The translations under genes and the position numbers were made by a program. From NCBI RefSeq assembly GCF_005845365.1, contig NZ_CP040509.1:1302001-1366000 (forward strand): a stretch of 64,000 bases of DNA, given 5' to 3'. Shown in pieces: positions 1 to 64,000 of this stretch (positions are counted from its first letter, which is position 1; each line of letters starts with the position of its first letter). This DNA is from Rhodoluna limnophila. GTDB lineage: Bacteria; Actinomycetota; Actinomycetes; Actinomycetales; Microbacteriaceae. The notes below the pieces were generated by a model, which saw only the letters and a list, made by a program, of their open reading frames with translations, was not told the origin of the DNA and did not search any database.

Positions 1-1032
1 CACCGACTGCAGAATGGTCAGCGTGGTGGTGGTTACCGCGTAGGCGTAGGTTGAGTTGAAGGCATCGATTAGCAGCGCGCCGGTGCCGTTGACGTCTACG
101 TTGGTGCCAGTGAATTCGTGCGGGCCATCGGTGGTCAAGGTGACACGGCCAGCTTCAACGCTGTAACCAATTACCTTGGCCGAGCCCGGCACAGTTTGAG
201 TTGCGTAGGCCTCGCCAACTGGCAAGTGGCGCACAGACACGTTTGGGTCTGCGTAGGTGTTGCTGCCGTCATCAGTGGTGGTTACCGGCTGGCCGTTTGC
301 TGCAACCTGAAGTCGTGACTTGAAGGCACTACCAACGGTTAAGTCACGGGCCAAGCACAGGCCATCGGTGGTTTCAAAGTGAACGTTGATGTCTGAGTCG
401 GTGGCGGTGTAACTGGTAACCGCGTTGGCCTCAAAGGTTGCTTGGGTGTTGTAGTTAAGGCCGGCGGTGCCAACTGGTAGGCCGTCGGCTGCACCCGGAA
501 TCACAAGCTTCGGGGCAACGGCAAAGGTCACATTTTCGTTGGTGTTGTTGGTCAGGCGGGCACTCCAGTATGGGTTGACATACTTGGCGCCAGCGCCGCC
601 ACCACAGGTCTTCATTGCCTCGGTCCATGCAATTTCTTGAGTCTGAGGAAGGGTGGTGCCGTAGCAAGGGCCATCACCGGTGACATACCAGTTGAACTGT
701 GCGTTCTGCGGGGTCAGGGTGGTGGTTAGGTTTGGAGCAAAGCTCAAGAGGTCGCCAACAGCAAGGTCGGTAACCATGGTTGATCCGTTTGAGCGGGTGT
801 CAAGGTAGGCGGCAACGTAAAGGCTCACGGTCTCGCCTGGGCGAACAACGGCGGTCTGTCCGTTGGCAACATCGCGGTTGACACGAACGTTGTACTTGAC
901 CGATGGCTCTGCGGCCTGGGCTGGTGAGGCGCTGATTGCAACCACACCGGTGAGGGCAAGGGCCAGCGTTGCCGCGATGGCGGCTGCGCGTTTTGATGCA
1001 AATTTGAAGGCTTTGGTTTGGCTGTTAAACAA
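1..1032 (-). CDS. secreted protein of unknown function, 5' part (runs off the left edge)
   Basis: An open frame of 344 codons is read without a stop from a TTG start at 1032 to the window edge, so the C-terminus is missing. TTG is the only start-like codon in the frame after the in-frame stop near 1194. Residues 1-40 form a signal peptide: basic stretch (KAFKFASKR), hydrophobic core, and an AQA-A type cleavage site. The mature part is rich in Thr, Asn and Val, as in beta-sandwich surface domains, and has several Cys residues. No known family was recognised. The start is only moderately sure, because the Shine-Dalgarno is weak (AGAAAG, about 12 nt upstream). Confidence 0.75.
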   Translation of the reverse strand, partial: MFNSQTKAFKFASKRAAAIAATLALALTGVVAISASPAQAAEPSVKYNVRVNRDVANGQTAVVRPGETVSLYVAAYLDTRSNGSTMVTDLAVGDLLSFAPNLTTTLTPQNAQFNWYVTGDGPCYGTTLPQTQEIAWTEAMKTCGGGAGAKYVNPYWSARLTNNTNENVTFAVAPKLVIPGAADGLPVGTAGLNYNTQATFEANAVTSYTATDSDINVHFETTDGLCLARDLTVGSAFKSRLQVAANGQPVTTTDDGSNTYADPNVSVRHLPVGEAYATQTVPGSAKVIGYSVEAGRVTLTTDGPHEFTGTNVDVNGTGALLIDAFNSTYAYAVTTTTLTILQSV

Positions 1033-1042
1033 TGAGTCACAA

Positions 1043-1125
1043 CACTTTCTAGTAACTTTGCCGCGCCTCTGGGCGGGGCTCGTTGTGAGCCTATGGCAGC
1101 CAAATTTTTGGTTTGCTAGAAAGTG
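1043..1125. repeat. 10-bp perfect inverted repeat flanking the leader of the secreted protein gene
   Basis: CACTTTCTAG at 1043-1052 is repeated as its exact reverse complement CTAGAAAGTG at 1116-1125, 63 nt apart. The pair lies just upstream of the TTG start at 1032. The stretch between them is GC-rich (around 1060-1080) and could form a further hairpin. It could be a pair of operator sites or the base of a long stem. The role is unknown. Confidence 0.4.
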
Positions 1126-1245
1126 ATTGGTGTCAAAGACAATGGTCTTGACAATTGTTGTGCTGAGAGCCTGTTTTGCTGGTTTTCTTTGTTATTCTCC
1201 GGCCGACAGGTGGACAGCCACCTATTTGGTTTTTTGTTTCTACAG
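1126..1245. other. intergenic region between tRNA-Pro and the secreted protein gene
   Basis: The stretch 1033-1433 has no protein gene. Besides the inverted repeat and tRNA-Pro it holds a TTGACA hexamer on the minus strand (about 1131-1136), a possible -35 box for the secreted protein gene. It also holds a short hairpin AGGTGG-ACAG-CCACCT at 1208-1223 followed by T-rich sequence on the plus strand. Nothing else was recognised. Confidence 0.3.
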
Positions 1246-1319
1246 TCGGGCTGACAGGATTTGAACCTGCGACCCCTTGTCCCCCAGACAAGTGCGCTAC
1301 CAAGCTGCGCTACAACCCG
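1246..1319 (-). tRNA. tRNA-Pro (anticodon GGG)
   Basis: The reverse complement folds as a cloverleaf of 74 nt. The acceptor arms CGGGTTG and CAGCCCG pair, with one G-U, and the discriminator base is A. The D stem is GCGC/GCGC, the anticodon stem CTTGT/ACAAG and the T stem GCAGG/CCTGT with loop TTCAAAT. The anticodon loop is CTGGGGG, giving anticodon GGG, which reads the proline codon CCC. No CCA is encoded at the 3' end. Confidence 0.95.
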
Positions 1320-1421
1320 TTGAGCCTTGGTTTGCCAACGATGAATTGGTTTACCAACTATGAAATAGTACGAGAAACGAAGCCCGGCTGAAAACTGAAG
1401 CCTATTGTCAGAGGTCAGTTC

Positions 1422-1427
1422 TACGCT
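1422..1427 (+). promoter_or_regulatory. -10 box of a leaderless promoter
   Basis: TACGCT lies exactly 6 nt before the ATG at 1434, and no Shine-Dalgarno is seen. The same spacing recurs at many other genes in the window. Confidence 0.4.
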
Positions 1428-1433
1428 TTGGCC

Positions 1434-1643
1434 ATGAGTGAAAAACCTATGGGCTGCTTGGCTGTGTTGTTTGGTGTCGGCGCAAACCGGCCAAACCCTG
1501 CACCTCCCGCAAGTAAATCAACTGATCCAACCGATGGCGGCATGTCCGAGGGTGACATCCACTCTGGGCCAGGTGGCTATGAGGGTATGGGTTACTCGGG
1601 TGGTTATGCCGCCGATTACTTTGACGAGGGTGACGAACGCTAG
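1434..1643 (+). CDS. small hypothetical protein (69 aa)
   Basis: This is a 69-residue protein with a hydrophobic N-terminal stretch (GCLAVLFGVGA) that includes a cysteine. It is followed by a Pro/Gly/Asp-rich, acidic tail. The ATG at 1434 was preferred over an upstream TTG at 1428 because a -10-like TACGCT sits 6 nt before it. The next gene starts 2 nt after its stop, which suggests one transcript. No family was recognised. A frame on the opposite strand (1447-1869) overlaps it, but it lacks a promoter or start context. Confidence 0.5.
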   Translation: MSEKPMGCLAVLFGVGANRPNPAPPASKSTDPTDGGMSEGDIHSGPGGYEGMGYSGGYAADYFDEGDER

Positions 1644-1645
1644 TC

Positions 1646-2080
1646 GTGCGTAATCGGTTTTGGCTGCGGGTTGGGGTTGCAGCCGCCTTAGCGGCTGTGC
1701 CTGCGATCTTCGCGTTTTCATTTCTAAGCCTGACCGAAGACTCAGCTTTGCTGGCAGACCCTACGCCAATCGATTCGACTGCAAGCGACGTGTTGAGCTG
1801 GAATTGGCACGAGCCCGAGCGAGAGTGTGAGCACTTTGTCTCTTGCACTTTCATCGAAGTTGAAAACACCGCGCGGTGCCCAGATCAGATCTTCATTCCG
1901 ATGTTTGTCAGCGATGAGCAGCAAAATCGAGTGACCTGGTCCGACCTAATTCTTGATTCGCCAAGACAGCGGGGCACGGCGGTGGTTGAAGTCGGCGTGA
2001 ACATCGAGGACTTCAGCTACTTCAATGTTGGTGAAATAACCTGCACTGTCGGCCCGCCGACCCTTGAACTGAAAATCTAG
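1646..2080 (+). CDS. predicted secreted or membrane-anchored protein of unknown function (144 aa)
   Basis: The gene starts with GTG 2 nt after the stop of the 69-aa gene, so translation is probably coupled. Residues 3-29 (RFWLRVGVAAALAAVPAIF and onward) form a signal peptide or anchor. The extracellular part contains four Cys (at least three near CEHFVSC and RC), which may form disulfides. It ends with ITCTVGPPTLELKI. No known family was recognised. Confidence 0.6.
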   Translation: MRNRFWLRVGVAAALAAVPAIFAFSFLSLTEDSALLADPTPIDSTASDVLSWNWHEPERECEHFVSCTFIEVENTARCPDQIFIPMFVSDEQQNRVTWSDLILDSPRQRGTAVVEVGVNIEDFSYFNVGEITCTVGPPTLELKI

Positions 2081-2154
2081 CCCCGACTCACCGCGTATCT
2101 GAATAGTACTTTGAGCTGCGGAAAGGCAGCCTTTTCCTGGCGGCATTTCGACAG

Positions 2155-2160
2155 TAGATT
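2155..2160 (+). promoter_or_regulatory. -10 box of a leaderless promoter
   Basis: TAGATT is placed 6 nt before the ATG at 2167, and no Shine-Dalgarno is seen. Confidence 0.45.
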
Positions 2161-2166
2161 GACCTC

Positions 2167-2442
2167 ATGAATAAGAGTTTGAAAAAGTTGCGCCAGCGCA
2201 CCAAGTTCTTTGCCTATATCCTTTACGGATCAATCGGCATCAGCGTAGTTGCATTTATAGCCCAGGTAATTCTGCAGCTAAATGGGTCAGCCTCTAGTGA
2301 CCCAGCCATGGCCTTCTGGATTTCAGTTGCCGGGTTCTTCAGTAGCCTTTGGGCCTACGCCGGAGGAATCTGGCTGACTTCAAGTTTCTTTCTCTGGTCG
2401 ACCGAAGCAATCATCGATGCTCTTGAGAAAAAGACCGAATGA
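2167..2442 (+). CDS. small integral membrane protein (91 aa)
   Basis: A basic N-terminus (KSLKKLRQRTK) is followed by two hydrophobic segments at about residues 15-37 and 46-76. The protein is therefore probably a two-helix inner-membrane protein. Its stop overlaps the start of the phosphoribosyltransferase gene by 4 nt (ATGA), so the two are probably co-translated. No family was recognised and no function is proposed. Confidence 0.6.
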   Translation: MNKSLKKLRQRTKFFAYILYGSIGISVVAFIAQVILQLNGSASSDPAMAFWISVAGFFSSLWAYAGGIWLTSSFFLWSTEAIIDALEKKTE

Positions 2443-3080
2443 CTTTTTACCGCAACCGCACTGACGCCGGGCAGCAACTTGCCGGCGCGGTCATCGCGCG
2501 CTTGGGCCCAAACCCGGCCAACGCAATCGTGCTTGCGCTTCCGCGCGGTGGGGTCCCGGTGGCGAGTGAGGTTGCGAGGCAAAGCGGTGTTGCATTAGAC
2601 CTTCTAATAGTGCGCAAACTGGGTATGCCTTTTGACCCCGAGTTTGCCTTTGGTGCAATTGGCCCGGGCGGTGCCTGCTATCTGAACCCAGATGTTTTGG
2701 AGAGGCACGCAATCAGTGACGAGCAAATCAATCAAGTGCGCGAGTCTGAGGCCGCCGAGCTTGCCCGACGTGAACATCTATATAGAGGTAATCGGGAGTT
2801 TCCTAACCTCGATGGCAAAACAGTGATTGTGGTTGACGACGGTATTGCCACCGGAGCATCGATCAAGGCTGCGTTGCTGGCGCTCAAATCATTGAAACCT
2901 GGCAAGGTGGTTTTGGCGGTGCCGGTGGCGCCCAAAGAATCGGTGCCTGAATTCACCCAATTAGTTGACGAATTTATTTGCCCGCTGACCCCAGAGCACC
3001 TGGGTTCGGTTGGCGAGCACTACGCCGAGTTTGGTCAGGTGACTGATGCCGAAGTGTTAAACCTGAGTAACAGAGGGTAA
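2439..3080 (+). CDS. phosphoribosyltransferase family protein
   Basis: This is a 213-aa PRTase-fold protein. The PRPP-binding motif VIVVDDGIATGAS is at residues 129-141, with two acidic residues before the loop, as is usual. An early ALPRGGVPVA stretch (residues 33-42) and the LGMPFDPEFAFGAIG region resemble the stand-alone PRTases often annotated only as 'phosphoribosyltransferase', some of which occur next to erythromycin-esterase-like proteins. The substrate base cannot be told from the sequence. The start overlaps the preceding membrane-protein gene by 4 nt. Confidence 0.85.
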   Translation: MTFYRNRTDAGQQLAGAVIARLGPNPANAIVLALPRGGVPVASEVARQSGVALDLLIVRKLGMPFDPEFAFGAIGPGGACYLNPDVLERHAISDEQINQVRESEAAELARREHLYRGNREFPNLDGKTVIVVDDGIATGASIKAALLALKSLKPGKVVLAVPVAPKESVPEFTQLVDEFICPLTPEHLGSVGEHYAEFGQVTDAEVLNLSNRG

Positions 3081-3187
3081 ACAAGTTTGCCAACGTCAGT
3101 GGGTGCAGGCAGAGTTATCTCAAAGGAATTCGCAGGCACAAACCTGAATTCACCACCTAAGAACACAATTCATTGAGGGAGCATCGC

Positions 3188-4033
3188 ATGACATCATCAA
3201 AGCGTTTCAAGACCGGGCTAGTTGCCCTGGCCACCGCCACCGCCCTGCTACTAGCCGGTTGCGCATCAGCCACCCCAGAGCCAACCGAGTCAACTGACGC
3301 ACTGCCGACCCTGACCGCCGGCAAGCTAACCATCGGAACCGGCGAGCCAGCCTATGAGCCATGGGTTGTTGGCGACGCCCCAGAGTCTGGCGAGGGCTTT
3401 GAAGCTGCCGTTGCCTATGCCGTTGCCGAAGAGCTTGGCTTTGCCGCCAGCGATGTTGTTTGGGTGCGCACCACTTTTGACGAGGCAATTGCGCCTGGCC
3501 TAAAGAACTTTGACTTCAACTTGCAGCAGTATTCAATCACCGATGAGCGCAAGGCTGCCGTTGACTTCTCGAGCCCGTACTATGAGACCACCCAGACTGT
3601 GATCACCGTTGAGGGTTCAGCAGCTGCCGGTGCAACCACCGTTGCAGAGCTAAAGGGCTTGCAGATTGGTGCCGCCACCGGAACCACCAGCTTTGCTGCC
3701 ATCGAATCAGTGATCAAGCCAACCGCAGGCGCAAAGGCATTCAACTCAAACGATGACGCAAAGGCTGCTCTAGAGGCCGGCCAGATTGACGCCATCGTGG
3801 TTGACCTGCCAACCGCGCTTTACCTAACCGCAGTTGAGCTAACCGGCGGCAAGATTGTTGGTCAGCTTTCAGGTGCTGCTGTGGGCGACCAGTTTGGCCT
3901 AGTGCTAGACAAGGACAGCCCTCTAACCGCAGCTGTTACCGCAGCGGTTGACCGCCTGCGCGCCAGTGGCAAGCTGCAAGAACTAGCCGATCAGTGGCTA
4001 GCCGACTACGCCGGTGCACCGGTTCTGAAGTAA
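3188..4033 (+). CDS. amino-acid ABC transporter substrate-binding lipoprotein
   Basis: This 281-aa protein belongs to the family 3 periplasmic binding proteins. It has a lipobox LAGC with the lipidated Cys at residue 25, followed by a Thr/Pro/Glu-rich linker and then LTAGKLTIGTGEPAYEPW. Later motifs (DFNLQQYSIT, VDFSSPYY, AATGTTS) are typical of polar amino-acid binders. The ATG at 3188 was chosen because GGGAG lies 7 nt upstream and it gives a standard signal peptide. It is the first gene of an ABC operon with the permease and ATPase downstream. The exact amino acid is unknown. Confidence 0.9.
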   Translation: MTSSKRFKTGLVALATATALLLAGCASATPEPTESTDALPTLTAGKLTIGTGEPAYEPWVVGDAPESGEGFEAAVAYAVAEELGFAASDVVWVRTTFDEAIAPGLKNFDFNLQQYSITDERKAAVDFSSPYYETTQTVITVEGSAAAGATTVAELKGLQIGAATGTTSFAAIESVIKPTAGAKAFNSNDDAKAALEAGQIDAIVVDLPTALYLTAVELTGGKIVGQLSGAAVGDQFGLVLDKDSPLTAAVTAAVDRLRASGKLQELADQWLADYAGAPVLK

Positions 4034-4049
4034 TACCAACTGTTAGATT

Positions 4050-4076
4050 GGGGAGGTAGTCACTGACTGCCTCCCC
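4050..4076 (+). terminator. hairpin between binding-protein and permease genes (attenuator-like)
   Basis: GGGGAGGTAGTC pairs with GACTGCCTCCCC, with one G-U pair, over a short loop. A weak T-rich tail (TTCAGTTTTC) follows. It lies in the 75-nt gap before the permease gene, so it could terminate or process most transcripts. That would give more binding protein than permease. Confidence 0.6.
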
Positions 4077-4108
4077 TTCAGTTTTCGCCCAATTACCGAA
4101 AGCAAAAA

Positions 4109-4975
4109 ATGGCCAGCGAGACCCGCGAATACCAGCCCTCAGAGGCTGAACTTGCTCGCCGGGTTTATCGCGCCAGCAAAAAGCGCCGCTCAACCCTGGT
4201 GTCATTTATCAGCACTGTGGTCTTTGCTGCGGTTGCAGTTTTAGCGCTCGTAAACACACCCGGATGGGAGCGCGTCTCAACCTCATTCTTCGACTGGGAC
4301 ACCGCGATCGGGGCTTTCCCGCGCGTACTCGAAGGCCTTTGGCTAAACCTTCGGGTTTTGGTTTTTGCGGTTATCGGTGTGCTGATTTTTGGCCTGCTGC
4401 TGGCCATTATGCGCACGCTGCGCAACCCAGTGTTTTTTCCGCTGCGCATCTTTGCCCGCGGTTATGTTGACTTTTTCAGAGGCCTGCCACTCATCATCGT
4501 GCTCTACATTGTGGGCTTCGGAATCCCTGGTTTGCGCCTTGAATTCTTAGGTCGAATCCCGGCCGAGGTGCTTGGCACAGTTGCCCTGATTCTCACCTAC
4601 TCGGCTTATGTGTCTGAGGTGTTTAGAGCCGGCATCGAGAGCATCCACCCATCGCAGCGGTTGGCCGCCCGCTCACTGGGCCTCAGCTATTCAAAGACCA
4701 TGCGCCTGGTGGTTTTGCCGCAGGCGGTTAGGCGCGTTGCCCCACCACTGATGAACGACTTTGTGGCTCTGCAAAAAGACGTTGGCTTGATCTCAATTTT
4801 GGGTGCGGTTGATGCCGTGCGCGGTGCCCAGATTGAGGTGGCCAAGTATGCCAACTTCACGCCCTATGTTGTTGCCGGTCTGTTGTTTGTGCTGCTGGCA
4901 ATTCCATCGGTGCGCTTTGCCGACCGGATTAGCCAAAAGTATGCTCAGCGCGAGCAAGCAGGGAGCGCCCTTTGA
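4109..4975 (+). CDS. amino-acid ABC transporter permease
   Basis: This 288-aa permease is of the His/Glu/Gln type (HisMQ family). A cytoplasmic N-terminus is followed by a helix at residues 30-50 and the core helices from about 80. The EAA loop region is visible as YSAYVSEVFRAGIESIHPSQRLAARSLGLS (around residues 165-195), which contacts the ATPase. It has one permease gene only, so the transporter is probably a homodimer. GAAAG just upstream serves as Shine-Dalgarno. Its stop overlaps the ATPase start by 4 nt. Confidence 0.9.
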   Translation: MASETREYQPSEAELARRVYRASKKRRSTLVSFISTVVFAAVAVLALVNTPGWERVSTSFFDWDTAIGAFPRVLEGLWLNLRVLVFAVIGVLIFGLLLAIMRTLRNPVFFPLRIFARGYVDFFRGLPLIIVLYIVGFGIPGLRLEFLGRIPAEVLGTVALILTYSAYVSEVFRAGIESIHPSQRLAARSLGLSYSKTMRLVVLPQAVRRVAPPLMNDFVALQKDVGLISILGAVDAVRGAQIEVAKYANFTPYVVAGLLFVLLAIPSVRFADRISQKYAQREQAGSAL

Positions 4976-5760
4976 GCCCCAGCAACCTAAACCAGCCGGG
5001 CGCGGTGACCGAGATTGACTGGTCTAACCCGCGACTAAAAGTGCGCAATTTACGTAAGCAATATGACGAGCGCGTGATTTTGAATGGCGTTGACCTCGAG
5101 ATTTATCCGGGTCAAATTGTGGCCCTGATTGGGTCATCTGGCTCGGGCAAATCAACCATGCTGCGCTGCATCAACCTGATTGAAGAAATCAGTGACGGGC
5201 AAATTTGGCTTGAAGGGCGCGACATCAGTGTTGCCGGCATTGATCAGGATGAAGTTCGCCGCGATGTTGGCATGGTTTTTCAGTCATACAACCTCTTTGC
5301 GCACCTGAGCATTCTTGACAACATCACGCTGGCGCTGCGCCACGTGCAGGGCAAGACCAAGGCTGAGGCCGACGAGGTTGCAATGCAGTGGCTATCGCGA
5401 ATTGGCTTGGCTGATAAGGCAAAGTCCTTCCCCGATAAACTCTCGGGCGGCCAGCAGCAGCGCACGGCAATTGTGCGGGCGGTGGCTTTGAACCCCAAGC
5501 TTTTGCTGCTTGATGAGGTGACCAGCGCGCTTGACCCTGAGCTGGTTGGTGAGGTGCTTGAGCTGATTCGCGACCTCAAAAAATCGGGCACGACCATCAT
5601 CATGGCAACTCACGAAATGTCTTTTGCCCGCGATGTTGCCGACTGGGTGGTCTTTTTAGATCAGGGCGCGATTGTTGAAGAGGGTGAAGCGGCAGAGTTT
5701 TTTGCCAACCCAAAGCAGCCGCGCACCAAAGAGTTTTTGACCCGCTTGCAGATTTTGTAA
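4972..5760 (+). CDS. amino-acid ABC transporter ATP-binding protein
   Basis: This 262-aa ABC ATPase has Walker A GSSGSGKST near residue 54, the Q-loop in VFQSYNLFAHLS, signature LSGGQQQR and Walker B LLLLDEVTSALDPE, with the switch His in MATHEMS. The DEVTSALDPE form is common in GlnQ/HisP-type ATPases. The start is TTG at 4972, overlapping the permease stop, with AGGGAG 7 nt upstream. A GTG at 5005 is a less likely alternative. It powers uptake together with the two preceding genes. Confidence 0.9.
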   Translation: MSPSNLNQPGAVTEIDWSNPRLKVRNLRKQYDERVILNGVDLEIYPGQIVALIGSSGSGKSTMLRCINLIEEISDGQIWLEGRDISVAGIDQDEVRRDVGMVFQSYNLFAHLSILDNITLALRHVQGKTKAEADEVAMQWLSRIGLADKAKSFPDKLSGGQQQRTAIVRAVALNPKLLLLDEVTSALDPELVGEVLELIRDLKKSGTTIIMATHEMSFARDVADWVVFLDQGAIVEEGEAAEFFANPKQPRTKEFLTRLQIL

Positions 5761-5768
5761 TTCGCGCT

Positions 5769-7244
5769 CTAGTAGCGGTATTGCTCAGGTTTGTATGGGC
5801 CTTCAACTGGCACAGAAATATAACCAGCCTGGCGCTCACTCAGTTTGGTCAGCGAAACCCCAAGGGCTGGCAGGTGCAACCTGGCAACTTTTTCGTCGGC
5901 TAGTTTGCCAATCAAATGCACCCGTGGCTCAAGGTTGGCGGCGTTTTCGGCAAGCTCAATCTGGGCCATGGCCTGGTTGGTGAACGACGCACTCATCACA
6001 AAACTCGGGTGGCCGGTGGCATTGCCGAGGTTCATCACGCGCCCCTCGCTGAGCAGCAAAATTGAGCGGCCGTTTGGCAGAGTCCATTGGTCAACCAGCG
6101 GCTTAATTTGAACCTTCTGGGCGCCGGGCAGTGCTTCAAGCCCGTGCATGTCAATCTCGTTATCGAAGTGACCGACGTTGGCCAAAATGGCCAGGTTCTT
6201 CAGCTTCAAAAAATGCTCGGGTCTGACTATGTCAATATTGCCGGTGGCGGTGATCACAAAGTCCAGCTGCTCAATAACCTCTTCAAGCTGGGCAACCTGG
6301 TAGCCATCCATGGCCGCCTGCAGAGCGCAAATCGGGTCAATTTCACCGATGATTACGCGCGCACCCTGACCCGCCAGCGCCTCGGCGCATCCCTTGCCAA
6401 CGTCTCCATAGCCGGCAACAAAGGCCACTTTTCCACCGATGAGAACATCGGTCGCGCGGTTTAGGCCGTCAACCAGTGAGTGACGAATGCCGTATTTGTT
6501 GTCGAACTTTGATTTGGTCACGGCGTCGTTGACGTTGATCACCGGAAACTTGAGTTCGCCCTTGCGTGAGAGCTCTTCAAGGCGCTGAATGCCGGTGGTG
6601 GTTTCTTCACTGGCACCAATCATCTGGCTAACCAGCGTGGCAAAACGGGTTGGGTTTTTGGTCTGTGAGGCGGCAAGTAGTTCGCGAACAATCTCGTGCT
6701 CGGATTCGATCCATGAATTTTGCATATGCAAAACGCCAGACTTTTCAAATTCAATGCCCTGGTGAACCAAGTAAATCAGGTCGCCACCGTCATCGATGAT
6801 GCTGGTTGGGCCCAGGTGTGTGTTGCCCTCGGCGTCAGGGTAGTTTGACCAATCCAGAATCTGGTCCAGGCACCACCAAAACTCTTTCGAGCTCTCGCCC
6901 TTCCAACCAAACACTGAAATTCCGGCCGGCGCCTCGGGGGTGCCGGTGCCAACAACCAGGGCGGCAGCAGCTTCATCCTGGCTAGAGAAGATGTTGCAGC
7001 TGGCCAAACGCACGCGGGCACCAAGGGCCACCAGGGTCTCGACCAAAACGGCCGTTTGCACGGTGATTGACAGCGATACTGAGATGCGCGCCCCGGATAG
7101 CGGCTGGCTCTGGGCATACTCGGCACGAACTGCCATGAGTCCAGGCATCTCGTTTTGGGCCAGGCTAATTTGGTGGCGGCCTGTCTCGGCAAGTGAAATG
7201 TCGGCGATTGAAAAGTTAGTTGAAGTAATTCCGCGGTGACTCAC
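5769..7244 (-). CDS. ahcY: S-adenosylhomocysteinase (adenosylhomocysteinase)
   Basis: This 491-aa enzyme reversibly hydrolyses S-adenosylhomocysteine to adenosine and homocysteine, removing the inhibitory by-product of SAM-dependent methylation. Family marks are [18 protein letters not shown] in the substrate domain, the NAD-binding segment [18 protein letters not shown] and the canonical C-terminus [10 protein letters not shown]. The length fits the family. The start is GTG at 7244 with AGAGAGGA as Shine-Dalgarno. That Shine-Dalgarno lies in a small self-complementary stem, downstream of a larger hairpin. Confidence 0.97.
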
Positions 7245-7246
7245 GG

Positions 7247-7304
7247 TGAATCCTCTCTAGAGGACCCCCGGCCCTCATGTTCAGTCTGTCATGAGAGCGC
7301 GGGG
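7247..7304 (-). promoter_or_regulatory. structured leader upstream of ahcY
   Basis: On the minus strand a long hairpin (7304-7266) has an outer CCCCG/CGGGG and an inner CTCATG/CATGAG stem around a 10-nt loop. A second stem TCCTCT-AG-AGAGGA follows at about 7262-7249 and covers the Shine-Dalgarno. There is no T tract, so it is not a classic terminator of the gene upstream. It could control ahcY translation, but it does not match a SAM or SAH riboswitch consensus that I know. Confidence 0.4.
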
Positions 7305-7327
7305 AACCCGAGAAATGAGTCGTTTGG

Positions 7328-7999
7328 TTACTGAACGTTAAAGAAGTAGTACTTGTTGTCCCAAGAGCTTGGAATCAGAACCATTTGGCTTGGGTCTTTC
7401 GAAATGTCCAACTGCACGTATAGGCTGCCGGTGTCGCTGAAACCCGGCATGATTGCAATGTCACCTAGGTCATCAGAAACTGTCGGCCCGAAGATGCCTT
7501 GGGAAATAAGTTTTCCGCCAGCCACTACGCCCACCTCAGCAATGTATGGTTCTTCGGTTTCATCACCCATGTTGGTAGCTGTGACGTTGAACTGAACCCA
7601 GCGGGTTGTTGCTTCAGGGTCAGGAATACCGTCGTAGTTATCGTCGTAAGTGCAGCCGTCGTTAAACATGTTTTCTGAACATACGTACCAAGATGCGTCG
7701 TCAACGTATTCGTTGAAGGTGAACTTGAAGTTTCCGATTTTTAGAGATGTTCCAACTGGTACAGGTCGCTTTGCACTGCCAAGCGCGGGTGCCGTGGAGG
7801 TGAGTTTCCAAACCTTTTTGCTACCTGACTTCACACACGTGTAGGTCTTTAGGCCGACCGTGGATTTTTTGTTTAGCGTTGTGCATTTGGCGCCGGCCTT
7901 AACTGTTGCGGCCTCTGTTGCGCCAATCCCCGATGAAAGGACCAGACCTAGCGCAAGAGCAATTGCACCGAAACTTTTACCGATTGTGATTGTTGCCAT
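7328..7999 (-). CDS. secreted protein with C-terminal beta-sandwich-like region
   Basis: This 223-aa protein has a signal peptide ending near AATEAATV. A short basic module follows with paired Cys (AKCTTLNKK, YTCVKSGSKKVWKLT). The larger C-terminal region (residues 75-223) resembles DUF4352-like extracellular domains in its layout (VGTSLKIGNFKFTFNEY, WVQFNVTATNMGDE). It contains a short acidic NYDGIPDPE stretch that might bind calcium. GGGGG serves as Shine-Dalgarno ahead of the ATG at 7999. The function is unknown. Confidence 0.7.
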   Translation of the reverse strand: MATITIGKSFGAIALALGLVLSSGIGATEAATVKAGAKCTTLNKKSTVGLKTYTCVKSGSKKVWKLTSTAPALGSAKRPVPVGTSLKIGNFKFTFNEYVDDASWYVCSENMFNDGCTYDDNYDGIPDPEATTRWVQFNVTATNMGDETEEPYIAEVGVVAGGKLISQGIFGPTVSDDLGDIAIMPGFSDTGSLYVQLDISKDPSQMVLIPSSWDNKYYFFNVQ

Positions 8000-8026
8000 T
8001 TCGATACCCCCATATCGTTCAGTTAT

Positions 8027-8602
8027 CTAAATAGTAGGGCCAAATTGGAACTTAGACACCAACTCGGCGCTGAGCCTTATTTGCCCCTGACTTGCTCTTA
8101 CGAGAGTTGCGTAAACAGGCCTCAAGTACGCCACCGTCGAGACGATTCGAATTGTGATCCAAGGGCATTCTTGGGTTACGAATTGGACAGCTGGCAGGAA
8201 GTCTGAGTCCGCGCTAAACAAGAGAATCTCTTCGTATTCGCCGCTCAAGGCACCTTTGACTAGTTCTGTAGCCAAAGCAACATCTGTCTGCTTCTCTTGA
8301 TGTTTCCAGAATTTGGTCTCACAATGTGGACAATTTTGAGACTGGCTCCTAAATTCGCCAAGGACAACCCCTACCCCGGATGATCGAAGTTCAGCCAAAT
8401 ATTTATCTTGGGCTTCCTTGACTGAGTTGCCAAGATGCCTGATTTTTGCTGTGAAATATTGGACCCGCACTTCTGATATTCCGTGCCCATCGGCAATGAA
8501 CTTCGAAAGGGCCATCAGATCGATTTTTAGAAGATCCTCGTCCAAATCACGAAGCGCATGAAAAATGTTGAGTCCGTCAACACAAACCAACATGCGCGGC
8601 AT
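8027..8602 (-). CDS. NYN/PIN-like domain protein (LabA/DUF88-type)
   Basis: This 191-aa protein has the NYN fold of PIN-like nucleases: VDGLNIFHAL at the N-terminus and the SADSDFLPAV motif, with the acidic residues expected to bind metal. A CPHC pair followed by KFWKHQEKQTDVALATELV in the middle is a known NYN-family insertion and may bind zinc. It probably acts on RNA. The ATG at 8602 was chosen because GAGG lies 5 nt upstream and the domain starts there. An upstream in-frame extension to 8671 crosses a terminator hairpin and was rejected. Confidence 0.8.
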   Translation of the reverse strand: MPRMLVCVDGLNIFHALRDLDEDLLKIDLMALSKFIADGHGISEVRVQYFTAKIRHLGNSVKEAQDKYLAELRSSGVGVVLGEFRSQSQNCPHCETKFWKHQEKQTDVALATELVKGALSGEYEEILLFSADSDFLPAVQFVTQECPWITIRIVSTVAYLRPVYATLVRASQGQIRLSAELVSKFQFGPTI

Positions 8603-8618
8603 TAGAACCTCGTTAAGT

Positions 8619-8645
8619 AAAAAACCCGGCGGATATACCGCCGGG
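8619..8645 (-). terminator. intrinsic terminator or attenuator just before the NYN gene
   Basis: On the minus strand CCCGGCGG-TATAT-CCGCCGGG is a perfect 8-bp stem followed by six T. It ends only about 17 nt before the ATG at 8602. It could terminate the TPR transcript from upstream or act as an attenuator in the leader of the NYN gene. Confidence 0.8.
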
Positions 8646-8672
8646 GGGGATTGGGTGTGAGCCAATCGCAAT

Positions 8673-8701
8673 ACGGCTAAGTTATCAAAGTCTTATTCAG
8701 A
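8673..8701 (-). promoter_or_regulatory. possible promoter of the NYN gene
   Basis: On the minus strand TTGAGT and TAACTT are separated by 17 nt, between the TPR stop (8749) and the terminator (8645). If used, transcripts would run through the terminator before reaching the NYN start. Confidence 0.4.
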
Positions 8702-8748
8702 ACTCAATAACTTTGGCCAGTGGAAACTAACCTGTGTAAAACCCGGGT

Positions 8749-9696
8749 TTAGCGCTGGTGCAGCAGGGTTAGCTCAGTGTTTTGCGCCAGACTCTTGAGC
8801 CCAACCGCCCTCAACAACGGAACAACTGACTCGAGCATGGTGCACCCTGCATCAACCTGACCGTCAGCAATCAGGTGCTGACCCAGGTGATACATGGCCT
8901 TAGCCGTGGTCTCGTGCTTTTCTTTTACGTCATTGTCGGCAATGACCGACTGCAGCAAACTAACGGCAACCTCAGAGTTGCCCATTGCCGAGTGAATGTT
9001 GCTGGCCTCGATGGTGCACTCTCGCTCACCCATTAGGTCGTTAGAGAACTTGGCAATTGCCAGGCCTTCTTGCGCTGCGGTTAGGGCCTCGTGCAGGTTG
9101 CCCAGTTGACGGTCAACAAAGGCCAGCTTGAACTTGGTAAGAATTACGCGATCGGTGCGACTGTGCGCCTCTAGTAGCGGCAAGGCTCGAAGCAGGCTCT
9201 CGCGGGCCTCGGCATAGCGCATGCGGCTAGCCAAAAGTGAGCCAAGGTCAAGGTGGGCCTGACCCTGAAAGTATTCGTGACCGGCCTCGGCAAAACCAAG
9301 AATGGCCTCGCGGTAGGCAACCTCTTGTTTGTCTTCTTGCAAAGTGGTTCGGTAGCAGTCGGCCAGGTGCCACTGCATAAATGCGTAATCAAGTGCGTTG
9401 CCAACTAGGTCGGCAAATTGCAGGGCCTCTTTAATTGACTCGATGGCTTCGTCATCGCGAGCAGAGTCGTGCAGGGCAAGGCTCTTAAGTCGGTTGGCCT
9501 CTACCCAAAGTGCAGATCCGCGCTCGTCAGCAAGAGCATCAATCAGGCCGCCGGCAACCGCAACGGCGTCTTCGTGCTCGTTGGTGTTCCACAGATGAAA
9601 TGCCAAATCAAACATGGCCTTGTGGCGGTTGGGGTTGTTTAGGTCCGTCGAGCGCTTCCAAAGTTTGGACAGCGTTTTGTCTTCAGTTGATGACAT
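8749..9696 (-). CDS. tetratricopeptide-repeat (TPR) protein
   Basis: This 315-aa soluble protein consists of helical repeats. Degenerate TPR-like stretches (for example NPNRHKAMFDLAFHLW, DYAFMQWHLADCYRTT, FQGQAHLDLGSLLASRMRY, AMYHLGQHLIADGQVDAGC) cover most of it, and there is no signal peptide or enzyme domain. It is probably a protein-interaction scaffold. The ATG at 9696 was chosen for its strong GGGGGAA Shine-Dalgarno 6 nt upstream. An in-frame extension to 9801 would read through a run of 13 G and is less likely. No partner is evident from the neighbours. Confidence 0.75.
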   Translation of the reverse strand: MSSTEDKTLSKLWKRSTDLNNPNRHKAMFDLAFHLWNTNEHEDAVAVAGGLIDALADERGSALWVEANRLKSLALHDSARDDEAIESIKEALQFADLVGNALDYAFMQWHLADCYRTTLQEDKQEVAYREAILGFAEAGHEYFQGQAHLDLGSLLASRMRYAEARESLLRALPLLEAHSRTDRVILTKFKLAFVDRQLGNLHEALTAAQEGLAIAKFSNDLMGERECTIEASNIHSAMGNSEVAVSLLQSVIADNDVKEKHETTAKAMYHLGQHLIADGQVDAGCTMLESVVPLLRAVGLKSLAQNTELTLLHQR

Positions 9697-9714
9697 GTGA
9701 TTCCCCCTAATCTC

Positions 9715-9746
9715 ATTTAAGCCCCCCCCCCCCCTGAAAATCAAGT
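9715..9746 (-). promoter_or_regulatory. promoter with a poly-G spacer upstream of the TPR gene
   Basis: On the minus strand a -35-like TTGATT (9744-9739) is followed by TTCA, 13 G and C, then a -10-like TTAAAT (9720-9715). The spacer is 18 nt. The G run makes the spacer length prone to change by slippage. The proposed transcript would start just before the Shine-Dalgarno. Confidence 0.5.
9722..9734. repeat. homopolymer of 13 C (G on the minus strand)
   Basis: This is the only long mononucleotide run seen in the window. It sits 26 nt upstream of the TPR start codon, between candidate -35 and -10 boxes. Confidence 0.9.
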
Positions 9747-9846
9747 TGAGCGACTCGCAACCAACGTAGTTCCAGCCTCCGACATTCATTCTCAAAATCA
9801 CGTTTGGTTAGGATAAGTCCAGCGAACAGAAACGGAATTTCTTTTT

Positions 9847-10422
9847 ATGAGCAAACTCTCAAATGTCATCGAACGCAGCATCTTTTGGTCACGCTGGCTA
9901 TTGGCGCCGCTGTACCTAGGGCTCATCGGTGTACTGGCAGTGCTTGCCTACAAGTTTGTAATTGAGTTCATTGCCATGGTGCAGAACGTGCTGCTGCACG
10001 ATGACCACAGTTTTGTACTTGATCTCTTGGCGCTGCTTGACCTGGTGCTAATGGCCAACCTGATTTTGATTGTGCTGTTTGCCGGTTACGAGAACTTTGT
10101 TTCGAAGATTGAGGTTGCCGAGCGTTCTGTTGACCGCCCTTACTGGATGGGATCTGTTGACTTCTCTGGTTTGAAGATCAAGCTGATTGGTTCACTCGTG
10201 GCTATCTCAGTTATTGAGTTGCTGAAAGACTTTGTTGAGCTTGCCGAAGACACCCATGCTGAGGTTGGTCAAGGCACCATCTGGCGAATCATCATTCACC
10301 TAACCTTTGTGGTCTCAGGTGTCCTTTTTGCTGTGATGGACTGGATCAGCGACAACCGAGTGATTCGCAAGCACGAAAGCGCGATGGCTCACGGCAGCGC
10401 CGGTAGTTCAGCCAACATCTAA
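9847..10422 (+). CDS. YqhA/UPF0114-family membrane protein
   Basis: This 191-aa protein has four hydrophobic segments, at about residues 16-40, 55-82, 112-132 and 145-167. The family signature is seen in ERSIFWSRWLLAPLYLGLIG and ANLILIVLFAGYENFVSKI. UPF0114 proteins are inner-membrane proteins whose role is not established. Upstream is the shared region with the TPR gene, which is transcribed the other way. Confidence 0.85.
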   Translation: MSKLSNVIERSIFWSRWLLAPLYLGLIGVLAVLAYKFVIEFIAMVQNVLLHDDHSFVLDLLALLDLVLMANLILIVLFAGYENFVSKIEVAERSVDRPYWMGSVDFSGLKIKLIGSLVAISVIELLKDFVELAEDTHAEVGQGTIWRIIIHLTFVVSGVLFAVMDWISDNRVIRKHESAMAHGSAGSSANI

Positions 10423-10459
10423 GCTGAACCACCGCCGGCAGGGAAACCTGACGCGAAGG

Positions 10460-10465
10460 TAAAAT
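10460..10465 (+). promoter_or_regulatory. -10 box of a leaderless promoter
   Basis: TAAAAT is placed 6 nt before the ATG at 10472, and no Shine-Dalgarno is seen. Confidence 0.45.
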
Positions 10466-10471
10466 ATCAAG

Positions 10472-11221
10472 ATGAACCCTGAATATCTTGAAGACCTGCT
10501 CAACTGCGCACTGACAGCGGCCAACGCCGGAGCAGCCGAGCTGGTTAAGCGCTTTGGCGGACCACTGGATATTCAATCCAAGACCTCGGCCGAAGACAAA
10601 GTTACCGATGCCGATTTGGCGTCTGAAAAAGTGGTTCGCGGCGTTATCGCAGAGCTACGCCCAAACGACACCATCAGCGGTGAAGAACTTGCCGAGCAGG
10701 TGGGCGACAACGCAGCCGTGCGCTGGAGCATTGACCCGCTAGACGGAACGGTCAACTACACCCGCGGTATTCCGTACTTTGCCACATCGGTTGGCGCGCA
10801 AGACCTAGCCACCGGCCTGTGGGTTGCCGGCGCAGTGGTTGCCCCGGCCCTAAACACCACCTACTTTGCCAAGCGCGGTGGTGGTGCCTGGGTTATTCGC
10901 AACGGCCAGACCACCCAGATTTTTGGCCCGCCGGCCGACCGCCAAACCAAAATTTTGGCCACCGGGTTTTCATACTCTGCAGTTGAGCGCGCGGCCCAGT
11001 TTGCCAAGCTTGACCAGATGATGCCTGAGTTTGTTGACATTCGCCGCATGGGCTCAGCCGCTCTAGATGCCTGCATGGTGGCCGATGGCACGGTTGATGT
11101 TTACTACGAGAAGCACATCAAAGAGCACGACTGGGCAGCCGCCCTTTTGATTGCCGAAGAAGCCGGCCAGACCGTCAAGCGCCCAGAATTTGTGGGCGAC
11201 TTTGGCTCGGTCAACCTCTAG
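10472..11221 (+). CDS. inositol-monophosphatase-family phosphatase
   Basis: This 249-aa enzyme has all the metal-binding motifs of the IMPase fold: SGEELAEQ (residues 69-76), WSIDPLDGTVNYTRGIPYF (from residue 85, with DPLDGT at 88-93) and HDWAAALLIAEEAG near residue 215. The metal-binding acids are all present. It could dephosphorylate inositol phosphate or act as histidinol phosphatase (HisN type), and sequence alone does not decide. Given the inositol genes nearby, an inositol role is possible, but the gene has its own promoter and is not in that operon. Confidence 0.85.
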   Translation: MNPEYLEDLLNCALTAANAGAAELVKRFGGPLDIQSKTSAEDKVTDADLASEKVVRGVIAELRPNDTISGEELAEQVGDNAAVRWSIDPLDGTVNYTRGIPYFATSVGAQDLATGLWVAGAVVAPALNTTYFAKRGGGAWVIRNGQTTQIFGPPADRQTKILATGFSYSAVERAAQFAKLDQMMPEFVDIRRMGSAALDACMVADGTVDVYYEKHIKEHDWAAALLIAEEAGQTVKRPEFVGDFGSVNL

Positions 11222-11227
11222 AAACCT

Positions 11228-11812
11228 CTAGCCCAACCTAAACGCTCGGCGCACCGGGTACTCAAGGTACTCGGCCATAAACTCAAGCCGTTCGTCGCGC
11301 CAGGCGTAATCGCGCGCCACTTTGGCCAGCGCTGCCCAAAAGAATACGTTCAAAAGATCCACACTGATGTGTGTCATCGAATCACCCGGAAAAGCCTTGC
11401 CAATCATCCGGCGCAGCAAAGTTGGCACGTCACTCAGGCCGTAACGGTGCAGCGCAGCGCGCACCTGAAACTCAAGTTCACGGGCTCGACGAGGGTTCCA
11501 AAGCGGGTTTCCGCCTGAGCCATCGCCCATGCGCCCAAACTCATCGGTGGGCAAATGCAACAGGATGTGTGCCACCTGAGCGTGCCGCACGTGCGCGCCA
11601 TCAAGCAGATCAAAGAGCTGCGCAAAGGCATCAATCTCGTAACCGCATTTACGCAGATCAAGGACATCGGGGTAATAAGGAAACTTATAAAACGGGATGT
11701 GCTTGACGATTGGGCCCGACTTGCGAATTGCAACCTTGCCCTTGACCTCGCCGCCCCAGGTTTGAACGGCTTCATCGGGCTCACCCGCGCCTTGCCATTC
11801 TTCAGGATTCAT
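11228..11812 (-). CDS. conserved hypothetical protein (194 aa)
   Basis: This is a soluble protein with no signal peptide. Recognisable stretches include HIPFYKFPYYPDVLDLRKCGYE, HVRHAQVAHILLHLPTD and a C-terminal helical region ending EYLEYPVRRAFRLG. It has many aromatic and His residues but no motif that I can assign. It lies directly downstream of the serine hydrolase gene (6-nt gap), which suggests one operon, and it converges with the IMPase gene. No function is proposed. Confidence 0.6.
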   Translation of the reverse strand: MNPEEWQGAGEPDEAVQTWGGEVKGKVAIRKSGPIVKHIPFYKFPYYPDVLDLRKCGYEIDAFAQLFDLLDGAHVRHAQVAHILLHLPTDEFGRMGDGSGGNPLWNPRRARELEFQVRAALHRYGLSDVPTLLRRMIGKAFPGDSMTHISVDLLNVFFWAALAKVARDYAWRDERLEFMAEYLEYPVRRAFRLG

Positions 11813-11818
11813 AGAGTT

Positions 11819-12982
11819 CTATTGTGCCAAAATTCGTTTGACTTCACGGATGGCTGCCTGCTGCCAATCTTGCTCTTCAGGCCCGCTGTGAATGTAGCTG
11901 GAGGTGTAGGCAACGCCAACTCGATAACCGAAATCACCGAAGGCAATTTGACCGCCAAGACCGTCGTGGCCGAAAGAGGTTGGTGAGATCATGTCTCTGA
12001 ACCCAGGGGTGTCGAGCATGAACCCGAGGCCGCGGTTTGGCCATGGGCCTGGCTCACCCCAAACGGTTGGGCCGGTCACGGTGATGGTCGATGCCTCGCG
12101 CAGGGTTTCGTCACTCAGCAATCGCACGCCATCGGTCTCGGTAACACAAGCAGAGTAAATCTTGGCCAATGCCTTGGCACTGGCAACACCGCCCGCACCG
12201 GCAAACTCCGACTGCAAAACTCGAGGGTCGTTGAACCCGGTGCCCTCGCCGGCAACCTCGGCGGTGAAGGCGCTGCCAAAGGTCATGGCTTTTTCAATCC
12301 AATAGTTTGGGGTGCCCGGCAGCGGGTTGCCAGAGGCACGCTTGCCGTCGGTGATCAACGGTGCAACCTGGCCAAGTTTGTCGGCTGGCAGGCCAATCCA
12401 GGCATCTGCATTCAGTGGGCCAGCGATGTGCTCGGCAAAGTACTGACCAATGGTTTGACCGGTAATGCGTCGAACCACCTCGCCAACCAGGTGGCCAAAG
12501 GTGCCAGCGTGATACTGGTATCCGGTGCCCGGAGCCCACAGCGGTTCTTGCGCGGCAAGCTCGTCAACCACAGTGTGGCCGTCGAGAAATTCATCGAGGG
12601 TTAGATCGCGGCGAACAGCAGACAAACCTGCGCGGTGCTGAAGCAACCACTTGACCGGAACCTCACTCTTGCCTAGGGCCGCGAACTCTGGCCAGTAGTA
12701 GGCCACGCGCTGCTCTGGGTCTAGCAAACCACGCTCAATTAGCTGGTTGGCAACGATAGAGGTGAGGCCCTTGGTGCAAGAGAAGATGACTGATGAAGTG
12801 TTCGACTGCCAGTCTTGCCCCGGCTTTGCCTGACCCTGCCAAATGTCTAGGGCCAGCTCACCATCCTGATAAATTGCCATCGATGAGCCTCCGGCAAAGG
12901 CGCCATCGGTGATTTTTTCGAGCTCTTTGCCCTGGGCAAAGAACAACTCAGCAACTGTCTCAAACTTCGGTGTGATCAACAT
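11819..12982 (-). CDS. serine hydrolase of the beta-lactamase/esterase (class C-like) family
   Basis: This 387-aa protein has the SxxK motif S68-C69-T70-K71 (VIFSCTKGLTS), followed by helices and YQYHAGTFGHLVGEVVRRITG. The C-terminal part holds the expected FGHDGLGGQIAFGD region that lines the active site. There is no signal peptide, so a cytoplasmic esterase is more likely than an antibiotic resistance beta-lactamase. This resembles EstB-type and LACTB-like proteins. The ATG at 12982 gives a full-length family member. Confidence 0.85.
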   Translation of the reverse strand: MLITPKFETVAELFFAQGKELEKITDGAFAGGSSMAIYQDGELALDIWQGQAKPGQDWQSNTSSVIFSCTKGLTSIVANQLIERGLLDPEQRVAYYWPEFAALGKSEVPVKWLLQHRAGLSAVRRDLTLDEFLDGHTVVDELAAQEPLWAPGTGYQYHAGTFGHLVGEVVRRITGQTIGQYFAEHIAGPLNADAWIGLPADKLGQVAPLITDGKRASGNPLPGTPNYWIEKAMTFGSAFTAEVAGEGTGFNDPRVLQSEFAGAGGVASAKALAKIYSACVTETDGVRLLSDETLREASTITVTGPTVWGEPGPWPNRGLGFMLDTPGFRDMISPTSFGHDGLGGQIAFGDFGYRVGVAYTSSYIHSGPEEQDWQQAAIREVKRILAQ

Positions 12983-13037
12983 AGTGTTTCAATTCTGCCA
13001 CCTGATTCGGGGCTTAAATAAGTCGTTCTTAAGGCAA

Positions 13038-13065
13038 AAGGTGCCCGACCGAAGTCGAGCACCTT
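13038..13065 (-). terminator. terminator of the first sugar/inositol ABC operon
   Basis: On the minus strand AAGGTGC and GCACCTT flank CGAC-TTCG-GTCG, a stem with a stable TTCG loop, followed by TTTT. It lies 26 nt after the ATPase gene stop. Confidence 0.85.
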
Positions 13066-13090
13066 CCACACTGGAGTGGGCGATTCCTTA

Positions 13091-13906
13091 CTAGTGAATC
13101 TGGTTGATAGTTCCAGTAAGAGTGTTTAGTTCAGCCTCAAGCTCAGCCATTGCCTCGCCACCGGCCATGAGGTCGGTGATCTGGTCACGGGTGCGCTCAC
13201 CCTTGGCAAAGTCATCGGCCTTTTCGCCGCGAATCAAAACCGCAAAGTGGTCACCAACGGTTAGTGCGTGTGACACGTTGTGAGTTACCAAAATAACTGC
13301 GATGCCCTTGAGCTTGGCCTGCATGATGATGCGAAGAACGTGAGTTGCCTCTTTAACACCAAGCGCTGCGGTTGGCTCGTCAAGAATCAGCACGTTTGCA
13401 CCAAAGTAAACCGCACGCGCAATTGCTGATGCCTGGCGCTCACCACCTGATAGACCACCGATTAGACGGTCACCGTCAGTCACGCGGGTGATGCCCAGTG
13501 CCTGCATCTCGCGAACTGCGGTCTCGTTGGCAAACTTCTTGTCGAAGCGCTTGAACGGACCCCAACCCTTTAGTGGCTCAGCGCCAACAAAGAATGAACG
13601 GCCAATGCTCATCAGCGGGAAGGTGCCGCCGAACTGGTGAACGGTAGCGATACCCACGTTGCTGGCATCTTTAGGTGACTTGAAGTTGGCAACCTCGCCG
13701 TTTACCTCAAGGGTTCCTGACGTTGGTTCGTGAAAACCTGACAGCACCTTGATCAGTGTTGACTTACCAGCACCGTTGTCACCCAGTAGGCAAAGTACCT
13801 GGCCTGGGTAGACCTCTAGCGATACGTCTTTTAGAGCTGCGTAGCCGGCAAAGATTTTTGAAACATTCTTTAGAGCCAGAATTGGCTTCTGTGCTGACTT
13901 AGTCAT
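13091..13906 (-). CDS. sugar/inositol ABC transporter ATP-binding protein (single domain, system 1)
   Basis: This 271-aa ABC ATPase has Walker [10 protein letters not shown], signature LSGGERQ and Walker [14 protein letters not shown]. Most CUT2-family ATPases (RbsA, XylG) are about 500-aa tandem fusions, whereas this one has a single domain, as in FrcA-type systems, and presumably works as a dimer. The start at 13906 overlaps the permease end by 8 nt, with AGGAG 8 nt upstream. The longer frame from 13927 adds only basic residues. It energises the permease encoded just before it. Confidence 0.9.
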   Translation of the reverse strand: MTKSAQKPILALKNVSKIFAGYAALKDVSLEVYPGQVLCLLGDNGAGKSTLIKVLSGFHEPTSGTLEVNGEVANFKSPKDASNVGIATVHQFGGTFPLMSIGRSFFVGAEPLKGWGPFKRFDKKFANETAVREMQALGITRVTDGDRLIGGLSGGERQASAIARAVYFGANVLILDEPTAALGVKEATHVLRIIMQAKLKGIAVILVTHNVSHALTVGDHFAVLIRGEKADDFAKGERTRDQITDLMAGGEAMAELEAELNTLTGTINQIH

Positions 13907-14948
13907 TCTTCTTCTCCTTTTTGCCACCAGACAAAGCCAAGCGGCGGAAAGTGTTGTTGGTTAGTACAGCGATTAGTAGCAAGATACCCAAGATCAGAGC
14001 AGCCCAGTCGGCGTTCCATCCGGTGTAGTAGATACCCTGGTTCACAATTGCAAAGGTAAGGGTTCCGAGAATCACACCGACAGTTGATCCGTAACCACCG
14101 GTTAGCAATACGCCACCGATAACTACAGCGATGATCGAGTTGAACACGAACGATTGACCATTGGCCACCTGGGCACCGTTGTACATGATGGTCTGGATTA
14201 CACCGACAAGCGCTGCACCGAATCCGCTGGCCATAAATAGACCGATGCGAACCTTTGCTACTGGAATACCGGTTGCACGAGCTGAAACTACGTCTCCACC
14301 GATTGCGAAAATCCAGTTACCGAACTTGCTCTGGGTAAGAATCCATGAAATGACAACTGCAACTAGCAGCCACCAGAAGATAGCCACGCTGAATTTGCCA
14401 CCGATGAGTGAGCCGAAAGTCTCTTTGAAGAATGGCTCGGCGGTGAGTGAAACTGCGGTTGAGCTAACCACAAGGCGGGTTGCACCCAGGGTCAAACCTG
14501 AGACTGCAAACAGCATGGCTAGGGTTACAACGAACGAAGGCAGGTTGGTCTTGGTAACGATTAGACCGTTTAGGAATCCAACCAAGGTACCTAGCGCAAG
14601 AGCTGCAATGATTCCGACGATGGTCGGAAGGCCGTAGTAGCCAGAAACGATGGCTAGAGTCATCGAGCTTGAAGCCAGTACCGAACCAACTGAAAGGTCT
14701 AGGTCACCGGCGATCATTACAAGTGCAACTGGAAGGGCAATAATGCCTAGCTCAGCGGCCACGTTTAGCCAGCTGGCAGAACCGCCAGGGCCAACAAACT
14801 CAGCTCCACCGGCAATTGCAAAGAAGACGTAAACAGCAAAGGCACCAACTAGGGCACCGAATTCCGGGCGGCGCAGAAGTGCACCGAAACCTCCGGATTG
14901 CTTAGAGAATTTGACGCTTGAAGTAGCGCTCTTGGCCTGCTGGCTCAT
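13899..14948 (-). CDS. sugar/inositol ABC transporter permease (system 1)
   Basis: This 349-aa CUT2/RbsC-type permease has about ten hydrophobic segments. The CUT2 signature is VALVMIAGDLDLSVGSVLASS, and a later GGDVVSARATGIPVAKVRIG motif forms the coupling loop. The ATG at 14948 has AGGA 8 nt upstream. A longer frame reaches into the intergenic hairpin and is unlikely. It is encoded between the binding protein and the ATPase of the same system. Confidence 0.9.
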   Translation of the reverse strand: MSQQAKSATSSVKFSKQSGGFGALLRRPEFGALVGAFAVYVFFAIAGGAEFVGPGGSASWLNVAAELGIIALPVALVMIAGDLDLSVGSVLASSSMTLAIVSGYYGLPTIVGIIAALALGTLVGFLNGLIVTKTNLPSFVVTLAMLFAVSGLTLGATRLVVSSTAVSLTAEPFFKETFGSLIGGKFSVAIFWWLLVAVVISWILTQSKFGNWIFAIGGDVVSARATGIPVAKVRIGLFMASGFGAALVGVIQTIMYNGAQVANGQSFVFNSIIAVVIGGVLLTGGYGSTVGVILGTLTFAIVNQGIYYTGWNADWAALILGILLLIAVLTNNTFRRLALSGGKKEKKND

Positions 14949-14986
14949 AAGAATTTTCCTTGATTGTTTGAAGAATTTTTGGAGCT

Positions 14987-15020
14987 TTGGCTGGGCCAGA
15001 CCGAAGCCTGACCCAGCCAA
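14987..15020 (-). terminator. hairpin between binding-protein and permease genes (attenuator-like)
   Basis: TTGGCTGGG pairs with CCCAGCCAA around an inner CAG/CTG stem and a TTCG-containing loop. It lies between the binding-protein stop (15037) and the permease start (14948) on the minus strand. It has no strong T tract and may limit downstream expression or protect the upstream mRNA. Confidence 0.6.
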
Positions 15021-15036
15021 TGCACACTATTTACGA

Positions 15037-16047
15037 CTAACGTACGCCGTTCGCTACACCAGCGATAACAACATCTACGTTGTCCTTGGTGACTAGTGAA
15101 GGGCCAGTTAGTAGTGGGCGTGAAGCAGGCAAGATGCCGTACTGAGCGTACTGCCATGCTGCTGAGGTTGCTAGGTAACCCTGTAGCCAAGGCTGCTGGT
15201 CAATTGCGAACAACTGAGTTCCTGCCTTGATGCGGTTTAGCTGGCTCTCTGACAAGTCAAAAGTACCTAGCTGAACCTTGCCAGCCTTGCCAGCCTGCTC
15301 GATAGCGCTTGCTGCGCTGTCTGCATCCTGAACACCGATGGTTACGATGCCGTCAATGGTTGCGTCCTTGCTGATCGCAGCCTTGATTGCGTTGGCAACA
15401 GCGGTTGGGTTACCGAAGTTTGATGAAGGTAGTGGAAGTTGAGTTGACTTTGCGCCATTAGCCTTTGCACCATCTGCAACACCCTTACAACGTGCCTCTT
15501 GGTTTGCTGAACCTGGAACAGTGTTGACACATAGAACGTGCTTGTAGCCAGCCTTACCGAAGTACTCGCCACCTGCAACACCTGCTACGTAGTCGTCAGC
15601 ACCGATGTAGGTAAGTGCACCGGTGATGTCAGCCTGCTCGATGCCACCAGCGTTGTAGTGGATAACTGGAATACCAGCTGCAACTGCACGCATGATTGCT
15701 TCGTTCTCGGCGTCTGGAACCCAGTCAGCAACAACGATTGCCTGTGCACCTGCTGAAACAGCGTCGTCAACGAGCTTTCCAGCGTCAGGGCCTAGGTTGT
15801 CGTAGTTCTTTGGGCCAAGCCAGGTAACAGAACCGCCAGCTGCTTCAACAGCCTTTGCTGCAGCCTCGGCGCCAGCCTTAACTACGCCCCAGAATGGGTC
15901 TGCTGGCATACCACCGATAACGTAAACCTTGATTCCGCCAGTTGGGGTTTCTTCGGTTGGGGTCTCAGCAGCTGGAGCTGAACAGCCGGCCAATAGTAGC
16001 GCGGCGGCTGCAAATAGTGGAACTACTTTTGAAAAACGAGTTTTCAT
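15037..16047 (-). CDS. sugar/inositol ABC transporter substrate-binding lipoprotein (system 1)
   Basis: This 336-aa type I periplasmic-binding-fold protein (RbsB/IbpA-like) has lipobox LAGC with Cys22. The beginning of the mature domain reads IKVYVIGGMPADPFWGVVKAG and the ligand-contact region YDNLGPDAGKLVDDAVSAGAQAIVV, both typical of CUT2 binders. The ATG at 16047 has AAAGGG 9 nt upstream, while the ATG at 16056 sits directly on that Shine-Dalgarno. Genes next to it suggest inositol or a related cyclitol as ligand, which is inference. Confidence 0.88.
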   Translation of the reverse strand: MKTRFSKVVPLFAAAALLLAGCSAPAAETPTEETPTGGIKVYVIGGMPADPFWGVVKAGAEAAAKAVEAAGGSVTWLGPKNYDNLGPDAGKLVDDAVSAGAQAIVVADWVPDAENEAIMRAVAAGIPVIHYNAGGIEQADITGALTYIGADDYVAGVAGGEYFGKAGYKHVLCVNTVPGSANQEARCKGVADGAKANGAKSTQLPLPSSNFGNPTAVANAIKAAISKDATIDGIVTIGVQDADSAASAIEQAGKAGKVQLGTFDLSESQLNRIKAGTQLFAIDQQPWLQGYLATSAAWQYAQYGILPASRPLLTGPSLVTKDNVDVVIAGVANGVR

Positions 16048-16188
16048 TCTCGCCATCCCTTTCTCTAGTTGATACTTCGTTGTATTTCTGCTTTTTATTT
16101 CTGAATCCGCTTCATGTTGTTCTGAAACGAGTCCTCGAGTTAGTCAATGTCCCTTTGTTCCTAACTCTGAGATCTTTGGGGCTGCTCT

Positions 16189-17187
16189 TTAGACGCCGGC
16201 AATCTTTGCTGCGTCGAGAAGAACCTTGGCCGCAACCTCGATACCTTCGATGCGTCCTAGGGACACATCTTCGTGCTCGATGTTGAGGACCATGTTTGGG
16301 TCAACATCATGCAGGGCTTTGATGAACTCAGCCCAGTAAGCGGTGTCGTGCCCACGGCCCAGGGCAACAAAGTCCCAAGCCGAATTCTTTGGCCATTCGT
16401 TTACCCATTCGTCGCCACCAAGGTTGGTGCGGTTTTCATCTGGGCTCAAACGGCGGAAGCTGTTGTCAAGAACACCCTCGATAGCTGCGTGTGGGTTGAC
16501 GCGAACGTCCTTGGCGGCTGCGTGAACTACCAGTGAGCCGAGGTCCTTGACCACTGCAATTGGATCCATCTGCTGCCAGAACAAGTGAGAAGCATCCAGT
16601 TCAACACCGATGTTGGTGGTGCCGGCACGCTTCACTAGCTCGCGCATTGAAGATGGGTTGAAGACTAGGTTCTGTGGGTGCAGCTCAAGCGCCACCTTGA
16701 CTCCGTTGTCTACTGCAAGCTTGTCAACCTCTGACCAGTATGCAGAGGCTACGCCCCACTGGTAGTCAAGTACGTCAAGCATGGCTGAGTTCCATGCGTT
16801 TACCTGCCAGTTAGGGAACTTTGCGCCAGGCTCGCCACCAGGGAGACCTGACATTGTGACCACGCGAGTCTGTCCAAGGCGGCCAGCTAGGCGGATCGAA
16901 CGCTTTACGTCTTCTCCGTGCTTGTCACCAATAACTGTGTTTGGGTGCAGTGGGTTTCCGTTGCAGTTCAAGCCACCGATTTCAACGCCGGTGCCCTCGA
17001 AGATTGCCAAGAAGTCATCGCGTGCTGCGTCGCTGACCAAAATGTCATCCATGGTTGGAACATGCACTGCTGGCAAGAAGCCACCGGTGTTTAGTTCGAT
17101 GGTGGTTAGACCTAGGTCACCAATTACCTTGATTGCCTCAGGTAGTGAGCGATCGTGAAGGATTGCGTTGTATAGACCGAACTTCAT
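16189..17187 (-). CDS. sugar phosphate isomerase/epimerase family TIM-barrel protein (IolH/IolE-like)
   Basis: This 332-aa protein has the xylose-isomerase-like TIM barrel fold: MKFGLYNAILHDRSLPEAI at the start, GGLNCNGNPLHPN, VALELHPQNLVFNP, NIGVELDASHLFWQQMDP and a late NIEHEDVSLGRIEG. The conserved Glu, Asp, His and Glu residues of the metal site are seen. It lies 2 nt after the Gfo/Idh/MocA gene, and both follow a LacI operator. It probably isomerises or dehydrates an inosose or related keto sugar. The substrate is not known. Confidence 0.75.
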   Translation of the reverse strand: MKFGLYNAILHDRSLPEAIKVIGDLGLTTIELNTGGFLPAVHVPTMDDILVSDAARDDFLAIFEGTGVEIGGLNCNGNPLHPNTVIGDKHGEDVKRSIRLAGRLGQTRVVTMSGLPGGEPGAKFPNWQVNAWNSAMLDVLDYQWGVASAYWSEVDKLAVDNGVKVALELHPQNLVFNPSSMRELVKRAGTTNIGVELDASHLFWQQMDPIAVVKDLGSLVVHAAAKDVRVNPHAAIEGVLDNSFRRLSPDENRTNLGGDEWVNEWPKNSAWDFVALGRGHDTAYWAEFIKALHDVDPNMVLNIEHEDVSLGRIEGIEVAAKVLLDAAKIAGV

Positions 17188-17189
17188 TT

Positions 17190-18395
17190 TTAGCCTCGTA
17201 GGTAGGTTGGGTTTGCGGTCGGAACATCGACTGATGCACCGTTTGAATTGCCAGACTGGATGACTGCTTCGATGATCTCCATGTTGTGAAGGCCGTCTTC
17301 GAAGTTTGCACAGTAAGGGAGAGCTGAGGTCTCTGGTAGGCCAGCAACCTCCTGAAGGAACGCGCGGTTCTGGAAGAAGAACTGGTCGTTCTGACCAACG
17401 TTGACACCAGGTGCGTCTACCGGCAGACCACCGGCGATGTATGGGTGTGCCGGGCCGATCTGGATAGTGCGGAATCCGCGCTGACCGTGCTTGTCTTCGT
17501 TCAGCATGAGTTCAAACTCACCATTGCGTGACTGGGTGAAGCGTGCTGCACCCTTCTCGCAGTAAACCTCAAACTCAAGTGAGGTTGGGTGGCCGGCGGC
17601 AACACGTGAAACCTGGATTGCTCCGGCAATTCCATCGAAGTCAGCCATGAAGCCCGCGTAGTCATCGTTCTCAACGGTGTCCATCTGGTCTGAAACTGTG
17701 GCACCCGAGTGACCCTGAACTGCACCTGACGGAATAGGACGTTCGGTGATTGAAGTCGAGAAACGAGCACCGGCAACAGCGGTGAATGGTCGGCCGGTGA
17801 TGAACTCGGCTACGTATGAGATGTGTGAACCAACGTCAGCTAGTGCACCGGTACCCATACCGCCCTTGTAGCGCCAGCTGATCGGAGACATTGGGTCGCT
17901 TGAGTAGTCGGCCCAGTAGTTGCCCGAGAAGTGAAGCACTTTGCCCAACTGACCTGAAGCAACAATCTGCTGAATTGCTGCGATTGCCGGGTTGCGCAAG
18001 AAGGTTAGTCCGATGCGTGCAACGGTTGATGCGCTGTTTGCTGCAGCAACCATGGCACGGGCGTCGTCAAGGGTGTCTGAAAGTGGCTTCTCGCAAAGCA
18101 CGTGCTTGCCGGCAGCCAACAGACCCTCAACGATCTCGCGGTGCAAGCTGTTTGCTACAACTACGCTAACTGCGTGGATGTTTGGGTCGTCAGCAATTGA
18201 ACGCCAGTCTGCGTCGTGACGCTCGAAGCCAAAGCGCTTTGCGGCAGCCTCACCAAACTGTGCGTTGACGTCACCGATTGAAACTAGCTTTACCTCTGGC
18301 AGGTCTGAACCATACAAAGATGTAGCAGCGCGGTACGCCGCAGCGTGCCCACGTCCTGCCATTCCAGCACCGATAACCGCTACACCAATTGACAT
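17190..18395 (-). CDS. Gfo/Idh/MocA-family oxidoreductase
   Basis: This 401-aa NAD(P)-dependent dehydrogenase has the Rossmann motif VAVIGAGMAGRGHAAAY (residues 4-20), the catalytic-region EKP motif (HVLCEKPLSD) and a C-terminal beta-sheet domain containing GALADVGSHISYVAEFI. This family includes inositol 2-dehydrogenase and scyllo-inositol dehydrogenase. The ATG at 18395 has AAAGGAGAG upstream, whereas the longer frame from 18461 would run through the operator. It is the first gene after the double operator at 18430-18455. Confidence 0.85.
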   Translation of the reverse strand: MSIGVAVIGAGMAGRGHAAAYRAATSLYGSDLPEVKLVSIGDVNAQFGEAAAKRFGFERHDADWRSIADDPNIHAVSVVVANSLHREIVEGLLAAGKHVLCEKPLSDTLDDARAMVAAANSASTVARIGLTFLRNPAIAAIQQIVASGQLGKVLHFSGNYWADYSSDPMSPISWRYKGGMGTGALADVGSHISYVAEFITGRPFTAVAGARFSTSITERPIPSGAVQGHSGATVSDQMDTVENDDYAGFMADFDGIAGAIQVSRVAAGHPTSLEFEVYCEKGAARFTQSRNGEFELMLNEDKHGQRGFRTIQIGPAHPYIAGGLPVDAPGVNVGQNDQFFFQNRAFLQEVAGLPETSALPYCANFEDGLHNMEIIEAVIQSGNSNGASVDVPTANPTYLRG

Positions 18396-18429
18396 TGATT
18401 CTCTCCTTTGAGCTTTATTGCTAAGTCTG

Positions 18430-18455
18430 TTGGAGCGCTCCAATGGAGCGCTCCA
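18430..18455. promoter_or_regulatory. tandem LacI-type operator
   Basis: Two palindromes abut: TTGGAGCGCTCCAA (18430-18443) and TGGAGCGCTCCA (18444-18455), with centres 13 bp apart. They lie between the divergent LacI gene (18559) and the Gfo/Idh/MocA-led operon (18395), so they may serve both promoters. The half-site TGGA...TCCA is shared with other operators in the region. Confidence 0.8.
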
Positions 18456-18545
18456 ACTCAAAGTAGCATTACGCCCCGAGAGAAGGAAGCGACTTTACCG
18501 AAATGTTATTTTGTCCTAACAAACAAAACTCGGCTCCTAATCGGC

Positions 18546-18551
18546 TAGCGT
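18546..18551 (+). promoter_or_regulatory. -10 box of a leaderless promoter for LacI regulator 1
   Basis: TAGCGT lies 7 nt before the GTG at 18559, which has no Shine-Dalgarno. Confidence 0.4.
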
Positions 18552-18558
18552 GTAATTT

Positions 18559-19572
18559 GTGACCGAAATCACTGAAAAAGCCAAGCCCGCCACGATCTAT
18601 GACGTGGCTTTGAAGGCTGGCGTGAGTAAGTCAACCGTGTCACTGGTGATTCGCGGTGAGAGCAATGTCAGTGAAGAAAAGAAACTCCTGGTTCAATCAG
18701 CTATTGAAGAACTCGACTACCGCCCTAGCCGCTTTGCCCAGCAACTGGCTAGCCACAAGACCAGGTCTATCGGTGTTGTTATCACCGATTACAAAAACCT
18801 CTCATACCTGGGTTTCTTGAAGGGCCTTCGTGAGATTCTTGATGACGCCGGCTACCAGGTAATCATCAGCGATCTTCACCGCAGCCCAAACTTTGCCGAA
18901 GACCCAGTTGACGCTTTTGTCTCAATGAAGGTAGATGGTTTGGTTTTGGCCACCGAGCCTGCCGGGTTGCGCACTCACAATCTTGATATTCCATGCGTCA
19001 TGATCGGTAAGCGCGAAACCCTGGTGCCTGGCTCAGACGTTGTTTTCAATGATGACTCGACCGGCACCCGTTTGATGCTTGAGCACCTAAAACAGCTGGG
19101 ACATCAGAGAGTGGCACACCTGACCGGCGTTGGCGGCATCGCGATCAACCGCCGCGTGGCTTTTGCAGAGCATGCCAAAGAGCTAGGCCTTTTGGGCTCT
19201 GTGTTTGGCGAGGGGCAGCCAACCACCGAAATTGGTGGCTACATGGGGACCAAAGAACTACTTGCTTCAGGAAAAACCTTCACAGCTATTTACGCCGCCA
19301 ACGACTACATGGCCGCAGGTGCTTTTTCGGCTCTCAAAGAGGCTGGCATTCGAGTGCCCGAGGACGTTTCGTTGGCCGGTTACGATGACTCGCCAATTGC
19401 GTCTGAGTACCTGCTAAAGCTCACCACGGTTGACGAGCAGGGTGTTCCGGTCGGCCGCCAAGCTGCCTCACTGCTGCTAGAGCGGATTGGGCAACATACA
19501 ACTTCAGCACCAAGGAACATCTCGATTGCGCCGACTCTGGTTGTGCGCGGGTCTACCGCCAAAGCTAAGTAG
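18559..19572 (+). CDS. LacI-family transcriptional regulator (regulator 1)
   Basis: This 337-aa protein has an N-terminal LacI HTH (TIYDVALKAGVSKSTVSLVIRGE, residues 12-34) followed by the hinge and the periplasmic-binding-protein-like effector domain (RSIGVVITDYKNLSYLGFLKG onward). It is divergent from the dehydrogenase-isomerase-transporter genes and separated from them by a tandem palindrome, so it is the likely repressor. The effector is probably an inositol-derived sugar. The GTG at 18559 has no Shine-Dalgarno but a TAGCGT 7 nt before it, suggesting a leaderless transcript. Confidence 0.88.
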   Translation: MTEITEKAKPATIYDVALKAGVSKSTVSLVIRGESNVSEEKKLLVQSAIEELDYRPSRFAQQLASHKTRSIGVVITDYKNLSYLGFLKGLREILDDAGYQVIISDLHRSPNFAEDPVDAFVSMKVDGLVLATEPAGLRTHNLDIPCVMIGKRETLVPGSDVVFNDDSTGTRLMLEHLKQLGHQRVAHLTGVGGIAINRRVAFAEHAKELGLLGSVFGEGQPTTEIGGYMGTKELLASGKTFTAIYAANDYMAAGAFSALKEAGIRVPEDVSLAGYDDSPIASEYLLKLTTVDEQGVPVGRQAASLLLERIGQHTTSAPRNISIAPTLVVRGSTAKAK

Positions 19573-19582
19573 CGCTTAGCGC

Positions 19583-20545
19583 TTAGCGCCAGCGGGCTGC
19601 CAGGTAGTCAGCCTTCACGCGGCGGATGGTGCCCGAACGCGAACGCAGAATGATGCTGTCAGTGGTTAGGTAATCGCCGTGCTTCTGCACACCGTCAAGC
19701 AGCAAACCATCGGTCACGCCGGTGGCCACAAAGTAGGTGTTGTCACTCTTGACCAGGTCGTCCATTTCAAAAATCCGGTTCAAATCGTGACCAGCTTCAA
19801 TGGCCTTCTTCATTTCTTCTGGTGACTGCGGGGCAATGCGGCCCTGCATAAATCCGTTTAGCGCCTTGGTGGCACATGCCGTGATGGTGCCCTCTGGTGC
19901 GCCGCCGATACCGAGGAGCATGTCGATGTTTCCGCCTCCGGTTACAGCGTGAATTCCGGCAGCAACATCGCCGTCTAGAAATAGGCGGGTGCGGCCACCG
20001 GCGCGACGAACTGCTTCTTGAAGCGGCACGTGACGTGGTCGGTCGATCATTGCAACTGTGATGTCGCTGACATCTTTTTTGAGCGCCTTGGCAAGCTCGC
20101 GCACGTTTTCTTCTGGGCTCTGGTCCAGGCTTACGGCACCGCGGCCAGCCGCCGAGGTAACCAGCTTGTCCATGTAGAAAACGTCTTGTGGGTTGTACAT
20201 TGAACCGCGGTCAGAGACTGCGATAACTGAGATTGCGTGAGCACGACCTGATGCGGTTACTGAGGTTCCGTCTACCGGGTCTACTGCAACGTCACACTCT
20301 GGCCCGTTACCGTTACCAACGACCTCACCGTTGAAGAGCATCGGGGCTTCATCTTTTTCACCCTCGCCAATGACCACCGTGCCGGCAAAATCTACGGTTG
20401 AAAGAAATTCGCGCATGGCATCAACGGCAGCTTTGTCTGCCGCGTTTTTGTCACCGCGCCCAATAAATGCGCTGGCCTTGATGGCTGCTGCCTCGGTCGC
20501 ACGAACAAGCTCCATGCCTAGGTTGCGGTCTGGCTTTGTGTTCAT
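19583..20545 (-). CDS. glpX: fructose-1,6-bisphosphatase, class II (GlpX)
   Basis: This 320-aa enzyme removes phosphate from fructose-1,6-bisphosphate for gluconeogenesis. The GlpX signature is visible as VVIGEGEKDEAPML, DVAVDPVDGTSVTASGR and LFLDGDVAAGIHAVTGGGNIDMLLGIGGAPEG. The ATG at 20545 has AAAGGAG upstream. It is divergent from iolG and shares the operator-containing intergenic region. It would be needed to make hexoses when the cell grows on C3 products such as those from inositol. Confidence 0.93.
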   Translation of the reverse strand: MNTKPDRNLGMELVRATEAAAIKASAFIGRGDKNAADKAAVDAMREFLSTVDFAGTVVIGEGEKDEAPMLFNGEVVGNGNGPECDVAVDPVDGTSVTASGRAHAISVIAVSDRGSMYNPQDVFYMDKLVTSAAGRGAVSLDQSPEENVRELAKALKKDVSDITVAMIDRPRHVPLQEAVRRAGGRTRLFLDGDVAAGIHAVTGGGNIDMLLGIGGAPEGTITACATKALNGFMQGRIAPQSPEEMKKAIEAGHDLNRIFEMDDLVKSDNTYFVATGVTDGLLLDGVQKHGDYLTTDSIILRSRSGTIRRVKADYLAARWR

Positions 20546-20587
20546 TGCGACTCCTTTGTCATTTGTTATTACATTTTACCTTTAGGT

Positions 20588-20617
20588 TTGTTTTTTGGGA
20601 ACCAGAGACACTAGTCT
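20588..20617 (+). promoter_or_regulatory. putative iolG promoter
   Basis: TTGTTT (20588-20593) and TAGTCT (20612-20617) are separated by 18 nt. The -10 box is immediately followed by the operator TTGGAACGGTCCAT, which begins at its last base. Confidence 0.4.
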
Positions 20618-20630
20618 TGGAACGGTCCAT
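20617..20630. promoter_or_regulatory. LacI-type operator upstream of iolG
   Basis: TTGGAACGGTCCAT is a near-palindrome of the form TGGA-N4-TCCA. It directly follows a candidate -10 box, so it overlaps the expected transcription start. It matches the operator at 30041 and the one at 31214. Confidence 0.75.
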
Positions 20631-20696
20631 TATTTTGGCCCCAAAACCTTCAACGGCAAAACAGCAACCAGATTCAACACAGACAAAGGAGTCATC

Positions 20697-21704
20697 GTGA
20701 GCAGCAAAGTACGTATCGGCCTAATTGGAACCGGCCGCATTGGCCAGGTTCACGCAGCAACGGTTGCGGCATCTGCGAATGCAGAGCTCACCTGGGTTTG
20801 CGATGTATTTCTAGAAGGCGCCGAGAAGACCGCTGCTCAGTATGGCGGCAAGGCCACCAACGACCCTGCAGCTGTTTTTGCCTCTGGCGAGGTTGACGCA
20901 GTGATCGTTGCAGCACCGACTTCAACTCACATTGATCTAATCAGCGCTGCGATTGATGCTGGTGTTCACGTGCTTTGCGAGAAGCCAATTGACCTAGACA
21001 TCAACCGAGTCGACAGCCTTCGCGCCAAGGCAAATGCGGCCAGCGTCAAGATTGCACTTGGCTTCAACCGCCGCTTCGACAAGCAATTTAGCGAGATTCA
21101 GTCACGTGTTGCTGCCGGAGACATCGGCAAGCTAGAGCAGCTAACCATCATCAGCCGCGACCCAGCCCCAGCGCCAAAGGCCTACCTTGAGGTTTCAGGC
21201 GGAATCTTCCGCGACATGACCATTCACGACTTCGACATGGCCCGTTTCTTTGTACCAAACATCGTTGAGGTGAGTGCAGCAGGTGCAAACATCTTTAGCG
21301 ACGACATCCGTGAAATTGGCGACTTTGACAGCGTGGTTGTAACCATGAAGGGTGCCGGCGGAGAGCTAGTTACCATCATCAATTCACGCCACAGCGCCTA
21401 CGGATACGACCAGCGCCTTGAGGCGTTTGGTGCTGACGGTGCATTGTTTGCCGAGAACGTGGCCCCAACCACAGTCAAGCTTTCGACCAACAAGGTTGTT
21501 GAAGCTCGCAACCCATACATGGAGTTCTTCTTGGAGCGCTATGCGTACTCATACAGCCACGAACTTGAGCAGTTCATCACCAGCATCGCTAACGGTGAGG
21601 TCTTGAACCCGACCTTCGAGGACGGTCGCGCGGCTTTGGTCCTGGCTGACGCCGCACAACTTTCGGCAACCACCGGCAAATCAGTCAAGGTTGACCTCAG
21701 CTAG
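20697..21704 (+). CDS. iolG: inositol 2-dehydrogenase-like Gfo/Idh/MocA oxidoreductase
   Basis: This 335-aa dehydrogenase starts KVRIGLIGTGRIGQVHAATVA (Rossmann). It carries the EKP motif (HVLCEKPIDLD) and the substrate-site segment GGIFRDMTIHDFDMARFF, where the HD(F)DM motif is typical of IolG and related inositol dehydrogenases. It oxidises myo-inositol to 2-keto-myo-inositol with NAD+. The start GTG at 20697 has AAAGGAG 5 nt upstream. A longer in-frame extension would cross the operator and was rejected. It belongs to the inositol regulon by its operator. Confidence 0.88.
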   Translation: MSSKVRIGLIGTGRIGQVHAATVAASANAELTWVCDVFLEGAEKTAAQYGGKATNDPAAVFASGEVDAVIVAAPTSTHIDLISAAIDAGVHVLCEKPIDLDINRVDSLRAKANAASVKIALGFNRRFDKQFSEIQSRVAAGDIGKLEQLTIISRDPAPAPKAYLEVSGGIFRDMTIHDFDMARFFVPNIVEVSAAGANIFSDDIREIGDFDSVVVTMKGAGGELVTIINSRHSAYGYDQRLEAFGADGALFAENVAPTTVKLSTNKVVEARNPYMEFFLERYAYSYSHELEQFITSIANGEVLNPTFEDGRAALVLADAAQLSATTGKSVKVDLS

Positions 21705-21717
21705 TTTTGAGTAAGCA

Positions 21718-21749
21718 AAAAGGCCCGAGAGCGATTCTCGGGCCTTTTT
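21718..21749. terminator. bidirectional intrinsic terminator
   Basis: AAAAGGCCCGAGA-GCGAT-TCTCGGGCCTTTTT is a perfect stem flanked by A and T runs. It sits between iolG (plus) and the epimerase gene end (minus, 21779), so it can end both the iolG transcript and the long iolD-iolE operon. Confidence 0.92.
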
Positions 21750-21778
21750 CTTGCCAACTCTAATCCGCGCAAAAACTC

Positions 21779-22741
21779 TCAGCTTTCGGGCTGGGTCAAC
21801 GATTTGATCTGGCCTGTCTCCAACTCGTCTTTGAACGCGGTAAGCACCTGGCGCACCGACTGCGGAGCAATGCCCAGAGCCTTCTTTGTATACGTGTTGT
21901 CGAGCGAACTATCTACTGGAACCGGCCCAGGAAACAACTCTGACGCCGGAGGTTCAACTTCTTTCAGCAAACCAGGGTCGAGGTTAAAAATCTCACACAC
22001 CAGGTTGGCTAGTTCCATGCGGCTCACTGCATCATCACAAACCAAGTGGAATGTGCCGCTGCAATTTCGTGAAATTACGCGCTCAACCTGAGCCCCAATT
22101 TCTGCCGCAAGTGATGGCGTGGTGACTTTATTTACGTGCTCACCACCCCAAACCTCAAAGACGTTTCCGGCACTGATGCTCTCTACTAACGAGTGCACGA
22201 AGTAGCCAAAGCCAACATCTTGTGACCTCGGGCTCTCAGCTAGTTGATGCTTGCCCATCACTCCGGCAATCCGGCAAATAGCCCCATTCTCGGGTGCCAA
22301 ATCACGGATGACCTGCTCACCCAGCGCTTTCAAGAAACCGTAAAAGTTGACCGAATTGCCTTTGTCAGACTCGACTACTTTGTGCTGAGTGCCATCTAAC
22401 ACCCAGTCGGTTGAAATGTAGATTGGTTTTGCACCAACCGCATTGGCGGCTCTAATCACTCTTGAAGTCATGCCGACTAGAGAGTCGTAGGCATAATCGC
22501 GATCCGCTACCAGCCGGTTGAACTCGTTGGCAATCGCACAGTGCACCACTGCATCGCAACCGCGCAGAGCCTCAGCGATTGATTGAACATCCGAGAAGTC
22601 AACAACAGCTACCTCCCAAGGAACAGCAAAGTCGGGACCCCTGCGCCCCAACCCCACAACCTCGTGACCGTATCGCTGAAGGATTGCGGCTATGTTGCTG
22701 CCGACAAATCCGGTTGATCCGGTTACTGCAATTTTGGCCAC
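21779..22741 (-). CDS. NAD-dependent epimerase/dehydratase (SDR, RmlD-like)
   Basis: This 320-aa extended SDR has the Rossmann motif TGSTGFVGSNIAAIL (residues 7-21) and a YxxxK catalytic pair in FYGFLKALGEQ, with STDWVLDG before it as in RmlD/WbpP-like enzymes. It is the last gene of the seven-gene iol operon. In that context it may act as a sugar or uronate dehydrogenase, since uronate dehydrogenases are also SDRs, but the substrate is unknown. The GTG start at 22741 lies close behind the iolE stop. Confidence 0.78.
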   Translation of the reverse strand: MAKIAVTGSTGFVGSNIAAILQRYGHEVVGLGRRGPDFAVPWEVAVVDFSDVQSIAEALRGCDAVVHCAIANEFNRLVADRDYAYDSLVGMTSRVIRAANAVGAKPIYISTDWVLDGTQHKVVESDKGNSVNFYGFLKALGEQVIRDLAPENGAICRIAGVMGKHQLAESPRSQDVGFGYFVHSLVESISAGNVFEVWGGEHVNKVTTPSLAAEIGAQVERVISRNCSGTFHLVCDDAVSRMELANLVCEIFNLDPGLLKEVEPPASELFPGPVPVDSSLDNTYTKKALGIAPQSVRQVLTAFKDELETGQIKSLTQPES

Positions 22742-22753
22742 GATGATCTGTGT

Positions 22754-23653
22754 TTACTGTTCTTCAGCTAGCTCTTTGGCCACCGCTCTGATGAACTCAA
22801 CGCTCTGCTTGGCTTCGGCAAAAGGTCCGGCGCCCTCGCCAGGCTCGGCTGTAATTACGTTGTCTTGCTCAAGCACAAACCAGCCGTCAAACCCAGATGA
22901 AATTAGGTTTCGCACGATAGATCGAACATCTACGTCACCGGTACCAAGCGGAACATACATGCCCTCGAGAATGCCCTGATAGTAGGTGATTTCGCCGGAC
23001 TGCACGCGGTCGGCAACCGCAAGGTTTACATCCTTCAGGTGTGAGTGAGCAACACGGTTGGCATACTTTGCAGCAAACTCAACTGGGTCTGTTCCACCAA
23101 TTATCATGTGGCCAGTGTCTAGGCAGAAATCGATGTTTGAGCCCTCAAGTACGGCCATAACATCGGCCTTGGTTTCAACCATGGTGCCAACGTGCGGGTG
23201 AAGAACAGCCTTTACGCCTTGGGCCGCAGCTGCCTGCTGGATCCTGTCAAGGTTCTTGAAAAATACATCCCAGCCAGCCTCGTCAAGGTCTGGGCGCTTA
23301 GTGTCGTATCCGACCAGGCCGGTCTCGGCAGAAAGAACCAAGGTCTTGGCGCCTGAGGCTGCATAGCTCTCTAGCTCTTTTAGAACCGCAGGTAGTGGGT
23401 CAAAATCAGCCTGGTGCATGACAATCGGAAAAAACCCGCCAACGGCCTCCATACCGTGGGCAGCCAAAACGGCCGCGCGGTCTGCCGGCTCAACCGGCAA
23501 AAATCCGAGTGGACCAAACTCAGTGGCGCCTAGTCCAAGTTCAGCCATTTCACGCAGCACACGCTCAGGACCCATTTGGTGGCCCCAGTTAGGCACTTCA
23601 CAAACACCCCAAGAAATCGGGGCTCCGGCAATTTTTACAGCTGGTGTTGACAT
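22754..23653 (-). CDS. iolE: inosose dehydratase
   Basis: This 299-aa TIM-barrel enzyme carries the IolE hallmark GAPISWGVCEVPNWGHQ at residues 11-27. The metal-site region appears later as AVLHPHVGTMVE, DFCLDTGHMIIGGTDP and VAHSHLKDVNL, with a C-terminal GWFVLEQDNV. It removes water from 2-keto-myo-inositol to give 3D-(3,5/4)-trihydroxycyclohexane-1,2-dione. It is located between the 2-hydroxyacid dehydrogenase and epimerase genes in the operon. Confidence 0.93.
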   Translation of the reverse strand: MSTPAVKIAGAPISWGVCEVPNWGHQMGPERVLREMAELGLGATEFGPLGFLPVEPADRAAVLAAHGMEAVGGFFPIVMHQADFDPLPAVLKELESYAASGAKTLVLSAETGLVGYDTKRPDLDEAGWDVFFKNLDRIQQAAAAQGVKAVLHPHVGTMVETKADVMAVLEGSNIDFCLDTGHMIIGGTDPVEFAAKYANRVAHSHLKDVNLAVADRVQSGEITYYQGILEGMYVPLGTGDVDVRSIVRNLISSGFDGWFVLEQDNVITAEPGEGAGPFAEAKQSVEFIRAVAKELAEEQ

Positions 23654-23666
23654 TGGTTTCTGCTTT

Positions 23667-24581
23667 CTACTTTTTTGCTAATGCTTGAGGTTTGCGGCCT
23701 TCCAAAGAATCTCTGACTCCCTGGGCGGCATCGATAAAAGTCTGCTTAGTTGATTGAACACTTAGACCCATCACGTGAGGTGTGAGCACCACGTTTTCGT
23801 GTTCAAAGATCTGGTGGTGCGCGGGTGGTTCAGGGTCAAAAACATCTAGGCCAAGACCGCCAAGTTTGCCACTTCGCAAAGCATCATGTGCTGCATCAAG
23901 GTCAATCAGAGCGCCACGCCCGCAATTAATCAGCACAGCACCCGGCTTGAACTGAGCCAATAGATCGGCATTAACCAGCTGATTTGTGGCTTCGGTGAGG
24001 GGCACGTGCAACGAAATAACATCACTGGCAGCCACTAGTTCTTCGATGCTGGAGGCTCTTTGATCCTCGGGAATCTGCGCAAATGGGTCATACGCCAAAA
24101 CCTTCATGCCAAATGCCTTGGCAAGCTCGGCAACTCGGCGCCCAATTCTGCCAAAACCCACAATGCCAAAAGTCTTTGACTCAAAGTCACCAACTGAATA
24201 CTTAGTCCGCTGATCCCAATTTCCGTTGGCCACTAACTTGGTCAGTGGGCCAAGCCGCTTGGTCAAGTGCAATGCATGGGCCAGCGCACCCTCGGCAACC
24301 GCATTGGTGTTGCTGCCTGGAGTTATGACAACATCTATTCCGCGTTCTTCGGCCACATTTAGGTCAACCAGATCGGTTCCAACACCGGTTCTAGCAAGCA
24401 CCCTGAGGTTGGGCATTTTGGCAAATTGGGCTTGGTCAAACACAAAAGCCGCTCGCACAATGGCACCGCTGGCCTCAGCAATATCGGCGTCGGTCGGGTG
24501 TTCAACAAACTTCATTGCGTCGCCAAGCACCGGCTGAACCACATCTGATTCAACCGGCCCAAGACCAACGACAATTTGCAT
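23667..24581 (-). CDS. D-2-hydroxyacid dehydrogenase family protein
   Basis: This 304-aa NAD-dependent dehydrogenase resembles SerA/GhrB-type enzymes. The nucleotide-binding motif is FGIVGFGRIGRRVAEL, the substrate-binding Arg lies in INCGRGALID, and the catalytic Glu and His are seen in DVFDPEPP and LTPHVMGLS. It is 4 nt upstream of the Gfo/Idh/MocA gene end and 13 nt from iolE. It is not part of the classical inositol pathway. It could oxidise a deoxy-aldarate or reduce hydroxypyruvate to glycerate. Confidence 0.85.
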   Translation of the reverse strand: MQIVVGLGPVESDVVQPVLGDAMKFVEHPTDADIAEASGAIVRAAFVFDQAQFAKMPNLRVLARTGVGTDLVDLNVAEERGIDVVITPGSNTNAVAEGALAHALHLTKRLGPLTKLVANGNWDQRTKYSVGDFESKTFGIVGFGRIGRRVAELAKAFGMKVLAYDPFAQIPEDQRASSIEELVAASDVISLHVPLTEATNQLVNADLLAQFKPGAVLINCGRGALIDLDAAHDALRSGKLGGLGLDVFDPEPPAHHQIFEHENVVLTPHVMGLSVQSTKQTFIDAAQGVRDSLEGRKPQALAKK

Positions 24582-24584
24582 TAA

Positions 24585-25796
24585 TTACTTCTTTGCTGAG
24601 GTGGTGCCTGCAACAGGCTCAACGGTTACCCACTGCTTTGATTCGGCTGATTTTTCTGCAGCTGAGATCACACGGGCTGATGCAACGGCATCGTGAATGT
24701 TTGAGTTCAATGACTTGCCACCGATGTAAGACTCAAGGAACTTGCGTGCCTCGATGGTCTTTAGGTCGTCGTAGCCCATGCCGGTGCCGGCACCAGGCTG
24801 GAAGTTTGCGAAGTCGCCAAAACCAGGCGCAACCATTACGCGCTGGTAACCAAGGTGGTCGCCGCGGCGTCCAATAGCAACCTGAAGCTCGTTCATGCGC
24901 TCAAAGTCCCACTTCAATGAGCCCTCGGTGCCATAAATTTCAAAGTTGTAGCTGGCGCGTGGGCCAACGGCAACACGAGATGCCTCTAGAGTGCCAAGAG
25001 CACCGGCTGCAACTGCGTCATCAGCAAACCGAACCAGCATGCCTCCATAGTCTTCGTTCTCTACCGGGCCCTTCTCGCCACCTTCGATAACGTCAAAGTG
25101 GGTACCCACACCCATCTGCTGAATTGGTCGCTCAGTGTAAACAGTCTTGGTGAATGCCGAAACCTCGGCAATTGGGCCAACCACGTAGTGCATTAGGTCA
25201 GCAAGGTGACCCATCAGGTCACCCAGCACGCCGCTACCGGCTAGCTTGCGAACAAATCTCCATGACAGTGCGCCGTTTGGCTCTGATGAGTAGTCGGCAA
25301 AGAAGGTTCCGCGAAGGTTTGTAATGCGGCCAAGTTGGCCCTCAGCGATGATCTTCTTGGCGTGCTCAACGGCTGGTGCATTGCGATAGTTGAAACCGAT
25401 GGTTGAAACCACACCAGCTTCGTTCGCAGCAGCTTCAACGGCCTCGGTCTCTTCGGCACCGCGGCCAACTGGCTTTTCAATCCAGAATGCCTTGCCAGCC
25501 TTTGCTGCTGCAATACCGATCTCAGCGTGCAAGAAATTTGGTGCACAGATAGATACGACTTCTACATCTGGGTGATTCAGAACATCGTGGTAATCCAGAG
25601 TGCCCTGCTCGTAACCCAAAACATTCACAGCGTAGTCAACACGATCCTGCGCGGTGTCGGCAGCAATGATTAGTCGTGGCTTAATGCCAAGTTCTGGGTA
25701 GACAACCGGCACTGACTGGTAGGCACGGCTGTGTACTTTACCCATCCAGCCAACACTGATTAGGCCAACGCCAACGGTGCGAGGTGTATTTGACAT
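24585..25796 (-). CDS. Gfo/Idh/MocA-family oxidoreductase (second in the iol operon region)
   Basis: This 403-aa enzyme has the Rossmann start GVGLISVGWMGKVHSRAYQSV, the EKP motif (FWIEKPVGRG) and GDLMGHLADLMHYVVGPI in the substrate domain. It is related to scyllo-inositol dehydrogenases and similar enzymes of cyclitol catabolism. It is longer than IolG (335 aa) and resembles the 401-aa paralogue encoded at 17190-18395. It probably handles another inositol stereoisomer or a pathway intermediate. It lies within the iolD-iolE operon. Confidence 0.82.
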   Translation of the reverse strand: MSNTPRTVGVGLISVGWMGKVHSRAYQSVPVVYPELGIKPRLIIAADTAQDRVDYAVNVLGYEQGTLDYHDVLNHPDVEVVSICAPNFLHAEIGIAAAKAGKAFWIEKPVGRGAEETEAVEAAANEAGVVSTIGFNYRNAPAVEHAKKIIAEGQLGRITNLRGTFFADYSSEPNGALSWRFVRKLAGSGVLGDLMGHLADLMHYVVGPIAEVSAFTKTVYTERPIQQMGVGTHFDVIEGGEKGPVENEDYGGMLVRFADDAVAAGALGTLEASRVAVGPRASYNFEIYGTEGSLKWDFERMNELQVAIGRRGDHLGYQRVMVAPGFGDFANFQPGAGTGMGYDDLKTIEARKFLESYIGGKSLNSNIHDAVASARVISAAEKSAESKQWVTVEPVAGTTSAKK

Positions 25797-25799
25797 GTT

Positions 25800-26567
25800 C
25801 TACTTTCTGATTTCGGTTACTGCGTCTGAAATTGCTTTTGCCATCAGTGTTGAATCTGAACCAATGGCAATAAATCTAAAACCCATCTCTACATAGGTGC
25901 GTGCGATGCTCGTGTCGGACGCCAAAATACCCGCGACTTTTCCGTGGGCCGCGGCGGCAGCAAGCACCTTGCTCAGTGCGTCTTGAAAAATTGGGTTCTT
26001 GAAGTCTCGCGGAACACCAAGTGCAAAGCTCAAATCCAGCGGCCCCACGAATAGGGCATCCACTCCAGAAATTGCCGCGATCTGCTCAACTTGGGCTAGC
26101 GAACTCAATGTTTCAATCTGAATGATGCATGCGGCCTTGCTCTGTGGCTGAAGCGCATCGATGTCTCTACCCCAGGCAACAGCGCGATTATATGTTGCAA
26201 CACCGCGGTCACCATTCGGCGGGTAACTCATGTGCTTCACAGCCTCTTGAACCTGAGCAACCGAGTCAACCCGAGGCACCATCACGCCTGCAACACCGGC
26301 ATCAAGGGCGCGTCCGATGCGAATGCGCTCCGCCGATTCCACGCGAACCAATGTCGGTACGCCGTAGCCACCAGAGGCAACCACAGTTGGCGAGACCTGC
26401 TCTTCGCCGCCACCGCCGTGCTCGAGGTCTAGAAGAACCCAGTCAACGCCGTTCACTGCTGCAACCTCTGCGGCCAAAGGTGAGGCCAATCCCAAGAAGG
26501 TGCCAACGGTTAGTTGACCCTGCTTAAGGGTTTCTAAGAAGCCGCCGCGGCTCAGTGGAGATGCCAT
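25800..26567 (-). CDS. HpcH/HpaI-family aldolase
   Basis: This 255-aa class II aldolase has FLGLASPLAAEVAAVNGVDWVLLDLEHGGGG near the start, VPRVDSVAQVQEAVKHMSYPP, the metal-binding QIET stretch, and GVDALFVGPLDLSFALGVP. Such enzymes cleave 4-hydroxy-2-oxo acids into pyruvate or hydroxypyruvate and an aldehyde. The start ATG shares one base with the iolD stop (TAATG), so translation is coupled. Canonical inositol catabolism uses IolJ instead, and no iolJ is found here. The true substrate is unknown. Confidence 0.87.
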   Translation of the reverse strand: MASPLSRGGFLETLKQGQLTVGTFLGLASPLAAEVAAVNGVDWVLLDLEHGGGGEEQVSPTVVASGGYGVPTLVRVESAERIRIGRALDAGVAGVMVPRVDSVAQVQEAVKHMSYPPNGDRGVATYNRAVAWGRDIDALQPQSKAACIIQIETLSSLAQVEQIAAISGVDALFVGPLDLSFALGVPRDFKNPIFQDALSKVLAAAAAHGKVAGILASDTSIARTYVEMGFRFIAIGSDSTLMAKAISDAVTEIRK

Positions 26568-28540
26568 TAGTAGTGGAATCTCTGAGTCTTGAGACCGGCG
26601 TTGTAGTCATCTGCGGTTGCCTGAATCCAAGGTGAGTTCTCGTGTACCTCGGCTGGCGCGACGTCCCACCAAACTTCAGAAGCAGGGAGGTTAGCGTGAG
26701 GAATGGTTGGCACCACAATCACAACTGGGCCTGATTCCTCGCGGGTGTCATCAAGCACCTTGGCGAATTCGGCAGTGGTGGTTGGGCGGAATGCCTTGGC
26801 ACCCATACCCTCAGCCATCTTCACGATGTCTAGGAACAGGTAGTCGCCCTCAAGACGAGGAGCCTTTCCGCCATTTTGAGCAGACTCGGTAACTACCGGG
26901 CCATCCTGACGGTAACGGAACTCGTTGCCGAAGCTGTTGCCCACTCGCCACATCTGTAGGCGGCGAATCACTTGGTAGCCGTGGTTTTCAGAAACCACGA
27001 TGGTCAGTGGCAAACGCTCCTGAGCCGCGGTCACCAATTCAGTTGGTGCCATAGTCCAGGTTCCGTCACCAATGAAGGTGGTGACGCGGTTTGCTGGGTT
27101 TGGGTTTGCTAGGCGAACACCGATGGCCGCTGGCAACTCGTAACCCATGCAAGAGAAACCAAACTCAAGGTGCGCAAAGCGGCCTTCAGTTGCATCCCAG
27201 ACTTTCTGCACGTCTCCAGGAGGACCACCCGCACCGGCGATGATTACGTCACCCGAGCGGCTGTGGTTCTGCAGCACGCCAAGCAACTGACCCTGGGTCA
27301 TGGTCGCATCGGTGTCTTCAGAGAATGCCGGGTCAAGGGTTGACTTGTCGAAGGTGTAGTTGACATCAAGAGCTGCGTTGCGGGCCTTTACCCAAACCGC
27401 GTTCTTCTCAACAACTTCTTGAGTCCATTCTGCAGGCACTTTATAACCAGAAACCGCCTTGGTTAGCGCTGCGAGGGCAAGCTTTGCGTCGGCCACGATC
27501 GTGGTTGCACCCTGCTTGATGCCGTCAAATTCGGAGACGTTGATTGACACGAACTTGACATCTGGGTTCTTGAAAATTGACTGCGATGCAGTGGCAAAGT
27601 CTGTCAAGCGAGTACCAACGTGAATGATTAGATCCGCTTTGTTGGCCAACTTGTTGGTTTCAGGTGAACCCTCAAGACCAATTCCCCAGGCCGCCCAGTC
27701 AGCCTTCTTTTGGACGGCACCCTTGCCACCAAAAGTCTCGGTTACTGGAATACCGGTTGCATCGGCAAGAGCCTCAAGTTCTGCGGTTGCGTTTGAGTAG
27801 ATGACTCCTCCACCGGCAATAATCAGTGGGTTCTTGGACTGCTTGATGGCTGCAGCAACTTCTGCAACTTCGTCAAGGCTTGGCTCTGGGCGGCGAATCT
27901 TCCAGTCGTGCGGCTCAAAGAAACTCTTCGGAAAATCAAATGCGTGCGACTGGACATCCTGTGGCAAAGAAATTACTACTGCACCGGTTTCAACCGGGTT
28001 TGCCAAAACACGGAATGCCTTTGGCAATGAATAAAGCAACTGCTCTGGTCGGTTGATTCGGTCAAAGAATCGCGAAACCGGGCGGAAAGCGTCGTTCACA
28101 GTTAGATCTGGTGCGGTTGGGTTTTCTAGCTGCTGCAGCACTGGGCCTTGGCGGCGAGTTGCATAGGTGTCGCCAGGCAGTAGCAAAAGAGGAATCCGAT
28201 TAACTGTCGCGGTACCTGCTGCAGTCACAAGGTTGAGGGCACCCGGACCAATCGATGCGGTAACAGCAATCACCTGAGTGCGGCGGGTCTGCTTGGCAAA
28301 AGCTGTTGCGGCGTGACCAAGCGCCTGCTCGTTGCGGCCCTGAACAAATGGAAGCTCATCACTCAGCTGGTCGAGGGCCTGACCGAGGCCGGCCACGTTT
28401 CCGTGGCCAAAAATGCCCATCGCTGCCGGAACAAAACGCTTGCGAACACCATCGGTTACTGAATACTGAGCCGCGATGTACTTTACAACCGCCTGTGCAA
28501 CTGAAAGGCGGATTGTTTCTCCGTAGTTTGGATCAACCAT
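26567..28540 (-). CDS. iolD: 3D-(3,5/4)-trihydroxycyclohexane-1,2-dione hydrolase
   Basis: This 657-aa thiamine-diphosphate enzyme opens the ring of the dione to 5-deoxy-D-glucuronate. IolD marks include GHGNVAGLGQAL (N-terminal), VTASIGPGALNLVTAAGTATVNRIPLLLLPGD and a ThDP/Mg motif near GDGTWTMAPTELV, with SENHGYQVIRRLQ in the C-terminal part. The ATG at 28540 with AGAGGAAAG upstream gives a normal-length protein, and extending to 28687 adds an unrelated tail. It sits behind the aldehyde dehydrogenase gene and overlaps the aldolase gene by one base. Confidence 0.93.
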   Translation of the reverse strand: MVDPNYGETIRLSVAQAVVKYIAAQYSVTDGVRKRFVPAAMGIFGHGNVAGLGQALDQLSDELPFVQGRNEQALGHAATAFAKQTRRTQVIAVTASIGPGALNLVTAAGTATVNRIPLLLLPGDTYATRRQGPVLQQLENPTAPDLTVNDAFRPVSRFFDRINRPEQLLYSLPKAFRVLANPVETGAVVISLPQDVQSHAFDFPKSFFEPHDWKIRRPEPSLDEVAEVAAAIKQSKNPLIIAGGGVIYSNATAELEALADATGIPVTETFGGKGAVQKKADWAAWGIGLEGSPETNKLANKADLIIHVGTRLTDFATASQSIFKNPDVKFVSINVSEFDGIKQGATTIVADAKLALAALTKAVSGYKVPAEWTQEVVEKNAVWVKARNAALDVNYTFDKSTLDPAFSEDTDATMTQGQLLGVLQNHSRSGDVIIAGAGGPPGDVQKVWDATEGRFAHLEFGFSCMGYELPAAIGVRLANPNPANRVTTFIGDGTWTMAPTELVTAAQERLPLTIVVSENHGYQVIRRLQMWRVGNSFGNEFRYRQDGPVVTESAQNGGKAPRLEGDYLFLDIVKMAEGMGAKAFRPTTTAEFAKVLDDTREESGPVVIVVPTIPHANLPASEVWWDVAPAEVHENSPWIQATADDYNAGLKTQRFHY

Positions 28541-28557
28541 TTTGTTGCTTTCCTCTT

Positions 28558-30000
28558 CTAGTTCCACGCTTGGCCGTGCATGATCACGGTTTTCACTTCG
28601 GTCATTTCGGCAATTGCTGAACGCAGGCCTTCTTTTCCAATTCCGCTGGACTTGACTCCGCCATAAGGCATTAGGTCTGCCCGCCACAGTTGAGTCCAGT
28701 TGATGTGCACAACGCCGGACTCAATCTCGCGCATGGCCTGAATTGCAGAGTTCATGTTGTGGGTAAAGACCCCGGCGCCAAGGCCATAGATTGTGCTGTT
28801 TGCTAACTGAATAGCGTGATTGATGTCTCGAGCTGAACTCACTGCCACGGCCGGGCCAAAAAGTTCATCCTGAGCAAAAGCAGAGTAAGGATCAACGTTG
28901 GTCACAATTGCCGGCTGAATCACTGTGCCGTCTTGTTCACCTCCGGTAAGCAATTTGGCTCCGTCTTTGACTGCCTGGCTTATCGCGGCTGAGACTCGGT
29001 CAGCCTCAGCCTTTGAAATCAGTGTTCCCACCTTGGTGTCGGCTGCCAGTGGGTCGCCAACTTTGATGGCCTCAACCTTTGGCTGAAGTGCTGCCAAAAA
29101 GTCTCCCATGATGGATTCTTCGACGATGATTCTCTGTGCTGAGATGCACACCTGCCCAGCATTGATGTACCCGCCCAAAGAAATCGCGTTAGCCGCGTAT
29201 TCAATGTCGGCGTCCTTCAGAACCACAACCGGCCCCGATGCTCCTAGCTCTAGCGAGAGTTTCTTGACACCGGCGGTTCGTGAGATGTGCTCGCCGGTCT
29301 TGGTTGAACCGGTGAACGACACCTTGCGAACACGTGCGTCAGAAACTAGTGCATCGCCAAGAAGGCCTCCTGAGCCAGTCAGTACTGACAGAACTCCCTC
29401 TGGTAACCCTGCATCGATAAAGCATTGAGCCAACGCGATTGCAGTTAGCGGGGTTGCCCTTGCTGGCTTAAGCACTACCGAGTTGCCAGCAGCCAGCGCC
29501 GGAGCGAGTTTGTGCAGCACCAAAAGCGCTGGGTAGTTGAATGGGGTGATTGCAACGACAACACCTACCGGCTGCTTGATTGTGAATCCAACCTTGTCAA
29601 AGCCAGTGCCCTTATTTGCGTCCAGAGGCAGAGTTTCGCCGTAAAGCTGAGATCCCTCATAGGCAGCCAAGCGAATAATCTCACCGGAACGGCTGGCTTC
29701 ACCGCGAGCCTCGATGAGGCTTTTGCCATTTTCTGCACTGATAATTTGAGCCATAGTCTCTTGGCGCTCGTCGGCGAGGGCTGCTGCCTTGAGCATGATG
29801 GCAAATCGTTCATGGGCAGGTGTGCGGCGCCAAACTTCGAATCCAGAAACGGCTGCGTCTAGAGCAAGATTCACATCGTTTAGGTCAGCGGTGGCAACTT
29901 CGGCAACGACGCGATTGTCGAAGGGGGACCTAACCTCTTCGAATGCGCCTGACTTTGAGGGCACATCGCGCCCACCAATAATTAGGTTCTTACGCTCCAT
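28558..30000 (-). CDS. NAD(P)-dependent aldehyde dehydrogenase
   Basis: This 480-aa ALDH-superfamily enzyme has the catalytic Cys in YINAGQVCISAQR, the general-base Glu in LSLELGASGP and the cofactor-contact VSFTGSTKTGEH. The C-terminal ADLMPYGGVKSSGIGKEGL resembles lactaldehyde and non-phosphorylating GAPDH-like ALDHs more than the methylmalonate/malonate-semialdehyde type (MmsA/IolA). It is the first gene of the iolD-iolE operon, after a LacI operator. The ATG at 30000 is preferred. Its substrate is probably an inositol-derived aldehyde, by inference. Confidence 0.85.
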   Translation of the reverse strand: MERKNLIIGGRDVPSKSGAFEEVRSPFDNRVVAEVATADLNDVNLALDAAVSGFEVWRRTPAHERFAIMLKAAALADERQETMAQIISAENGKSLIEARGEASRSGEIIRLAAYEGSQLYGETLPLDANKGTGFDKVGFTIKQPVGVVVAITPFNYPALLVLHKLAPALAAGNSVVLKPARATPLTAIALAQCFIDAGLPEGVLSVLTGSGGLLGDALVSDARVRKVSFTGSTKTGEHISRTAGVKKLSLELGASGPVVVLKDADIEYAANAISLGGYINAGQVCISAQRIIVEESIMGDFLAALQPKVEAIKVGDPLAADTKVGTLISKAEADRVSAAISQAVKDGAKLLTGGEQDGTVIQPAIVTNVDPYSAFAQDELFGPAVAVSSARDINHAIQLANSTIYGLGAGVFTHNMNSAIQAMREIESGVVHINWTQLWRADLMPYGGVKSSGIGKEGLRSAIAEMTEVKTVIMHGQAWN

Positions 30001-30040
30001 TGCGATTTCTACCTTTTTTCGATGCAAAAGCTCCAATATT

Positions 30041-30054
30041 TTGGAACGGTCCAA
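30041..30054. promoter_or_regulatory. LacI-type operator of the seven-gene iol operon
   Basis: TTGGAACGGTCCAA begins the leader of the ALDH gene and lies directly downstream of the -10 box (30055-30060). A bound repressor would block transcription initiation. Confidence 0.8.
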
Positions 30055-30083
30055 TTTTTACCGGCAAACTAAGTTCATGTCAA
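30055..30083 (-). promoter_or_regulatory. promoter of the seven-gene iol operon
   Basis: On the minus strand TTGACA (30083-30078) and TAAAAA (30060-30055) are spaced 17 nt apart. The operator TTGGACCGTTCCAA follows immediately. The -35 box is a perfect consensus match. Confidence 0.65.
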
Positions 30084-30097
30084 ATCATTGGAGGAAA

Positions 30098-31129
30098 TTA
30101 GTTATTTCGAGCGGTCAGCGTTGACTCACGGGCAACCAGTTTTGGCAATAGCAAAAACTCTTGTCCCTTGTGCGCATCAGCAAGTTCGTTATCCGCCAGC
30201 AGTTCAGCAGCTTTGTGAGCAATCGCTTCTTTTTCAGGCTCGATTGAAGTCAGAGAAACCTTGCTGAGTGCAGAGATGTAGACGTTGTCGTAACCGGTTA
30301 GCGCAACTTTAATGCCGCCCGCTTCAATCTCCTGGTCAATTGCCTCTTGTGCTCCGATGGCAATGATGTCGTTGAAGGCGATAATCGCGGTTGGCTTATC
30401 TGGCTTGCTCAATACCAATTTGGCTGCGGCATAACCACCGGCTTCTGTGCGGTCACACTGTTCGAAGAAGATTTGGTCAGCCAAGCCAGCGTCAACCATG
30501 GCTTTCTCGTAGGCAGCGTGACGACTCACCGAAACCACTTCGTCATAGGCACCGATGTAAGAAATCTTCTTGTGACCTAGGCCCATTAGGTGCTTGACCA
30601 CCAAACGCATGCCTTCTCGGTCATCGCTGCGCACAGTTATTGCGCGCGGCAGTTGGGTTGCAATACCTGTGGTCATGACCACTGGAACATTTGCGGGGAC
30701 CGACTTGAGAGCCTTGTAGTCTGGCAAGCCTCCGACCAACATGATGCTGCGCGGACGAAGATCAAGAACTGAATTTACTGTCGATGCCTCCAGCACCTTC
30801 TTGCCATTGCGCTCACTGATAACCGCTGCGGCCATGACAGTGTTGATGCCCTTTTCGAGTAGAGCCTGGCGCGTGAAGTCGGCAATCTCTGTGAAAAGTG
30901 GGTTGTGCAGGTCGGCCACAATCATGGCCACAAAGTTTGCTGACCCCGATGACAGTGAGCGTGCCCAGAGGTTTGGAGTAAAGCCCAACTTTTTGGCAGC
31001 CGCCAAAACCTTATCGCGGCGCTCTTGACTCACCCCGGTCTCACCGGCAAATACCAACGAGACCAAGGACTTCGATACACCGGCTTCGGCGGCTACGTCA
31101 CGAATGGTTGGGCGCTTGGTAACAGACAC
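30098..31129 (-). CDS. LacI-family transcriptional regulator (regulator 2)
   Basis: This 343-aa protein has a LacI HTH (TIRDVAAEAGVSKSLVSLVFAGE, from about residue 8) and a sugar-binding-like C-terminal domain (FVAMIVADLHNPLFTEIADF and onward). The GTG at 31129 with AGGAG 4 nt upstream fits the domain start. The long N-terminal extension to 31315 is probably not translated. It lies between the ALDH-led operon and the second ABC transporter, and both flanking promoter regions carry the operator TGGAACGGTCCA, so it is the likely repressor of both. Confidence 0.87.
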   Translation of the reverse strand: MSVTKRPTIRDVAAEAGVSKSLVSLVFAGETGVSQERRDKVLAAAKKLGFTPNLWARSLSSGSANFVAMIVADLHNPLFTEIADFTRQALLEKGINTVMAAAVISERNGKKVLEASTVNSVLDLRPRSIMLVGGLPDYKALKSVPANVPVVMTTGIATQLPRAITVRSDDREGMRLVVKHLMGLGHKKISYIGAYDEVVSVSRHAAYEKAMVDAGLADQIFFEQCDRTEAGGYAAAKLVLSKPDKPTAIIAFNDIIAIGAQEAIDQEIEAGGIKVALTGYDNVYISALSKVSLTSIEPEKEAIAHKAAELLADNELADAHKGQEFLLLPKLVARESTLTARNN

Positions 31130-31143
31130 GATTCTCCTGATTT

Positions 31144-31163
31144 TGGACATGTCCACGTGGACA
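31144..31163. promoter_or_regulatory. overlapping palindromes ahead of LacI regulator 2
   Basis: TGGACATGTCCA (31144-31155) and TGTCCACGTGGACA (31150-31163) overlap just upstream of the regulator 2 start. The first has the TGGA-N4-TCCA pattern of the other operators. This is consistent with autoregulation. Confidence 0.55.
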
Positions 31164-31213
31164 AAAAAACAGTACCACCGAACATGTTTAAGATTTCGGT
31201 TCAATAACGAATT

Positions 31214-31228
31214 TGTGGAACGGTCCAA
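31214..31228. promoter_or_regulatory. LacI-type operator upstream of the second ABC transporter
   Basis: TGTGGAACGGTCCAA contains the core TGGAACGGTCCA, identical to that at 20617 and 30041. It lies between LacI regulator 2 and the binding-protein gene (31331). Confidence 0.78.
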
Positions 31229-31330
31229 ATAATTTGAAATGTATTGACATACTGAAAAAGTCGTGGCCGCGTTCCCTTTGTTAGCGGCTGCACATCTAAA
31301 CAAGTAACTCATCAATGACGAGAGGCAACA

Positions 31331-32308
31331 ATGTTCAAGAAGAAATTTGCAGCAATCGCTGCAGGTGCGGCTCTGACCGCATTGGCACTAGCTGGTTGTT
31401 CAGCTCCTGCCGCAGAAACCCCAGAAGCTGGCGCAAACAGCGACATCAAGATCTGTGTTTACACCCACGGTGACGGCGGTACCTTCTGGTCAGTAGCACA
31501 AAAGGGTGCCGAGGCAGCAGCAGCTGACCTAGGCGTCGAGCTTGACTACCAGGGCTCAACCAACGATGCAGCAAAGCAGGCTTCGACTATTGAAGCCGGT
31601 GTAGCAGCAGGTTGCGACGGTATCGCAGCTTCAGCACCAGACCCAGAGGCAATCAAGTCAGCTATGTTGGCTGCCGATGCAGCAGGCATCCCGACTGTAA
31701 CCATGAACTCAGGTTCAGCAGTATTCAAGGACCTAGGCGCATTCACCCACGTTGGTCAGGATGAAATCATCGCTGGTCGCGAGGCTGGCCTTAAGTTCAA
31801 CGAGCTAGGCGTAAAGCACGTTCTTTGCCCAATCCAGGAAGCTGGAAACGTTGGTCTTGAGGAGCGTTGTGCAGGTCTTGCAGAAACCTTCAACGGAAAG
31901 GCTGAGAACTTCAACCTTGACGGTGGTCTTGCTGACCTAACCGCAGCATCTGCAAAGCTACAGGCAGCTCTAACCGCTGACCCAACCATCGATGCAGTAT
32001 TTGCTTTGAACGCAGACATCGCAGCTAAGGCTGTTCTACCTGCAGCAGAAGCAGCTGGCGTTACCTTGAAGATCGGTACCGTTGACATGTCTCCTGAGGC
32101 ACTAGACGCAATTGCAGCTGGCACCATGGAGTTTGCAATTGACCAGCAGCAGTACGCACAGGGCTACCAGTCAGTAGTTCTATTGTTCCTAAACCTAACT
32201 AACGGACACGAGCTTGGCGGTGGCCTTCCTGTTTACACCGGCCCTGGCTTCGTAACTGCAGACAACGTAGCTCTAGTCAAAGAACTAGTAGCCGCAGGTA
32301 CTCGCTAA
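31331..32308 (+). CDS. sugar/inositol ABC transporter substrate-binding lipoprotein (system 2)
   Basis: This 325-aa binding protein has lipobox LAGC (Cys23), then SAPAAETPEAG and the type I fold start DIKICVYTHGDGGTFWSVAQKG. QGSTNDAAKQASTIEAGVAAGCDGIAA and the late MEFAIDQQQYAQGYQSVVLL fit RbsB-like binders. It is the first gene of the second CUT2-type system. It differs enough from the system 1 binder to suggest another ligand of the same group. The operator upstream links it to the iol regulon. Confidence 0.88.
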   Translation: MFKKKFAAIAAGAALTALALAGCSAPAAETPEAGANSDIKICVYTHGDGGTFWSVAQKGAEAAAADLGVELDYQGSTNDAAKQASTIEAGVAAGCDGIAASAPDPEAIKSAMLAADAAGIPTVTMNSGSAVFKDLGAFTHVGQDEIIAGREAGLKFNELGVKHVLCPIQEAGNVGLEERCAGLAETFNGKAENFNLDGGLADLTAASAKLQAALTADPTIDAVFALNADIAAKAVLPAAEAAGVTLKIGTVDMSPEALDAIAAGTMEFAIDQQQYAQGYQSVVLLFLNLTNGHELGGGLPVYTGPGFVTADNVALVKELVAAGTR

Positions 32309-32336
32309 TCCATAACAGTTAAGTTCAGTACTAACG

Positions 32337-32370
32337 ATGGTGGGTTAGGTTCTCCTAGCCCACCATCGCT
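32337..32370 (+). terminator. hairpin between binding-protein and permease genes (attenuator-like)
   Basis: CGATGGTGGGTTAGG-TTCT-CCTAGCCCACCATCG is a 15-bp stem with one G-U pair, 29 nt after the binding-protein stop. It has only a short C/T tail (CTTTCTG). It could partly terminate transcription or stabilise the binding-protein mRNA. Confidence 0.7.
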
Positions 32371-32418
32371 TTCTGACTGGCAACACCCATAGTTTCAAAT
32401 AACCAAGTTAGGTATCAC

Positions 32419-33456
32419 ATGACAAAGTCGTCAGCAGTGGATGAGCGCGTAAGAAGCGCCTCACTCCTCACCAAAATTCTGCGCCGCCCCGAATTCGGAG
32501 CCTTCCTAGGTGCAGTCGCAATTTTCGTAATGTTTGCAGCCACCGACACCACTGGCAACTTTGCCAACCTGAGCGGTATTTCTGGCTGGACAGACATCGC
32601 AGCCCCAATCGGAATCGTGGCCATCGCAGTAGCACTACTGATGATTGCCGGCGAGTTTGACCTTTCAACCGGTGTACTGGTTGGAACCACCGGTCTACTC
32701 ATCGGTATGTTGGTCACCGAAGTTGGTCTAGACATCTGGACCTCCATCGTGATTGCACTGCTTTTTGCTGGAACCGTTGGTTTCATCAATGGCTACGTTG
32801 TAGTCAAAACCAAGCTGCCTTCATTTATCGTGACCCTGGCAACGTTCTTTGTTCTCAAAGGTGCGAACATGGCGTTCACCAAGTCAGTTACCGGATCAGT
32901 CCGTGTAACCGGCACCGATAAAGCTGAAGGCTTTGAAGTAGCTGAGGCAATCTTTGCTTCGAAGATTGGTGAGCCTGGGTTCCAGATCTCAATCGTCTGG
33001 TGGATTGCCATCACAGTAATCGCAACCTTCGTGTTGACCCGCACCCGCTTCGGTAACTGGATCTTCGCGGTTGGTGGAGATGCCAACGCAGCTCGCAACG
33101 CGGGTGTGCCAGTCGACAAGACCAAGATCATCCTGTTTGTTTACACCGCTCTTTCTGCAGCTCTAGTCGGCATTATGTTTGTGCTTCGACTAAAGGGCAT
33201 GCAGGCAGGTCAGGGTGTTGGCCAGGAGTTCTACTACATCATCGCTGCAGCAGTTGGTGGCACCCTTCTTACCGGTGGTGCTGGTAGCGCAATCGGTGCT
33301 TCACTCGGTGCACTCATCATGGGTATGGCCTACATCGGTATTCCATTCTCACGTTGGGACTCTGACTGGACCTCAACCTTCCTTGGTGTGATTTTGTTCA
33401 CAGCTGTAATGATCAACACCTACATCGGACGTAAAGCAAAAGGCGGCAAAAAATGA
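32419..33456 (+). CDS. sugar/inositol ABC transporter permease (system 2)
   Basis: This 345-aa CUT2-type permease is paralogous to the system 1 permease: both begin with a hydrophilic stretch and RRPEFGA. It has [19 protein letters not shown], where the usual DLSVGS is DLSTGV, and [19 protein letters not shown] as coupling loop. About ten hydrophobic segments are present. The ATPase start overlaps its stop by 4 nt (ATGA). Confidence 0.9.
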
Positions 33457-34232
33457 CCAACGCACTAGAACTAAAAAACGTTGAAAAGTCTTTCGGCAGC
33501 GTCATTGCTCTTCAGAACATCTCTGTAGAGGTTGCTAAGGGGCAGGTTACCTGCATCCTCGGTGACAACGGTGCCGGTAAGTCAACCCTGATCAAAACCC
33601 TGAGCGGTGTTCACAAGCCAAGCAAGGGTGAATTCCTATTCGAGGGTCAGCCGGTTGAGCTTTCTTCACCGCGCGACGCATTGGCCATGGGTATTGCAAC
33701 CGTGTTCCAAGACCTCGCAACCATTCCACTGATGACCGTCTGGCGTAACTTCTTCTTAGGCAACGAGATCCGCAAGGGTTTCGGCCCGTTCAAGTGGCTT
33801 GACGTAAAGCAGATGAAAGAGATCACCAAAAAGGAACTGCTCGCAATGGGCATCGACCTTCGAGACGTAAACCAGCCAATCGGAACCCTTTCGGGTGGTG
33901 AGCGTCAGTCTGTTGCTATCGCTCGCTCGGTTTACTTTGGTGCCAAGGTTCTCATCCTCGATGAGCCAACCTCAGCACTTGGTGTTCGCCAGTCTGGAAT
34001 CGTTCTGAAGTATGTTCTGGCAGCAAAGGACCGTGGAGTTTCTGTGGTTTTCATTACCCACAACCCTCACCACGCGTTCTTGGTTGGTGACCGCTTCTAC
34101 CTTCTAAACCGTGGCCGCATGTTGAACCGCTTTGAGCGCGCAAACGTAGAGCTTGAAGAACTGACCAAGGCAATGGCCGGCGGTGCAGAACTTGAGGCCC
34201 TAACCCACGAGATCAACACTGTTCGTGGCTAA
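33453..34232 (+). CDS. sugar/inositol ABC transporter ATP-binding protein (system 2)
   Basis: This 259-aa single-domain ABC ATPase has Walker [10 protein letters not shown], signature LSGGERQ, Walker [13 protein letters not shown] and a switch His in [10 protein letters not shown]. It resembles the system 1 ATPase. It has the same short form as FrcA-type ATPases rather than the double-length RbsA form. Its stop is followed by a terminator-like hairpin. Confidence 0.9.
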
Positions 34233-34248
34233 TCAAACCCGCACCTCA

Positions 34249-34284
34249 TCTAATGCCCTCACCCCTCGCGGTGGGGGCATTAGA
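34249..34284 (+). terminator. terminator after the second ABC operon
   Basis: TCTAATGCCC pairs with GGGCATTAGA and the inner TCACC/GGTGG extend the stem, with a TTTAA tail. It ends just before the EamA gene. The last bases overlap the candidate -10 box of that gene. Confidence 0.75.
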
Positions 34285-34286
34285 TT
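34281..34286 (+). promoter_or_regulatory. -10 box of a leaderless promoter for the EamA transporter gene
   Basis: TAGATT ends 7 nt before the ATG at 34294. It overlaps the 3' arm of the terminator hairpin. Confidence 0.35.
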
Positions 34287-34293
34287 TAACCGA

Positions 34294-35190
34294 ATGAAGA
34301 CCCAACCAGAGCTGTTCCGCGGCTACCTGCTCTCACTTATTGCTGTCACCGGCTTTGGCTTCACTTTTATTGCCGTAACTCTTGGGTCTGAGAGCTTTGA
34401 CCCAATCACCATGAGCATTGGCCGCGTTGTGCCGGCCGGCATCTTGGCTGTGATTGCCCTCAAACTCATGAAGCAACCGCTGCTGCCACCGCGCGAGGCA
34501 TACCCGCTGATTCTGGGGTCTTCAATCGGCATCATCATTGGCTTCCCATTGCTTTCAACGCTGGCCCTGCAGTCGATTCCGGCGGCAGACGCCGGGGTTA
34601 TCGGGGCTGTAACACCGATGGTCACCGGTATCGTTGCTGTGTTCATTGGCCACAAGCGGCCAAGGCCCATGTTCTGGGCGGCCGCGGCACTGGGCGCAAT
34701 CTCGGCTATGTCTTTGGCCTACTTTAAAGGCGGCACCGATTTTGGTGGCGGCACCTACTGGGGTTATCTGGCAATGGCTTTTGCCGTCTTGCTGGCATCG
34801 ATGGGTCACATATCAGGTTCAACCCTGGTGGCTAAGTATTCGTCATTCACCGTGTTGAGCTGGGCAGTAATCATTTCGATTCCGATTCAGTTGCCGATTG
34901 CGGTGATCAACTGGAGCATCAACCCGATCACCGAATGGCCAACCTGGACAGCAATTCTGGGCTTCCTCTATGTCAGTTGGTTCTCACTATCGATTGGCAA
35001 CTTCATGCTCAACCAGGGCCTGCACATCATCGGGTTGGTTAAGGGCGCCCAGCTTCAGTTGCTGCAGCCAATTGTCACCATGGTGCTTGCGATTCTGATT
35101 CTGCAGCAGCCGGTATCACCGATTACCTGGATAGCCGCGTTTGGTATTTTGACCAGCGTGGCCTGGAGTCAGAGATACAAAGCTAAGTAA
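34294..35190 (+). CDS. EamA/DMT-family transporter
   Basis: This 298-aa protein has ten hydrophobic segments arranged as two EamA repeats, each with the usual Pro/Gly-rich helices (GFGFTFIAVTLGSESFDPITMSIGRVVPAG; LLQPIVTMVLAILILQQP). Such proteins export or import small metabolites. The ATG at 34294 was chosen because it follows the terminator and a -10-like TAGATT. A GTG at 34225 overlapping the ATPase end would require reading through the hairpin. The substrate is unknown. Confidence 0.8.
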   Translation: MKTQPELFRGYLLSLIAVTGFGFTFIAVTLGSESFDPITMSIGRVVPAGILAVIALKLMKQPLLPPREAYPLILGSSIGIIIGFPLLSTLALQSIPAADAGVIGAVTPMVTGIVAVFIGHKRPRPMFWAAAALGAISAMSLAYFKGGTDFGGGTYWGYLAMAFAVLLASMGHISGSTLVAKYSSFTVLSWAVIISIPIQLPIAVINWSINPITEWPTWTAILGFLYVSWFSLSIGNFMLNQGLHIIGLVKGAQLQLLQPIVTMVLAILILQQPVSPITWIAAFGILTSVAWSQRYKAK

Positions 35191-35254
35191 TGTGCCCGAA
35201 ATAGAAAAAGGTTAGGGTTTAACCGCTGAGCTTTTGCTAGTAGGCAGCCAGTGT

Positions 35255-35293
35255 AAAAAATGACCCGGAGATTCTTCTCCGGGTCATTTTTTT
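35255..35293. terminator. bidirectional intrinsic terminator
   Basis: AAAAAATGACCCGGAGA-TTCT-TCTCCGGGTCATTTTTTT is a strong stem flanked by A and T tracts. It separates the EamA gene (plus) from the 3' end of purA (minus). Confidence 0.93.
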
Positions 35294-35309
35294 GTAATTC
35301 AAAAAACGG

Positions 35310-36602
35310 TTACTTGGCCTCAAGCATGTTGTGACGCACGATGATGGCATCGCGGTGAGGGCCAACACCGATGGCCGAGATACGCGCACCGCTGATCTTC
35401 TCAAGCATCAAGATGTAGTCCTGTGCATTCTTTGGTAGGTCTTCGAAAGTGCGGCATCCGGTGATGTCTTCATCCCAGCCAGGGAAGTTCTCGTAAATCG
35501 GCTTGGCGTGGTGGAAGTCGGTCTGTGAAACCGGCATCTCGTCAACGCGCTTGCCATCAACCTCGTAGGCAACACAAACCGGAATCTCTTTCAAACCGGT
35601 TAGCACATCTAGCTTGGTAACAACGTAGTCGGTGACGCCATTGATGCGCGCTGAGTAGCGAGCAATCGGTGCGTCATACCAACCACAGCGGCGTGGGCGC
35701 CCGGTGGTGGTACCAAACTCAAAGCCGGTGGCGCGCAAGAACTCGCCAGACTCGTCGAACAATTCGGTAGGGAATGGGCCGGCACCAACGCGGGTGGTGT
35801 AGGCCTTTACGATTCCGATCACAGTCTTGAACTCAGCTGGGCCAACGCCTGAACCGGTTGAGGCACCGCCGGCAGTTGAATTTGATGAGGTGACGAACGG
35901 GTAGGTTCCGTGGTCAACGTCAAGCATGGTTGCCTGGCCGCCCTCAAACAGAACGGTCTTGCCTTCATCGATTGCGTTGTAAAGCTCTAGCGCGGTGTCG
36001 GCCACCATTGGGCGCACCCGCTCTGCGTATGACAGCAGCTCAGCAACAACCTCATCAACACGGATAGCTGCGCGGTTGTAAACCTTGCTCAACAGGTTGT
36101 TTTTTAGGACCAGCGCGGCCTCAACCTTCTGGCGCAAAATGCTCTCGTCAAATAGGTCTTGAACACGGATGCCCACGCGGTTGATTTTGTCGGCATAGGT
36201 AGGGCCAATGCCACGACCGGTGGTACCGATGGCGCGCTTACCCAAGAAACGCTCAGATACCTTGTCGACGGTCACGTTGTAAGGGGTAATGATGTGTGCG
36301 TTTGCTGAAACGCGAAGCTTTGAGGTGTCGATTCCGCGGGCGTTTAGCGCCTCGATCTCTTGGAACAGAACTGAGAGGTCAATGACCACGCCGTTTGAAA
36401 TCACTGGGATAACGCCCGGGGTCAAGATGCCAGATGGCAAAAGGTGCAGTGCGTACTTTTCGTTGCCGATAACTACGGTGTGACCCGCGTTGTTACCGCC
36501 GTTGAACTTGACTACGTAGTCGATGTGCTCTGCCAGAAGGTCGGTGGCCTTGCCCTTACCTTCATCGCCCCACTGTGCACCAATAATTACTACCGCAGGC
36601 AT
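35310..36602 (-). CDS. purA: adenylosuccinate synthetase
   Basis: This 430-aa enzyme makes adenylosuccinate from IMP, aspartate and GTP in AMP synthesis. The GTP-binding start [18 protein letters not shown] (residues 6-23), [25 protein letters not shown] and [12 protein letters not shown] are typical. The ATG at 36602 with AAGGGG upstream fits the family start, and the 12-residue extension was rejected. It is a single gene with a convergent terminator. Confidence 0.97.
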
Positions 36603-36699
36603 GCATACCCCTTGCTTTGTATCTGGAGTGGTACGCAATGGCGTACATCTAAGTTTATCCCCAGATTGCTAGGCCCCGTGGGTGCTGGGTAAAGGGGAG

Positions 36700-36705
36700 T
36701 AATAC
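36700..36705 (+). promoter_or_regulatory. -10 box ahead of the antitoxin gene
   Basis: TAATAC lies 9 nt before the ATG at 36715, and no Shine-Dalgarno is seen. Confidence 0.35.
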
Positions 36706-36714
36706 TTTTGGACC

Positions 36715-37044
36715 ATGCCTATTGCCTATCACCACGAATCAGATAATCTGATTTTCGTGAAAGAGATGACCGCCACCGAGGTGGCCAGAAATTTCTCGGC
36801 AGTCCTAGACTCGGTCGAGGCCGGCGAAGAAATTGTAATTTTCCGCGGAAAAGTTGAAATTGCCCGCCTCTCGCCCACTGCTAAGCACGTACCTAATGGT
36901 GCCGCGATCATTGATTTGGTTCACAGCCTCGAATCCGCTGGCCAGACAGCGGCATCTGACCCCGATTTTGACCAGGCTATGAAATCCGTGCTGGAGCGCC
37001 GCCAAGCCAACCGAATTGCTAGGCCAAACCCATGGCGAGACTAG
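36715..37044 (+). CDS. type II antitoxin of the Phd/YefM family
   Basis: This 109-aa protein has the Phd/YefM-like core MTATEVARNFSAVLDSVEAGEEIVIFRGKVEIARLSP from about residue 18, followed by a C-terminal tail ending in RPNPWRD that should bind the toxin. It overlaps the PIN toxin gene by 13 nt, so the two are translated together. The start at 36715 follows a -10-like TAATAC; the ATG at 36766 is an alternative. It probably neutralises the toxin and represses the pair. Confidence 0.8.
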   Translation: MPIAYHHESDNLIFVKEMTATEVARNFSAVLDSVEAGEEIVIFRGKVEIARLSPTAKHVPNGAAIIDLVHSLESAGQTAASDPDFDQAMKSVLERRQANRIARPNPWRD

Positions 37045-37433
37045 TTATAGATACCTCAGTTTTGATTTCGATAGCTAGGCAGCAGATTGATATTGAAAAG
37101 GTGGTTTCGCCATCGGATGATTTGCTTTTGCCAACAGTGGTTATTGCCGAGTTCCTAACCGGCATCGAATTAATGAAGTCGGCTAAGTCAAAAATCAGAC
37201 AAATTCAGTTTTTGACGCACTTCAAGGCGTTGGCAGAAGTTCTGGAATTCACCGAAAGCGAGGCCCGAGCTTTTGCAGTTCTTGAGGCAAGCGCTGTGCG
37301 GGCCGGAACGCCAATGTCCGAATTTGATTTGGTGATAGCAGCACACGCCACAGTCGAATCGGCGCTGCTGCTTACCAGCGATAAAAAGTCAAGGTTCGCG
37401 GAACTTCCCGGAGTGATTGCCCGCGTGGTTTAG
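37032..37433 (+). CDS. PIN-domain toxin (VapC-type)
   Basis: This 133-aa PIN-domain protein has the acidic active-site residues D7 (LVIDTSVLI), E40 (VVIAEFL), D99 (SEFDLVIAAHA) and D117 (LTSDKKSRF), so the nuclease should be intact. VapC toxins cut tRNA or rRNA. The start overlaps the antitoxin gene by 13 nt. Its stop overlaps the convergent SpoU gene by 4 nt. Confidence 0.85.
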   Translation: MARLVIDTSVLISIARQQIDIEKVVSPSDDLLLPTVVIAEFLTGIELMKSAKSKIRQIQFLTHFKALAEVLEFTESEARAFAVLEASAVRAGTPMSEFDLVIAAHATVESALLLTSDKKSRFAELPGVIARVV

Positions 37434-38149
37434 CGACGCTTGAAGACGTGCTCTTCAACCCAGCAGTGCATGGTGATTGCCGCTGCGGCCGAAGCATTGA
37501 TTGACCGGGTTGAGCCAAACTGGGTGATTTCTAGAACAACCTCGGCCGCCTCGATTGCGGCGTCACTCAAGCCAGGGCCTTCTTGGCCAAACAGCAAAAC
37601 GCATTCTTCAGGCAGCGAGTACTCTTCAATCTTTTTGCAGCCCGGCACATTGTCGATGGCAATAATCGGAATAGCCTTGCCACCCTCACCGCCTGTCTTG
37701 GCCCACTCAACAAACTCTTCAACGGTTGGGTGGTGGCTCACGTGCTGGTAGCGGTCGGTGACCATGGCACCTCGGCGGTTCCAGCGGCGGTTGCCGATGA
37801 TGTGAACCTCAGCGGCCAAGAATGCGTTGGCTGTGCGCACAATTGAACCGATGTTTAGGTCGTGCTGCCAGTTCTCAATGGCCACGTGATACTTGTGGCG
37901 GCGGCGATCCAGCTCGGCAATAATCGCGTCCATTTTCCAATAGCGGAACTTGTCCAATACGTTGCGAGTATCGCCGTTGGTTAGCAGCTCAGGGTCAAGA
38001 ATCGAATCTGGATTCGGCTGCTCAGGTGTGCCGGCATCTTCAGGCCACTCACCCTGCCACGGGCCAACGCCCCAGGTGGTTTGTTCTGGGGTTGGTGAAG
38101 CACCCTCGGGCAATCCAGGCACGCTCGCAGGCATCTCTTCTTTACTCAT
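37430..38149 (-). CDS. TrmH/SpoU-family RNA 2'-O-methyltransferase
   Basis: This 239-aa protein starts with a Pro-rich tail. The SPOUT domain follows: NIGSIVRTANAFLAAEVHIIGNRRWNRRGAM, then LLFGQEGPGLSDAAIEAAEVVL and the knot motif STRSINASAAAAITMHCW. It uses S-adenosylmethionine to methylate a ribose in tRNA or rRNA, with the exact site unknown. The gene converges on the toxin gene with a 4-nt overlap. Confidence 0.87.
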   Translation of the reverse strand: MSKEEMPASVPGLPEGASPTPEQTTWGVGPWQGEWPEDAGTPEQPNPDSILDPELLTNGDTRNVLDKFRYWKMDAIIAELDRRRHKYHVAIENWQHDLNIGSIVRTANAFLAAEVHIIGNRRWNRRGAMVTDRYQHVSHHPTVEEFVEWAKTGGEGGKAIPIIAIDNVPGCKKIEEYSLPEECVLLFGQEGPGLSDAAIEAAEVVLEITQFGSTRSINASAAAAITMHCWVEEHVFKRR

Positions 38150-38157
38150 CTACTGGC

Positions 38158-39504
38158 CTAAAAGTATCTGATCAACACGTAAGGCAAAGCCATCGCGGTT
38201 GACACAACCGTCACCGGCACACCGTACTTAGCAAATTGCCAGAAGCTAATTTTGTAGCCAGAGGCGTGTGCCAGCCCGACAGCAACCACGTTGGCACTAG
38301 CGCCAACAATGGTCATGTTGCCACCGAAGTCAGCGCCAAATGCCAAGGCCCACCAGAGGCCGTCATTTACGGTGCCGATTGATTCATTCAGTTGGTGGAT
38401 AACCGGAGTCATGCTCGCAACATAAGGGATGTTGTCGACGATGCCTGAAACGACCGCGGAGACAACAACTACCGCTCCGGCGGCCAAGGCACCATCAGTG
38501 CCTACAACGCCAGCAATGTAGTCGGCTACATAACCGAGGGCGCCAACATTTACCAGCGCACCGACCATGATGAACAATCCGGCAAAAAACACCAGGGTTC
38601 CCCACTCGACGTCTTTGGCAAATTGCTCGGGCTTCAGGTTGCTAATAAGCACCAGTAAGCCCGCGCCCATCATGGCTACCATCGATGGCTCGAGGTGCAA
38701 AACCGAGTGCAACACAAACGCAATAATCACTGCGGTGAGAACTGAGACGCTCTTGATTAGGAGAGCCTTATCGGTGATGAATGCTGCCGGGTTTAGCTCC
38801 ATGACTGAAGATCGGTCCTCGGCGGAGTTGACCAACTGCTTACGAAACAACAGCACAAGCATCGGAATGATTACCGCCATAACCACTAGAACAAGTGGGG
38901 CCATGTGAACCAAGAATGAGTTGAAATCCAGGCCTGCCTTGCTGGCAATGATGATATTTGGTGGGTCACCGATGAGTGTTGCGGCACCGCCGATATTTGA
39001 AATAAAGACTTCACCCAAAATGAATGGAATCGGGTTCACCTTTAAGTACTTGGCAACCAAAAAGGTCATGGGTACGGCAAGCAAGATAGTGGTTACGTTG
39101 TCTAGCAAAGCACTGGCAAATCCAACCAAAGTCAATATGTACACAAAAGCTGTGCGCGGCTTGCCCTTGGCTAACCGAATTGCCTTAACGGCCAGAAACT
39201 CAAATAGGCCAGTTTTGTGAATTACGCCGACAATAATCATCATGCCTAGCAGCAAAAAGATTACGTTCCAGTCGATGCCGGTTTCGTGGCTGTAAAAAGC
39301 CTGGCTTGCTCCGGTTGAACCGATAAGCACCATGGCTGCAGCACCGGCAGCAACAACCGCGACGCGGTTAATTTTTTCGGTAGCGATGAATACGTACGCA
39401 ACAATAAAAATAATTACGGAAGCGGGGACCAACCATTCGGCTGGCAAGAAGGATGCGGAATTGGTGGCTTCAGATGCCAGCCACGGGCTAATCAGTGAAC
39501 GCAT
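38158..39504 (-). CDS. ArsB/NhaD-like ion transporter (SLC13/CitM superfamily)
   Basis: This 448-aa polytopic membrane protein of 10-12 segments carries IT-superfamily marks: VFLLLGMMIIVGVIHKTGLFEFLAVKA, DNVTTILLAVPMTFLVAKYL, GGAATLIGDPPNIIIASKAG and FGADFGGNMTIVGASANVVAVGLA. The two re-entrant-type motifs with GDPP and ASAN are characteristic. It could be a Na+/H+ antiporter or an arsenite-type exporter. No arsenic genes are nearby. The ATG at 39504 is favoured over a TTG at 39513. Confidence 0.83.
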   Translation of the reverse strand: MRSLISPWLASEATNSASFLPAEWLVPASVIIFIVAYVFIATEKINRVAVVAAGAAAMVLIGSTGASQAFYSHETGIDWNVIFLLLGMMIIVGVIHKTGLFEFLAVKAIRLAKGKPRTAFVYILTLVGFASALLDNVTTILLAVPMTFLVAKYLKVNPIPFILGEVFISNIGGAATLIGDPPNIIIASKAGLDFNSFLVHMAPLVLVVMAVIIPMLVLLFRKQLVNSAEDRSSVMELNPAAFITDKALLIKSVSVLTAVIIAFVLHSVLHLEPSMVAMMGAGLLVLISNLKPEQFAKDVEWGTLVFFAGLFIMVGALVNVGALGYVADYIAGVVGTDGALAAGAVVVVSAVVSGIVDNIPYVASMTPVIHQLNESIGTVNDGLWWALAFGADFGGNMTIVGASANVVAVGLAHASGYKISFWQFAKYGVPVTVVSTAMALPYVLIRYF

Positions 39505-39624
39505 GAGATCCAATCTGGGTCGGTGAATAAACTGCCGACCAGACTTCCCAGCACACCTAAGTTAAGAATACCCGAACACTCAGCAAGCCGATAGGGCTTC
39601 GGGAGACCGACGCCGAGCCTCTGT

Positions 39625-39630
39625 TAGCCT
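39625..39630 (+). promoter_or_regulatory. -10 box of a leaderless promoter
   Basis: TAGCCT lies 6 nt before the ATG at 39637, and no Shine-Dalgarno is present. Confidence 0.45.
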
Positions 39631-39636
39631 TGAACT

Positions 39637-40413
39637 ATGGCAGATCGCAGCAAAATCACATCTTGGCTCACCGACATGGACGGCGTGCTCGTGCACGAGG
39701 GTCACGTACTTCCGGGCGCTTCTGAACTCATCGCTCAGTGGCAAGCAAACGGCACCCCGTTTTTGGTTCTGACCAACAACTCGATCTACACGCCTCGCGA
39801 CCTAGCTGCGCGCCTGCAGTCTGGCGGCTTGAACGTACCTGAAGAACGCATCTGGACCTCAGCACTTGCTACCGCAGCATTTCTAGACAAGCAGAAGCCA
39901 AACGGTACCGCATACGTCATCGGTGAAACTGGGCTCACCCAGGCACTGCACGAAATTGGCTACGTTCAGACTGACAACAACCCTGACTATGTTGTGCTGG
40001 GCGAGACCCGCAATTTTAACTTTGACATGTTGACCAAGGCCGTGCGCCTCATCAACGGTGGTGCCCGCTTTATTGCCACCAACCCAGATGCCACCGGCCC
40101 ATCAGCCGAGGGCCCACTGCCAGCAACCGGTTCGGTAGCCGCGCTAATCACCAAAGCAACCGGCATGGAGCCATACATTGTTGGCAAGCCAAACCCAATG
40201 ATGTTCCGCAGCGCAATGCGCAAGATTGGCGCACACTCAGAGTCAACCGGCATGATCGGTGACCGCATGGATACTGACGTTGTGGCAGGTATCGAAGCTG
40301 GTTTGCACACTGTTTTGGTACTGACCGGAATTGCCGACGACGCCGAGATTGCCAAGTACCCGTTCCGCCCAACTGAGATTTTGAACTCAGTGGCCGACTT
40401 GCTTGAGGGCTAA
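39637..40413 (+). CDS. HAD-superfamily phosphatase (NagD-like)
   Basis: This 258-aa type IIA HAD hydrolase has motif I DMDGVLVHEG (residues 13-22, with D13 and D15), motif II VLTNNS, GKPNPMMFRSAM (Lys of motif III) and motif IV in GMIGDRMDTDVVAGIEAG. NagD-type enzymes dephosphorylate nucleotides or sugar phosphates. Its 3' end overlaps the convergent MFS gene by 4 nt. Confidence 0.9.
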   Translation: MADRSKITSWLTDMDGVLVHEGHVLPGASELIAQWQANGTPFLVLTNNSIYTPRDLAARLQSGGLNVPEERIWTSALATAAFLDKQKPNGTAYVIGETGLTQALHEIGYVQTDNNPDYVVLGETRNFNFDMLTKAVRLINGGARFIATNPDATGPSAEGPLPATGSVAALITKATGMEPYIVGKPNPMMFRSAMRKIGAHSESTGMIGDRMDTDVVAGIEAGLHTVLVLTGIADDAEIAKYPFRPTEILNSVADLLEG

Positions 40414-41636
40414 CTATTCAGCTGTTGCAGCTCTTTGCGCGAAGACACAATGACCGCGGTTGCGGCCACGGCTAGTGCAAGCACTAGGTAGACAACTCTG
40501 ACGCCGAAAGTGTCTAGCGCTGCGCCCACCAGAACCATTGAAATCATCGGTCCGCCATTCCAAATGGCCATCTCAAGGCTGAACACGCGGCCACGTTTGC
40601 TGGCCGGAATCTTTTCTTGAATCACGGTATTTAGCAGTGGGCCCAGCGGACCCCATGAGGCACCGAGCAGGGCCGCAAACGCAAACATCACAGCCTGGTC
40701 TGGCAGCAAAGACATTGGCACAATCGCAATTGCAACACCGATGATTGCCATGCGGAAAATTGCCGCAAAACTGAAACGCTTGTTGATGCGCTCAAAGAGC
40801 AAAGCACCTGTTACCGAGGCCAACGCCATCGTCGAGATAATCAGACCCAGAGCTTCTGGGTTTCCGATCTCGTTGAAGTACTTAGGCAAAACCACCATTT
40901 CGGTTGGCAGGTAAACCACGGCTAGGAACATAAAAGTTGACATCATGATCAACACGGCTGGGGTCTGAAACAAAATCTTGAAGCCTTGAACCGCGTAGAT
41001 GAAAAGACCGGTTGATTCCTCTGAGTCTTTTTCATCCTGCTGCTCGTGCACCTTAATCAGCAGCGTGAACAGGGCAGCCAAAACGCCAAAGCCACCGACA
41101 ATCCAGAACGAGTTGATGGCGCCAATTTGAGAAATCGAAATTGCGGCGATTGCTGGACCGATGGCAAAGCCCGAGGCAAACACGGCCTCGTGAATTGAGT
41201 TTGCTCGTGGCAAAGTCATGTGGGCAGCGGCCGCGACATCCGGAACAATTGCCTTGCGCGCACTCGGGCCACCCGGCGCAACCAAAGACCTAATCAAGGC
41301 CAAAGCAATTAGTAGCGGAAGGTTCATGGTCCAAATGACCGCCATGACCGGAATGACAACCGAGGCAATTGAAGCCAGCATTTCAACCCAAACAGCGGTT
41401 CGGCGGCGACCAAGTTTGTCGATGATTGAACCCATTACCGGAGAAAGCAAAAGTCCCGGAATTCCGGTGATCGTGACTACCAGTCCGGCAGCAGCCGAGG
41501 AGCCCGAAATATCGAGCGATAGCCAAGGAAGCAAGATAAAGACCATCGACCCAGAAATGATCGATGTGATTGACGCAGCCTGCATCAGCAGGAACGGCGC
41601 CAGGCGCTTTTTTGGTTTAGCGGAGGTCGAGGTCAT
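40410..41636 (-). CDS. MFS transporter
   Basis: This 408-aa protein has about 12 hydrophobic segments. LLSPVMGSIIDKLGRRRTAVWVEML, with the classic MFS loop GSIIDKLGRRR, and later GPLLNTVIQEKIPASKRGRVFS place it in the drug-efflux-like MFS group (MFS_3/EntS-type). It probably exports a small molecule. The ATG at 41636 overlaps the 3' end of pyrE by 20 nt, so it is probably co-transcribed with pyrE. The substrate is unknown. Confidence 0.83.
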   Translation of the reverse strand: MTSTSAKPKKRLAPFLLMQAASITSIISGSMVFILLPWLSLDISGSSAAAGLVVTITGIPGLLLSPVMGSIIDKLGRRRTAVWVEMLASIASVVIPVMAVIWTMNLPLLIALALIRSLVAPGGPSARKAIVPDVAAAAHMTLPRANSIHEAVFASGFAIGPAIAAISISQIGAINSFWIVGGFGVLAALFTLLIKVHEQQDEKDSEESTGLFIYAVQGFKILFQTPAVLIMMSTFMFLAVVYLPTEMVVLPKYFNEIGNPEALGLIISTMALASVTGALLFERINKRFSFAAIFRMAIIGVAIAIVPMSLLPDQAVMFAFAALLGASWGPLGPLLNTVIQEKIPASKRGRVFSLEMAIWNGGPMISMVLVGAALDTFGVRVVYLVLALAVAATAVIVSSRKELQQLNS

Positions 41637-42180
41637 CGAGAGACACCGCACTTAAGTAACGGTAACCGGCGTCGCCGATAACCTTATCGGCACCGGTATC
41701 ACGGTCAACCACGGTGGCAACCGCAACGATGATGGCACCGGCTTCTTCAAGAGCTTTGGCTGCAGTTAAAGGTGAACCGCCAGTGGTTGAGGTGTCCTCA
41801 ACCACAATTACGCGCTTGCCCTCAACCGATGGGCCCTCAACCTGGCGGCCCATTCCGTGGGCCTTGGCTGCTTTGCGAACGACAAAAGCATCAACCGCAC
41901 GGCCACGCGCTGCAGCCTGGTGCATGATGGCGGTTGCTACCGGGTCAGCGCCCATGGTCAATCCGCCAACGGCGTCAAAATCGGTGATGCCAGCTGCATC
42001 AAGCATGTCTAGAACAACCTGGCCAATTAGCGGCGCAGCCTCGTGGTGCAGAGTCGCACGGCGCAGGTCCACGTAATAGCCAGCCTCGATGCCGCTAGAC
42101 AGAGTCACTTTGCCGTGAACAACAGCAAGTTCTTTGATCAGTTCAATGAGGCGCGGCTTTGATGGCGAGGTAAAGGTCAT
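41617..42180 (-). CDS. pyrE: orotate phosphoribosyltransferase
   Basis: This 187-aa PRTase makes OMP from orotate in pyrimidine synthesis. It has the PRPP motif VIVVEDTSTTGGSPLTAAKAL and the orotate-type GYYVDLRRATLHHEA and VVRKAAKAHGMGRQVEG stretches. It starts at ATG 42180, with TAAACT 6 nt upstream. Its 3' end overlaps the MFS gene. Confidence 0.94.
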   Translation of the reverse strand: MTFTSPSKPRLIELIKELAVVHGKVTLSSGIEAGYYVDLRRATLHHEAAPLIGQVVLDMLDAAGITDFDAVGGLTMGADPVATAIMHQAAARGRAVDAFVVRKAAKAHGMGRQVEGPSVEGKRVIVVEDTSTTGGSPLTAAKALEEAGAIIVAVATVVDRDTGADKVIGDAGYRYLSAVSLDDLDLR

Positions 42181-42186
42181 TGCTCT

Positions 42187-42192
42187 AGTTTA
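42187..42192 (-). promoter_or_regulatory. -10 box of a leaderless promoter for pyrE
   Basis: TAAACT (minus strand) is 6 nt before the pyrE ATG at 42180. Confidence 0.45.
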
Positions 42193-42216
42193 CGAGAGGG
42201 CAAGAGGGCCTTGGGC

Positions 42217-42222
42217 TAGCCT
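42217..42222 (+). promoter_or_regulatory. -10 box of a leaderless promoter
   Basis: TAGCCT lies 6 nt before the ATG at 42229. It is close to the divergent pyrE promoter. Confidence 0.45.
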
Positions 42223-42228
42223 AGACAC

Positions 42229-42642
42229 ATGGAAAAGATGATGTTCACCAACCTGCCGGTTCACTCGCTAAAGCGCTCGGTGGACTTTTACACCGCTCTC
42301 GGTTTCAAGTTCAACCCGCAGTTCACCGGCGAGACCTCAACCTGCATGATTGTTGGCAAACACAACTTCATCATGCTGCTCGAAGAAGCTACTTTTTCAG
42401 GTTTTGTTGACAAGCCAATTGCGCCTACCAAAAAGACCGTTTCGTGCATCGTTGCCATCACCTATGACTCAGAAGCCGAGGTTCGTGCCATTTGCGAGAA
42501 GGCGTTTGAGCTTGGTGCTCGCAATTACAAAGAGCCTGAAGAACACGGATTCATGTTTGGCTGGGGCTTTGAAGACCTCGACGGCCACATCATCGAACCT
42601 TTCTACATGGACCAATCTCACCTAGAGCCACTCGAGAGTTAA
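42229..42642 (+). CDS. VOC-family (glyoxalase/bleomycin-resistance fold) protein
   Basis: This 137-aa protein starts MEKMMFTNLPVHSLKRSVDFYTALGFKF, the usual VOC beta-alpha start, and ends GFMFGWGFEDLDGHIIEPFYMD with the metal-binding His and Glu positions. It resembles lactoylglutathione lyase-like proteins. No substrate can be assigned. The xthA start follows 3 nt after its stop, so the two are probably co-transcribed. Confidence 0.85.
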   Translation: MEKMMFTNLPVHSLKRSVDFYTALGFKFNPQFTGETSTCMIVGKHNFIMLLEEATFSGFVDKPIAPTKKTVSCIVAITYDSEAEVRAICEKAFELGARNYKEPEEHGFMFGWGFEDLDGHIIEPFYMDQSHLEPLES

Positions 42643-42645
42643 ACC

Positions 42646-43440
42646 GTGCGCATTGCTACCCACAACGTAAATTCCATTCGCACCCGCGTTGATCGCGTGG
42701 TTGATTGGCTGGTCCGTTCCAACACGGATGTCCTGGCGATGCAAGAAATCAAGTGCAAACCAGACCAGTTTCCGTACCAAAAATTTGAAGATGCTGGCTA
42801 CAAAATAACCATGCACGGTTTGAATCAGTGGAATGGTGTTGCTTTTGCCAGCCGAATCGAAGCTGAGGACGTTGAGATTGGCTTCTCGGGCATGCCGGCC
42901 TTTGGCAAAGGAGGCAAGGACCCGATTGAAGAAGCTCGTGCCCTTGGTGCAACCTTCAATGGCGTGCGGCTTTGGTCTTTATATGTGCCAAACGGCCGAG
43001 AGGTAAACGACGAGCACTATCACTACAAACTTGAGTGGCTAGACCGGCTGGCAGCCAACACTGCCGAGTGGGTTGAGCACGAGCCAGACCAGCCGCTGGC
43101 ACTGATGGGTGACTTCAACATTGCGCCACTAGACACAGACGTCTGGGACATCGACGATTTTGCTGGGGCAACCCACGTTTCAGAGCCTGAGCGCCAAGCA
43201 TTTGAGGCGTTTGAGCAGATCGGTTTGCAAGATGTGGTCCGCCCGTTGGTGCCACAGGGTTACACCTACTGGGACTACCAGCAGCTGCGGTTCCCTCGCA
43301 ATGAAGGCATGCGCATCGACTTCATCCTGGGGTCTGAGCCTTTTTCTGAGCGGGTTACCCGCGCGGTTATTGACCGCGATGAACGCAAGGGCGAGGCCCC
43401 GAGTGACCACGTGCCGGTGGTCGTTGACCTAACCGACTGA
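42646..43440 (+). CDS. xthA: exodeoxyribonuclease III-type AP endonuclease
   Basis: This 264-aa enzyme of the exonuclease III/APE family starts MRIATHNVNSIRTRVDRVVDWL. It has LAMQEIKC (metal-binding Glu), LYVPNGREVNDEHYHYKLEWLDRL, LMGDFNIAPLDTD (catalytic Asp and Asn) and SDHVPVVVDL with the catalytic Asp/His. It cuts DNA at abasic sites for base excision repair. The start is GTG at 42646. It converges with the AlkD-like gene, overlapping by 12 nt. Confidence 0.94.
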   Translation: MRIATHNVNSIRTRVDRVVDWLVRSNTDVLAMQEIKCKPDQFPYQKFEDAGYKITMHGLNQWNGVAFASRIEAEDVEIGFSGMPAFGKGGKDPIEEARALGATFNGVRLWSLYVPNGREVNDEHYHYKLEWLDRLAANTAEWVEHEPDQPLALMGDFNIAPLDTDVWDIDDFAGATHVSEPERQAFEAFEQIGLQDVVRPLVPQGYTYWDYQQLRFPRNEGMRIDFILGSEPFSERVTRAVIDRDERKGEAPSDHVPVVVDLTD

Positions 43441-44166
43441 GAGCCAGTACTTTCGCTCAGTTTCATCAAGTTTTTCGATGGAATAGCGCAGCGCGGTTCT
43501 AGGCATCGTGGCCGCGAAGCGGCTCAAAAATTCGCGCAATTTTTCAACATCGCGCTTGCCCGCTTCGCGAAGCATCCATCCGACTGCCTTGTGAATTAGG
43601 TCGTGTTTGTCACCAAGCAGCATTTCGGCAATGGCCCAGGTGGGCTCAAGGTCAAAGTTTTCAAAGCCGTTTTTATCAGCCCGGATAAACGCGAACGTGA
43701 AGATAATTGCCGCCCGTCGCTCCCACAGCAAGTCACTCTTGGCTAGTCGCTGAAGTAGGTCCATGGCATCTGGTTTGCCAATCAAAAAAGCACCCAGATA
43801 CGGTGCGGTGGCATCGACAAGATCCCAGTTATTCACTCGGCCCTCTTGCAGCAGTTGCAGGTAGTGATCGAACATTTCTTGCTGCTCGGCTGCTGCTTTG
43901 GTGCGCTTAAAGCGGTTGACCATAACGAACAGCCCGCACTGGCGGTGTTCGTGCACCTCAGATGCCAGCAGTTCATCAATCTCGTGCTGCGGCAGTGATT
44001 TGTGTTTGGCCGCTACCGAGCGGGTCTCCGGTACCTTTGCACCGATGAATACATCGCCCTCGCCATACTGCCCCGGCCCGGTCTTGAAAAACCAAGAGAA
44101 GGTTGCCTCTTTTTCGGGGCGCGCAAAAGCGGCCAGGTCTTGCTTTACGCTGGCCGCTGTAGACAT
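43429..44166 (-). CDS. AlkD-like DNA glycosylase (DNA alkylation repair protein)
   Basis: This 245-aa all-helical HEAT-repeat-like protein matches AlkD: FSWFFKTGPGQYGEGDVFIGAKVP (start), VNNWDLVDATAPYLGAFL (active-site Asp/Trp), ERRAAIIFTFAFIRAD and HKAVGWMLREAGKRD. It removes alkylated bases such as 3-methyladenine and N7-alkylguanine. The ATG at 44166 starts the domain, and the extended frame to 44253 overlaps the neighbouring gene and adds a non-family tail. It is located tail to tail with xthA. Confidence 0.9.
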   Translation of the reverse strand: MSTAASVKQDLAAFARPEKEATFSWFFKTGPGQYGEGDVFIGAKVPETRSVAAKHKSLPQHEIDELLASEVHEHRQCGLFVMVNRFKRTKAAAEQQEMFDHYLQLLQEGRVNNWDLVDATAPYLGAFLIGKPDAMDLLQRLAKSDLLWERRAAIIFTFAFIRADKNGFENFDLEPTWAIAEMLLGDKHDLIHKAVGWMLREAGKRDVEKLREFLSRFAATMPRTALRYSIEKLDETERKYWLSVG

Positions 44167-44191
44167 TTTTGGAGTTAGTTTTGCGGGGGAA

Positions 44192-45181
44192 TTAGGCCGC
44201 GAAGGTGCCAACCACAACCAGTGCATCGCCAGCAGCTGGGGTGATTCGGGCATTTTTCGGTGGGTTCAGGGCCACGCCACCAGAGGCAGCATCAAAGTAG
44301 CCGATTACCGAGTAACCCTTCGAGATACCGGCAACTGCAACATCGGCAAGCTCGATGGCCTGACCGACCGGGGCAAAATTGGCAACCGGCAATAGGCCGA
44401 TGCTGGCGCCCTGTGCTGCAAATAGCCCATCAAAGACCGAGAGCAAATCTGAGTTCTCAGAAATTTGGGCCAGCAATTTGGCTTGTAGGTTGGCAACCGG
44501 CACGGTGGCATCGGTGTGTTTTTGCACTAAAGCCGGCAACACCTGCGCCTGGCTCAAGTCAAGTTTTGCCAGGGCGTCTTCACGGATGCCCGTGTAGATA
44601 ACCTGGTCGTCGTCTTCGGCCAAAGCAATAATCTGCGATCCGTGCGGCAATGCCTGATCGGCCGCTGGGTTGATAACCGGCTCACCGTCAATTACCGCGC
44701 CAATTACCGACGCTGTGTTGAACGCCAAAACGGCATCTGCGTAGGTTTTACCAAACAGCGCTGGCAACTCATTGAAGTAAATTTCTTCGCCCTCGAAAGA
44801 CAAAATTTCTTCGATGGCCACCCGTAGCGCTGGGTGTTGGGCCGCGTGCGCGTTGATCAAGTCCTCAAGGTACTCAAGTTTTGAACTTAGGTCGATGATT
44901 GACTTAGCGCCGGCAGCGTTAGCAACCTCTAGGTCTTTGGCGCTGGTTGGGTCACCCTGAATGATCTGAAACTTCTGCCGACCAAGGTCAAGGCCGGCCA
45001 GAGCTGATTCAACCTCGGCGGGTGCAGTCTGCGACAAAACCACGATGCGTGGCTTGCGCACGTTTTCGTTCGCAATCGTAAGTTCTTTGATGACCTCAAT
45101 GGCCACCGGTGACCAGCCGAGAATTAGTGAGTGCCCGCCTCGTTTGAGAGCGCGGTTACCAAATTTGCTGATGCTTGCCAT
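44192..45181 (-). CDS. RCK/NAD-binding domain protein related to CASTOR/POLLUX ion channels, without the channel
   Basis: This 329-aa soluble protein begins SLILGWSPVAIEVIKELTIAN, like the GWS-type NAD-binding domain of CASTOR/POLLUX-related channels. It continues with RIVVLSQTAP, FQIIQGDPTSAKDLEVANAAGAKSIIDLS and a repeat-like C-terminal half. Channel proteins of this family have N-terminal membrane helices and about 600 residues, but here no transmembrane segment is found. A soluble regulator or a gene-split half is possible. It starts at ATG 45181 behind TAAACT. Confidence 0.72.
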   Translation of the reverse strand: MASISKFGNRALKRGGHSLILGWSPVAIEVIKELTIANENVRKPRIVVLSQTAPAEVESALAGLDLGRQKFQIIQGDPTSAKDLEVANAAGAKSIIDLSSKLEYLEDLINAHAAQHPALRVAIEEILSFEGEEIYFNELPALFGKTYADAVLAFNTASVIGAVIDGEPVINPAADQALPHGSQIIALAEDDDQVIYTGIREDALAKLDLSQAQVLPALVQKHTDATVPVANLQAKLLAQISENSDLLSVFDGLFAAQGASIGLLPVANFAPVGQAIELADVAVAGISKGYSVIGYFDAASGGVALNPPKNARITPAAGDALVVVGTFAA

Positions 45182-45187
45182 GGTGTC

Positions 45188-45193
45188 AGTTTA
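45188..45193 (-). promoter_or_regulatory. -10 box of a leaderless promoter
   Basis: TAAACT (minus strand) is 6 nt before the ATG at 45181, and no Shine-Dalgarno is seen. Confidence 0.45.
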
Positions 45194-45231
45194 TCTAGCC
45201 AGTCTGAGAGCCGGCTGCGCCGGGGTTACCC

Positions 45232-47382
45232 CTAGATTTCTCCGGGGGTAACCACCAGCTGCACACCGTCTTCGGCAACATCCACTTTGACCAAAGAGCC
45301 ATCGTGAATTGTTCCGGCCAAAAGCAGGTTTGCCAAGCGGTCATCGATCTGCTGCTGCATCAATCTGCGAAGCGGGCGGGCGCCGTAGATTGGGTCGTAT
45401 CCCTTGTCGGCCAACCAGGTTCTGGCGGCCGGGGTAACTGCCAACTGCAGGCGGCGCTGCTCTAGGCGGTGCTGCAGACGGTCGATGTTGAGTTCAACAA
45501 TCTGACCAAGCTCACTGCGGTCAAGCGCACTGAACACCACGATGTCGTCTAGGCGGTTCAAGAACTCTGGCTTGAAGTGGCCACGAACCGTTGCCAAAAC
45601 TGCCTCGCGCTTTTGGTCGGCACCCAACTCTTGGTCGATCAAGAACTGGCTGCCTAGGTTAGAGGTCAAAATCAGAATCACATTCTTGAAGTCCACGACG
45701 CGGCCCTGACCATCGGTCAATCGGCCATCATCCAAGACCTGAAGCAAGACATCGAAGACCTCAGGGTGAGCCTTTTCAACCTCATCGAGCAGAACCACCG
45801 AGTATGGTCGGCGACGAACGGCTTCGGTCAATTGACCGCCCTCTTCGTAACCGATGTACCCCGGAGGCGCACCAAGCAAACGGCTAACCGAGTGCTTCTC
45901 GCCATACTCACTCATGTCGATGCGAACCATGGCCTTCTCGTCGTCAAACAAGAATTCAGCCAGGCTCTTGGCAAGCTCAGTTTTTCCGACGCCGGTTGGC
46001 CCCAAGAACAGGAACGAACCGGTTGGGCGATCTGGGTCGCTGATGCCGGCCTTGGTGCGGCGAACAGCATCCGAAACTGACTTGACAGCGGCCTTCTGGC
46101 CAATCAGGCGTTTACCCAATTCGGCTTCAAGGTTGAGCAACTTCTCGCTTTCACCAGCTAGCAGGCGGCCGGTTGGGACACCGGTCCAGGCACTAACCAC
46201 AGCAGCGATGTCATCCTCGCCGACCTGGTCGTTGACCATGCGATCAGCGCTTGCCTCGCCAGCCTCGGCTGACTCAAGTTGCGCCAACTCTTTTTCCAAA
46301 GCCGGGATCTCTCCGTAGAGCAAACGCGATGCACGCTCGAGGTTTGCCTCACGTTGTGCACGTTCGGCCTCGATGCGCAAGCCATCAAGTTTGGTCTTTA
46401 GGTCACCAACCTTGTTGAGTTCGGCGCGCTCTTTAGCCCAACGTTCGTTCAAACCATCAAGTGCCTTGGACTTTTCGGCTAGGTCATCGCGAAGCTTTTC
46501 GAGGCGCTCCTTTGAGGCCTCGTCCTTCTCCTTTTTCAGAGCCAACTCTTCAAGCTTTAGTCGGTCAACCTGGCGGCGAAGTTCGTCAATCTCAATCGGT
46601 GCCGAGTCAATCTCCATGCGCAGGCGTGAAGCCGCCTCATCAATCAGGTCAATTGCCTTGTCTGGCAGCTGGCGCCCAGTGATGTATCGGTTAGACAAAG
46701 TCGCTGCGGCAACCAGCGCGCTGTCAGCAATGGCCACCTTGTGGTGTGCCTCGTAGCGCTCTTTTAGTCCGCGCAAAATCGCGATGGTGTCAACCACTGA
46801 TGGCTCACCAACGTAAACCTGCTGGAACCTGCGCTCAAGGGCAGGGTCCTTCTCGATCCGCTCGCGGTACTCGTCCAGGGTGGTGGCACCGATCAGCCGC
46901 AATTCACCGCGGGCAAGCATCGGCTTCAACATGTTGGCGGCATCCTGGCCGTCTCCGGCACCGGCACCCACCAAAGTGTGCAGCTCATCGATAAATGTAA
47001 TTACCTGGCCCTCGGCGGCATTGATTTCGGCCAACACAGCCTTAAGGCGCTCTTCAAATTCACCCCGATACTTGGCACCGGCAACCATCGCAGCAAGGTC
47101 AAGGCTGATCAGCTGCTTGTCCTTCAGGCTCTCAGGTACGTCACCGGCAATGATGCGCTGGGCTAGGCCCTCTACCACTGCGGTCTTACCAACACCTGGT
47201 TCACCGATCAGGACCGGGTTGTTTTTGGTTCGGCGGCTAAGCACCTGTGACACTCGACGGATCTCGGCGTCTCTGCCAATCACCGGGTCGAGCTTTCCCG
47301 ACTTAGCAATGTCGGTTAGGTTTACGCCGTATTTTTCCAGCGCTGAACGCTGGTCTTCTGGTTGCATATTTTGATTGTTCAT
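45232..47382 (-). CDS. clpB: disaggregase ClpB lacking the N-terminal domain
   Basis: This 716-aa double AAA+ ATPase has Walker A1 GEPGVGKT (60-67), the first Walker B, a long coiled-coil middle domain (about 280-410) and a second Walker A GPTGVGKT near residue 470, followed by [11 protein letters not shown]. It resolves protein aggregates with DnaK. The usual N-terminal Clp_N domain (about 150 residues) is absent and the start comes right before the first AAA domain. The ATG overlaps the hspR stop by 4 nt, with GGAGGG upstream. It is the last gene of the heat-shock operon. Confidence 0.93.
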
Positions 47383-47792
47383 CGCGCCCTCCACAGCACT
47401 ACTGAGTTGTGCTTCGCTGGTCTTTGACCGCGAGCAATACTCTCAACACCCTGATCACCCGCTGCAAAAACTCGGGCCCCAGGTCTATTCATAAGTTCGT
47501 TGGCTAGCGCTTGTTCGAGGTCTCGAACACGCTTGGCTAGCTCGGCATTTTGGTTTTCGAGTTCCAAAATGCGTCGAATGCCCTCAAGGCTCACACCCTC
47601 ATTTGAGAGGCGTGCAATTTCGCGAAGTTGGGCAACATTTCGCATGGTGTATCGGCGGGTTTGCCCACCGGTACGGCTTGGCACCACCAACCCGATGCGG
47701 TCGTAATCACGCAGGGTTTGCGGGTGCATTGAGGCCAGTTCAGCCGCAACGCCAATCGCAAAGATTGGTGAGTTCTCGTCTAACTGTTCCAT
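47379..47792 (-). CDS. hspR: heat-shock repressor HspR (MerR family)
   Basis: This 137-aa protein has a MerR HTH ([25 protein letters not shown]), the wing [19 protein letters not shown] and a coiled-coil tail [20 protein letters not shown]. It binds HAIR sequences upstream of dnaK and represses the operon with DnaK as co-repressor. The gene sits between dnaJ and clpB in the operon. HAIR-like elements are seen upstream of dnaK at 51222-51305. Confidence 0.93.
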
Positions 47793-47800
47793 TAGGGCTC

Positions 47801-48730
47801 CTAGAGAAGTCCGGCCTTATTCAGCAGGTCCTCGCGAGGGTCCTCGTCCGGAAGGTGGCTCTCGAATTCCTCGAGTGCCTTGCGCGCCTTGTCGTTGATG
47901 TGGCTCGGCACCGCAATGTCCACGGTTGCAAGCAGGTCACCCTCGCCCTTGGCCGTCACAACTCCGCGGCCTTTGACTCTAAGCACGCGTCCGTTTGGTG
48001 TGCCCGGCGCAACCTTTAGTTTCACTGGATCGCCGCCCAGGGTTGGTACCTGAATGGTTGCACCCAATACCGCCTCGGCAAAGGTCACCGGCACTGTTAC
48101 CCGGATGTTCTGGCCATCGCGGGTGAACACCGGGTGCGGCTTGACCGTCACGGTGATGATTAGGTCACCGGATGGTCCGCCGTTTGGAGATGCCTGACCC
48201 TTGCCAGCAATCTTGATCTTCTGACCGTCTTGAACGCCGGCTGGAATCTTGATGCTAGTTGGTTCACCGTTGCTCTTGAGTTGCAACTTGATCGTGGTGC
48301 CTTTAACACCATCGATGAAGTCCAGCGTGGTTGAGGTGGTGAGGTCTGCTCCGCGCTGCGGACCAAAACCTCCCCGACCTCCGCCACCAAAGAGGTTGGC
48401 AAATACGTCTTCAAAACCGCCGCCGCCAAAGTTGGCGCCACCAGGAAATCCTCCTGGAAAACCGCCACCCTGACCGCCGGTGAAACGAGCGCCGGAACCC
48501 ATTGCTCGCATCTGGTCGTACTCAGCGCGCTGATCTTTGTCAGAAAGAACCGAGTAGGCCTCGCTGATTTCTTTGAAGCGTGCTTCTGCCTTGGCATCAC
48601 CCGGATTGGTATCTGGGTGAAACTGCCGCGACAACTTGCGGTAGACCTTTTTCAGTTCTGCTTCAGACACGTCTTTAGCTACGCCAAGGACCTTATAAAA
48701 GTCCTTGTCGAACCAATCTTGACTTGCCAT
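47801..48730 (-). CDS. dnaJ: DnaJ-type co-chaperone without zinc finger
   Basis: This 309-aa protein has a J domain (DFYKVLGVAKDVSEAELKKVYRKLSRQFHPDTNPGD, with the HPD motif), then a Gly/Phe-rich region and a C-terminal substrate-binding part. It lacks the CxxCxGxG zinc-finger repeats of full DnaJ, so it is of the CbpA-like type II form. It delivers clients to DnaK. It follows grpE by about 27 nt and precedes hspR by 8 nt. Confidence 0.93.
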   Translation of the reverse strand: MASQDWFDKDFYKVLGVAKDVSEAELKKVYRKLSRQFHPDTNPGDAKAEARFKEISEAYSVLSDKDQRAEYDQMRAMGSGARFTGGQGGGFPGGFPGGANFGGGGFEDVFANLFGGGGRGGFGPQRGADLTTSTTLDFIDGVKGTTIKLQLKSNGEPTSIKIPAGVQDGQKIKIAGKGQASPNGGPSGDLIITVTVKPHPVFTRDGQNIRVTVPVTFAEAVLGATIQVPTLGGDPVKLKVAPGTPNGRVLRVKGRGVVTAKGEGDLLATVDIAVPSHINDKARKALEEFESHLPDEDPREDLLNKAGLL

Positions 48731-48756
48731 GTGTATTGAACCTCTTTTGTAATTTC

Positions 48757-49323
48757 TTATTCAGCTGGGATGAAGACGGCAACCATTGCTGGTCGCAGCA
48801 GGCGGTCGCCAAGCATGAAGCCCGGCTCAATTACATCTGCAATAACGTTTTCAGTTACCTCTGGGTTTGGGGTCTGCACCAGAGCATTGTGTAGCTCTGG
48901 GTCAAACTTGTCACCCTTCTCGGCAAATGCCTTGAGACCAAATTTGTCTCCGGCATTGCGAAGCTTGGTGACAACTGCAGCAAACGGTGAGCCCTCAAGG
49001 TCTCCGTGTGCTTCAGCACGCGATAGGTCGTCGAGTGCCGGTAGCACTGCGCGAAGAACCTCAGCAATTGCTGCGTTGCGAGCTACATCGCGGTCGCGTT
49101 CAACGCGTGCTTTGTAGTTCACAAACTCAGCTTGCAGTCGCTGCAGATCGGCCAAAAGTTCGGCCTCCTTGCTCTGCGGACCTAGGTCTTCGACCAAATC
49201 TGCTAATGCCTGGTCAATGGCATCTGGCTCTGCCTCAGGGGAGTCCTCTGAAAGAGATTGCGAAGCATCGTGAATTTCAGAGGATTCCTCTGGGCTAGTG
49301 CCAGCTGGATTTTGATCAGACAT
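48757..49323 (-). CDS. grpE: nucleotide exchange factor GrpE
   Basis: This 188-aa protein has an acidic, Ser/Glu-rich N-terminus. A long coiled coil (AELLADLQRLQAEFVNYKARVERDRDV) follows, then the four-helix/beta-wing domain ending EPGFMLGDRLLRPAMVAVF. It exchanges ADP for ATP on DnaK. The start shares one base with the dnaK stop. Confidence 0.95.
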   Translation of the reverse strand: MSDQNPAGTSPEESSEIHDASQSLSEDSPEAEPDAIDQALADLVEDLGPQSKEAELLADLQRLQAEFVNYKARVERDRDVARNAAIAEVLRAVLPALDDLSRAEAHGDLEGSPFAAVVTKLRNAGDKFGLKAFAEKGDKFDPELHNALVQTPNPEVTENVIADVIEPGFMLGDRLLRPAMVAVFIPAE

Positions 49324-51161
49324 TATTTCTTTTCCTCATCCTCGTCGACAACCTCAGCGTCAACCACGTCTTCACCAGATGCATCAGCCGCAGCTTCTTC
49401 ACCCTCGGCAGGCGCAGCAGCGTAGATTGCCTCGCCCAGCTTCTGCTGTGATTCGTTTAGCTTGTCGAGTGCAGACTTAACCGCCTCAATGTCTTCTCCG
49501 GCGAGCGCAGTCTTTAGAGCATCAACGTCAGCCTGAACTGTGGTCTTTACGTCCTCAGGTAGCTTCTCGTCGTTCTCTTTGATCAGCTTCTCGATCTGGT
49601 AGACCAAACCTTCGGCCTGGTTGCGAGTGTCGGCTTCTTCACGGCGCTTCTTGTCTTCAGCGGCGTGCTCTTCACCTTCGCGAACCATGCGCTCGATGTC
49701 TTCCTTTGACAACGATGAACCACCGGTGATGGTCACAGATGCTTCCTTGCCGGTGCCCTTGTCCTTTGCAGACACGTGCACGATACCGTTGGCATCGATG
49801 TCGAAGGTAACTTCAATCTGAGGCACGCCGCGCGGTGCTGGGGCAATGCCGGCTAGGTCAAAGTTTCCGAGTGACTTGTTGTCGCGAACAAATTCACGCT
49901 CACCCTGGTAAACCTGGATGCTCACTGATGGCTGGTTGTCATCTGCGGTGGTGAAGGTCTCTGAACGCTTGGTCGGAATCGCAGTGTTGCGCTCGATCAG
50001 CTTGGTCATGATTCCACCCTTGGTTTCGATACCAAGAGATAGTGGAGTCACGTCGATTAGCAGAACGTCCTTGCGCTCACCCTTTAGAACACCAGCCTGT
50101 AGTGATGCACCAACTGCAACGACCTCATCTGGGTTTACACCCTTGTTAGGCTCCTTGCCACCGGTCAGGCTCTTGACTAGCTCAGATACTGCAGGCATAC
50201 GGGTTGAACCACCAACAAGTACCACGTGGGCAATGTCGCCAACCTTTACGCCGGCTTCTTTGATGACGTCTTCGAATGGCTTCTTGGTACGAAGCAATAG
50301 GTCTTCGGTCATCTGCTCGAACTGCGCACGGGTGAGGGTTTCATCCAAGTTTGCTGGGCCGTTCTCGGTTAGAGATAGGTAAGGCAACTGGATGTTGGCG
50401 CTCATTGACTGAGAAAGTTCCTTCTTAGCCTGCTCTGCAGCTTCCTTTAGGCGCTGAAGTGCAATCTTGTCCTTCGACACGTCAACACCGGTGGTCTCCT
50501 TGAACTTCTTGACCAGGTGGTCAACAATTCGCTGGTCCCAGTCATCTCCACCAAGGCGGTTGTCACCTGAGGTTGCACGAACCTGAATGGTTGAGAAGCC
50601 TTCATCCTTACCAACCTCAAGAAGGCTGACGTCGAAGGTACCGCCACCAAGGTCAAAGACCAGGATTAGCTCATCTTCTTTACCCTTGTCTAGGCCGTAA
50701 GCCAGGGCAGCCGCGGTTGGCTCGTTGATAATACGTAGAACGTTTAGACCTGCGATCTCACCGGCATCTTTGGTTGCCTGGCGCTCTGCGTCGTTGAAGT
50801 AAGCAGGAACAGTAATAACTGCGTCGGTTACAGCCTCACCAAGGTAGGTCTCAGCGTCGCGCTTTAGCTTGGCTAGGGTTCGCGCTGAAATCTCTTGTGG
50901 GGTGTACTTCTTGCCGTCAACATCAAAGGTCCAGTCGGTGCCCATGTGGCGCTTGACTGATGCGATGGTGCGGTCAACGTTGGTTACTGCCTGACGCTTT
51001 GCGGTCTCACCAACAAGAACTTCGCCGTCTTTGGTAAAGGCAACGATTGATGGAGTGGTGCGGAAGCCCTCTGCGTTAGCGATAACGGTTGGTTCGCCAC
51101 CCTCAAGCACAGAAACTGCGCTGTTGGTGGTACCTAGGTCAATACCTACTGCACGTGCCAT
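49323..51161 (-). CDS. dnaK: chaperone DnaK (Hsp70)
   Basis: This 612-aa protein starts [22 protein letters not shown], has the Hsp70 signature [18 protein letters not shown], and ends with the acidic DEDEEKK-type tail. The ATPase domain is residues 1-370 and the substrate-binding domain follows (about 380-540) with a helical lid. The ATG at 51161 was chosen because it gives the normal Hsp70 start, and the upstream extension to 51269 contains the promoter. It is the first gene of the heat-shock operon. Confidence 0.97.
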
Positions 51162-51221
51162 TATTTGTTTCTCCTCGTTTTTTGGGCTTGTGGCCCGGTT
51201 GTTTACTTGCTGCGGCCCAAA

Positions 51222-51270
51222 CCTGAGCCGATTTGACTCAAGTTTCACACGCAGATTTTTAGTTGTCAAG
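51222..51270 (-). promoter_or_regulatory. dnaK promoter with HspR operator (HAIR-like element 1)
   Basis: On the minus strand TTGACA and a weak GAAACT are 17 nt apart (51268-51240). HAIR-like element 1 reads on the plus strand CCTGAGC-N7-ACTCAAG (51222-51242). It matches the consensus CTTGAGT-N7-ACTCAAG perfectly in the right half and at 5 of 7 positions in the left. It overlaps the expected transcription start, so HspR would block dnaK transcription. Confidence 0.7.
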
Positions 51271-51284
51271 CACTCTCAGCAAAA

Positions 51285-51305
51285 TCTAAGTCTTCTTGAC
51301 TCAAG
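51285..51305. promoter_or_regulatory. second HAIR-like element
   Basis: TCTAAGT-N7-ACTCAAG repeats the perfect right half-site ACTCAAG. The left half matches at only 4 of 7 positions. It lies 60 nt before the start of the secreted GH25-like gene and upstream of the dnaK -35 box, so it may help HspR bind. Confidence 0.45.
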
Positions 51306-51364
51306 TTTGCCCAGTCGGCAAAGTTTCGGAGCCAATTCCCAGCAATAAGTGGCATCCTTAAAGC

Positions 51365-52471
51365 ATGAAGCGCAGGTTTTTGAAGGTGCTCGCGGCCTTT
51401 GTGGCGGCGGGCTTGCTCACCGCAGCCTCTCCGGCGAGCGCCATTGAGCCAACCTCGGGCTACGACATCTCTTACCCGCAGTGCAACTCGGTGCTGCCTA
51501 ACGACGGCGCTTTCAAGATTGTGGGCATCAACGGCGGCCTGGTTTACTCGGGCAATCCTTGCCTCGATGACCAAATTACTTGGGCTGGCGGCACCGCTGC
51601 GCAGTTTTATATCAACACCGGCAACCTCGGGCCGTCATCTAGCTACTGGCCAGCTGGGCAAACCACCCCGGTGCTCTGCGATGCTGCCGACATCGACAGC
51701 ACCGGTTGTGCCTTCAATTACGGTTACAACGCCGCCAAAGATTCTTATCAGCGGGCGGTAGACGCCTACGCCCGACTCGGCATCACGACCTCGCCCGCAC
51801 TAACCACCTGGTGGCTAGATGTTGAGACCTCGAACAGCTGGCGTGGGGCCGACTGGCCAGAAAGCACTCCGGCCCTAACCGGAACCGATGCGACCAGCCG
51901 AAATGTGTCATCCATCGCCGGCGCCACCCACTACCTACAGTCGGTAGCCAAGATCACCAAACTTGGGGTTTACTCAACCCCTTATCAGTGGGGTGTAATT
52001 ACCGGTGGGTCAAAACTGTTCTCTGACCTAGTTAGCTGGCACGCCCTAGGTGAGTCAACCCACGAGGCCGCAGCCGCAGCCTGCACCGGCGCCAGCGGTT
52101 TTACCGGCGCACCGATTGTGATGACCCAATACATCGATACGTCTATCAACCTCGATGTCAATGTGACCTGCTCGGCCAAGGTAAAGGTAATCACCAGCCT
52201 GACCAACACCAGCACTACCTCGGTCAAACGCTCCGGATACTTCTATCTAAAAGGCACCCTAAAAACCGCTTGGGGCGCCACCATGGCCAACCGTTCTGTC
52301 ACTTTTAAGTTTGCTGGCAAGACCTACAAAGCCACCACCAGCCAAACCGGATACGTTTCGGTCAGAGTCAAGGCACCTAGTTATGCCGGCAAATTTAAGG
52401 CCGGAGTTTACTTTTGGGGAAACTATTACCTAACTCCCGACAGCAGCTTTAAAACCGTGACCGTTAAGTAG
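51365..52471 (+). CDS. secreted protein with a glycoside-hydrolase 25-like domain
   Basis: This 368-aa protein has a signal peptide (KVLAAFVAAGLLTAASPASA) and a GH25/DUF1906-like domain: GYDISYPQCN (residues 33-42), TWWLDVETSNSW and MTQYIDTSINLDV. The catalytic Asp/Glu pattern is present. Residues 270-368 form an Ig-like C-terminal domain (KVKVITSLTNTSTTSVKRSG and GYVSVRVKAPSYAGKFKAG). It may cut peptidoglycan or act at the surface. The real substrate is uncertain. No RBS was seen upstream. Confidence 0.75.
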   Translation: MKRRFLKVLAAFVAAGLLTAASPASAIEPTSGYDISYPQCNSVLPNDGAFKIVGINGGLVYSGNPCLDDQITWAGGTAAQFYINTGNLGPSSSYWPAGQTTPVLCDAADIDSTGCAFNYGYNAAKDSYQRAVDAYARLGITTSPALTTWWLDVETSNSWRGADWPESTPALTGTDATSRNVSSIAGATHYLQSVAKITKLGVYSTPYQWGVITGGSKLFSDLVSWHALGESTHEAAAAACTGASGFTGAPIVMTQYIDTSINLDVNVTCSAKVKVITSLTNTSTTSVKRSGYFYLKGTLKTAWGATMANRSVTFKFAGKTYKATTSQTGYVSVRVKAPSYAGKFKAGVYFWGNYYLTPDSSFKTVTVK

Positions 52472-52483
52472 TTAAATATCGGC

Positions 52484-52489
52484 TAGCGT
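52484..52489 (+). promoter_or_regulatory. -10 box of a leaderless promoter
   Basis: TAGCGT lies 8 nt before the ATG at 52498. Confidence 0.35.
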
Positions 52490-52497
52490 TGCTGATT

Positions 52498-53811
52498 ATG
52501 ACTTCCAACGCTGCAAGATCAGAAAAACGCGCAACCTTTGCTTGGGCCCTGTGGGACTGGGCTGAACAGCCTTTCCCAACCCTGATGCAAACCTTCGTGT
52601 TTCCGCTGTATCTTGCTGGGGCAGTTGCTGCCAAGGGCACCGATACCGACGCTCTGCTGGGCGTTGCCACCGGTATCGCGGGTCTAATCGTGGCAGTTAT
52701 GGCACCGGTTTTTGGCCGCCGCTCTGATGAGACCGGTAAGCGCAAGTTTTGGCTCATGGTCAACACCTATCTCTTGGTGGCCATCATGGTTGCCGCGTTC
52801 TTTGTGGCACCAAGCCCCGAGTACCTTTTGTTCGGCCTAATCCTGTACGGCCTCGGCTCGGTGGTTCAAGAATCAGCCTTCATCAACTACTACGCCATGC
52901 TTCGCCAGGTCTCAACCCCGTCAACCATCGGCCGCATCTCTGGCTACGCCTGGGGTTTTGGCTACGCCGGCGGCATCCTGCTGCTTTGCATCTCACTGTT
53001 CGGCTTTATCTTGCCCGAGACCGTGTTTGGAATCGTGCTGGCTGACTCAATGAACGTTCGAATTGTGTTCTTGTTCTCAGCAGTCTGGTTTGCCCTGTTC
53101 TCAATTCCGCTATTCCGCCGGGTTCCCGAAATCGCCGCAGCACCGGGGGTCAAAAAGCAAAGCGTGATTGAGTCATACATCAAGCTCTGGTCACAGCTAA
53201 AGTCGCTGCGCAAGCAAGCCCCAGAGACCTTCAAGTTCTTGATCTCTTCGGCTATTTACCGCGATGGCCTGGCGGGTGTCTTTACCTTTGGTGCCGTGCT
53301 CGGTTCGCTGGCATTCGGCTTTAGCCAGACTGAGATCATCCTGTTCGGCATCGCTGCCAACCTAGTCGCCGGTATCGGTGCCGCGATCGGTGGCCGCCTC
53401 GACGACATTCTGGGCAGCCGTGCCGTAATCATCTTGTCTTTGGTTGGTCTGATTGTTGCGGGCACTGCGGTCTTTGTGTTTGCCGGCGCCGGTGTAATCA
53501 CCTACTGGATCGGCGGTCTGTTCCTCTGCCTATTTGTTGGGCCGGCTCAGGCAGCCAGCCGTACCTTTGTTTCTCGATTCACTCCAGCAGGTCGCGAGGG
53601 TGAGGTGTTTGGTTTGTATCAAACCACTGGGCGCGCTGCCTCGTTCCTGTCGGGCTTTATGTGGGCCGGTTCAATCACCGTGGCCAGCCTGCTGCTTGGC
53701 CTCGAGAACGCAACCATATTCGGCATTATCGGATTGCTCTTGATTCTTGGCGTTGGACTATTGCTGTTGCTTCGAGTGGACCCAAGCCCCAAGGTTGCTT
53801 ACTCAAAGTAG
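52498..53811 (+). CDS. UMF1/MFS-type transporter
   Basis: This 437-aa polytopic membrane protein of about 12 segments starts with ATFAWALWDWAEQPFPTLMQTFVFPLYLAG, the UMF1 (Atg22-like) family signature. A typical TGKRKFWLM loop follows, and a late SRFTPAGREGEVFGLYQTTGRAASFLSG resembles the family. Its substrate, possibly amino acids or other small molecules, is unknown. The ATG at 52498 follows TAGCGT. Confidence 0.85.
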   Translation: MTSNAARSEKRATFAWALWDWAEQPFPTLMQTFVFPLYLAGAVAAKGTDTDALLGVATGIAGLIVAVMAPVFGRRSDETGKRKFWLMVNTYLLVAIMVAAFFVAPSPEYLLFGLILYGLGSVVQESAFINYYAMLRQVSTPSTIGRISGYAWGFGYAGGILLLCISLFGFILPETVFGIVLADSMNVRIVFLFSAVWFALFSIPLFRRVPEIAAAPGVKKQSVIESYIKLWSQLKSLRKQAPETFKFLISSAIYRDGLAGVFTFGAVLGSLAFGFSQTEIILFGIAANLVAGIGAAIGGRLDDILGSRAVIILSLVGLIVAGTAVFVFAGAGVITYWIGGLFLCLFVGPAQAASRTFVSRFTPAGREGEVFGLYQTTGRAASFLSGFMWAGSITVASLLLGLENATIFGIIGLLLILGVGLLLLLRVDPSPKVAYSK

Positions 53812-53847
53812 TCCCGGTTCGACGCTGGGCCTCAATTCGACACCGTG

Positions 53848-53853
53848 TAGAAT
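53848..53853 (+). promoter_or_regulatory. -10 box of a leaderless promoter
   Basis: TAGAAT is 6 nt before the ATG at 53860. It begins the BlaI/M56 pair. Confidence 0.45.
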
Positions 53854-53859
53854 TGGGCC

Positions 53860-54219
53860 ATGTCAAAATCGCAGCGCCAACAGGGTGAGTTAGAGTCACT
53901 GATTCTCAACTGCCTTTGGAACGCCGAAGGCCCGATGACCTCGGCCGAGATTCTTGAGTGCGTGAGCCCAGATGGCTCGTTGGCATTGACCACAATTTTG
54001 ACGGTGCTCTCACGCCTAGCCGATAAAGAATTGGTGCACCGAGCTCCTGGCTCGGGCCGATCTCTGCTCTTCACCGCGGCTCAGTCGCGCGAACAGCACA
54101 CTGCCGGTCTCATGCTCAAGTTGGTTACCGAGGCCGAGAACCCTGCTCTGGCGTTTTCACACTTTGCCGAGGGCCTCAGCCCATCGCAGCTTCAAGCTCT
54201 GCGCAATTCACTCAACTAG
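53860..54219 (+). CDS. BlaI/MecI/CopY-family transcriptional regulator
   Basis: This 119-aa winged-helix protein has GELESLILNCLWNAEGPMTSAEILECV and LALTTILTVLSRLADKELVHRAPG, as in BlaI/MecI repressors. Such repressors are often inactivated by cleavage by a partner protease. A gene for an M56/M48-like metalloprotease starts 9 nt downstream. No beta-lactamase gene is nearby, so the regulated target is unknown. Confidence 0.87.
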   Translation: MSKSQRQQGELESLILNCLWNAEGPMTSAEILECVSPDGSLALTTILTVLSRLADKELVHRAPGSGRSLLFTAAQSREQHTAGLMLKLVTEAENPALAFSHFAEGLSPSQLQALRNSLN

Positions 54220-54228
54220 TCTTAACCG

Positions 54229-54972
54229 GTGTCCGCTCCCATTCTCCTGATTCCAATTGCGTTGGAGTGGGTTCTACTAATTACAACTCTGGCTCCGGTT
54301 GCATTGGTTGGCAGGTTCAACAGCCGCCCCCGCCTAGGGCTGGCCATCTGGTTTGGCTCGCTGCTCTCCGCCGGTCTCGCTACCGGCTTGGCGCTGGTGG
54401 TGGCTATCTGGTCTTACTTCGATACCTTTGCGGCTCTTGAGGCAAGTTTGTTCGGAGACTCAGAGTGGTTCATGGCATTGGCCGTGAGTTTTGGTCCGTG
54501 GCTGGCCTTGCTGTTAGGCGGTGTATCACTGGTGTTGGTTCAGCAGCGATTGGAGCCGCTGGTTGTAACGGCTCGTCAAATCAAGCCGGCAGTTGATCAG
54601 GCCAAGCGGCCTCTGCTGAATTTTATGGGCACTCCGGTCTATGCCATTGACCTGCCGTTTGCCTATGCGGTGGCTGGTCGTCGCGAAATCATTGTGTCCT
54701 CAGCGCTGCAGAACCTGCTAAACACAGATGCCTTTGCGGCAGTCTTGTGGCACGAATTGGGCCACATTCGCGGCCGGCACTTTGGGCTCAAAAAACTGGC
54801 CCGCATTGTTCGCGTGCTTTCGCCAACCTTGGCTGTATCAAAAGCCCTGGTGGCAGAGGTTGAGAGGTTGTGCGAGGTGGTTGCCGACGATTTTGCCGCG
54901 CGAAATTTGGGCAACAAGAAAGCCCCCGCACTAGAAAGTGCAAGGGCAATCTTTAGAGATTCAGCCTTCTAG
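54229..54972 (+). CDS. M56/M48-like zinc metallopeptidase (BlaR-type partner)
   Basis: This 247-aa membrane protein has three or four hydrophobic segments (5-25, 35-60, 80-100) and a zinc protease motif HELGHIRGRH at about residues 172-181. A downstream VADDFAARNL region supplies the third metal ligand. It lacks the penicillin-binding sensor domain of full BlaR1. It probably cleaves the BlaI-like repressor encoded just before it. The start is GTG at 54229. Confidence 0.82.
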   Translation: MSAPILLIPIALEWVLLITTLAPVALVGRFNSRPRLGLAIWFGSLLSAGLATGLALVVAIWSYFDTFAALEASLFGDSEWFMALAVSFGPWLALLLGGVSLVLVQQRLEPLVVTARQIKPAVDQAKRPLLNFMGTPVYAIDLPFAYAVAGRREIIVSSALQNLLNTDAFAAVLWHELGHIRGRHFGLKKLARIVRVLSPTLAVSKALVAEVERLCEVVADDFAARNLGNKKAPALESARAIFRDSAF

Positions 54973-54995
54973 GCTAACTTCGCTAACGACAGTAA

Positions 54996-55586
54996 CTAAA
55001 GCGGCTCGTTGCCAACATCGGTGATGTGAAAATTCAGGTGGCTGCGTGATGCGGTTGGGCCACGCTGACCCTGGTATCGAGAGAGGTACTTCTCAGAGCC
55101 GTAAGGGGTCTCGCTCGGTGAGCTGAGCTGGAAGAAGCAGAGCTGACCAACCTTCATACCCGGCCAAAGCTTGATCGGCAGGTTTGAAACGTTGGCCAAC
55201 TCAAGGGTCACGTGACCCTTAAAGCCTGGGTCAACAAAACCTGCGGTTGAGTGGGTCAGTAGGCCAAGGCGTCCCAGCGAGCTCTTGCCTTCAAGGCGGG
55301 CAGCGATGTTGTCTGGCAGAGTTACAAATTCGTAGGTTGAACCCAGCACAAATTCACCAGGGTGCAAAATAAATGCTTCGTCGGCCGCAACCTCGACCAA
55401 GCGGGTCAGGTCAGCCTGATCTTCGCGAGGGTCGATGTAGGCGTACTTGTGGTTGTCAAAAAGTCTGAAGAATCGGTCCAGACGAACATCGATGCTCGAT
55501 GGCTGAAGAAGATCCATGTTGAGTGGCTCAAGACCAATTCGGCCGGCCTCAATTTCTGCGCGGATATCGCGGTCTGACATAAGCAT
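54996..55586 (-). CDS. dcd: dCTP deaminase
   Basis: This 196-aa dUTPase-fold protein has [42 protein letters not shown] and [28 protein letters not shown], the dCTP deaminase active-site signatures. It turns dCTP into dUTP for thymidylate synthesis. The ATG at 55586 is preceded by TAATCT at 6 nt; a second ATG three codons in is possible. Confidence 0.93.
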
Positions 55587-55592
55587 GGTTCT

Positions 55593-55598
55593 AGATTA
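55593..55598 (-). promoter_or_regulatory. -10 box of a leaderless promoter for dcd
   Basis: TAATCT (minus strand) is 6 nt before the dcd ATG at 55586. It overlaps the stop codon of the MMPL gene. Confidence 0.45.
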
Positions 55599-57752
55599 GT
55601 GGTCGAGCCCAACCTTCTTATAAATAGCCTTCATCCACTTAGGTGCCCACCAGTTGGCCTTGCCAAACAACTTCATCAGAGCCGGCACCAAAAGCGCGCG
55701 CACAATTGTGGCATCAACCAAAATGGCAAAGGCAATGCCTAGGCCAAGCGCTTTCATAATGGTCACGCCACTGGTTGCGAATGCGCCGAAACTGAATGCC
55801 AAAACCAGGGCAGCAGCCGTGATGATTCGCCCCGATCGCTGCAGTCCGTTAGCTACCGAGTCTTCGGTGCTGGCACCCGCGTCGTGCTGCTCTTTGATTC
55901 GGCTGAGCAAAAATAGTTCGTAGTCCATCGATAGACCAAATGCAACCACAGCAATAAGCACGGTGGACGATGTGTCGATGGTGCCGGTGACGTAGAAGTC
56001 ACCAACCAGCCAACGGATGCTGCCGTCGAGGAAGCCCCAGGTTATGAAACCGATAGTCGCACCCAAAGACAAAATGTTCAGCAACACGGCTTTGATCGGT
56101 AGCAGCACCGATCCGGTAAAGAGGAACAGCAAGACCAGTGTGGAGACCACAATCCAGATCAGGGCTGTTGGCAATTGCTCCTCGATGCCGCGCTGAGAAT
56201 CGGTGTAAATCGCCGCCGAGCCGCCGACCAAAACCTCATAATCTGGGGTCTCGATTGCGCGAATCGCATCGGTGATGGCAACGCCTTCAGGAGAGCGCGA
56301 ATCAATGTCATGAATTGCGGTCACGCGCTGGTAATTGCCGTTGGCATAAGCCTCAATGCCCGGACCAAACTGCGGCAGCATGGCACCCTCGGCAGCAAAA
56401 CCCACCGAAGACCTCACCGAGACGATGTGGTCAAGCTCTGAAAGCTCAAGCACATACTGCTCTACCTGTGATGCGCTGGCACCATCAAGAATGATCTCAA
56501 TCGGAGAGCCCTCTTTGGCTGTGAAACGGTCACGGATTACGTTGCTAGCGATTGCGGCCGGTTCGGACTGCGGCAAGATTCGGTCATCAACCTGACCAAA
56601 TTGAGCGTTGACCGAGAGAGAGGCAAGGCCACCGAGAGCAAGAGTTGCAACCAGCAGTACGGCAACCGGGCGCTTCATTACAAATCGCGCAATGTTGCCC
56701 CAAGCGCCTGATTCTTTTGGAGTAAGGTCGCGCTTGATGATGCGCCACTTATTGACCCGGTCACCCATCAGGTTGAGCATGGCCGGCAGGGCAATCAGTG
56801 CTGCGGCAACTGAGAGCAGAACCACAACAACGCCACCGAGGGCAAAGGACTTTAGGAAGTACTGCGGAAAGAAGAACAGCGAGGCCAGAACGATGGCCAC
56901 GGTCAAACCAGAGAACAGCACGGTTCTTCCGGCTGACTCGACGGTTCTAACTGTCGCATCTGCCACCGACTTTCCGACCGCGCGTTCTTCACGGAACCGG
57001 TTGACCATCAGTAGGGCGTAGTCGATGCCGAGACCCAATCCCAGGCCGGTGATCAGATTCAGTGCAAACACCGATGTATCGGTGACCTGAGTCGAAATCC
57101 AAACAAAGAAGAATGAACCGATGATGGCCAAGCCGCCAACCAGCAGCGGCAGTCCAGATGCCATGAGTGAACCAAAAACAAAGACCAGCAGAATGATGGT
57201 CAGTGGAACGGCAATGGCCTCGGTGCGGGCTAGGTCGTGCTCGATTACCGAGTTGATTGATGCGGTAACGGTGGCAAAGCCGGCCACATAAACCTGAGCG
57301 GTTTCGTATTCTCCCGAGAACTCGTCGGCAATCCCGGCGGCCACAGTTGCCTGGGTTACGTCATCCTCAACGTCTACAAATACGTAGGTGGCCTTGCCGT
57401 CATCGCTGATTAGAGAGGCCGGGCGGCCGAGTGAGTAGTAGCTGTCAACACTGTCTACGCCAGAGACTTCGCGCAATTCTTTGACCAGGTTATTGGTGCT
57501 GGTTGCGCTTGATTCAGCATCAACGCCAGCCTCAAAATCCACCACGATTACTACCTCGGGGGTGGACTCCTCGTAGGTATCGGTCAGGATATCCATTACC
57601 TTGGTTGAGTCACTGTATGGGTTTTCGTAGCCACCGGCCTTTAGCTGGCCAAATGACTGAAAGCCCCAGACGCTCGACAGCAGAATCAGTGAGATGAACC
57701 CAAACAGGGCAAGCTTGCTGTGTCGCACGAGAAAGCTACCCAAACGGTTCAT
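55596..57752 (-). CDS. MMPL-family RND transporter
   Basis: This 718-aa protein has the MMPL layout of two repeats, each with one outer helix, a large extracellular loop and five helices. It has VFALNLITGLGLGLGIDYALLMVNRFREE and a second LIAVVAFGLSMDYELFLLSRIKEQ, both with the conserved Asp/Tyr pair of proton-driven RND proteins. MMPL proteins move lipids or other hydrophobic molecules. The substrate is unknown. The divergent small membrane protein gene starts 31 nt away. Confidence 0.88.
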   Translation of the reverse strand: MNRLGSFLVRHSKLALFGFISLILLSSVWGFQSFGQLKAGGYENPYSDSTKVMDILTDTYEESTPEVVIVVDFEAGVDAESSATSTNNLVKELREVSGVDSVDSYYSLGRPASLISDDGKATYVFVDVEDDVTQATVAAGIADEFSGEYETAQVYVAGFATVTASINSVIEHDLARTEAIAVPLTIILLVFVFGSLMASGLPLLVGGLAIIGSFFFVWISTQVTDTSVFALNLITGLGLGLGIDYALLMVNRFREERAVGKSVADATVRTVESAGRTVLFSGLTVAIVLASLFFFPQYFLKSFALGGVVVVLLSVAAALIALPAMLNLMGDRVNKWRIIKRDLTPKESGAWGNIARFVMKRPVAVLLVATLALGGLASLSVNAQFGQVDDRILPQSEPAAIASNVIRDRFTAKEGSPIEIILDGASASQVEQYVLELSELDHIVSVRSSVGFAAEGAMLPQFGPGIEAYANGNYQRVTAIHDIDSRSPEGVAITDAIRAIETPDYEVLVGGSAAIYTDSQRGIEEQLPTALIWIVVSTLVLLFLFTGSVLLPIKAVLLNILSLGATIGFITWGFLDGSIRWLVGDFYVTGTIDTSSTVLIAVVAFGLSMDYELFLLSRIKEQHDAGASTEDSVANGLQRSGRIITAAALVLAFSFGAFATSGVTIMKALGLGIAFAILVDATIVRALLVPALMKLFGKANWWAPKWMKAIYKKVGLDH

Positions 57753-57782
57753 AAAATCTCACTTCTGCAGGATGATTGCACT

Positions 57783-58127
57783 ATGGAAACCAAACGACGT
57801 TCAGCAGCAATCTATTTCTTTATTCTTTCAGGTATCGGCCTCATTACTGCCTGGTACTTCAATGCTTTGGCTGTTATGGCCGGCGAAGACTACCTAGTCG
57901 AAGGTTTCACCAGCAATGTGGACTGGGTGCTTTCACTAGACCTATTGATTGTTGGCTTTGCTGCGATGGGGTTCATCATCATTGAGGGGCGCCGTCAAAA
58001 AATGAAGCACCTCTGGGTTTACATCGCGTTGGCTTTTGTAACGGCAGCGGCCTTCACCGTGCCTCTGTTCTTGGGAATGCGTGAACTCAAGTTGGCTCGC
58101 GACGAACGCCAAGCCAGAGCGGCCTAA
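57783..58127 (+). CDS. small integral membrane protein (DUF2834-like)
   Basis: This 114-aa protein has three hydrophobic segments (about 9-33, 46-66 and 76-97) and starts METKRRSAAIYFFILSGIGLITAWYFNALAVM, which resembles DUF2834 proteins. The C-terminus RDERQARAA is polar. The ATG at 57783 gives the family start. It is divergent from the MMPL gene and convergent with the helicase gene. The function is unknown. Confidence 0.65.
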   Translation: METKRRSAAIYFFILSGIGLITAWYFNALAVMAGEDYLVEGFTSNVDWVLSLDLLIVGFAAMGFIIIEGRRQKMKHLWVYIALAFVTAAAFTVPLFLGMRELKLARDERQARAA

Positions 58128-59491
58128 AAGAGCTTTTCGATTGGCGCTTGGCGCACACCCTGCATAAAACGCAGCACGTCTTCATCAACCATGACATCAC
58201 TCATGCGAATCGCGCGGGTTAGATACAGCCCCTCGAGCGAGCGCACACGGCTGAGCGCAACGTAAGTTTGGCCCGGGCTAAAGGCGCCGCGACCCATATC
58301 GATAACAACCTCGTCGTAGGTTTGGCCCTGCGATTTATGAACCGTTACCGCCCAGGCAAGCCGAAGCGGAATCTGCTGAAACTCTGCCAGCGGCACAGCA
58401 ATCAATACCTCTTTGACCCGGCCCGACTCTTCGTCGAACTGCTCGTCAATTTCGTAGCGAACCTTTTCCCAGGTTGATCGGCCAACTTCAAGGCGCTCAC
58501 CGTCAGCTTCAACAATCACACCACCCGAGCTCGGTAGCTCAAGCACATGACCGATGGTTCCGTTGACCCAGCGTTTAATTGGACCGGTCGGGCCCTTTTT
58601 GGTACTCGAGTCGTCGTTCTTGATGAACATAACCTGCGCGCCAACCTTGAGTTCAAGAACTGGGTCGGCCGGGAGGGTGCGACCAAAGGCCTTTTCATCA
58701 GCGGCACTAAACACTGCGTCAAACCGCTTTGGTGGCGAATCGATGCGGGCCATCCGGGTGCTGTTAACCGCATTGACCGAGGCATTGATGGTGGCTAGGC
58801 GAATAACGTCATCGTGCGGTGGGAACCGGTTGCCGCACTGGTTGATGTAGTCGAGCATCTCTTGAGTGCAAGAGCCATCTCGAATAGCGTTGAGGATCTC
58901 TTTGAAGTGTTCGTCGTGCTGGCGGAAAATCTCACTCAGTTCGTAGCGCTCAAGGCTGTCTTCGCGCCAAACATGGGCGTCAAAGAACCAGCCGCTCTGG
59001 TAGTTCTCGGCCATGTAAGCCCGGTCTTGAGGGTCGCTCGGTGGCACCGGTGCCAGTTGGTATGGGTCGCCAAACATGACTACCTGGGCTCCACCAAATG
59101 GTAGCTTTCGGCGGCCGCGGGCAATTCCCATCGCACGGCTCATGGTGTCCATCAGGTCGGCATTGACCATCGATACCTCATCGATGACAAGCATGTCGAT
59201 AGCGGCCAGCACCTCGCGAGTTCGGCGGCTGAGATGGCGACCAATGTCCTCGGTGCCCAAGATTCCAAACGGAAACCCAAACAGTGAGTGAATCGTCACA
59301 CCGCCCACATTTAGTGCAGCCACCCCGGTAGGCGCGCAAACGGCAACCTTCTTTTTGGTGTTTTCAATCAGGTAGCTAAGCAGCGTTGATTTACCGGTAC
59401 CAGCGCGGCCGGTGACAAAGATATTGTTTTCAGACTCTTCGATGTACTCAAAGAGGTGGCGCTGCTCGGCCGAGAGTACAACCTGTTCCAT
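58124..59491 (-). CDS. PIF1-like superfamily 1B DNA helicase
   Basis: This 455-aa ATPase has motif I VTGRAGTGKSTLLSYLIENT (residues 26-45), motif II DEVSMVNADLMD, a PIF1-like middle region (GDPYQLAPVPP) and the late VTVHKSQGQTYDEVVIDMG and YVALSRVRSLEGLYL. The gene has a strong AAAGGAGG Shine-Dalgarno and follows the CopD-CtaG gene with no gap. It unwinds DNA, with the specific role unknown. Confidence 0.88.
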   Translation of the reverse strand: MEQVVLSAEQRHLFEYIEESENNIFVTGRAGTGKSTLLSYLIENTKKKVAVCAPTGVAALNVGGVTIHSLFGFPFGILGTEDIGRHLSRRTREVLAAIDMLVIDEVSMVNADLMDTMSRAMGIARGRRKLPFGGAQVVMFGDPYQLAPVPPSDPQDRAYMAENYQSGWFFDAHVWREDSLERYELSEIFRQHDEHFKEILNAIRDGSCTQEMLDYINQCGNRFPPHDDVIRLATINASVNAVNSTRMARIDSPPKRFDAVFSAADEKAFGRTLPADPVLELKVGAQVMFIKNDDSSTKKGPTGPIKRWVNGTIGHVLELPSSGGVIVEADGERLEVGRSTWEKVRYEIDEQFDEESGRVKEVLIAVPLAEFQQIPLRLAWAVTVHKSQGQTYDEVVIDMGRGAFSPGQTYVALSRVRSLEGLYLTRAIRMSDVMVDEDVLRFMQGVRQAPIEKLF

Positions 59492-61479
59492 TAGCGCTCC
59501 TCCTTTCGTGCGTTTAGCTTGGCCAGCATCTGGTTATATGCCTCCACGTCTTGGTTGCCGGTTCGGTCGCTGGCGCGGTCAAGACGCTTAGCCTCACGCC
59601 CGTCAGCCTTGAACCACTGCACCGAGACAATAATCGTCAGTGCCGCAGTCGGCAGCTCACCAATACCCCAGGCAATCGCACCACCGGTGTGCTGGTCCTC
59701 GAGCGGGGTCTCGCCCCAGGTTCTACCCATGGCTCCGTACCAGTCCGAAAGTAGCAGCCCCGAGCCGTCCATCAGTGATAAACCAAAGAATGCGTGAAAA
59801 GCCATGGTGCCAATCAGCATCAGCAAGCGCAGCGGGTAGGCCAGGCGCACCGGCCCCGGGTCAACCCCGATGAGTGCCTGCGCAAATAGGTAACCCGTGA
59901 TCAAGAAGTGAACCACCATCCACTCGTGACCAAGGTGCTCGTTGGTTGCCCAAGCAAATAGAGGTGTGTAGTAAAAAGTGACCAGCGAGCTGGCAAACAA
60001 AATCGCTGCCACAATCGGGTGCGCAACAAATTGCGCGTACTTGGTGTGAACCGCCCAAAGTACCCACTCGCGCATTCCTCGAGAGCCATCTTGGCGCTTT
60101 TCGGCTGCGCGCATCAATAGGGTTACCGGAGCGCCAGGCACCAAAAGCACCGGAATGCCCATGGCCAAAATCATGTGGCCAATCATGTGCATGCTGAATA
60201 GATACTCTTGGTAGGCATTTAGGGCTCCGCTGGTGGTGTAAATCAACACCAGCATTCCGGCAATCCAAGACACCGTGCGGCCAATTGGCCACTTATCGCC
60301 GCGCTTAGCCAAGCGGCGCACGCCGGCAAGGTACATCCAAATTGCACCCACACCGATAATCAGCCAAACCAGGTCCAGTTTCCACTCGGTCAGCAGTCTG
60401 ATCGGGGTGAGTTCTGGTGGCAATGGTGAACCGGTAAGAATCTGGGCCGGGGTTACTTCACCGATGAGCTCACCGTCTTTAGGTGATGCGGTTCGGGCCA
60501 GGGCAGTGGCCAAGCCGATGGCCGCACCCATGATGCCAAACTCAACCGCCACCAAAGACCAAAACGCCTTGGCCTTGTTTGCGCCCTCGGATATGCGGGC
60601 AATCAGGTTGCGGCGGTAAAGGGCGCCAACCACACCAAGAATTGCCAGGGTCACAACCTTCAGCAGCAGCAGGTGGCCGTAAGGGGAGTTTAGTGAGGCC
60701 AGATCTGGAATGCGCACCCAGGCAGAACCCAAACCAGAGACGGCCACCAGAACAAAAGCCAGCAGAGCCAAACTTGAGTAGCGCTTGGTAAGCACCGATG
60801 CCTCGGCGGCATCGCGGCCGCGCACCACAAACAGTGCAAACAGCCCGCCAACCCAGATGGTTACGGCAACCAGGTGGATGCCGATCGAGTTGACCGCCAT
60901 TCCGTGGTTTTCGCTTCCGGCGGCGTGGCCGATCAGCGCCAGTGGAATAAGTGAGGCCAGACCAAGCGCGGCCAGCATCGCGGTGGCGGTTAGGTTTCTA
61001 ATCGAAATCGTCAGGGTGTTCAGGATTACTGCGGCCACGAGGTTTAGGGCCAACATCTGCCCAAGTTCAATTTCGGTGGCAAATAGCCAAAGGCTGTTAC
61101 TAAAGCTCTCGCTGGTTGAGACACCAACGCCGGCGACCGACAAATAGGTGAATAGAAAGTTGACCGCACCGGCCACGGCCCAAACTGCGGCCGCAATGCT
61201 CGAGATAACCTGAGCCCTGGCCAGTAGTGGGTTTGCTTGGCTCAGGCTGAATGCGGCAAAAATCAGTGTGCCAATGGCAATGGCCATCGAGAAGTTCATA
61301 ACCAGTTTGGCAACCGGTAGGCCCCATCGAACCACTTCACCCGGGTCGGCCAGAGCCTGCGCGGCCGCGCCGCCACCAATCAACAGGCCGGCAACCACAG
61401 CAATCAAACCAGCACCGATAAGTGCAGCGCTAGCCAGAGAGGCGCGCTGAACTGATTGGGTGTTGGTGGGAGAACTCAC
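59491..61479 (-). CDS. CopD-CtaG fusion membrane protein (copper resistance / cytochrome oxidase assembly)
   Basis: This 662-aa protein has an N-terminal CopD-like part (residues 1-330, about eight helices with NHGMAVNSIGIHLVAVTIWVGGLFAL) and a C-terminal caa3-type CtaG-like part (about 360-620) with SMHMIGHMILAMGIPVLLV and a late HEWMVVHFLITGYLF. Several His/Met residues in the helices may bind copper. It probably delivers copper to the oxidase. Such fusions are common in actinobacteria. The GTG at 61479 is preceded by TAGGCT. Confidence 0.86.
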   Translation of the reverse strand: MSSPTNTQSVQRASLASAALIGAGLIAVVAGLLIGGGAAAQALADPGEVVRWGLPVAKLVMNFSMAIAIGTLIFAAFSLSQANPLLARAQVISSIAAAVWAVAGAVNFLFTYLSVAGVGVSTSESFSNSLWLFATEIELGQMLALNLVAAVILNTLTISIRNLTATAMLAALGLASLIPLALIGHAAGSENHGMAVNSIGIHLVAVTIWVGGLFALFVVRGRDAAEASVLTKRYSSLALLAFVLVAVSGLGSAWVRIPDLASLNSPYGHLLLLKVVTLAILGVVGALYRRNLIARISEGANKAKAFWSLVAVEFGIMGAAIGLATALARTASPKDGELIGEVTPAQILTGSPLPPELTPIRLLTEWKLDLVWLIIGVGAIWMYLAGVRRLAKRGDKWPIGRTVSWIAGMLVLIYTTSGALNAYQEYLFSMHMIGHMILAMGIPVLLVPGAPVTLLMRAAEKRQDGSRGMREWVLWAVHTKYAQFVAHPIVAAILFASSLVTFYYTPLFAWATNEHLGHEWMVVHFLITGYLFAQALIGVDPGPVRLAYPLRLLMLIGTMAFHAFFGLSLMDGSGLLLSDWYGAMGRTWGETPLEDQHTGGAIAWGIGELPTAALTIIVSVQWFKADGREAKRLDRASDRTGNQDVEAYNQMLAKLNARKEER

Positions 61480-61485
61480 TGCTTA

Positions 61486-61491
61486 AGCCTA
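61486..61491 (-). promoter_or_regulatory. -10 box of a leaderless promoter
   Basis: TAGGCT (minus strand) is 6 nt before the GTG at 61479. Confidence 0.4.
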
Positions 61492-61499
61492 CGGCAGGC

Positions 61500-61952
61500 T
61501 TACTTTTTACGCTTGGGCAGAAAGCGGCCGGTCTGCTTCTTGTACTCGGCATAACCTTGGTACTTCTTCTCCAGCAGAGATTCCTCCCAGATTGCCTTGT
61601 AGGTAATCAGAGCCACTAGCAGCAACCAGAAAACCAGCTTCACAAACGCCATTGACTGCACCACAGAACCAAAGCTGGCTAGTAGCAGGCCGGTATAGAT
61701 AGGGTGGCGAATGGTTTGGTACAGACCAGTGGTCACCAGCTTGCCTTTTTCTTTTGGCACCGGGTTGGCGGTCAGCGAGGCACCTAGGTCTCGCAGAGCG
61801 AAGAACAAAATCAAAATTCCCGGGGCAATAAACAAAACCCCACCGATGTAGGCCCAGAGCTCAACGGGTTCATCGATGCCCATCATGACAATGCCGATGA
61901 GCAGACCAAACTGCCCAATGACTAAGAGGTTGCCTTTGGCTTTATCGCTCAT
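61500..61952 (-). CDS. isoprenylcysteine carboxyl methyltransferase-like membrane protein
   Basis: This 150-aa protein has four hydrophobic segments and the ICMT/PEMT-like C-terminal motif with LVTTGLYQTIRHPIYTGLLLASFG and WEESLLEKKYQGYAEYKKQTGRFLP. The conserved RHP-Y motif and Glu pair bind S-adenosylmethionine in the family. It may methylate a lipid or protein. The substrate is unknown. TAGCCT lies 6 nt before the ATG. Confidence 0.83.
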   Translation of the reverse strand: MSDKAKGNLLVIGQFGLLIGIVMMGIDEPVELWAYIGGVLFIAPGILILFFALRDLGASLTANPVPKEKGKLVTTGLYQTIRHPIYTGLLLASFGSVVQSMAFVKLVFWLLLVALITYKAIWEESLLEKKYQGYAEYKKQTGRFLPKRKK

Positions 61953-61958
61953 GGTTCT

Positions 61959-61964
61959 AGGCTA
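61959..61964 (-). promoter_or_regulatory. -10 box of a leaderless promoter
   Basis: TAGCCT (minus strand) is 6 nt before the ATG at 61952. Confidence 0.45.
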
Positions 61965-62010
61965 CGCCCTAACCCTCGCCCCAGCTAAGGGCCATCTGCT
62001 GGTTAAGCCA

Positions 62011-62037
62011 AAAGGCGCCCACTTTCGTGAGCGCCTT
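62011..62037 (-). terminator. terminator of the HU gene
   Basis: On the minus strand AAAGGCGCTCAC-GAAA-GTGGGCGCCTTTT is a stem with one G-U pair, 19 nt after the HU stop. Confidence 0.85.
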
Positions 62038-62055
62038 TCGAAGTGTTTCTAAGAC

Positions 62056-62334
62056 TTACTTAACTGCAGCCTTTAGCTTTGAACCAGCTGAAACCTTAAC
62101 GGTGTTTGCAGCTGCGATCTGGATGGTTGCACCAGTCTGAGGGTTGCGACCGGTGCGAGCTGCACGGTGGCCCTTCTCTACTGATAGCCAGCCTGGGATG
62201 GTAACCTTGCCGCCGTCAGCAACGGTCTTTGCAATGGTCTCGAATACTGCGTCAACAACACGGTTAACAGCAGCCTGTGACTCGCCGGTGCTTGCAGCAA
62301 CTGCTGCTACTAGTTCGCTCTTGTTTAGAGACAT
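62056..62334 (-). CDS. hup: DNA-binding protein HU
   Basis: This 92-aa HU/IHF-family protein starts MSLNKSELVAAVAASTGESQAAVNRVVDAVF and has the signature GWLSVEKGHRAARTGRNPQTGATIQI and a C-terminal Lys-rich end. It binds and bends DNA in the nucleoid. It has a clear promoter (62380-62407) and AGGAGG as Shine-Dalgarno. Confidence 0.96.
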   Translation of the reverse strand: MSLNKSELVAAVAASTGESQAAVNRVVDAVFETIAKTVADGGKVTIPGWLSVEKGHRAARTGRNPQTGATIQIAAANTVKVSAGSKLKAAVK

Positions 62335-62379
62335 TTGGTCCTCCTGGACATTTAGACGTTTGACGTACTGTCAGGGATA

Positions 62380-62407
62380 ACGCTACTGCCCTGTAAAAAC
62401 TTGTCAT
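62380..62407 (-). promoter_or_regulatory. promoter of the HU gene
   Basis: On the minus strand ATGACA (62407-62402) and TAGCGT (62385-62380) are separated by 16 nt. They lie 46 nt upstream of the ATG. Confidence 0.5.
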
Positions 62408-62490
62408 TCATCTGGCTCGGCGTGTTGCTTGTGAATTTTTTATGAGTTTTCCGCGTATTTACTGGCATATACGGACATCCACGTATAAAA

Positions 62491-62526
62491 AGAAACCCAC
62501 CGTTCATCTAAGAACAGTGGGTTTCT
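62491..62526 (-). terminator. terminator of the rpmB-rpmG-rpsN operon
   Basis: AGAAACCCACTGTTC and GAACGGTGGGTTTCT (minus strand) pair with one mismatch, followed by TTTTTAT. It is 57 nt after the rpsN stop. A short inverted repeat TATACG-N8-CGTATA (62468-62487) lies next to it. Confidence 0.88.
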
Positions 62527-62582
62527 GTTTAAAACTTGTAATTTACCGAAGCAAATTTGGCGAGGCTTAACCTACCGAGTGC

Positions 62583-62888
62583 TTACCAAGAAGACTTGGT
62601 GATGCCTGGAAGCTCGCCCTTGTGAGCCATGTCGCGGAAGCGAACACGTGACACACCGAACTTAGCTAGAACACCACGTGGGCGACCATCGATCGCGTCA
62701 CGGTTACGTAGACGTACCGGTGAAGCGTTGCGTGGAAGCTTCTGTAGGCCTAGACGTGCCTCTTCGCGCTGTGCGTCGGTTGAGTTAGGGTCAACCAAAG
62801 CCTTCTTCAGTGCTAGGCGCTTCTCTGCGTAACGCTCAACGATTACTTTGCGCTGCTCGTTCTTAGCGATCTTGCTCTTCTTAGCCAT
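62583..62888 (-). CDS. rpsN: ribosomal protein bS14/uS14 (zinc-independent type)
   Basis: This 101-aa protein has the C-terminal motif [41 protein letters not shown] of uS14. It lacks the CxxC pairs of the zinc-binding short form, so it is the long, zinc-independent type. It is part of the 30S subunit. It is the third gene after rpmB and rpmG. Confidence 0.95.
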
Positions 62889-62890
62889 TC

Positions 62891-63061
62891 TTAGCGCTCC
62901 TCGCGGAATTCAACGTGCTGACGCACAACTGGGTCGTACTTCTTCAGAACGATACGGTCTGGGTCGTTGCGACGGTTCTTCTTGGTTACGTAGGTGTAAC
63001 CAGTGCCTGCAGTCGAACGAAGCTTGATGATAGGACGGATGTCCTTGTCCTTCTTAGCCAT
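62891..63061 (-). CDS. rpmG: ribosomal protein bL33 (zinc-independent type)
   Basis: This 56-aa protein was read from the sequence as [20 protein letters not shown], then [23 protein letters not shown] and an ending near [11 protein letters not shown]. It has no CxxC pairs, so it is the zinc-independent form. It belongs to the 50S subunit. The start ATG is at 63061, 12 nt after the rpmB stop. Confidence 0.95.
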
Positions 63062-63072
63062 GTGCTTACTCC

Positions 63073-63309
63073 TTAGATCTTCTCGCCACGCGCAAGAATC
63101 TCGGCTACAACAGCCTCGATACCGCGCACGTCAATTACCTTGATGCCGCGAGCGCTCACCTGAAGAGTTACGTTGCGCTTCATTGAAGGAACGAAGTAAG
63201 TCTTCTTCTGGATGTTTGGGTTGAAGCGACGCTTGGTCTTGTTCTGGGCGTGCGAGACGTGGTGGCCAAACTGCGGCGCTTTCTCGGTGACCTGGCAATA
63301 AGCTGCCAT
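63073..63309 (-). CDS. rpmB: ribosomal protein bL28 (zinc-independent type)
   Basis: This 78-aa protein starts [32 protein letters not shown], the bL28 signature. It has one Cys only and no CxxC pairs. It is part of the 50S subunit. The ATG at 63309 has AAGGAG upstream. The longer frame to 63396 is a leader artefact. Confidence 0.95.
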
Positions 63310-63396
63310 TTCTTCTCCTTCAAGGGCAAGCCCTTCAGCACCGATTGGGGCTGGCCGGTAAAGGCAAAGGCTTGTGTACAAAAATTGTGGCTGCAA

Positions 63397-63411
63397 CTAG
63401 ACGTTATCTAG
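63397..63411. promoter_or_regulatory. palindrome upstream of rpmB
   Basis: CTAGACGTTATCTAG has CTAGA/TCTAG arms around five central bases. It lies about 90 nt before rpmB, in the gap shared with zur. No Zur box consensus was recognised here. The role is unknown. Confidence 0.3.
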
Positions 63412-63500
63412 GCAACTGCTCAAGTTTAGGCGAACCTGAACCCCTTAAGCAAGTCCCACGACTTAATTTCTAGGATTGACACGCCGTTAAGCGCAAAAAA

Positions 63501-63929
63501 TTAGGCTTGGCAGTCTTTGCAGACGCCAAAAATGTCAATTGTGTGGCTCGGATTAGTGAATCCGTGTTCGGTGGCTACCTGGTCTGCCCAGGCTTCGACG
63601 CGGTGTGCTTCAATCTCAACGGTCAGTCCACACTTGCGGCAAATCAGGTGGTGGTGGTGTTCGGTAGTGCAGGCGCGGTAGAGCACCTCGCCCTCTTTGC
63701 TCTGCAGAGAGTCGGCGTCTCCGCTGGCCGCTAAGTCGGCAAGCGCTCGATAAACCGTGGCCAAGCCAATAGTAGATCCGTGATTTTTCAGAATCTGGTG
63801 CAGCTGTTGGGCGCTAACAAAGCCAATTGCCTCACCGAGGGCGTGGCGGACCGCATCTTTTTGGGGCGTGTTCCGTTTGGCCGGCTTGCCCGGCGCCTTA
63901 GCGGCGTCAGCCGCTTCGATATTTTTCAT
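63501..63929 (-). CDS. zur: Fur-family zinc regulator (Zur-like)
   Basis: This 142-aa Fur-family protein has the DNA-binding helix QQLHQILKNHGSTIGLATVYRAL, the metal-site RACTTEHHHHLICRKCGLTVEIEAHRVE and a final CKDC pair. The two CxxC pairs form the structural zinc site. The neighbour upstream is a zinc-type ABC permease end (ATGA overlap), so a zinc-sensing role (Zur) is likely. Confidence 0.88.
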   Translation of the reverse strand: MKNIEAADAAKAPGKPAKRNTPQKDAVRHALGEAIGFVSAQQLHQILKNHGSTIGLATVYRALADLAASGDADSLQSKEGEVLYRACTTEHHHHLICRKCGLTVEIEAHRVEAWADQVATEHGFTNPSHTIDIFGVCKDCQA

Positions 63930-64000
63930 TTTTTGATCCGCTCAATTACTCGAGCAACTGCGTAAATCAAGAACGAGATCGTGGTCACATAAGGGCTAAT
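63926..64000 (-). CDS. metal (zinc) ABC transporter permease, 3' end only
   Basis: Only the last 24 residues lie inside the window: ISPYVTTISFLIYAVARVIE, then RIKK and stop. They look like the last membrane helix of a ZnuB/MntB-type permease. The stop overlaps the zur start by 4 nt (ATGA), so the two are co-transcribed. The identification leans mainly on this operon context. Confidence 0.6.
   Translation of the reverse strand: MSPYVTTISFLIYAVARVIERIKK

Follow-up and report, generated by a model that had tools for sequence, protein, structure and literature searches.

A seven-gene operon in Rhodoluna limnophila may be a second, self-contained inositol system that feeds an oxidative, kinase-free branch (probability about 0.42). 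As part of the same explanation, and about as likely, this branch would run beside the IolB-IolC-aldolase route of R. limnophila, not instead of it. The operon lies in a 64-kb window (the whole stretch of DNA that we analyzed) and is a real conserved unit. Judging from gene content in some relatives, this gene set can apparently replace the kinase and the aldolase of the classical pathway, but perhaps not IolB.

The operon and its regulation

Seven open reading frames on the minus strand occupy positions 21779-30054, in the order ALDH, iolD, HpaI, Gfo/Idh/MocA, D2HDH, iolE, and SDR (Table 1). They are separated by gaps of 17 bp or less, with one overlap of 1 bp if iolD is taken to start at the ATG at 28540. 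The analysis bears out the earlier note's tight minus-strand operon of seven genes with a promoter, a LacI-type operator, and a terminator at the places given there. The note was also right that iolB, iolC, and iolJ are absent from the window, but all of them are present elsewhere in the genome. Three start codons need comment: ALDH probably starts at the ATG at 30000 rather than the TTG at 30054, the true start of iolG likely follows the operator at 20617, and LacI2 probably starts at the ATG near 31150.

Table 1. Features in and around the operon (positions in the window)
Feature	Position	Strand	Evidence
iolG, inositol 2-dehydrogenase	20595..21704	+	TIGR04380, 378 bits (above cut-off, 355)
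Operator before iolG, one mismatch	20617..20630	.	Motif scan
Bidirectional terminator: perfect inverted repeat, 14-nt arms, A/T ends	21717..21730 + 21736..21749	.	Repeat search
SDR, RmlD-like, accessory	21779..22741	-	PF04321, 120 bits; in 15/24 loci
iolE2, inosose-dehydratase-like TIM barrel	22754..23653	-	TIGR04379, 166 bits (below cut-off, 290); PDB IolE 9zmu, 3cny
D2HDH, D-2-hydroxyacid dehydrogenase, phosphoglycerate-dehydrogenase-like	23667..24581	-	PF02826, 193 bits; 1wwk, 177 bits
Gfo2, Gfo/Idh/MocA dehydrogenase of the levoglucosan/scyllo-inositol dehydrogenase kind	24585..25796	-	NF052479 (levoglucosan dehydrogenase), 324 bits (below cut-off, 650); PDB 6a3f, 5ya8
HpaI, HpcH/HpaI class II 2-oxo-acid aldolase	25800..26567	-	PF03328, 119 bits (above cut-off, 25); HpaI structures 7v8t, 4b5s
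iolD2, ThDP-dependent trihydroxycyclohexanedione hydrolase paralogue	26567..28540	-	TIGR04377, 759 bits (above cut-off, 715)
ALDH, the operon's first gene; aldehyde dehydrogenase, probably of the hydrolytic (non-CoA) type	28558..30000	-	PF00171, 511 bits
Operator TTGGAACGGTCCAA before ALDH; abuts promoter -10, one base in common	30041..30054	.	
LacI2 regulator, upstream of the operon	30098..31315	-	PF00356 + PF13377
Operator between LacI2 and transporter, one mismatch	31215..31228	.	Motif scan
Sugar-type ABC transporter: substrate-binding protein, permease, ATPase	31331..34232	+	PF13407, PF02653, PF00005

The operon's promoter (TTGACA-18-AAAAAT, 30083-30054, minus strand) matches the consensus at 10 of 12 positions, although promoter-like matches as a class are no more common in this region than expected by chance (4 versus 5.2). 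The motif TTGGANCGNTCCAA, with at most one mismatch, occurs at five sites in the window, one of which had itself defined the motif; 200 first-order Markov sequences had a mean of 0.2 sites and a maximum of 2. At three mismatches, there is no excess in the window (31 sites versus 30.7 expected). Operator sites lie at 20617, 30041, and 31215, so iolG and the ABC transporter seem to belong to the same regulon as the operon, which for the transporter we consider likely. The remaining two sites, at 18430 and 18443, go with another promoter. The transporter also adjoins the operon in L015, L031, L032, L033, and L034, and a relative of LacI2 is present in 17 of 24 loci. A simple terminator scan of the region did not list the repeat at 21717-21749 among its terminators.

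None of HpaI, ALDH, D2HDH, and IolE2 reaches the curated cut-off of any NCBIfam family listed for it. For ALDH, the best NCBIfam model is lactaldehyde dehydrogenase (485 bits; cut-off, 650). It also falls short of the IolA/MMSDH family (TIGR01722; 269 bits; cut-off, 448.5), for which the genome's real IolA scores 685.5 bits, and it carries the Glu of hydrolytic aldehyde dehydrogenases. The Cys of its GQVCI motif and the Glu of its LELG motif, which we take to be the catalytic residues, are invariant in 23 sequences (some partial), as are the Arg, Glu, and His of D2HDH, presumably also catalytic. HpaI does not reach the cut-off of the equivalog TIGR02311 (187 bits; cut-off, 368.8), but its active-site His, Arg, Glu, and Asp, aligned to 4b5s, are invariant in 24 sequences. 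The roles of some of these residues are described in PMC8560999. In scyllo-inositol dehydrogenase of the Paracoccus kind, PMC5969746 names Lys106, Asp191, His195, Arg178, and His318. Gfo2 retains the K-D-H triad (the positions of Lys106, Asp191, and His195) and the Arg178 position, but has Thr at the His318 position. IolE2 is not alone in scoring low: the IolE-like protein of the classical cluster in the same genome also misses TIGR04379 (143 bits).

IolD2 shares 43% identity with IolD1 of the same genome. The IolD2 group (24 rows) is monophyletic (support 100/100), and its active-site residues are invariant among the compared sequences. Passing TIGR04377 does not in itself establish that the substrate is an inositol, because an Arthrobacter plasmid IolD amid hydantoinase genes also passes (755 bits). 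Most likely, IolD2 makes 5-deoxyglucuronate: it is the only IolD above the cut-off in genome G133 (completeness 100), in which iolC-aldolase-iolB and the operon are each preceded by the same operator motif.

Classical genes in R. limnophila and its relatives

A complete classical cluster lies about 360 kb from the operon (locus L002; G000:C1, 955-962 kb), with iolB, iolC, a Cgl0159-type aldolase (in the role of IolJ), iolA, a second iolD, and its own transporter and LacI. Because of this cluster, the earlier note's proposal that the operon's enzymes stand in place of IolB, IolC, and IolJ is wrong for R. limnophila. The note had named these genes together with matching operators as the finding that would count against it: the genes are there, but the matching operators are not. 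A different perfect palindrome adjoins the cluster's LacI gene, and the 19-kb stretch around the cluster contains just one operon-type site within one mismatch, at 372, past the 3' end of the last gene. The 1.4-Mb genome thus has two distinct inositol systems, each with its own transporter and LacI gene. As defined in PMC9430895, an IolCatGC (inositol catabolic gene cluster) has at least three of iolB, iolC, iolD, and iolE in one cluster; the L002 cluster qualifies, and the operon, with iolD and an iolE-like gene only, does not.

We compared 24 loci (the window and 23 relatives), every one picked by HpaI. The set that the earlier note proposed to look for in relatives (ALDH, iolD, HpaI, and a hydroxyacid dehydrogenase) recurs as a conserved unit in the 23 other loci, which represent several actinobacterial families. 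Both iolD2 and HpaI are present in all 24 loci; ALDH, Gfo2, and D2HDH in 23 each; and iolE2 in 20. Wherever Gfo2, D2HDH, or iolE2 is missing, the absence coincides with a contig end, which is not the cause in the Sediminivirga locus (L026) that lacks ALDH. As a marker, HpaI is rare: it was found at E of 1e-40 or better in 6 of 150 genomes of the same family and at 1e-55 or better in 4 of 394 genomes of the class (own genome included in both counts), and of the two listed genomes from the same genus, neither had it.

Among 21 genomes, IolC was above its cut-off in 11 and the Cgl0159 aldolase was found in 11, and both were absent from exactly the same 10 Nanopelagicales-type MAGs. These are draft assemblies of about 0.8-1.4 Mb that form one clade. 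Their best kinase matches reach up to 158 bits, below the IolC cut-off; in the one MAG that was scanned, the model for KDG kinase narrowly beats that for IolC (161 versus 149 bits). In all 10, IolD2 is the only IolD above the cut-off, and 8 of the 10 have IolA above the cut-off. IolB, in contrast, is present in all 24 genomes tested (21 + 3), including these 10, and in all nine readable MAG loci its gene diverges from the operon, with a single operator shared between the two. Outside the 10 MAGs, all 14 genomes tested have IolB and IolC, and the Cgl0159 aldolase is present in all 13 that were searched for it (every one but G278). G133 and G429 hold both routes together; in G429, iolC-aldolase-iolB sits at the spot across the operator that the MAGs give to iolB. 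Thus, for relatives, the replacement that the earlier note proposed is supported for the kinase and the aldolase, because 10 of 10 MAGs lack both and have IolD2 as their sole IolD above the cut-off, but not for IolB.

A putative oxidative branch and its alternatives

We observed the genes, the conservation of the unit, the common operator motif, and the absence of IolC and the Cgl0159 aldolase from one clade that keeps the unit. From sequence, we infer every reaction, D2HDH as the oxidizing enzyme, and the fate of hydroxypyruvate. The operon's own LacI regulator and ABC transporter would serve it as a separate inositol system. IolG, or Gfo2 for another isomer, would form a keto-inositol, which IolE2 would dehydrate; IolD2 would then open the ring to give 5-deoxyglucuronate. 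ALDH would oxidize C1 to yield 5-deoxyglucarate, D2HDH would oxidize the (R)-2-hydroxyl to yield 3,4-dihydroxy-2-oxoadipate, and HpaI would cleave this to hydroxypyruvate and malonate semialdehyde, which IolA would convert to acetyl-CoA. By our reasoning, C2 of 5-deoxy-D-glucuronate is R, which fits the requirement of a D-2-hydroxyacid dehydrogenase. According to a review (PMC7610986), a screen of 571 class II aldolases included 19 wild-type enzymes that use hydroxypyruvate to make 3,4-dihydroxy-2-oxo acids.

The earlier note had D2HDH as a hydroxypyruvate reductase instead of the oxidizing enzyme. That step, from hydroxypyruvate to glycerate, is weakened: class I glycerate kinase (PF02595), the class that was searched for, is absent from this genome, the 3 closest Microbacteriaceae MAGs, and all 10 Nanopelagicales-type MAGs, and is present in 7 of the 21 genomes. 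So, as far as class I is concerned, hydroxypyruvate has no obvious entry into glycolysis. Also, the retention of IolB is unexplained by the oxidative branch and counts against it, because IolB would divert 5-deoxyglucuronate.

That retention would make sense if IolB were on the path to the same products, which we consider rather unlikely. IolB would form 2-deoxy-5-ketogluconate; SDR, Gfo2, or a zinc alcohol dehydrogenase would oxidize the C6 alcohol; ALDH would complete the oxidation to 3,4-dihydroxy-2-oxoadipate; and after cleavage by HpaI, D2HDH would reduce hydroxypyruvate. All 10 MAGs without IolC above the cut-off and the aldolase keep IolB, presumably co-regulated with the operon in the nine readable loci. 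In G429, iolC-aldolase-iolB occupies that position, so iolB may have stayed while its partners went. However, iolB of R. limnophila sits in the classical cluster with a different palindrome; Gfo2, the unit's sole near-universal candidate for the alcohol dehydrogenase (23/24 loci), also occurs in places without HpaI; and there is no class I glycerate kinase to take the product of D2HDH. Alternatively, though this too is unlikely, the operon is a branch for other isomers (scyllo, D-chiro, or others), whose ring opening would give 5-deoxyuronates with another configuration, unusable for IolB, IolC, and the aldolase; oxidation and cleavage would erase the stereocenters, so that a single group of enzymes could handle all of them. 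Separate transporters and LacI genes for two systems in a 1.4-Mb genome, the similarity of Gfo2 to levoglucosan and scyllo-inositol dehydrogenases, and the co-occurrence of both routes in G133 and G429 all fit. But the regulon's IolG scores as a myo-inositol dehydrogenase, Gfo2 does not keep the substrate residue His318, and in G133 and the 10 MAGs every isomer would depend on a single IolD above the cut-off.

A substrate other than free inositol (an O-methyl inositol or a deoxy- or amino-cyclitol), with HpaI forming pyruvate from an unrelated 2-oxo acid, seems quite improbable. IolD relatives above the same cut-off do occur in non-inositol contexts. Pyruvate is a known product of HpaI relatives, and it would need no kinase, which fits the absence of class I glycerate kinase. 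A sugar-acid dehydratase is found in one MAG (L036; 736 bits; cut-off, 539), but elsewhere in the genome and not in the unit itself; furthermore, IolD2 has no companion IolD above the cut-off in G133 or the 10 MAGs, where iolB or iolC stands under the operon's operator motif. Least of all do we expect an ordinary duplication, in which the classical route does the work, and the operon is redundant and carries ALDH, HpaI, and D2HDH along from a sugar-acid pathway. The rarity of the HpaI marker and the classical genes in the 14 genomes outside the MAGs (aldolase in 13, G278 aside) would suit it, but the unit is held together across several families and in small MAGs without IolC above the cut-off and the aldolase, and active-site residues are invariant.

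Relation to known pathways and significance

The proposed oxidative branch and the classical myo-inositol pathway (IolG-IolE-IolD-IolB-IolC-IolJ-IolA) would have a common start in IolG, an IolE-like dehydratase, and IolD, and IolA would end the branch too. In between, iolB, iolC, and any aldolase like IolJ or Cgl0159 are missing from the operon, which instead encodes ALDH, D2HDH, and a pyruvate-type class II aldolase. Thermotoga maritima reportedly has a non-classical route (Rodionova 2013) with IolM, IolN, and IolO that is also oxidative but opens the ring differently, whereas the operon's route would use IolD and HpaI. In glucarate and galactarate degradation, a dehydratase makes a 2-oxo acid from the aldarate, and GarL, of the HpcH/HpaI family, cleaves it and releases pyruvate. 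The proposed branch likewise goes from an aldarate to a 2-oxo acid to cleavage by this family, but the unit has no dehydratase, and the proposed product is hydroxypyruvate. PMC9007349 describes an IolC-DUF2090 fusion aldolase, another non-IolJ enzyme proposed for the IolJ step; that route keeps the kinase and a phosphorylated intermediate, and the operon's branch would have neither. Corynebacterium glutamicum (iol1/iol2) also has two inositol clusters and several Gfo/Idh/MocA inositol dehydrogenases, but the second cluster, with dehydrogenases, is called dispensable, and the abstract and introduction of PMC9603128 mention no second IolD or HpaI branch.

Genome-based prediction of inositol use relies on iolB, iolC, iolD, and iolE, and a survey that expects three of these in one cluster (PMC9430895) would miss the operon on its own. 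With the odds somewhat against it, we propose that the freshwater Nanopelagicales-type clade, having lost IolC and the DKGP aldolase, degrades inositol solely by the kinase-free route via 3,4-dihydroxy-2-oxoadipate and an HpaI-type hydroxypyruvate aldolase. This route would erase the ring's stereocenters by oxidation and cleavage, so a single enzyme set could accept several inositol isomers. Since IolC and the aldolase have apparently been lost while IolB persists under the same operator, the step of each remaining enzyme is directly testable. If true, the route would provide a natural role for hydroxypyruvate aldolases, save the ATP that IolC consumes, and offer streamlined lake bacteria a way to live on inositols.

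Two inositol systems in one genome

The genome of R. limnophila (1.40 Mb in a single contig, 99.9% complete) contains two inositol systems separated by about 360 kb. One is the operon in the window, whose seven tightly packed genes are arranged as the earlier note described; their families, from scans of the seven ORFs, are given in the table. The other is a full classical inositol cluster. The earlier note had proposed that other enzymes from the operon take the place of IolB, IolC, and IolJ. This is wrong for this cell, since all three roles are encoded in the classical cluster, which rules out the operon as a substitute for them in this organism. A genome search for iolB, iolC, and iolJ homologs with matching operators had been set as a test of that proposal: the genes or roles were found, but the operators do not match. 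The classical cluster has its own perfect palindrome, ACTAGCACGTGCTAGT, adjoining its LacI gene, and the 19 kb around the cluster contain just one operon-type site (one mismatch at most), located downstream of its Gfo gene.

Features discussed in the text and their positions
Feature	Sequence	Position	Content
Operon	window, minus strand	21779-30054	ALDH; IolD (IolD2); HpcH/HpaI aldolase (HpaI); Gfo/Idh/MocA dehydrogenase (Gfo2); D-2-hydroxyacid dehydrogenase (D2HDH); IolE-like TIM barrel (IolE2); RmlD-like SDR
ABC transporter	window	31331-34232	
glpX	window	19583-20545	class II fructose-1,6-bisphosphatase
Second sugar-type system	window	13091-18461	second sugar-type ABC transporter, TIM-barrel gene, levoglucosan-DH-like Gfo gene
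Adjoining operators	window	18430 and 18443	TTGGAGCGCTCCAA-type, facing a LacI gene
Classical cluster	R. limnophila genome	948-962 kb	iolC, Cgl0159-family aldolase, iolA, iolB, second iolD (833 bits), TIM barrel, LacI, ABC transporter, IolE-like gene, Gfo dehydrogenase
Compact sugar-acid cluster	L036 (Nanopelagicales-type MAG)	7265-15061	SDRs, IlvD-family sugar-acid dehydratase, KDG/KDGal-type kinase, KDPG/KDPGal-type aldolase
L055	Curtobacterium plasmid P20, NZ_CP126261.1	60.5-76.5 kb	iolG-iolE-iolB-iolD, SSADH-like ALDH, two transketolase halves, PfkB kinase (best as hexose kinase, below cutoff), PEP carboxykinase; no gene named iolC

The operon has a palindromic 14-mer, TTGGAACGGTCCAA, abutted by a promoter-like site whose TTGACA is complete. 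Its end is marked by a perfect inverted repeat that it has in common with the convergent iolG. Near-copies of the 14-mer lie upstream of iolG and of the ABC transporter, so both appear to belong with the operon to a single LacI regulon. With up to one mismatch, the 14-mer occurs at five sites in the window, versus 0.2 expected, where the motif itself was defined from one of the five. The two adjoining sites in the table are part of another promoter, and the second sugar-type genes there are possibly another cyclitol or anhydrosugar system. The presence of glpX beside the operon, also seen in loci L015 and L016, is probably local synteny and not a pathway link.

Conservation of the gene set and probable loss of IolC

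We used HpaI as the marker for related loci. One scan gave 16 named loci; matches were found in 6 of 150 genomes from the same family (E of 1e-40 or better) and in 4 of 394 genomes from the class (1e-55 or better), with R. limnophila included both times. One genome (G117, locus L035) was excluded before counting: its HpaI match was 36% identical, with no iolD alongside. The gene set, which the earlier note proposed to seek in relatives, is present there: across 24 loci with HpaI, all have iolD2, 23 each have ALDH, Gfo2, and D2HDH, 20 have iolE2, 17 each have iolG and the regulator gene LacI2, and 15 have the SDR. Absences of Gfo2, D2HDH, and iolE2 coincide with contig ends. ALDH is missing from the Sediminivirga locus, away from a contig end. 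Some absences of iolG and the SDR are also away from contig ends, so these are less fixed members of the set.

The hosts include Microbacteriaceae, Kocuria, Sediminivirga, Intrasporangium, and freshwater MAGs that we call Nanopelagicales-type (10 MAGs, L018-L024 and L028-L030, one of which is labeled Nanopelagicales). All 24 IolD2 sequences are monophyletic (100/100), and the closest relative of the window's IolD2 in the set examined, from a Rhodoluna MAG, is 95% identical. The active-site residues of ALDH, HpaI, D2HDH, and IolD2 are invariant in alignments. The 10 MAGs and another genome, G429, form one IolD2 clade (11 sequences, 100/100). Two of these MAG records (L020 and L021) are titled Bifidobacterium breve, yet they cluster with the freshwater MAGs and share their gene order; they are probably mislabeled. 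Plasmids are unsupported as carriers of the set, as every plasmid match listed was below 60% identity: up to about 37% for HpaI (best 30 of 130 records) and about 45% for IolD2 (best 25 of 176).

IolC is above the cutoff in 11 of 21 operon genomes, and the same 11 have the Cgl0159 aldolase. The remaining 10, with no IolC above the cutoff and no Cgl0159 aldolase found, are exactly the Nanopelagicales-type MAGs. In these MAGs, IolD2 is the only IolD above the cutoff, IolB is found in all 10, and IolA is above the cutoff in 8. Their best matches to the IolC model score no higher than 158 bits, where the cutoff is 300. We scanned one such kinase, in L036: it scored 161 bits as a KDG/KDGal kinase and 149 bits as IolC, both below cutoff. 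Given these scores, whose margin is small, and the adjoining KDPG/KDPGal-type aldolase and sugar-acid dehydratase, we read it as a KDG kinase. From this one match, it seems unlikely that the sub-cutoff TIGR04382 matches in the MAGs are IolC.

In the nine loci whose contigs span the spot, iolB adjoins the SDR gene in the opposite direction. A search of the intervening gap for CG-centered palindromes of 7 or 8 pairs was fruitless; a relaxed operator search then found TTGGARCGGTCCAA in all nine readable loci. G429, which belongs to the same clade and is 99% complete, has iolC-aldolase-iolB at that spot. The simplest history is that iolC and the aldolase were lost and iolB was kept; alternatively, G429 gained iolC and the aldolase. 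G415, G278, and G429 likewise carry IolB with iolC alongside, and IolB is present in all 24 genomes tested (the 21 and these three).

Roles of IolD2 and Gfo2

In G133 (completeness 100), the one IolD above the cutoff is IolD2, and iolC-aldolase-iolB occurs together with the operon, with the same operator motif ahead of each. From this arrangement, IolD2 most likely makes 5-deoxyglucuronate in G133. Against solved structures, IolD2 matched acetolactate synthase alone, and the SDR had weak matches to RmlD or MAT2B only. The IolD model score is insufficient by itself to assign the product, because an IolD on an Arthrobacter plasmid that adjoins hydantoinase genes also passes (755 bits). There (L051, Arthrobacter sp. 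StoSoilB13), an ALDH lies nearby along with the hydantoinase A and B genes; the model thus extends to enzymes in non-inositol settings. On a Rhizobium sp. RCAM05350 plasmid (L052), an IolD from IolD2's sister group is accompanied by SMP-30 lactonase, SDR, and Gfo genes, and neither iolB nor iolC is present in the 14 kb examined. These genes could conceivably form an aldarate by way of a lactone. L052 and L051 join in the tree, which may be a long-branch effect.

The best model for Gfo2 is levoglucosan dehydrogenase, below cutoff, and its closest structures are scyllo-inositol dehydrogenase and the levoglucosan dehydrogenase 6a3f, whose entry is named putative dehydrogenase. A Curtobacterium plasmid has Gfo2 (63%), IolE2 (55%), and iolG (65%); its IolD is of the IolD1 type, as in the classical cluster, and the 32 kb read contain no HpaI. 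This rules out Gfo2 as specific to the HpaI branch, and we take it for a ring dehydrogenase. The L055 plasmid region may be a further inositol variant, with transketolase possibly cleaving the IolB product.

A putative aldolase route

With Gfo2 as the ring dehydrogenase, ALDH, D2HDH, and HpaI would remain for three steps: oxidation of C1, oxidation of the (R)-hydroxyl at C2, and cleavage to hydroxypyruvate and malonate semialdehyde. Of the readings considered, this is the likeliest way for the operon to work. Hydroxypyruvate-using HpcH/HpaI aldolases are reported to build 3,4-dihydroxy-2-oxo acids that have an S-configured C3 (PMC7610986). By our own reasoning, C3 of the proposed substrate would also be S, which is a weak match to these enzymes.

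The main point against these three steps without IolB is that IolB is retained, and the same point is the main one for a rival in which IolB acts first, ahead of oxidation and HpaI cleavage, and D2HDH reduces hydroxypyruvate. Reduction to glycerate, which the earlier note had suggested for D2HDH, is disfavored because glycerate kinase of class I, the class searched for, is absent from the R. limnophila genome and the 10 MAGs. PMC2063504 places class I particularly in Gram-positives and in some Proteobacteria, with other groups holding most cases of classes II and III.

Among the papers listed from mainly non-subscription literature, we found none linking an HpaI aldolase to inositol breakdown. 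The variant found there, with DUF2090 fused to IolC, differs in that IolJ alone is replaced (PMC9007349). Overall, the operon appears to encode a variant form of inositol catabolism, which is well supported at the level of its genes and whose chemistry we infer.
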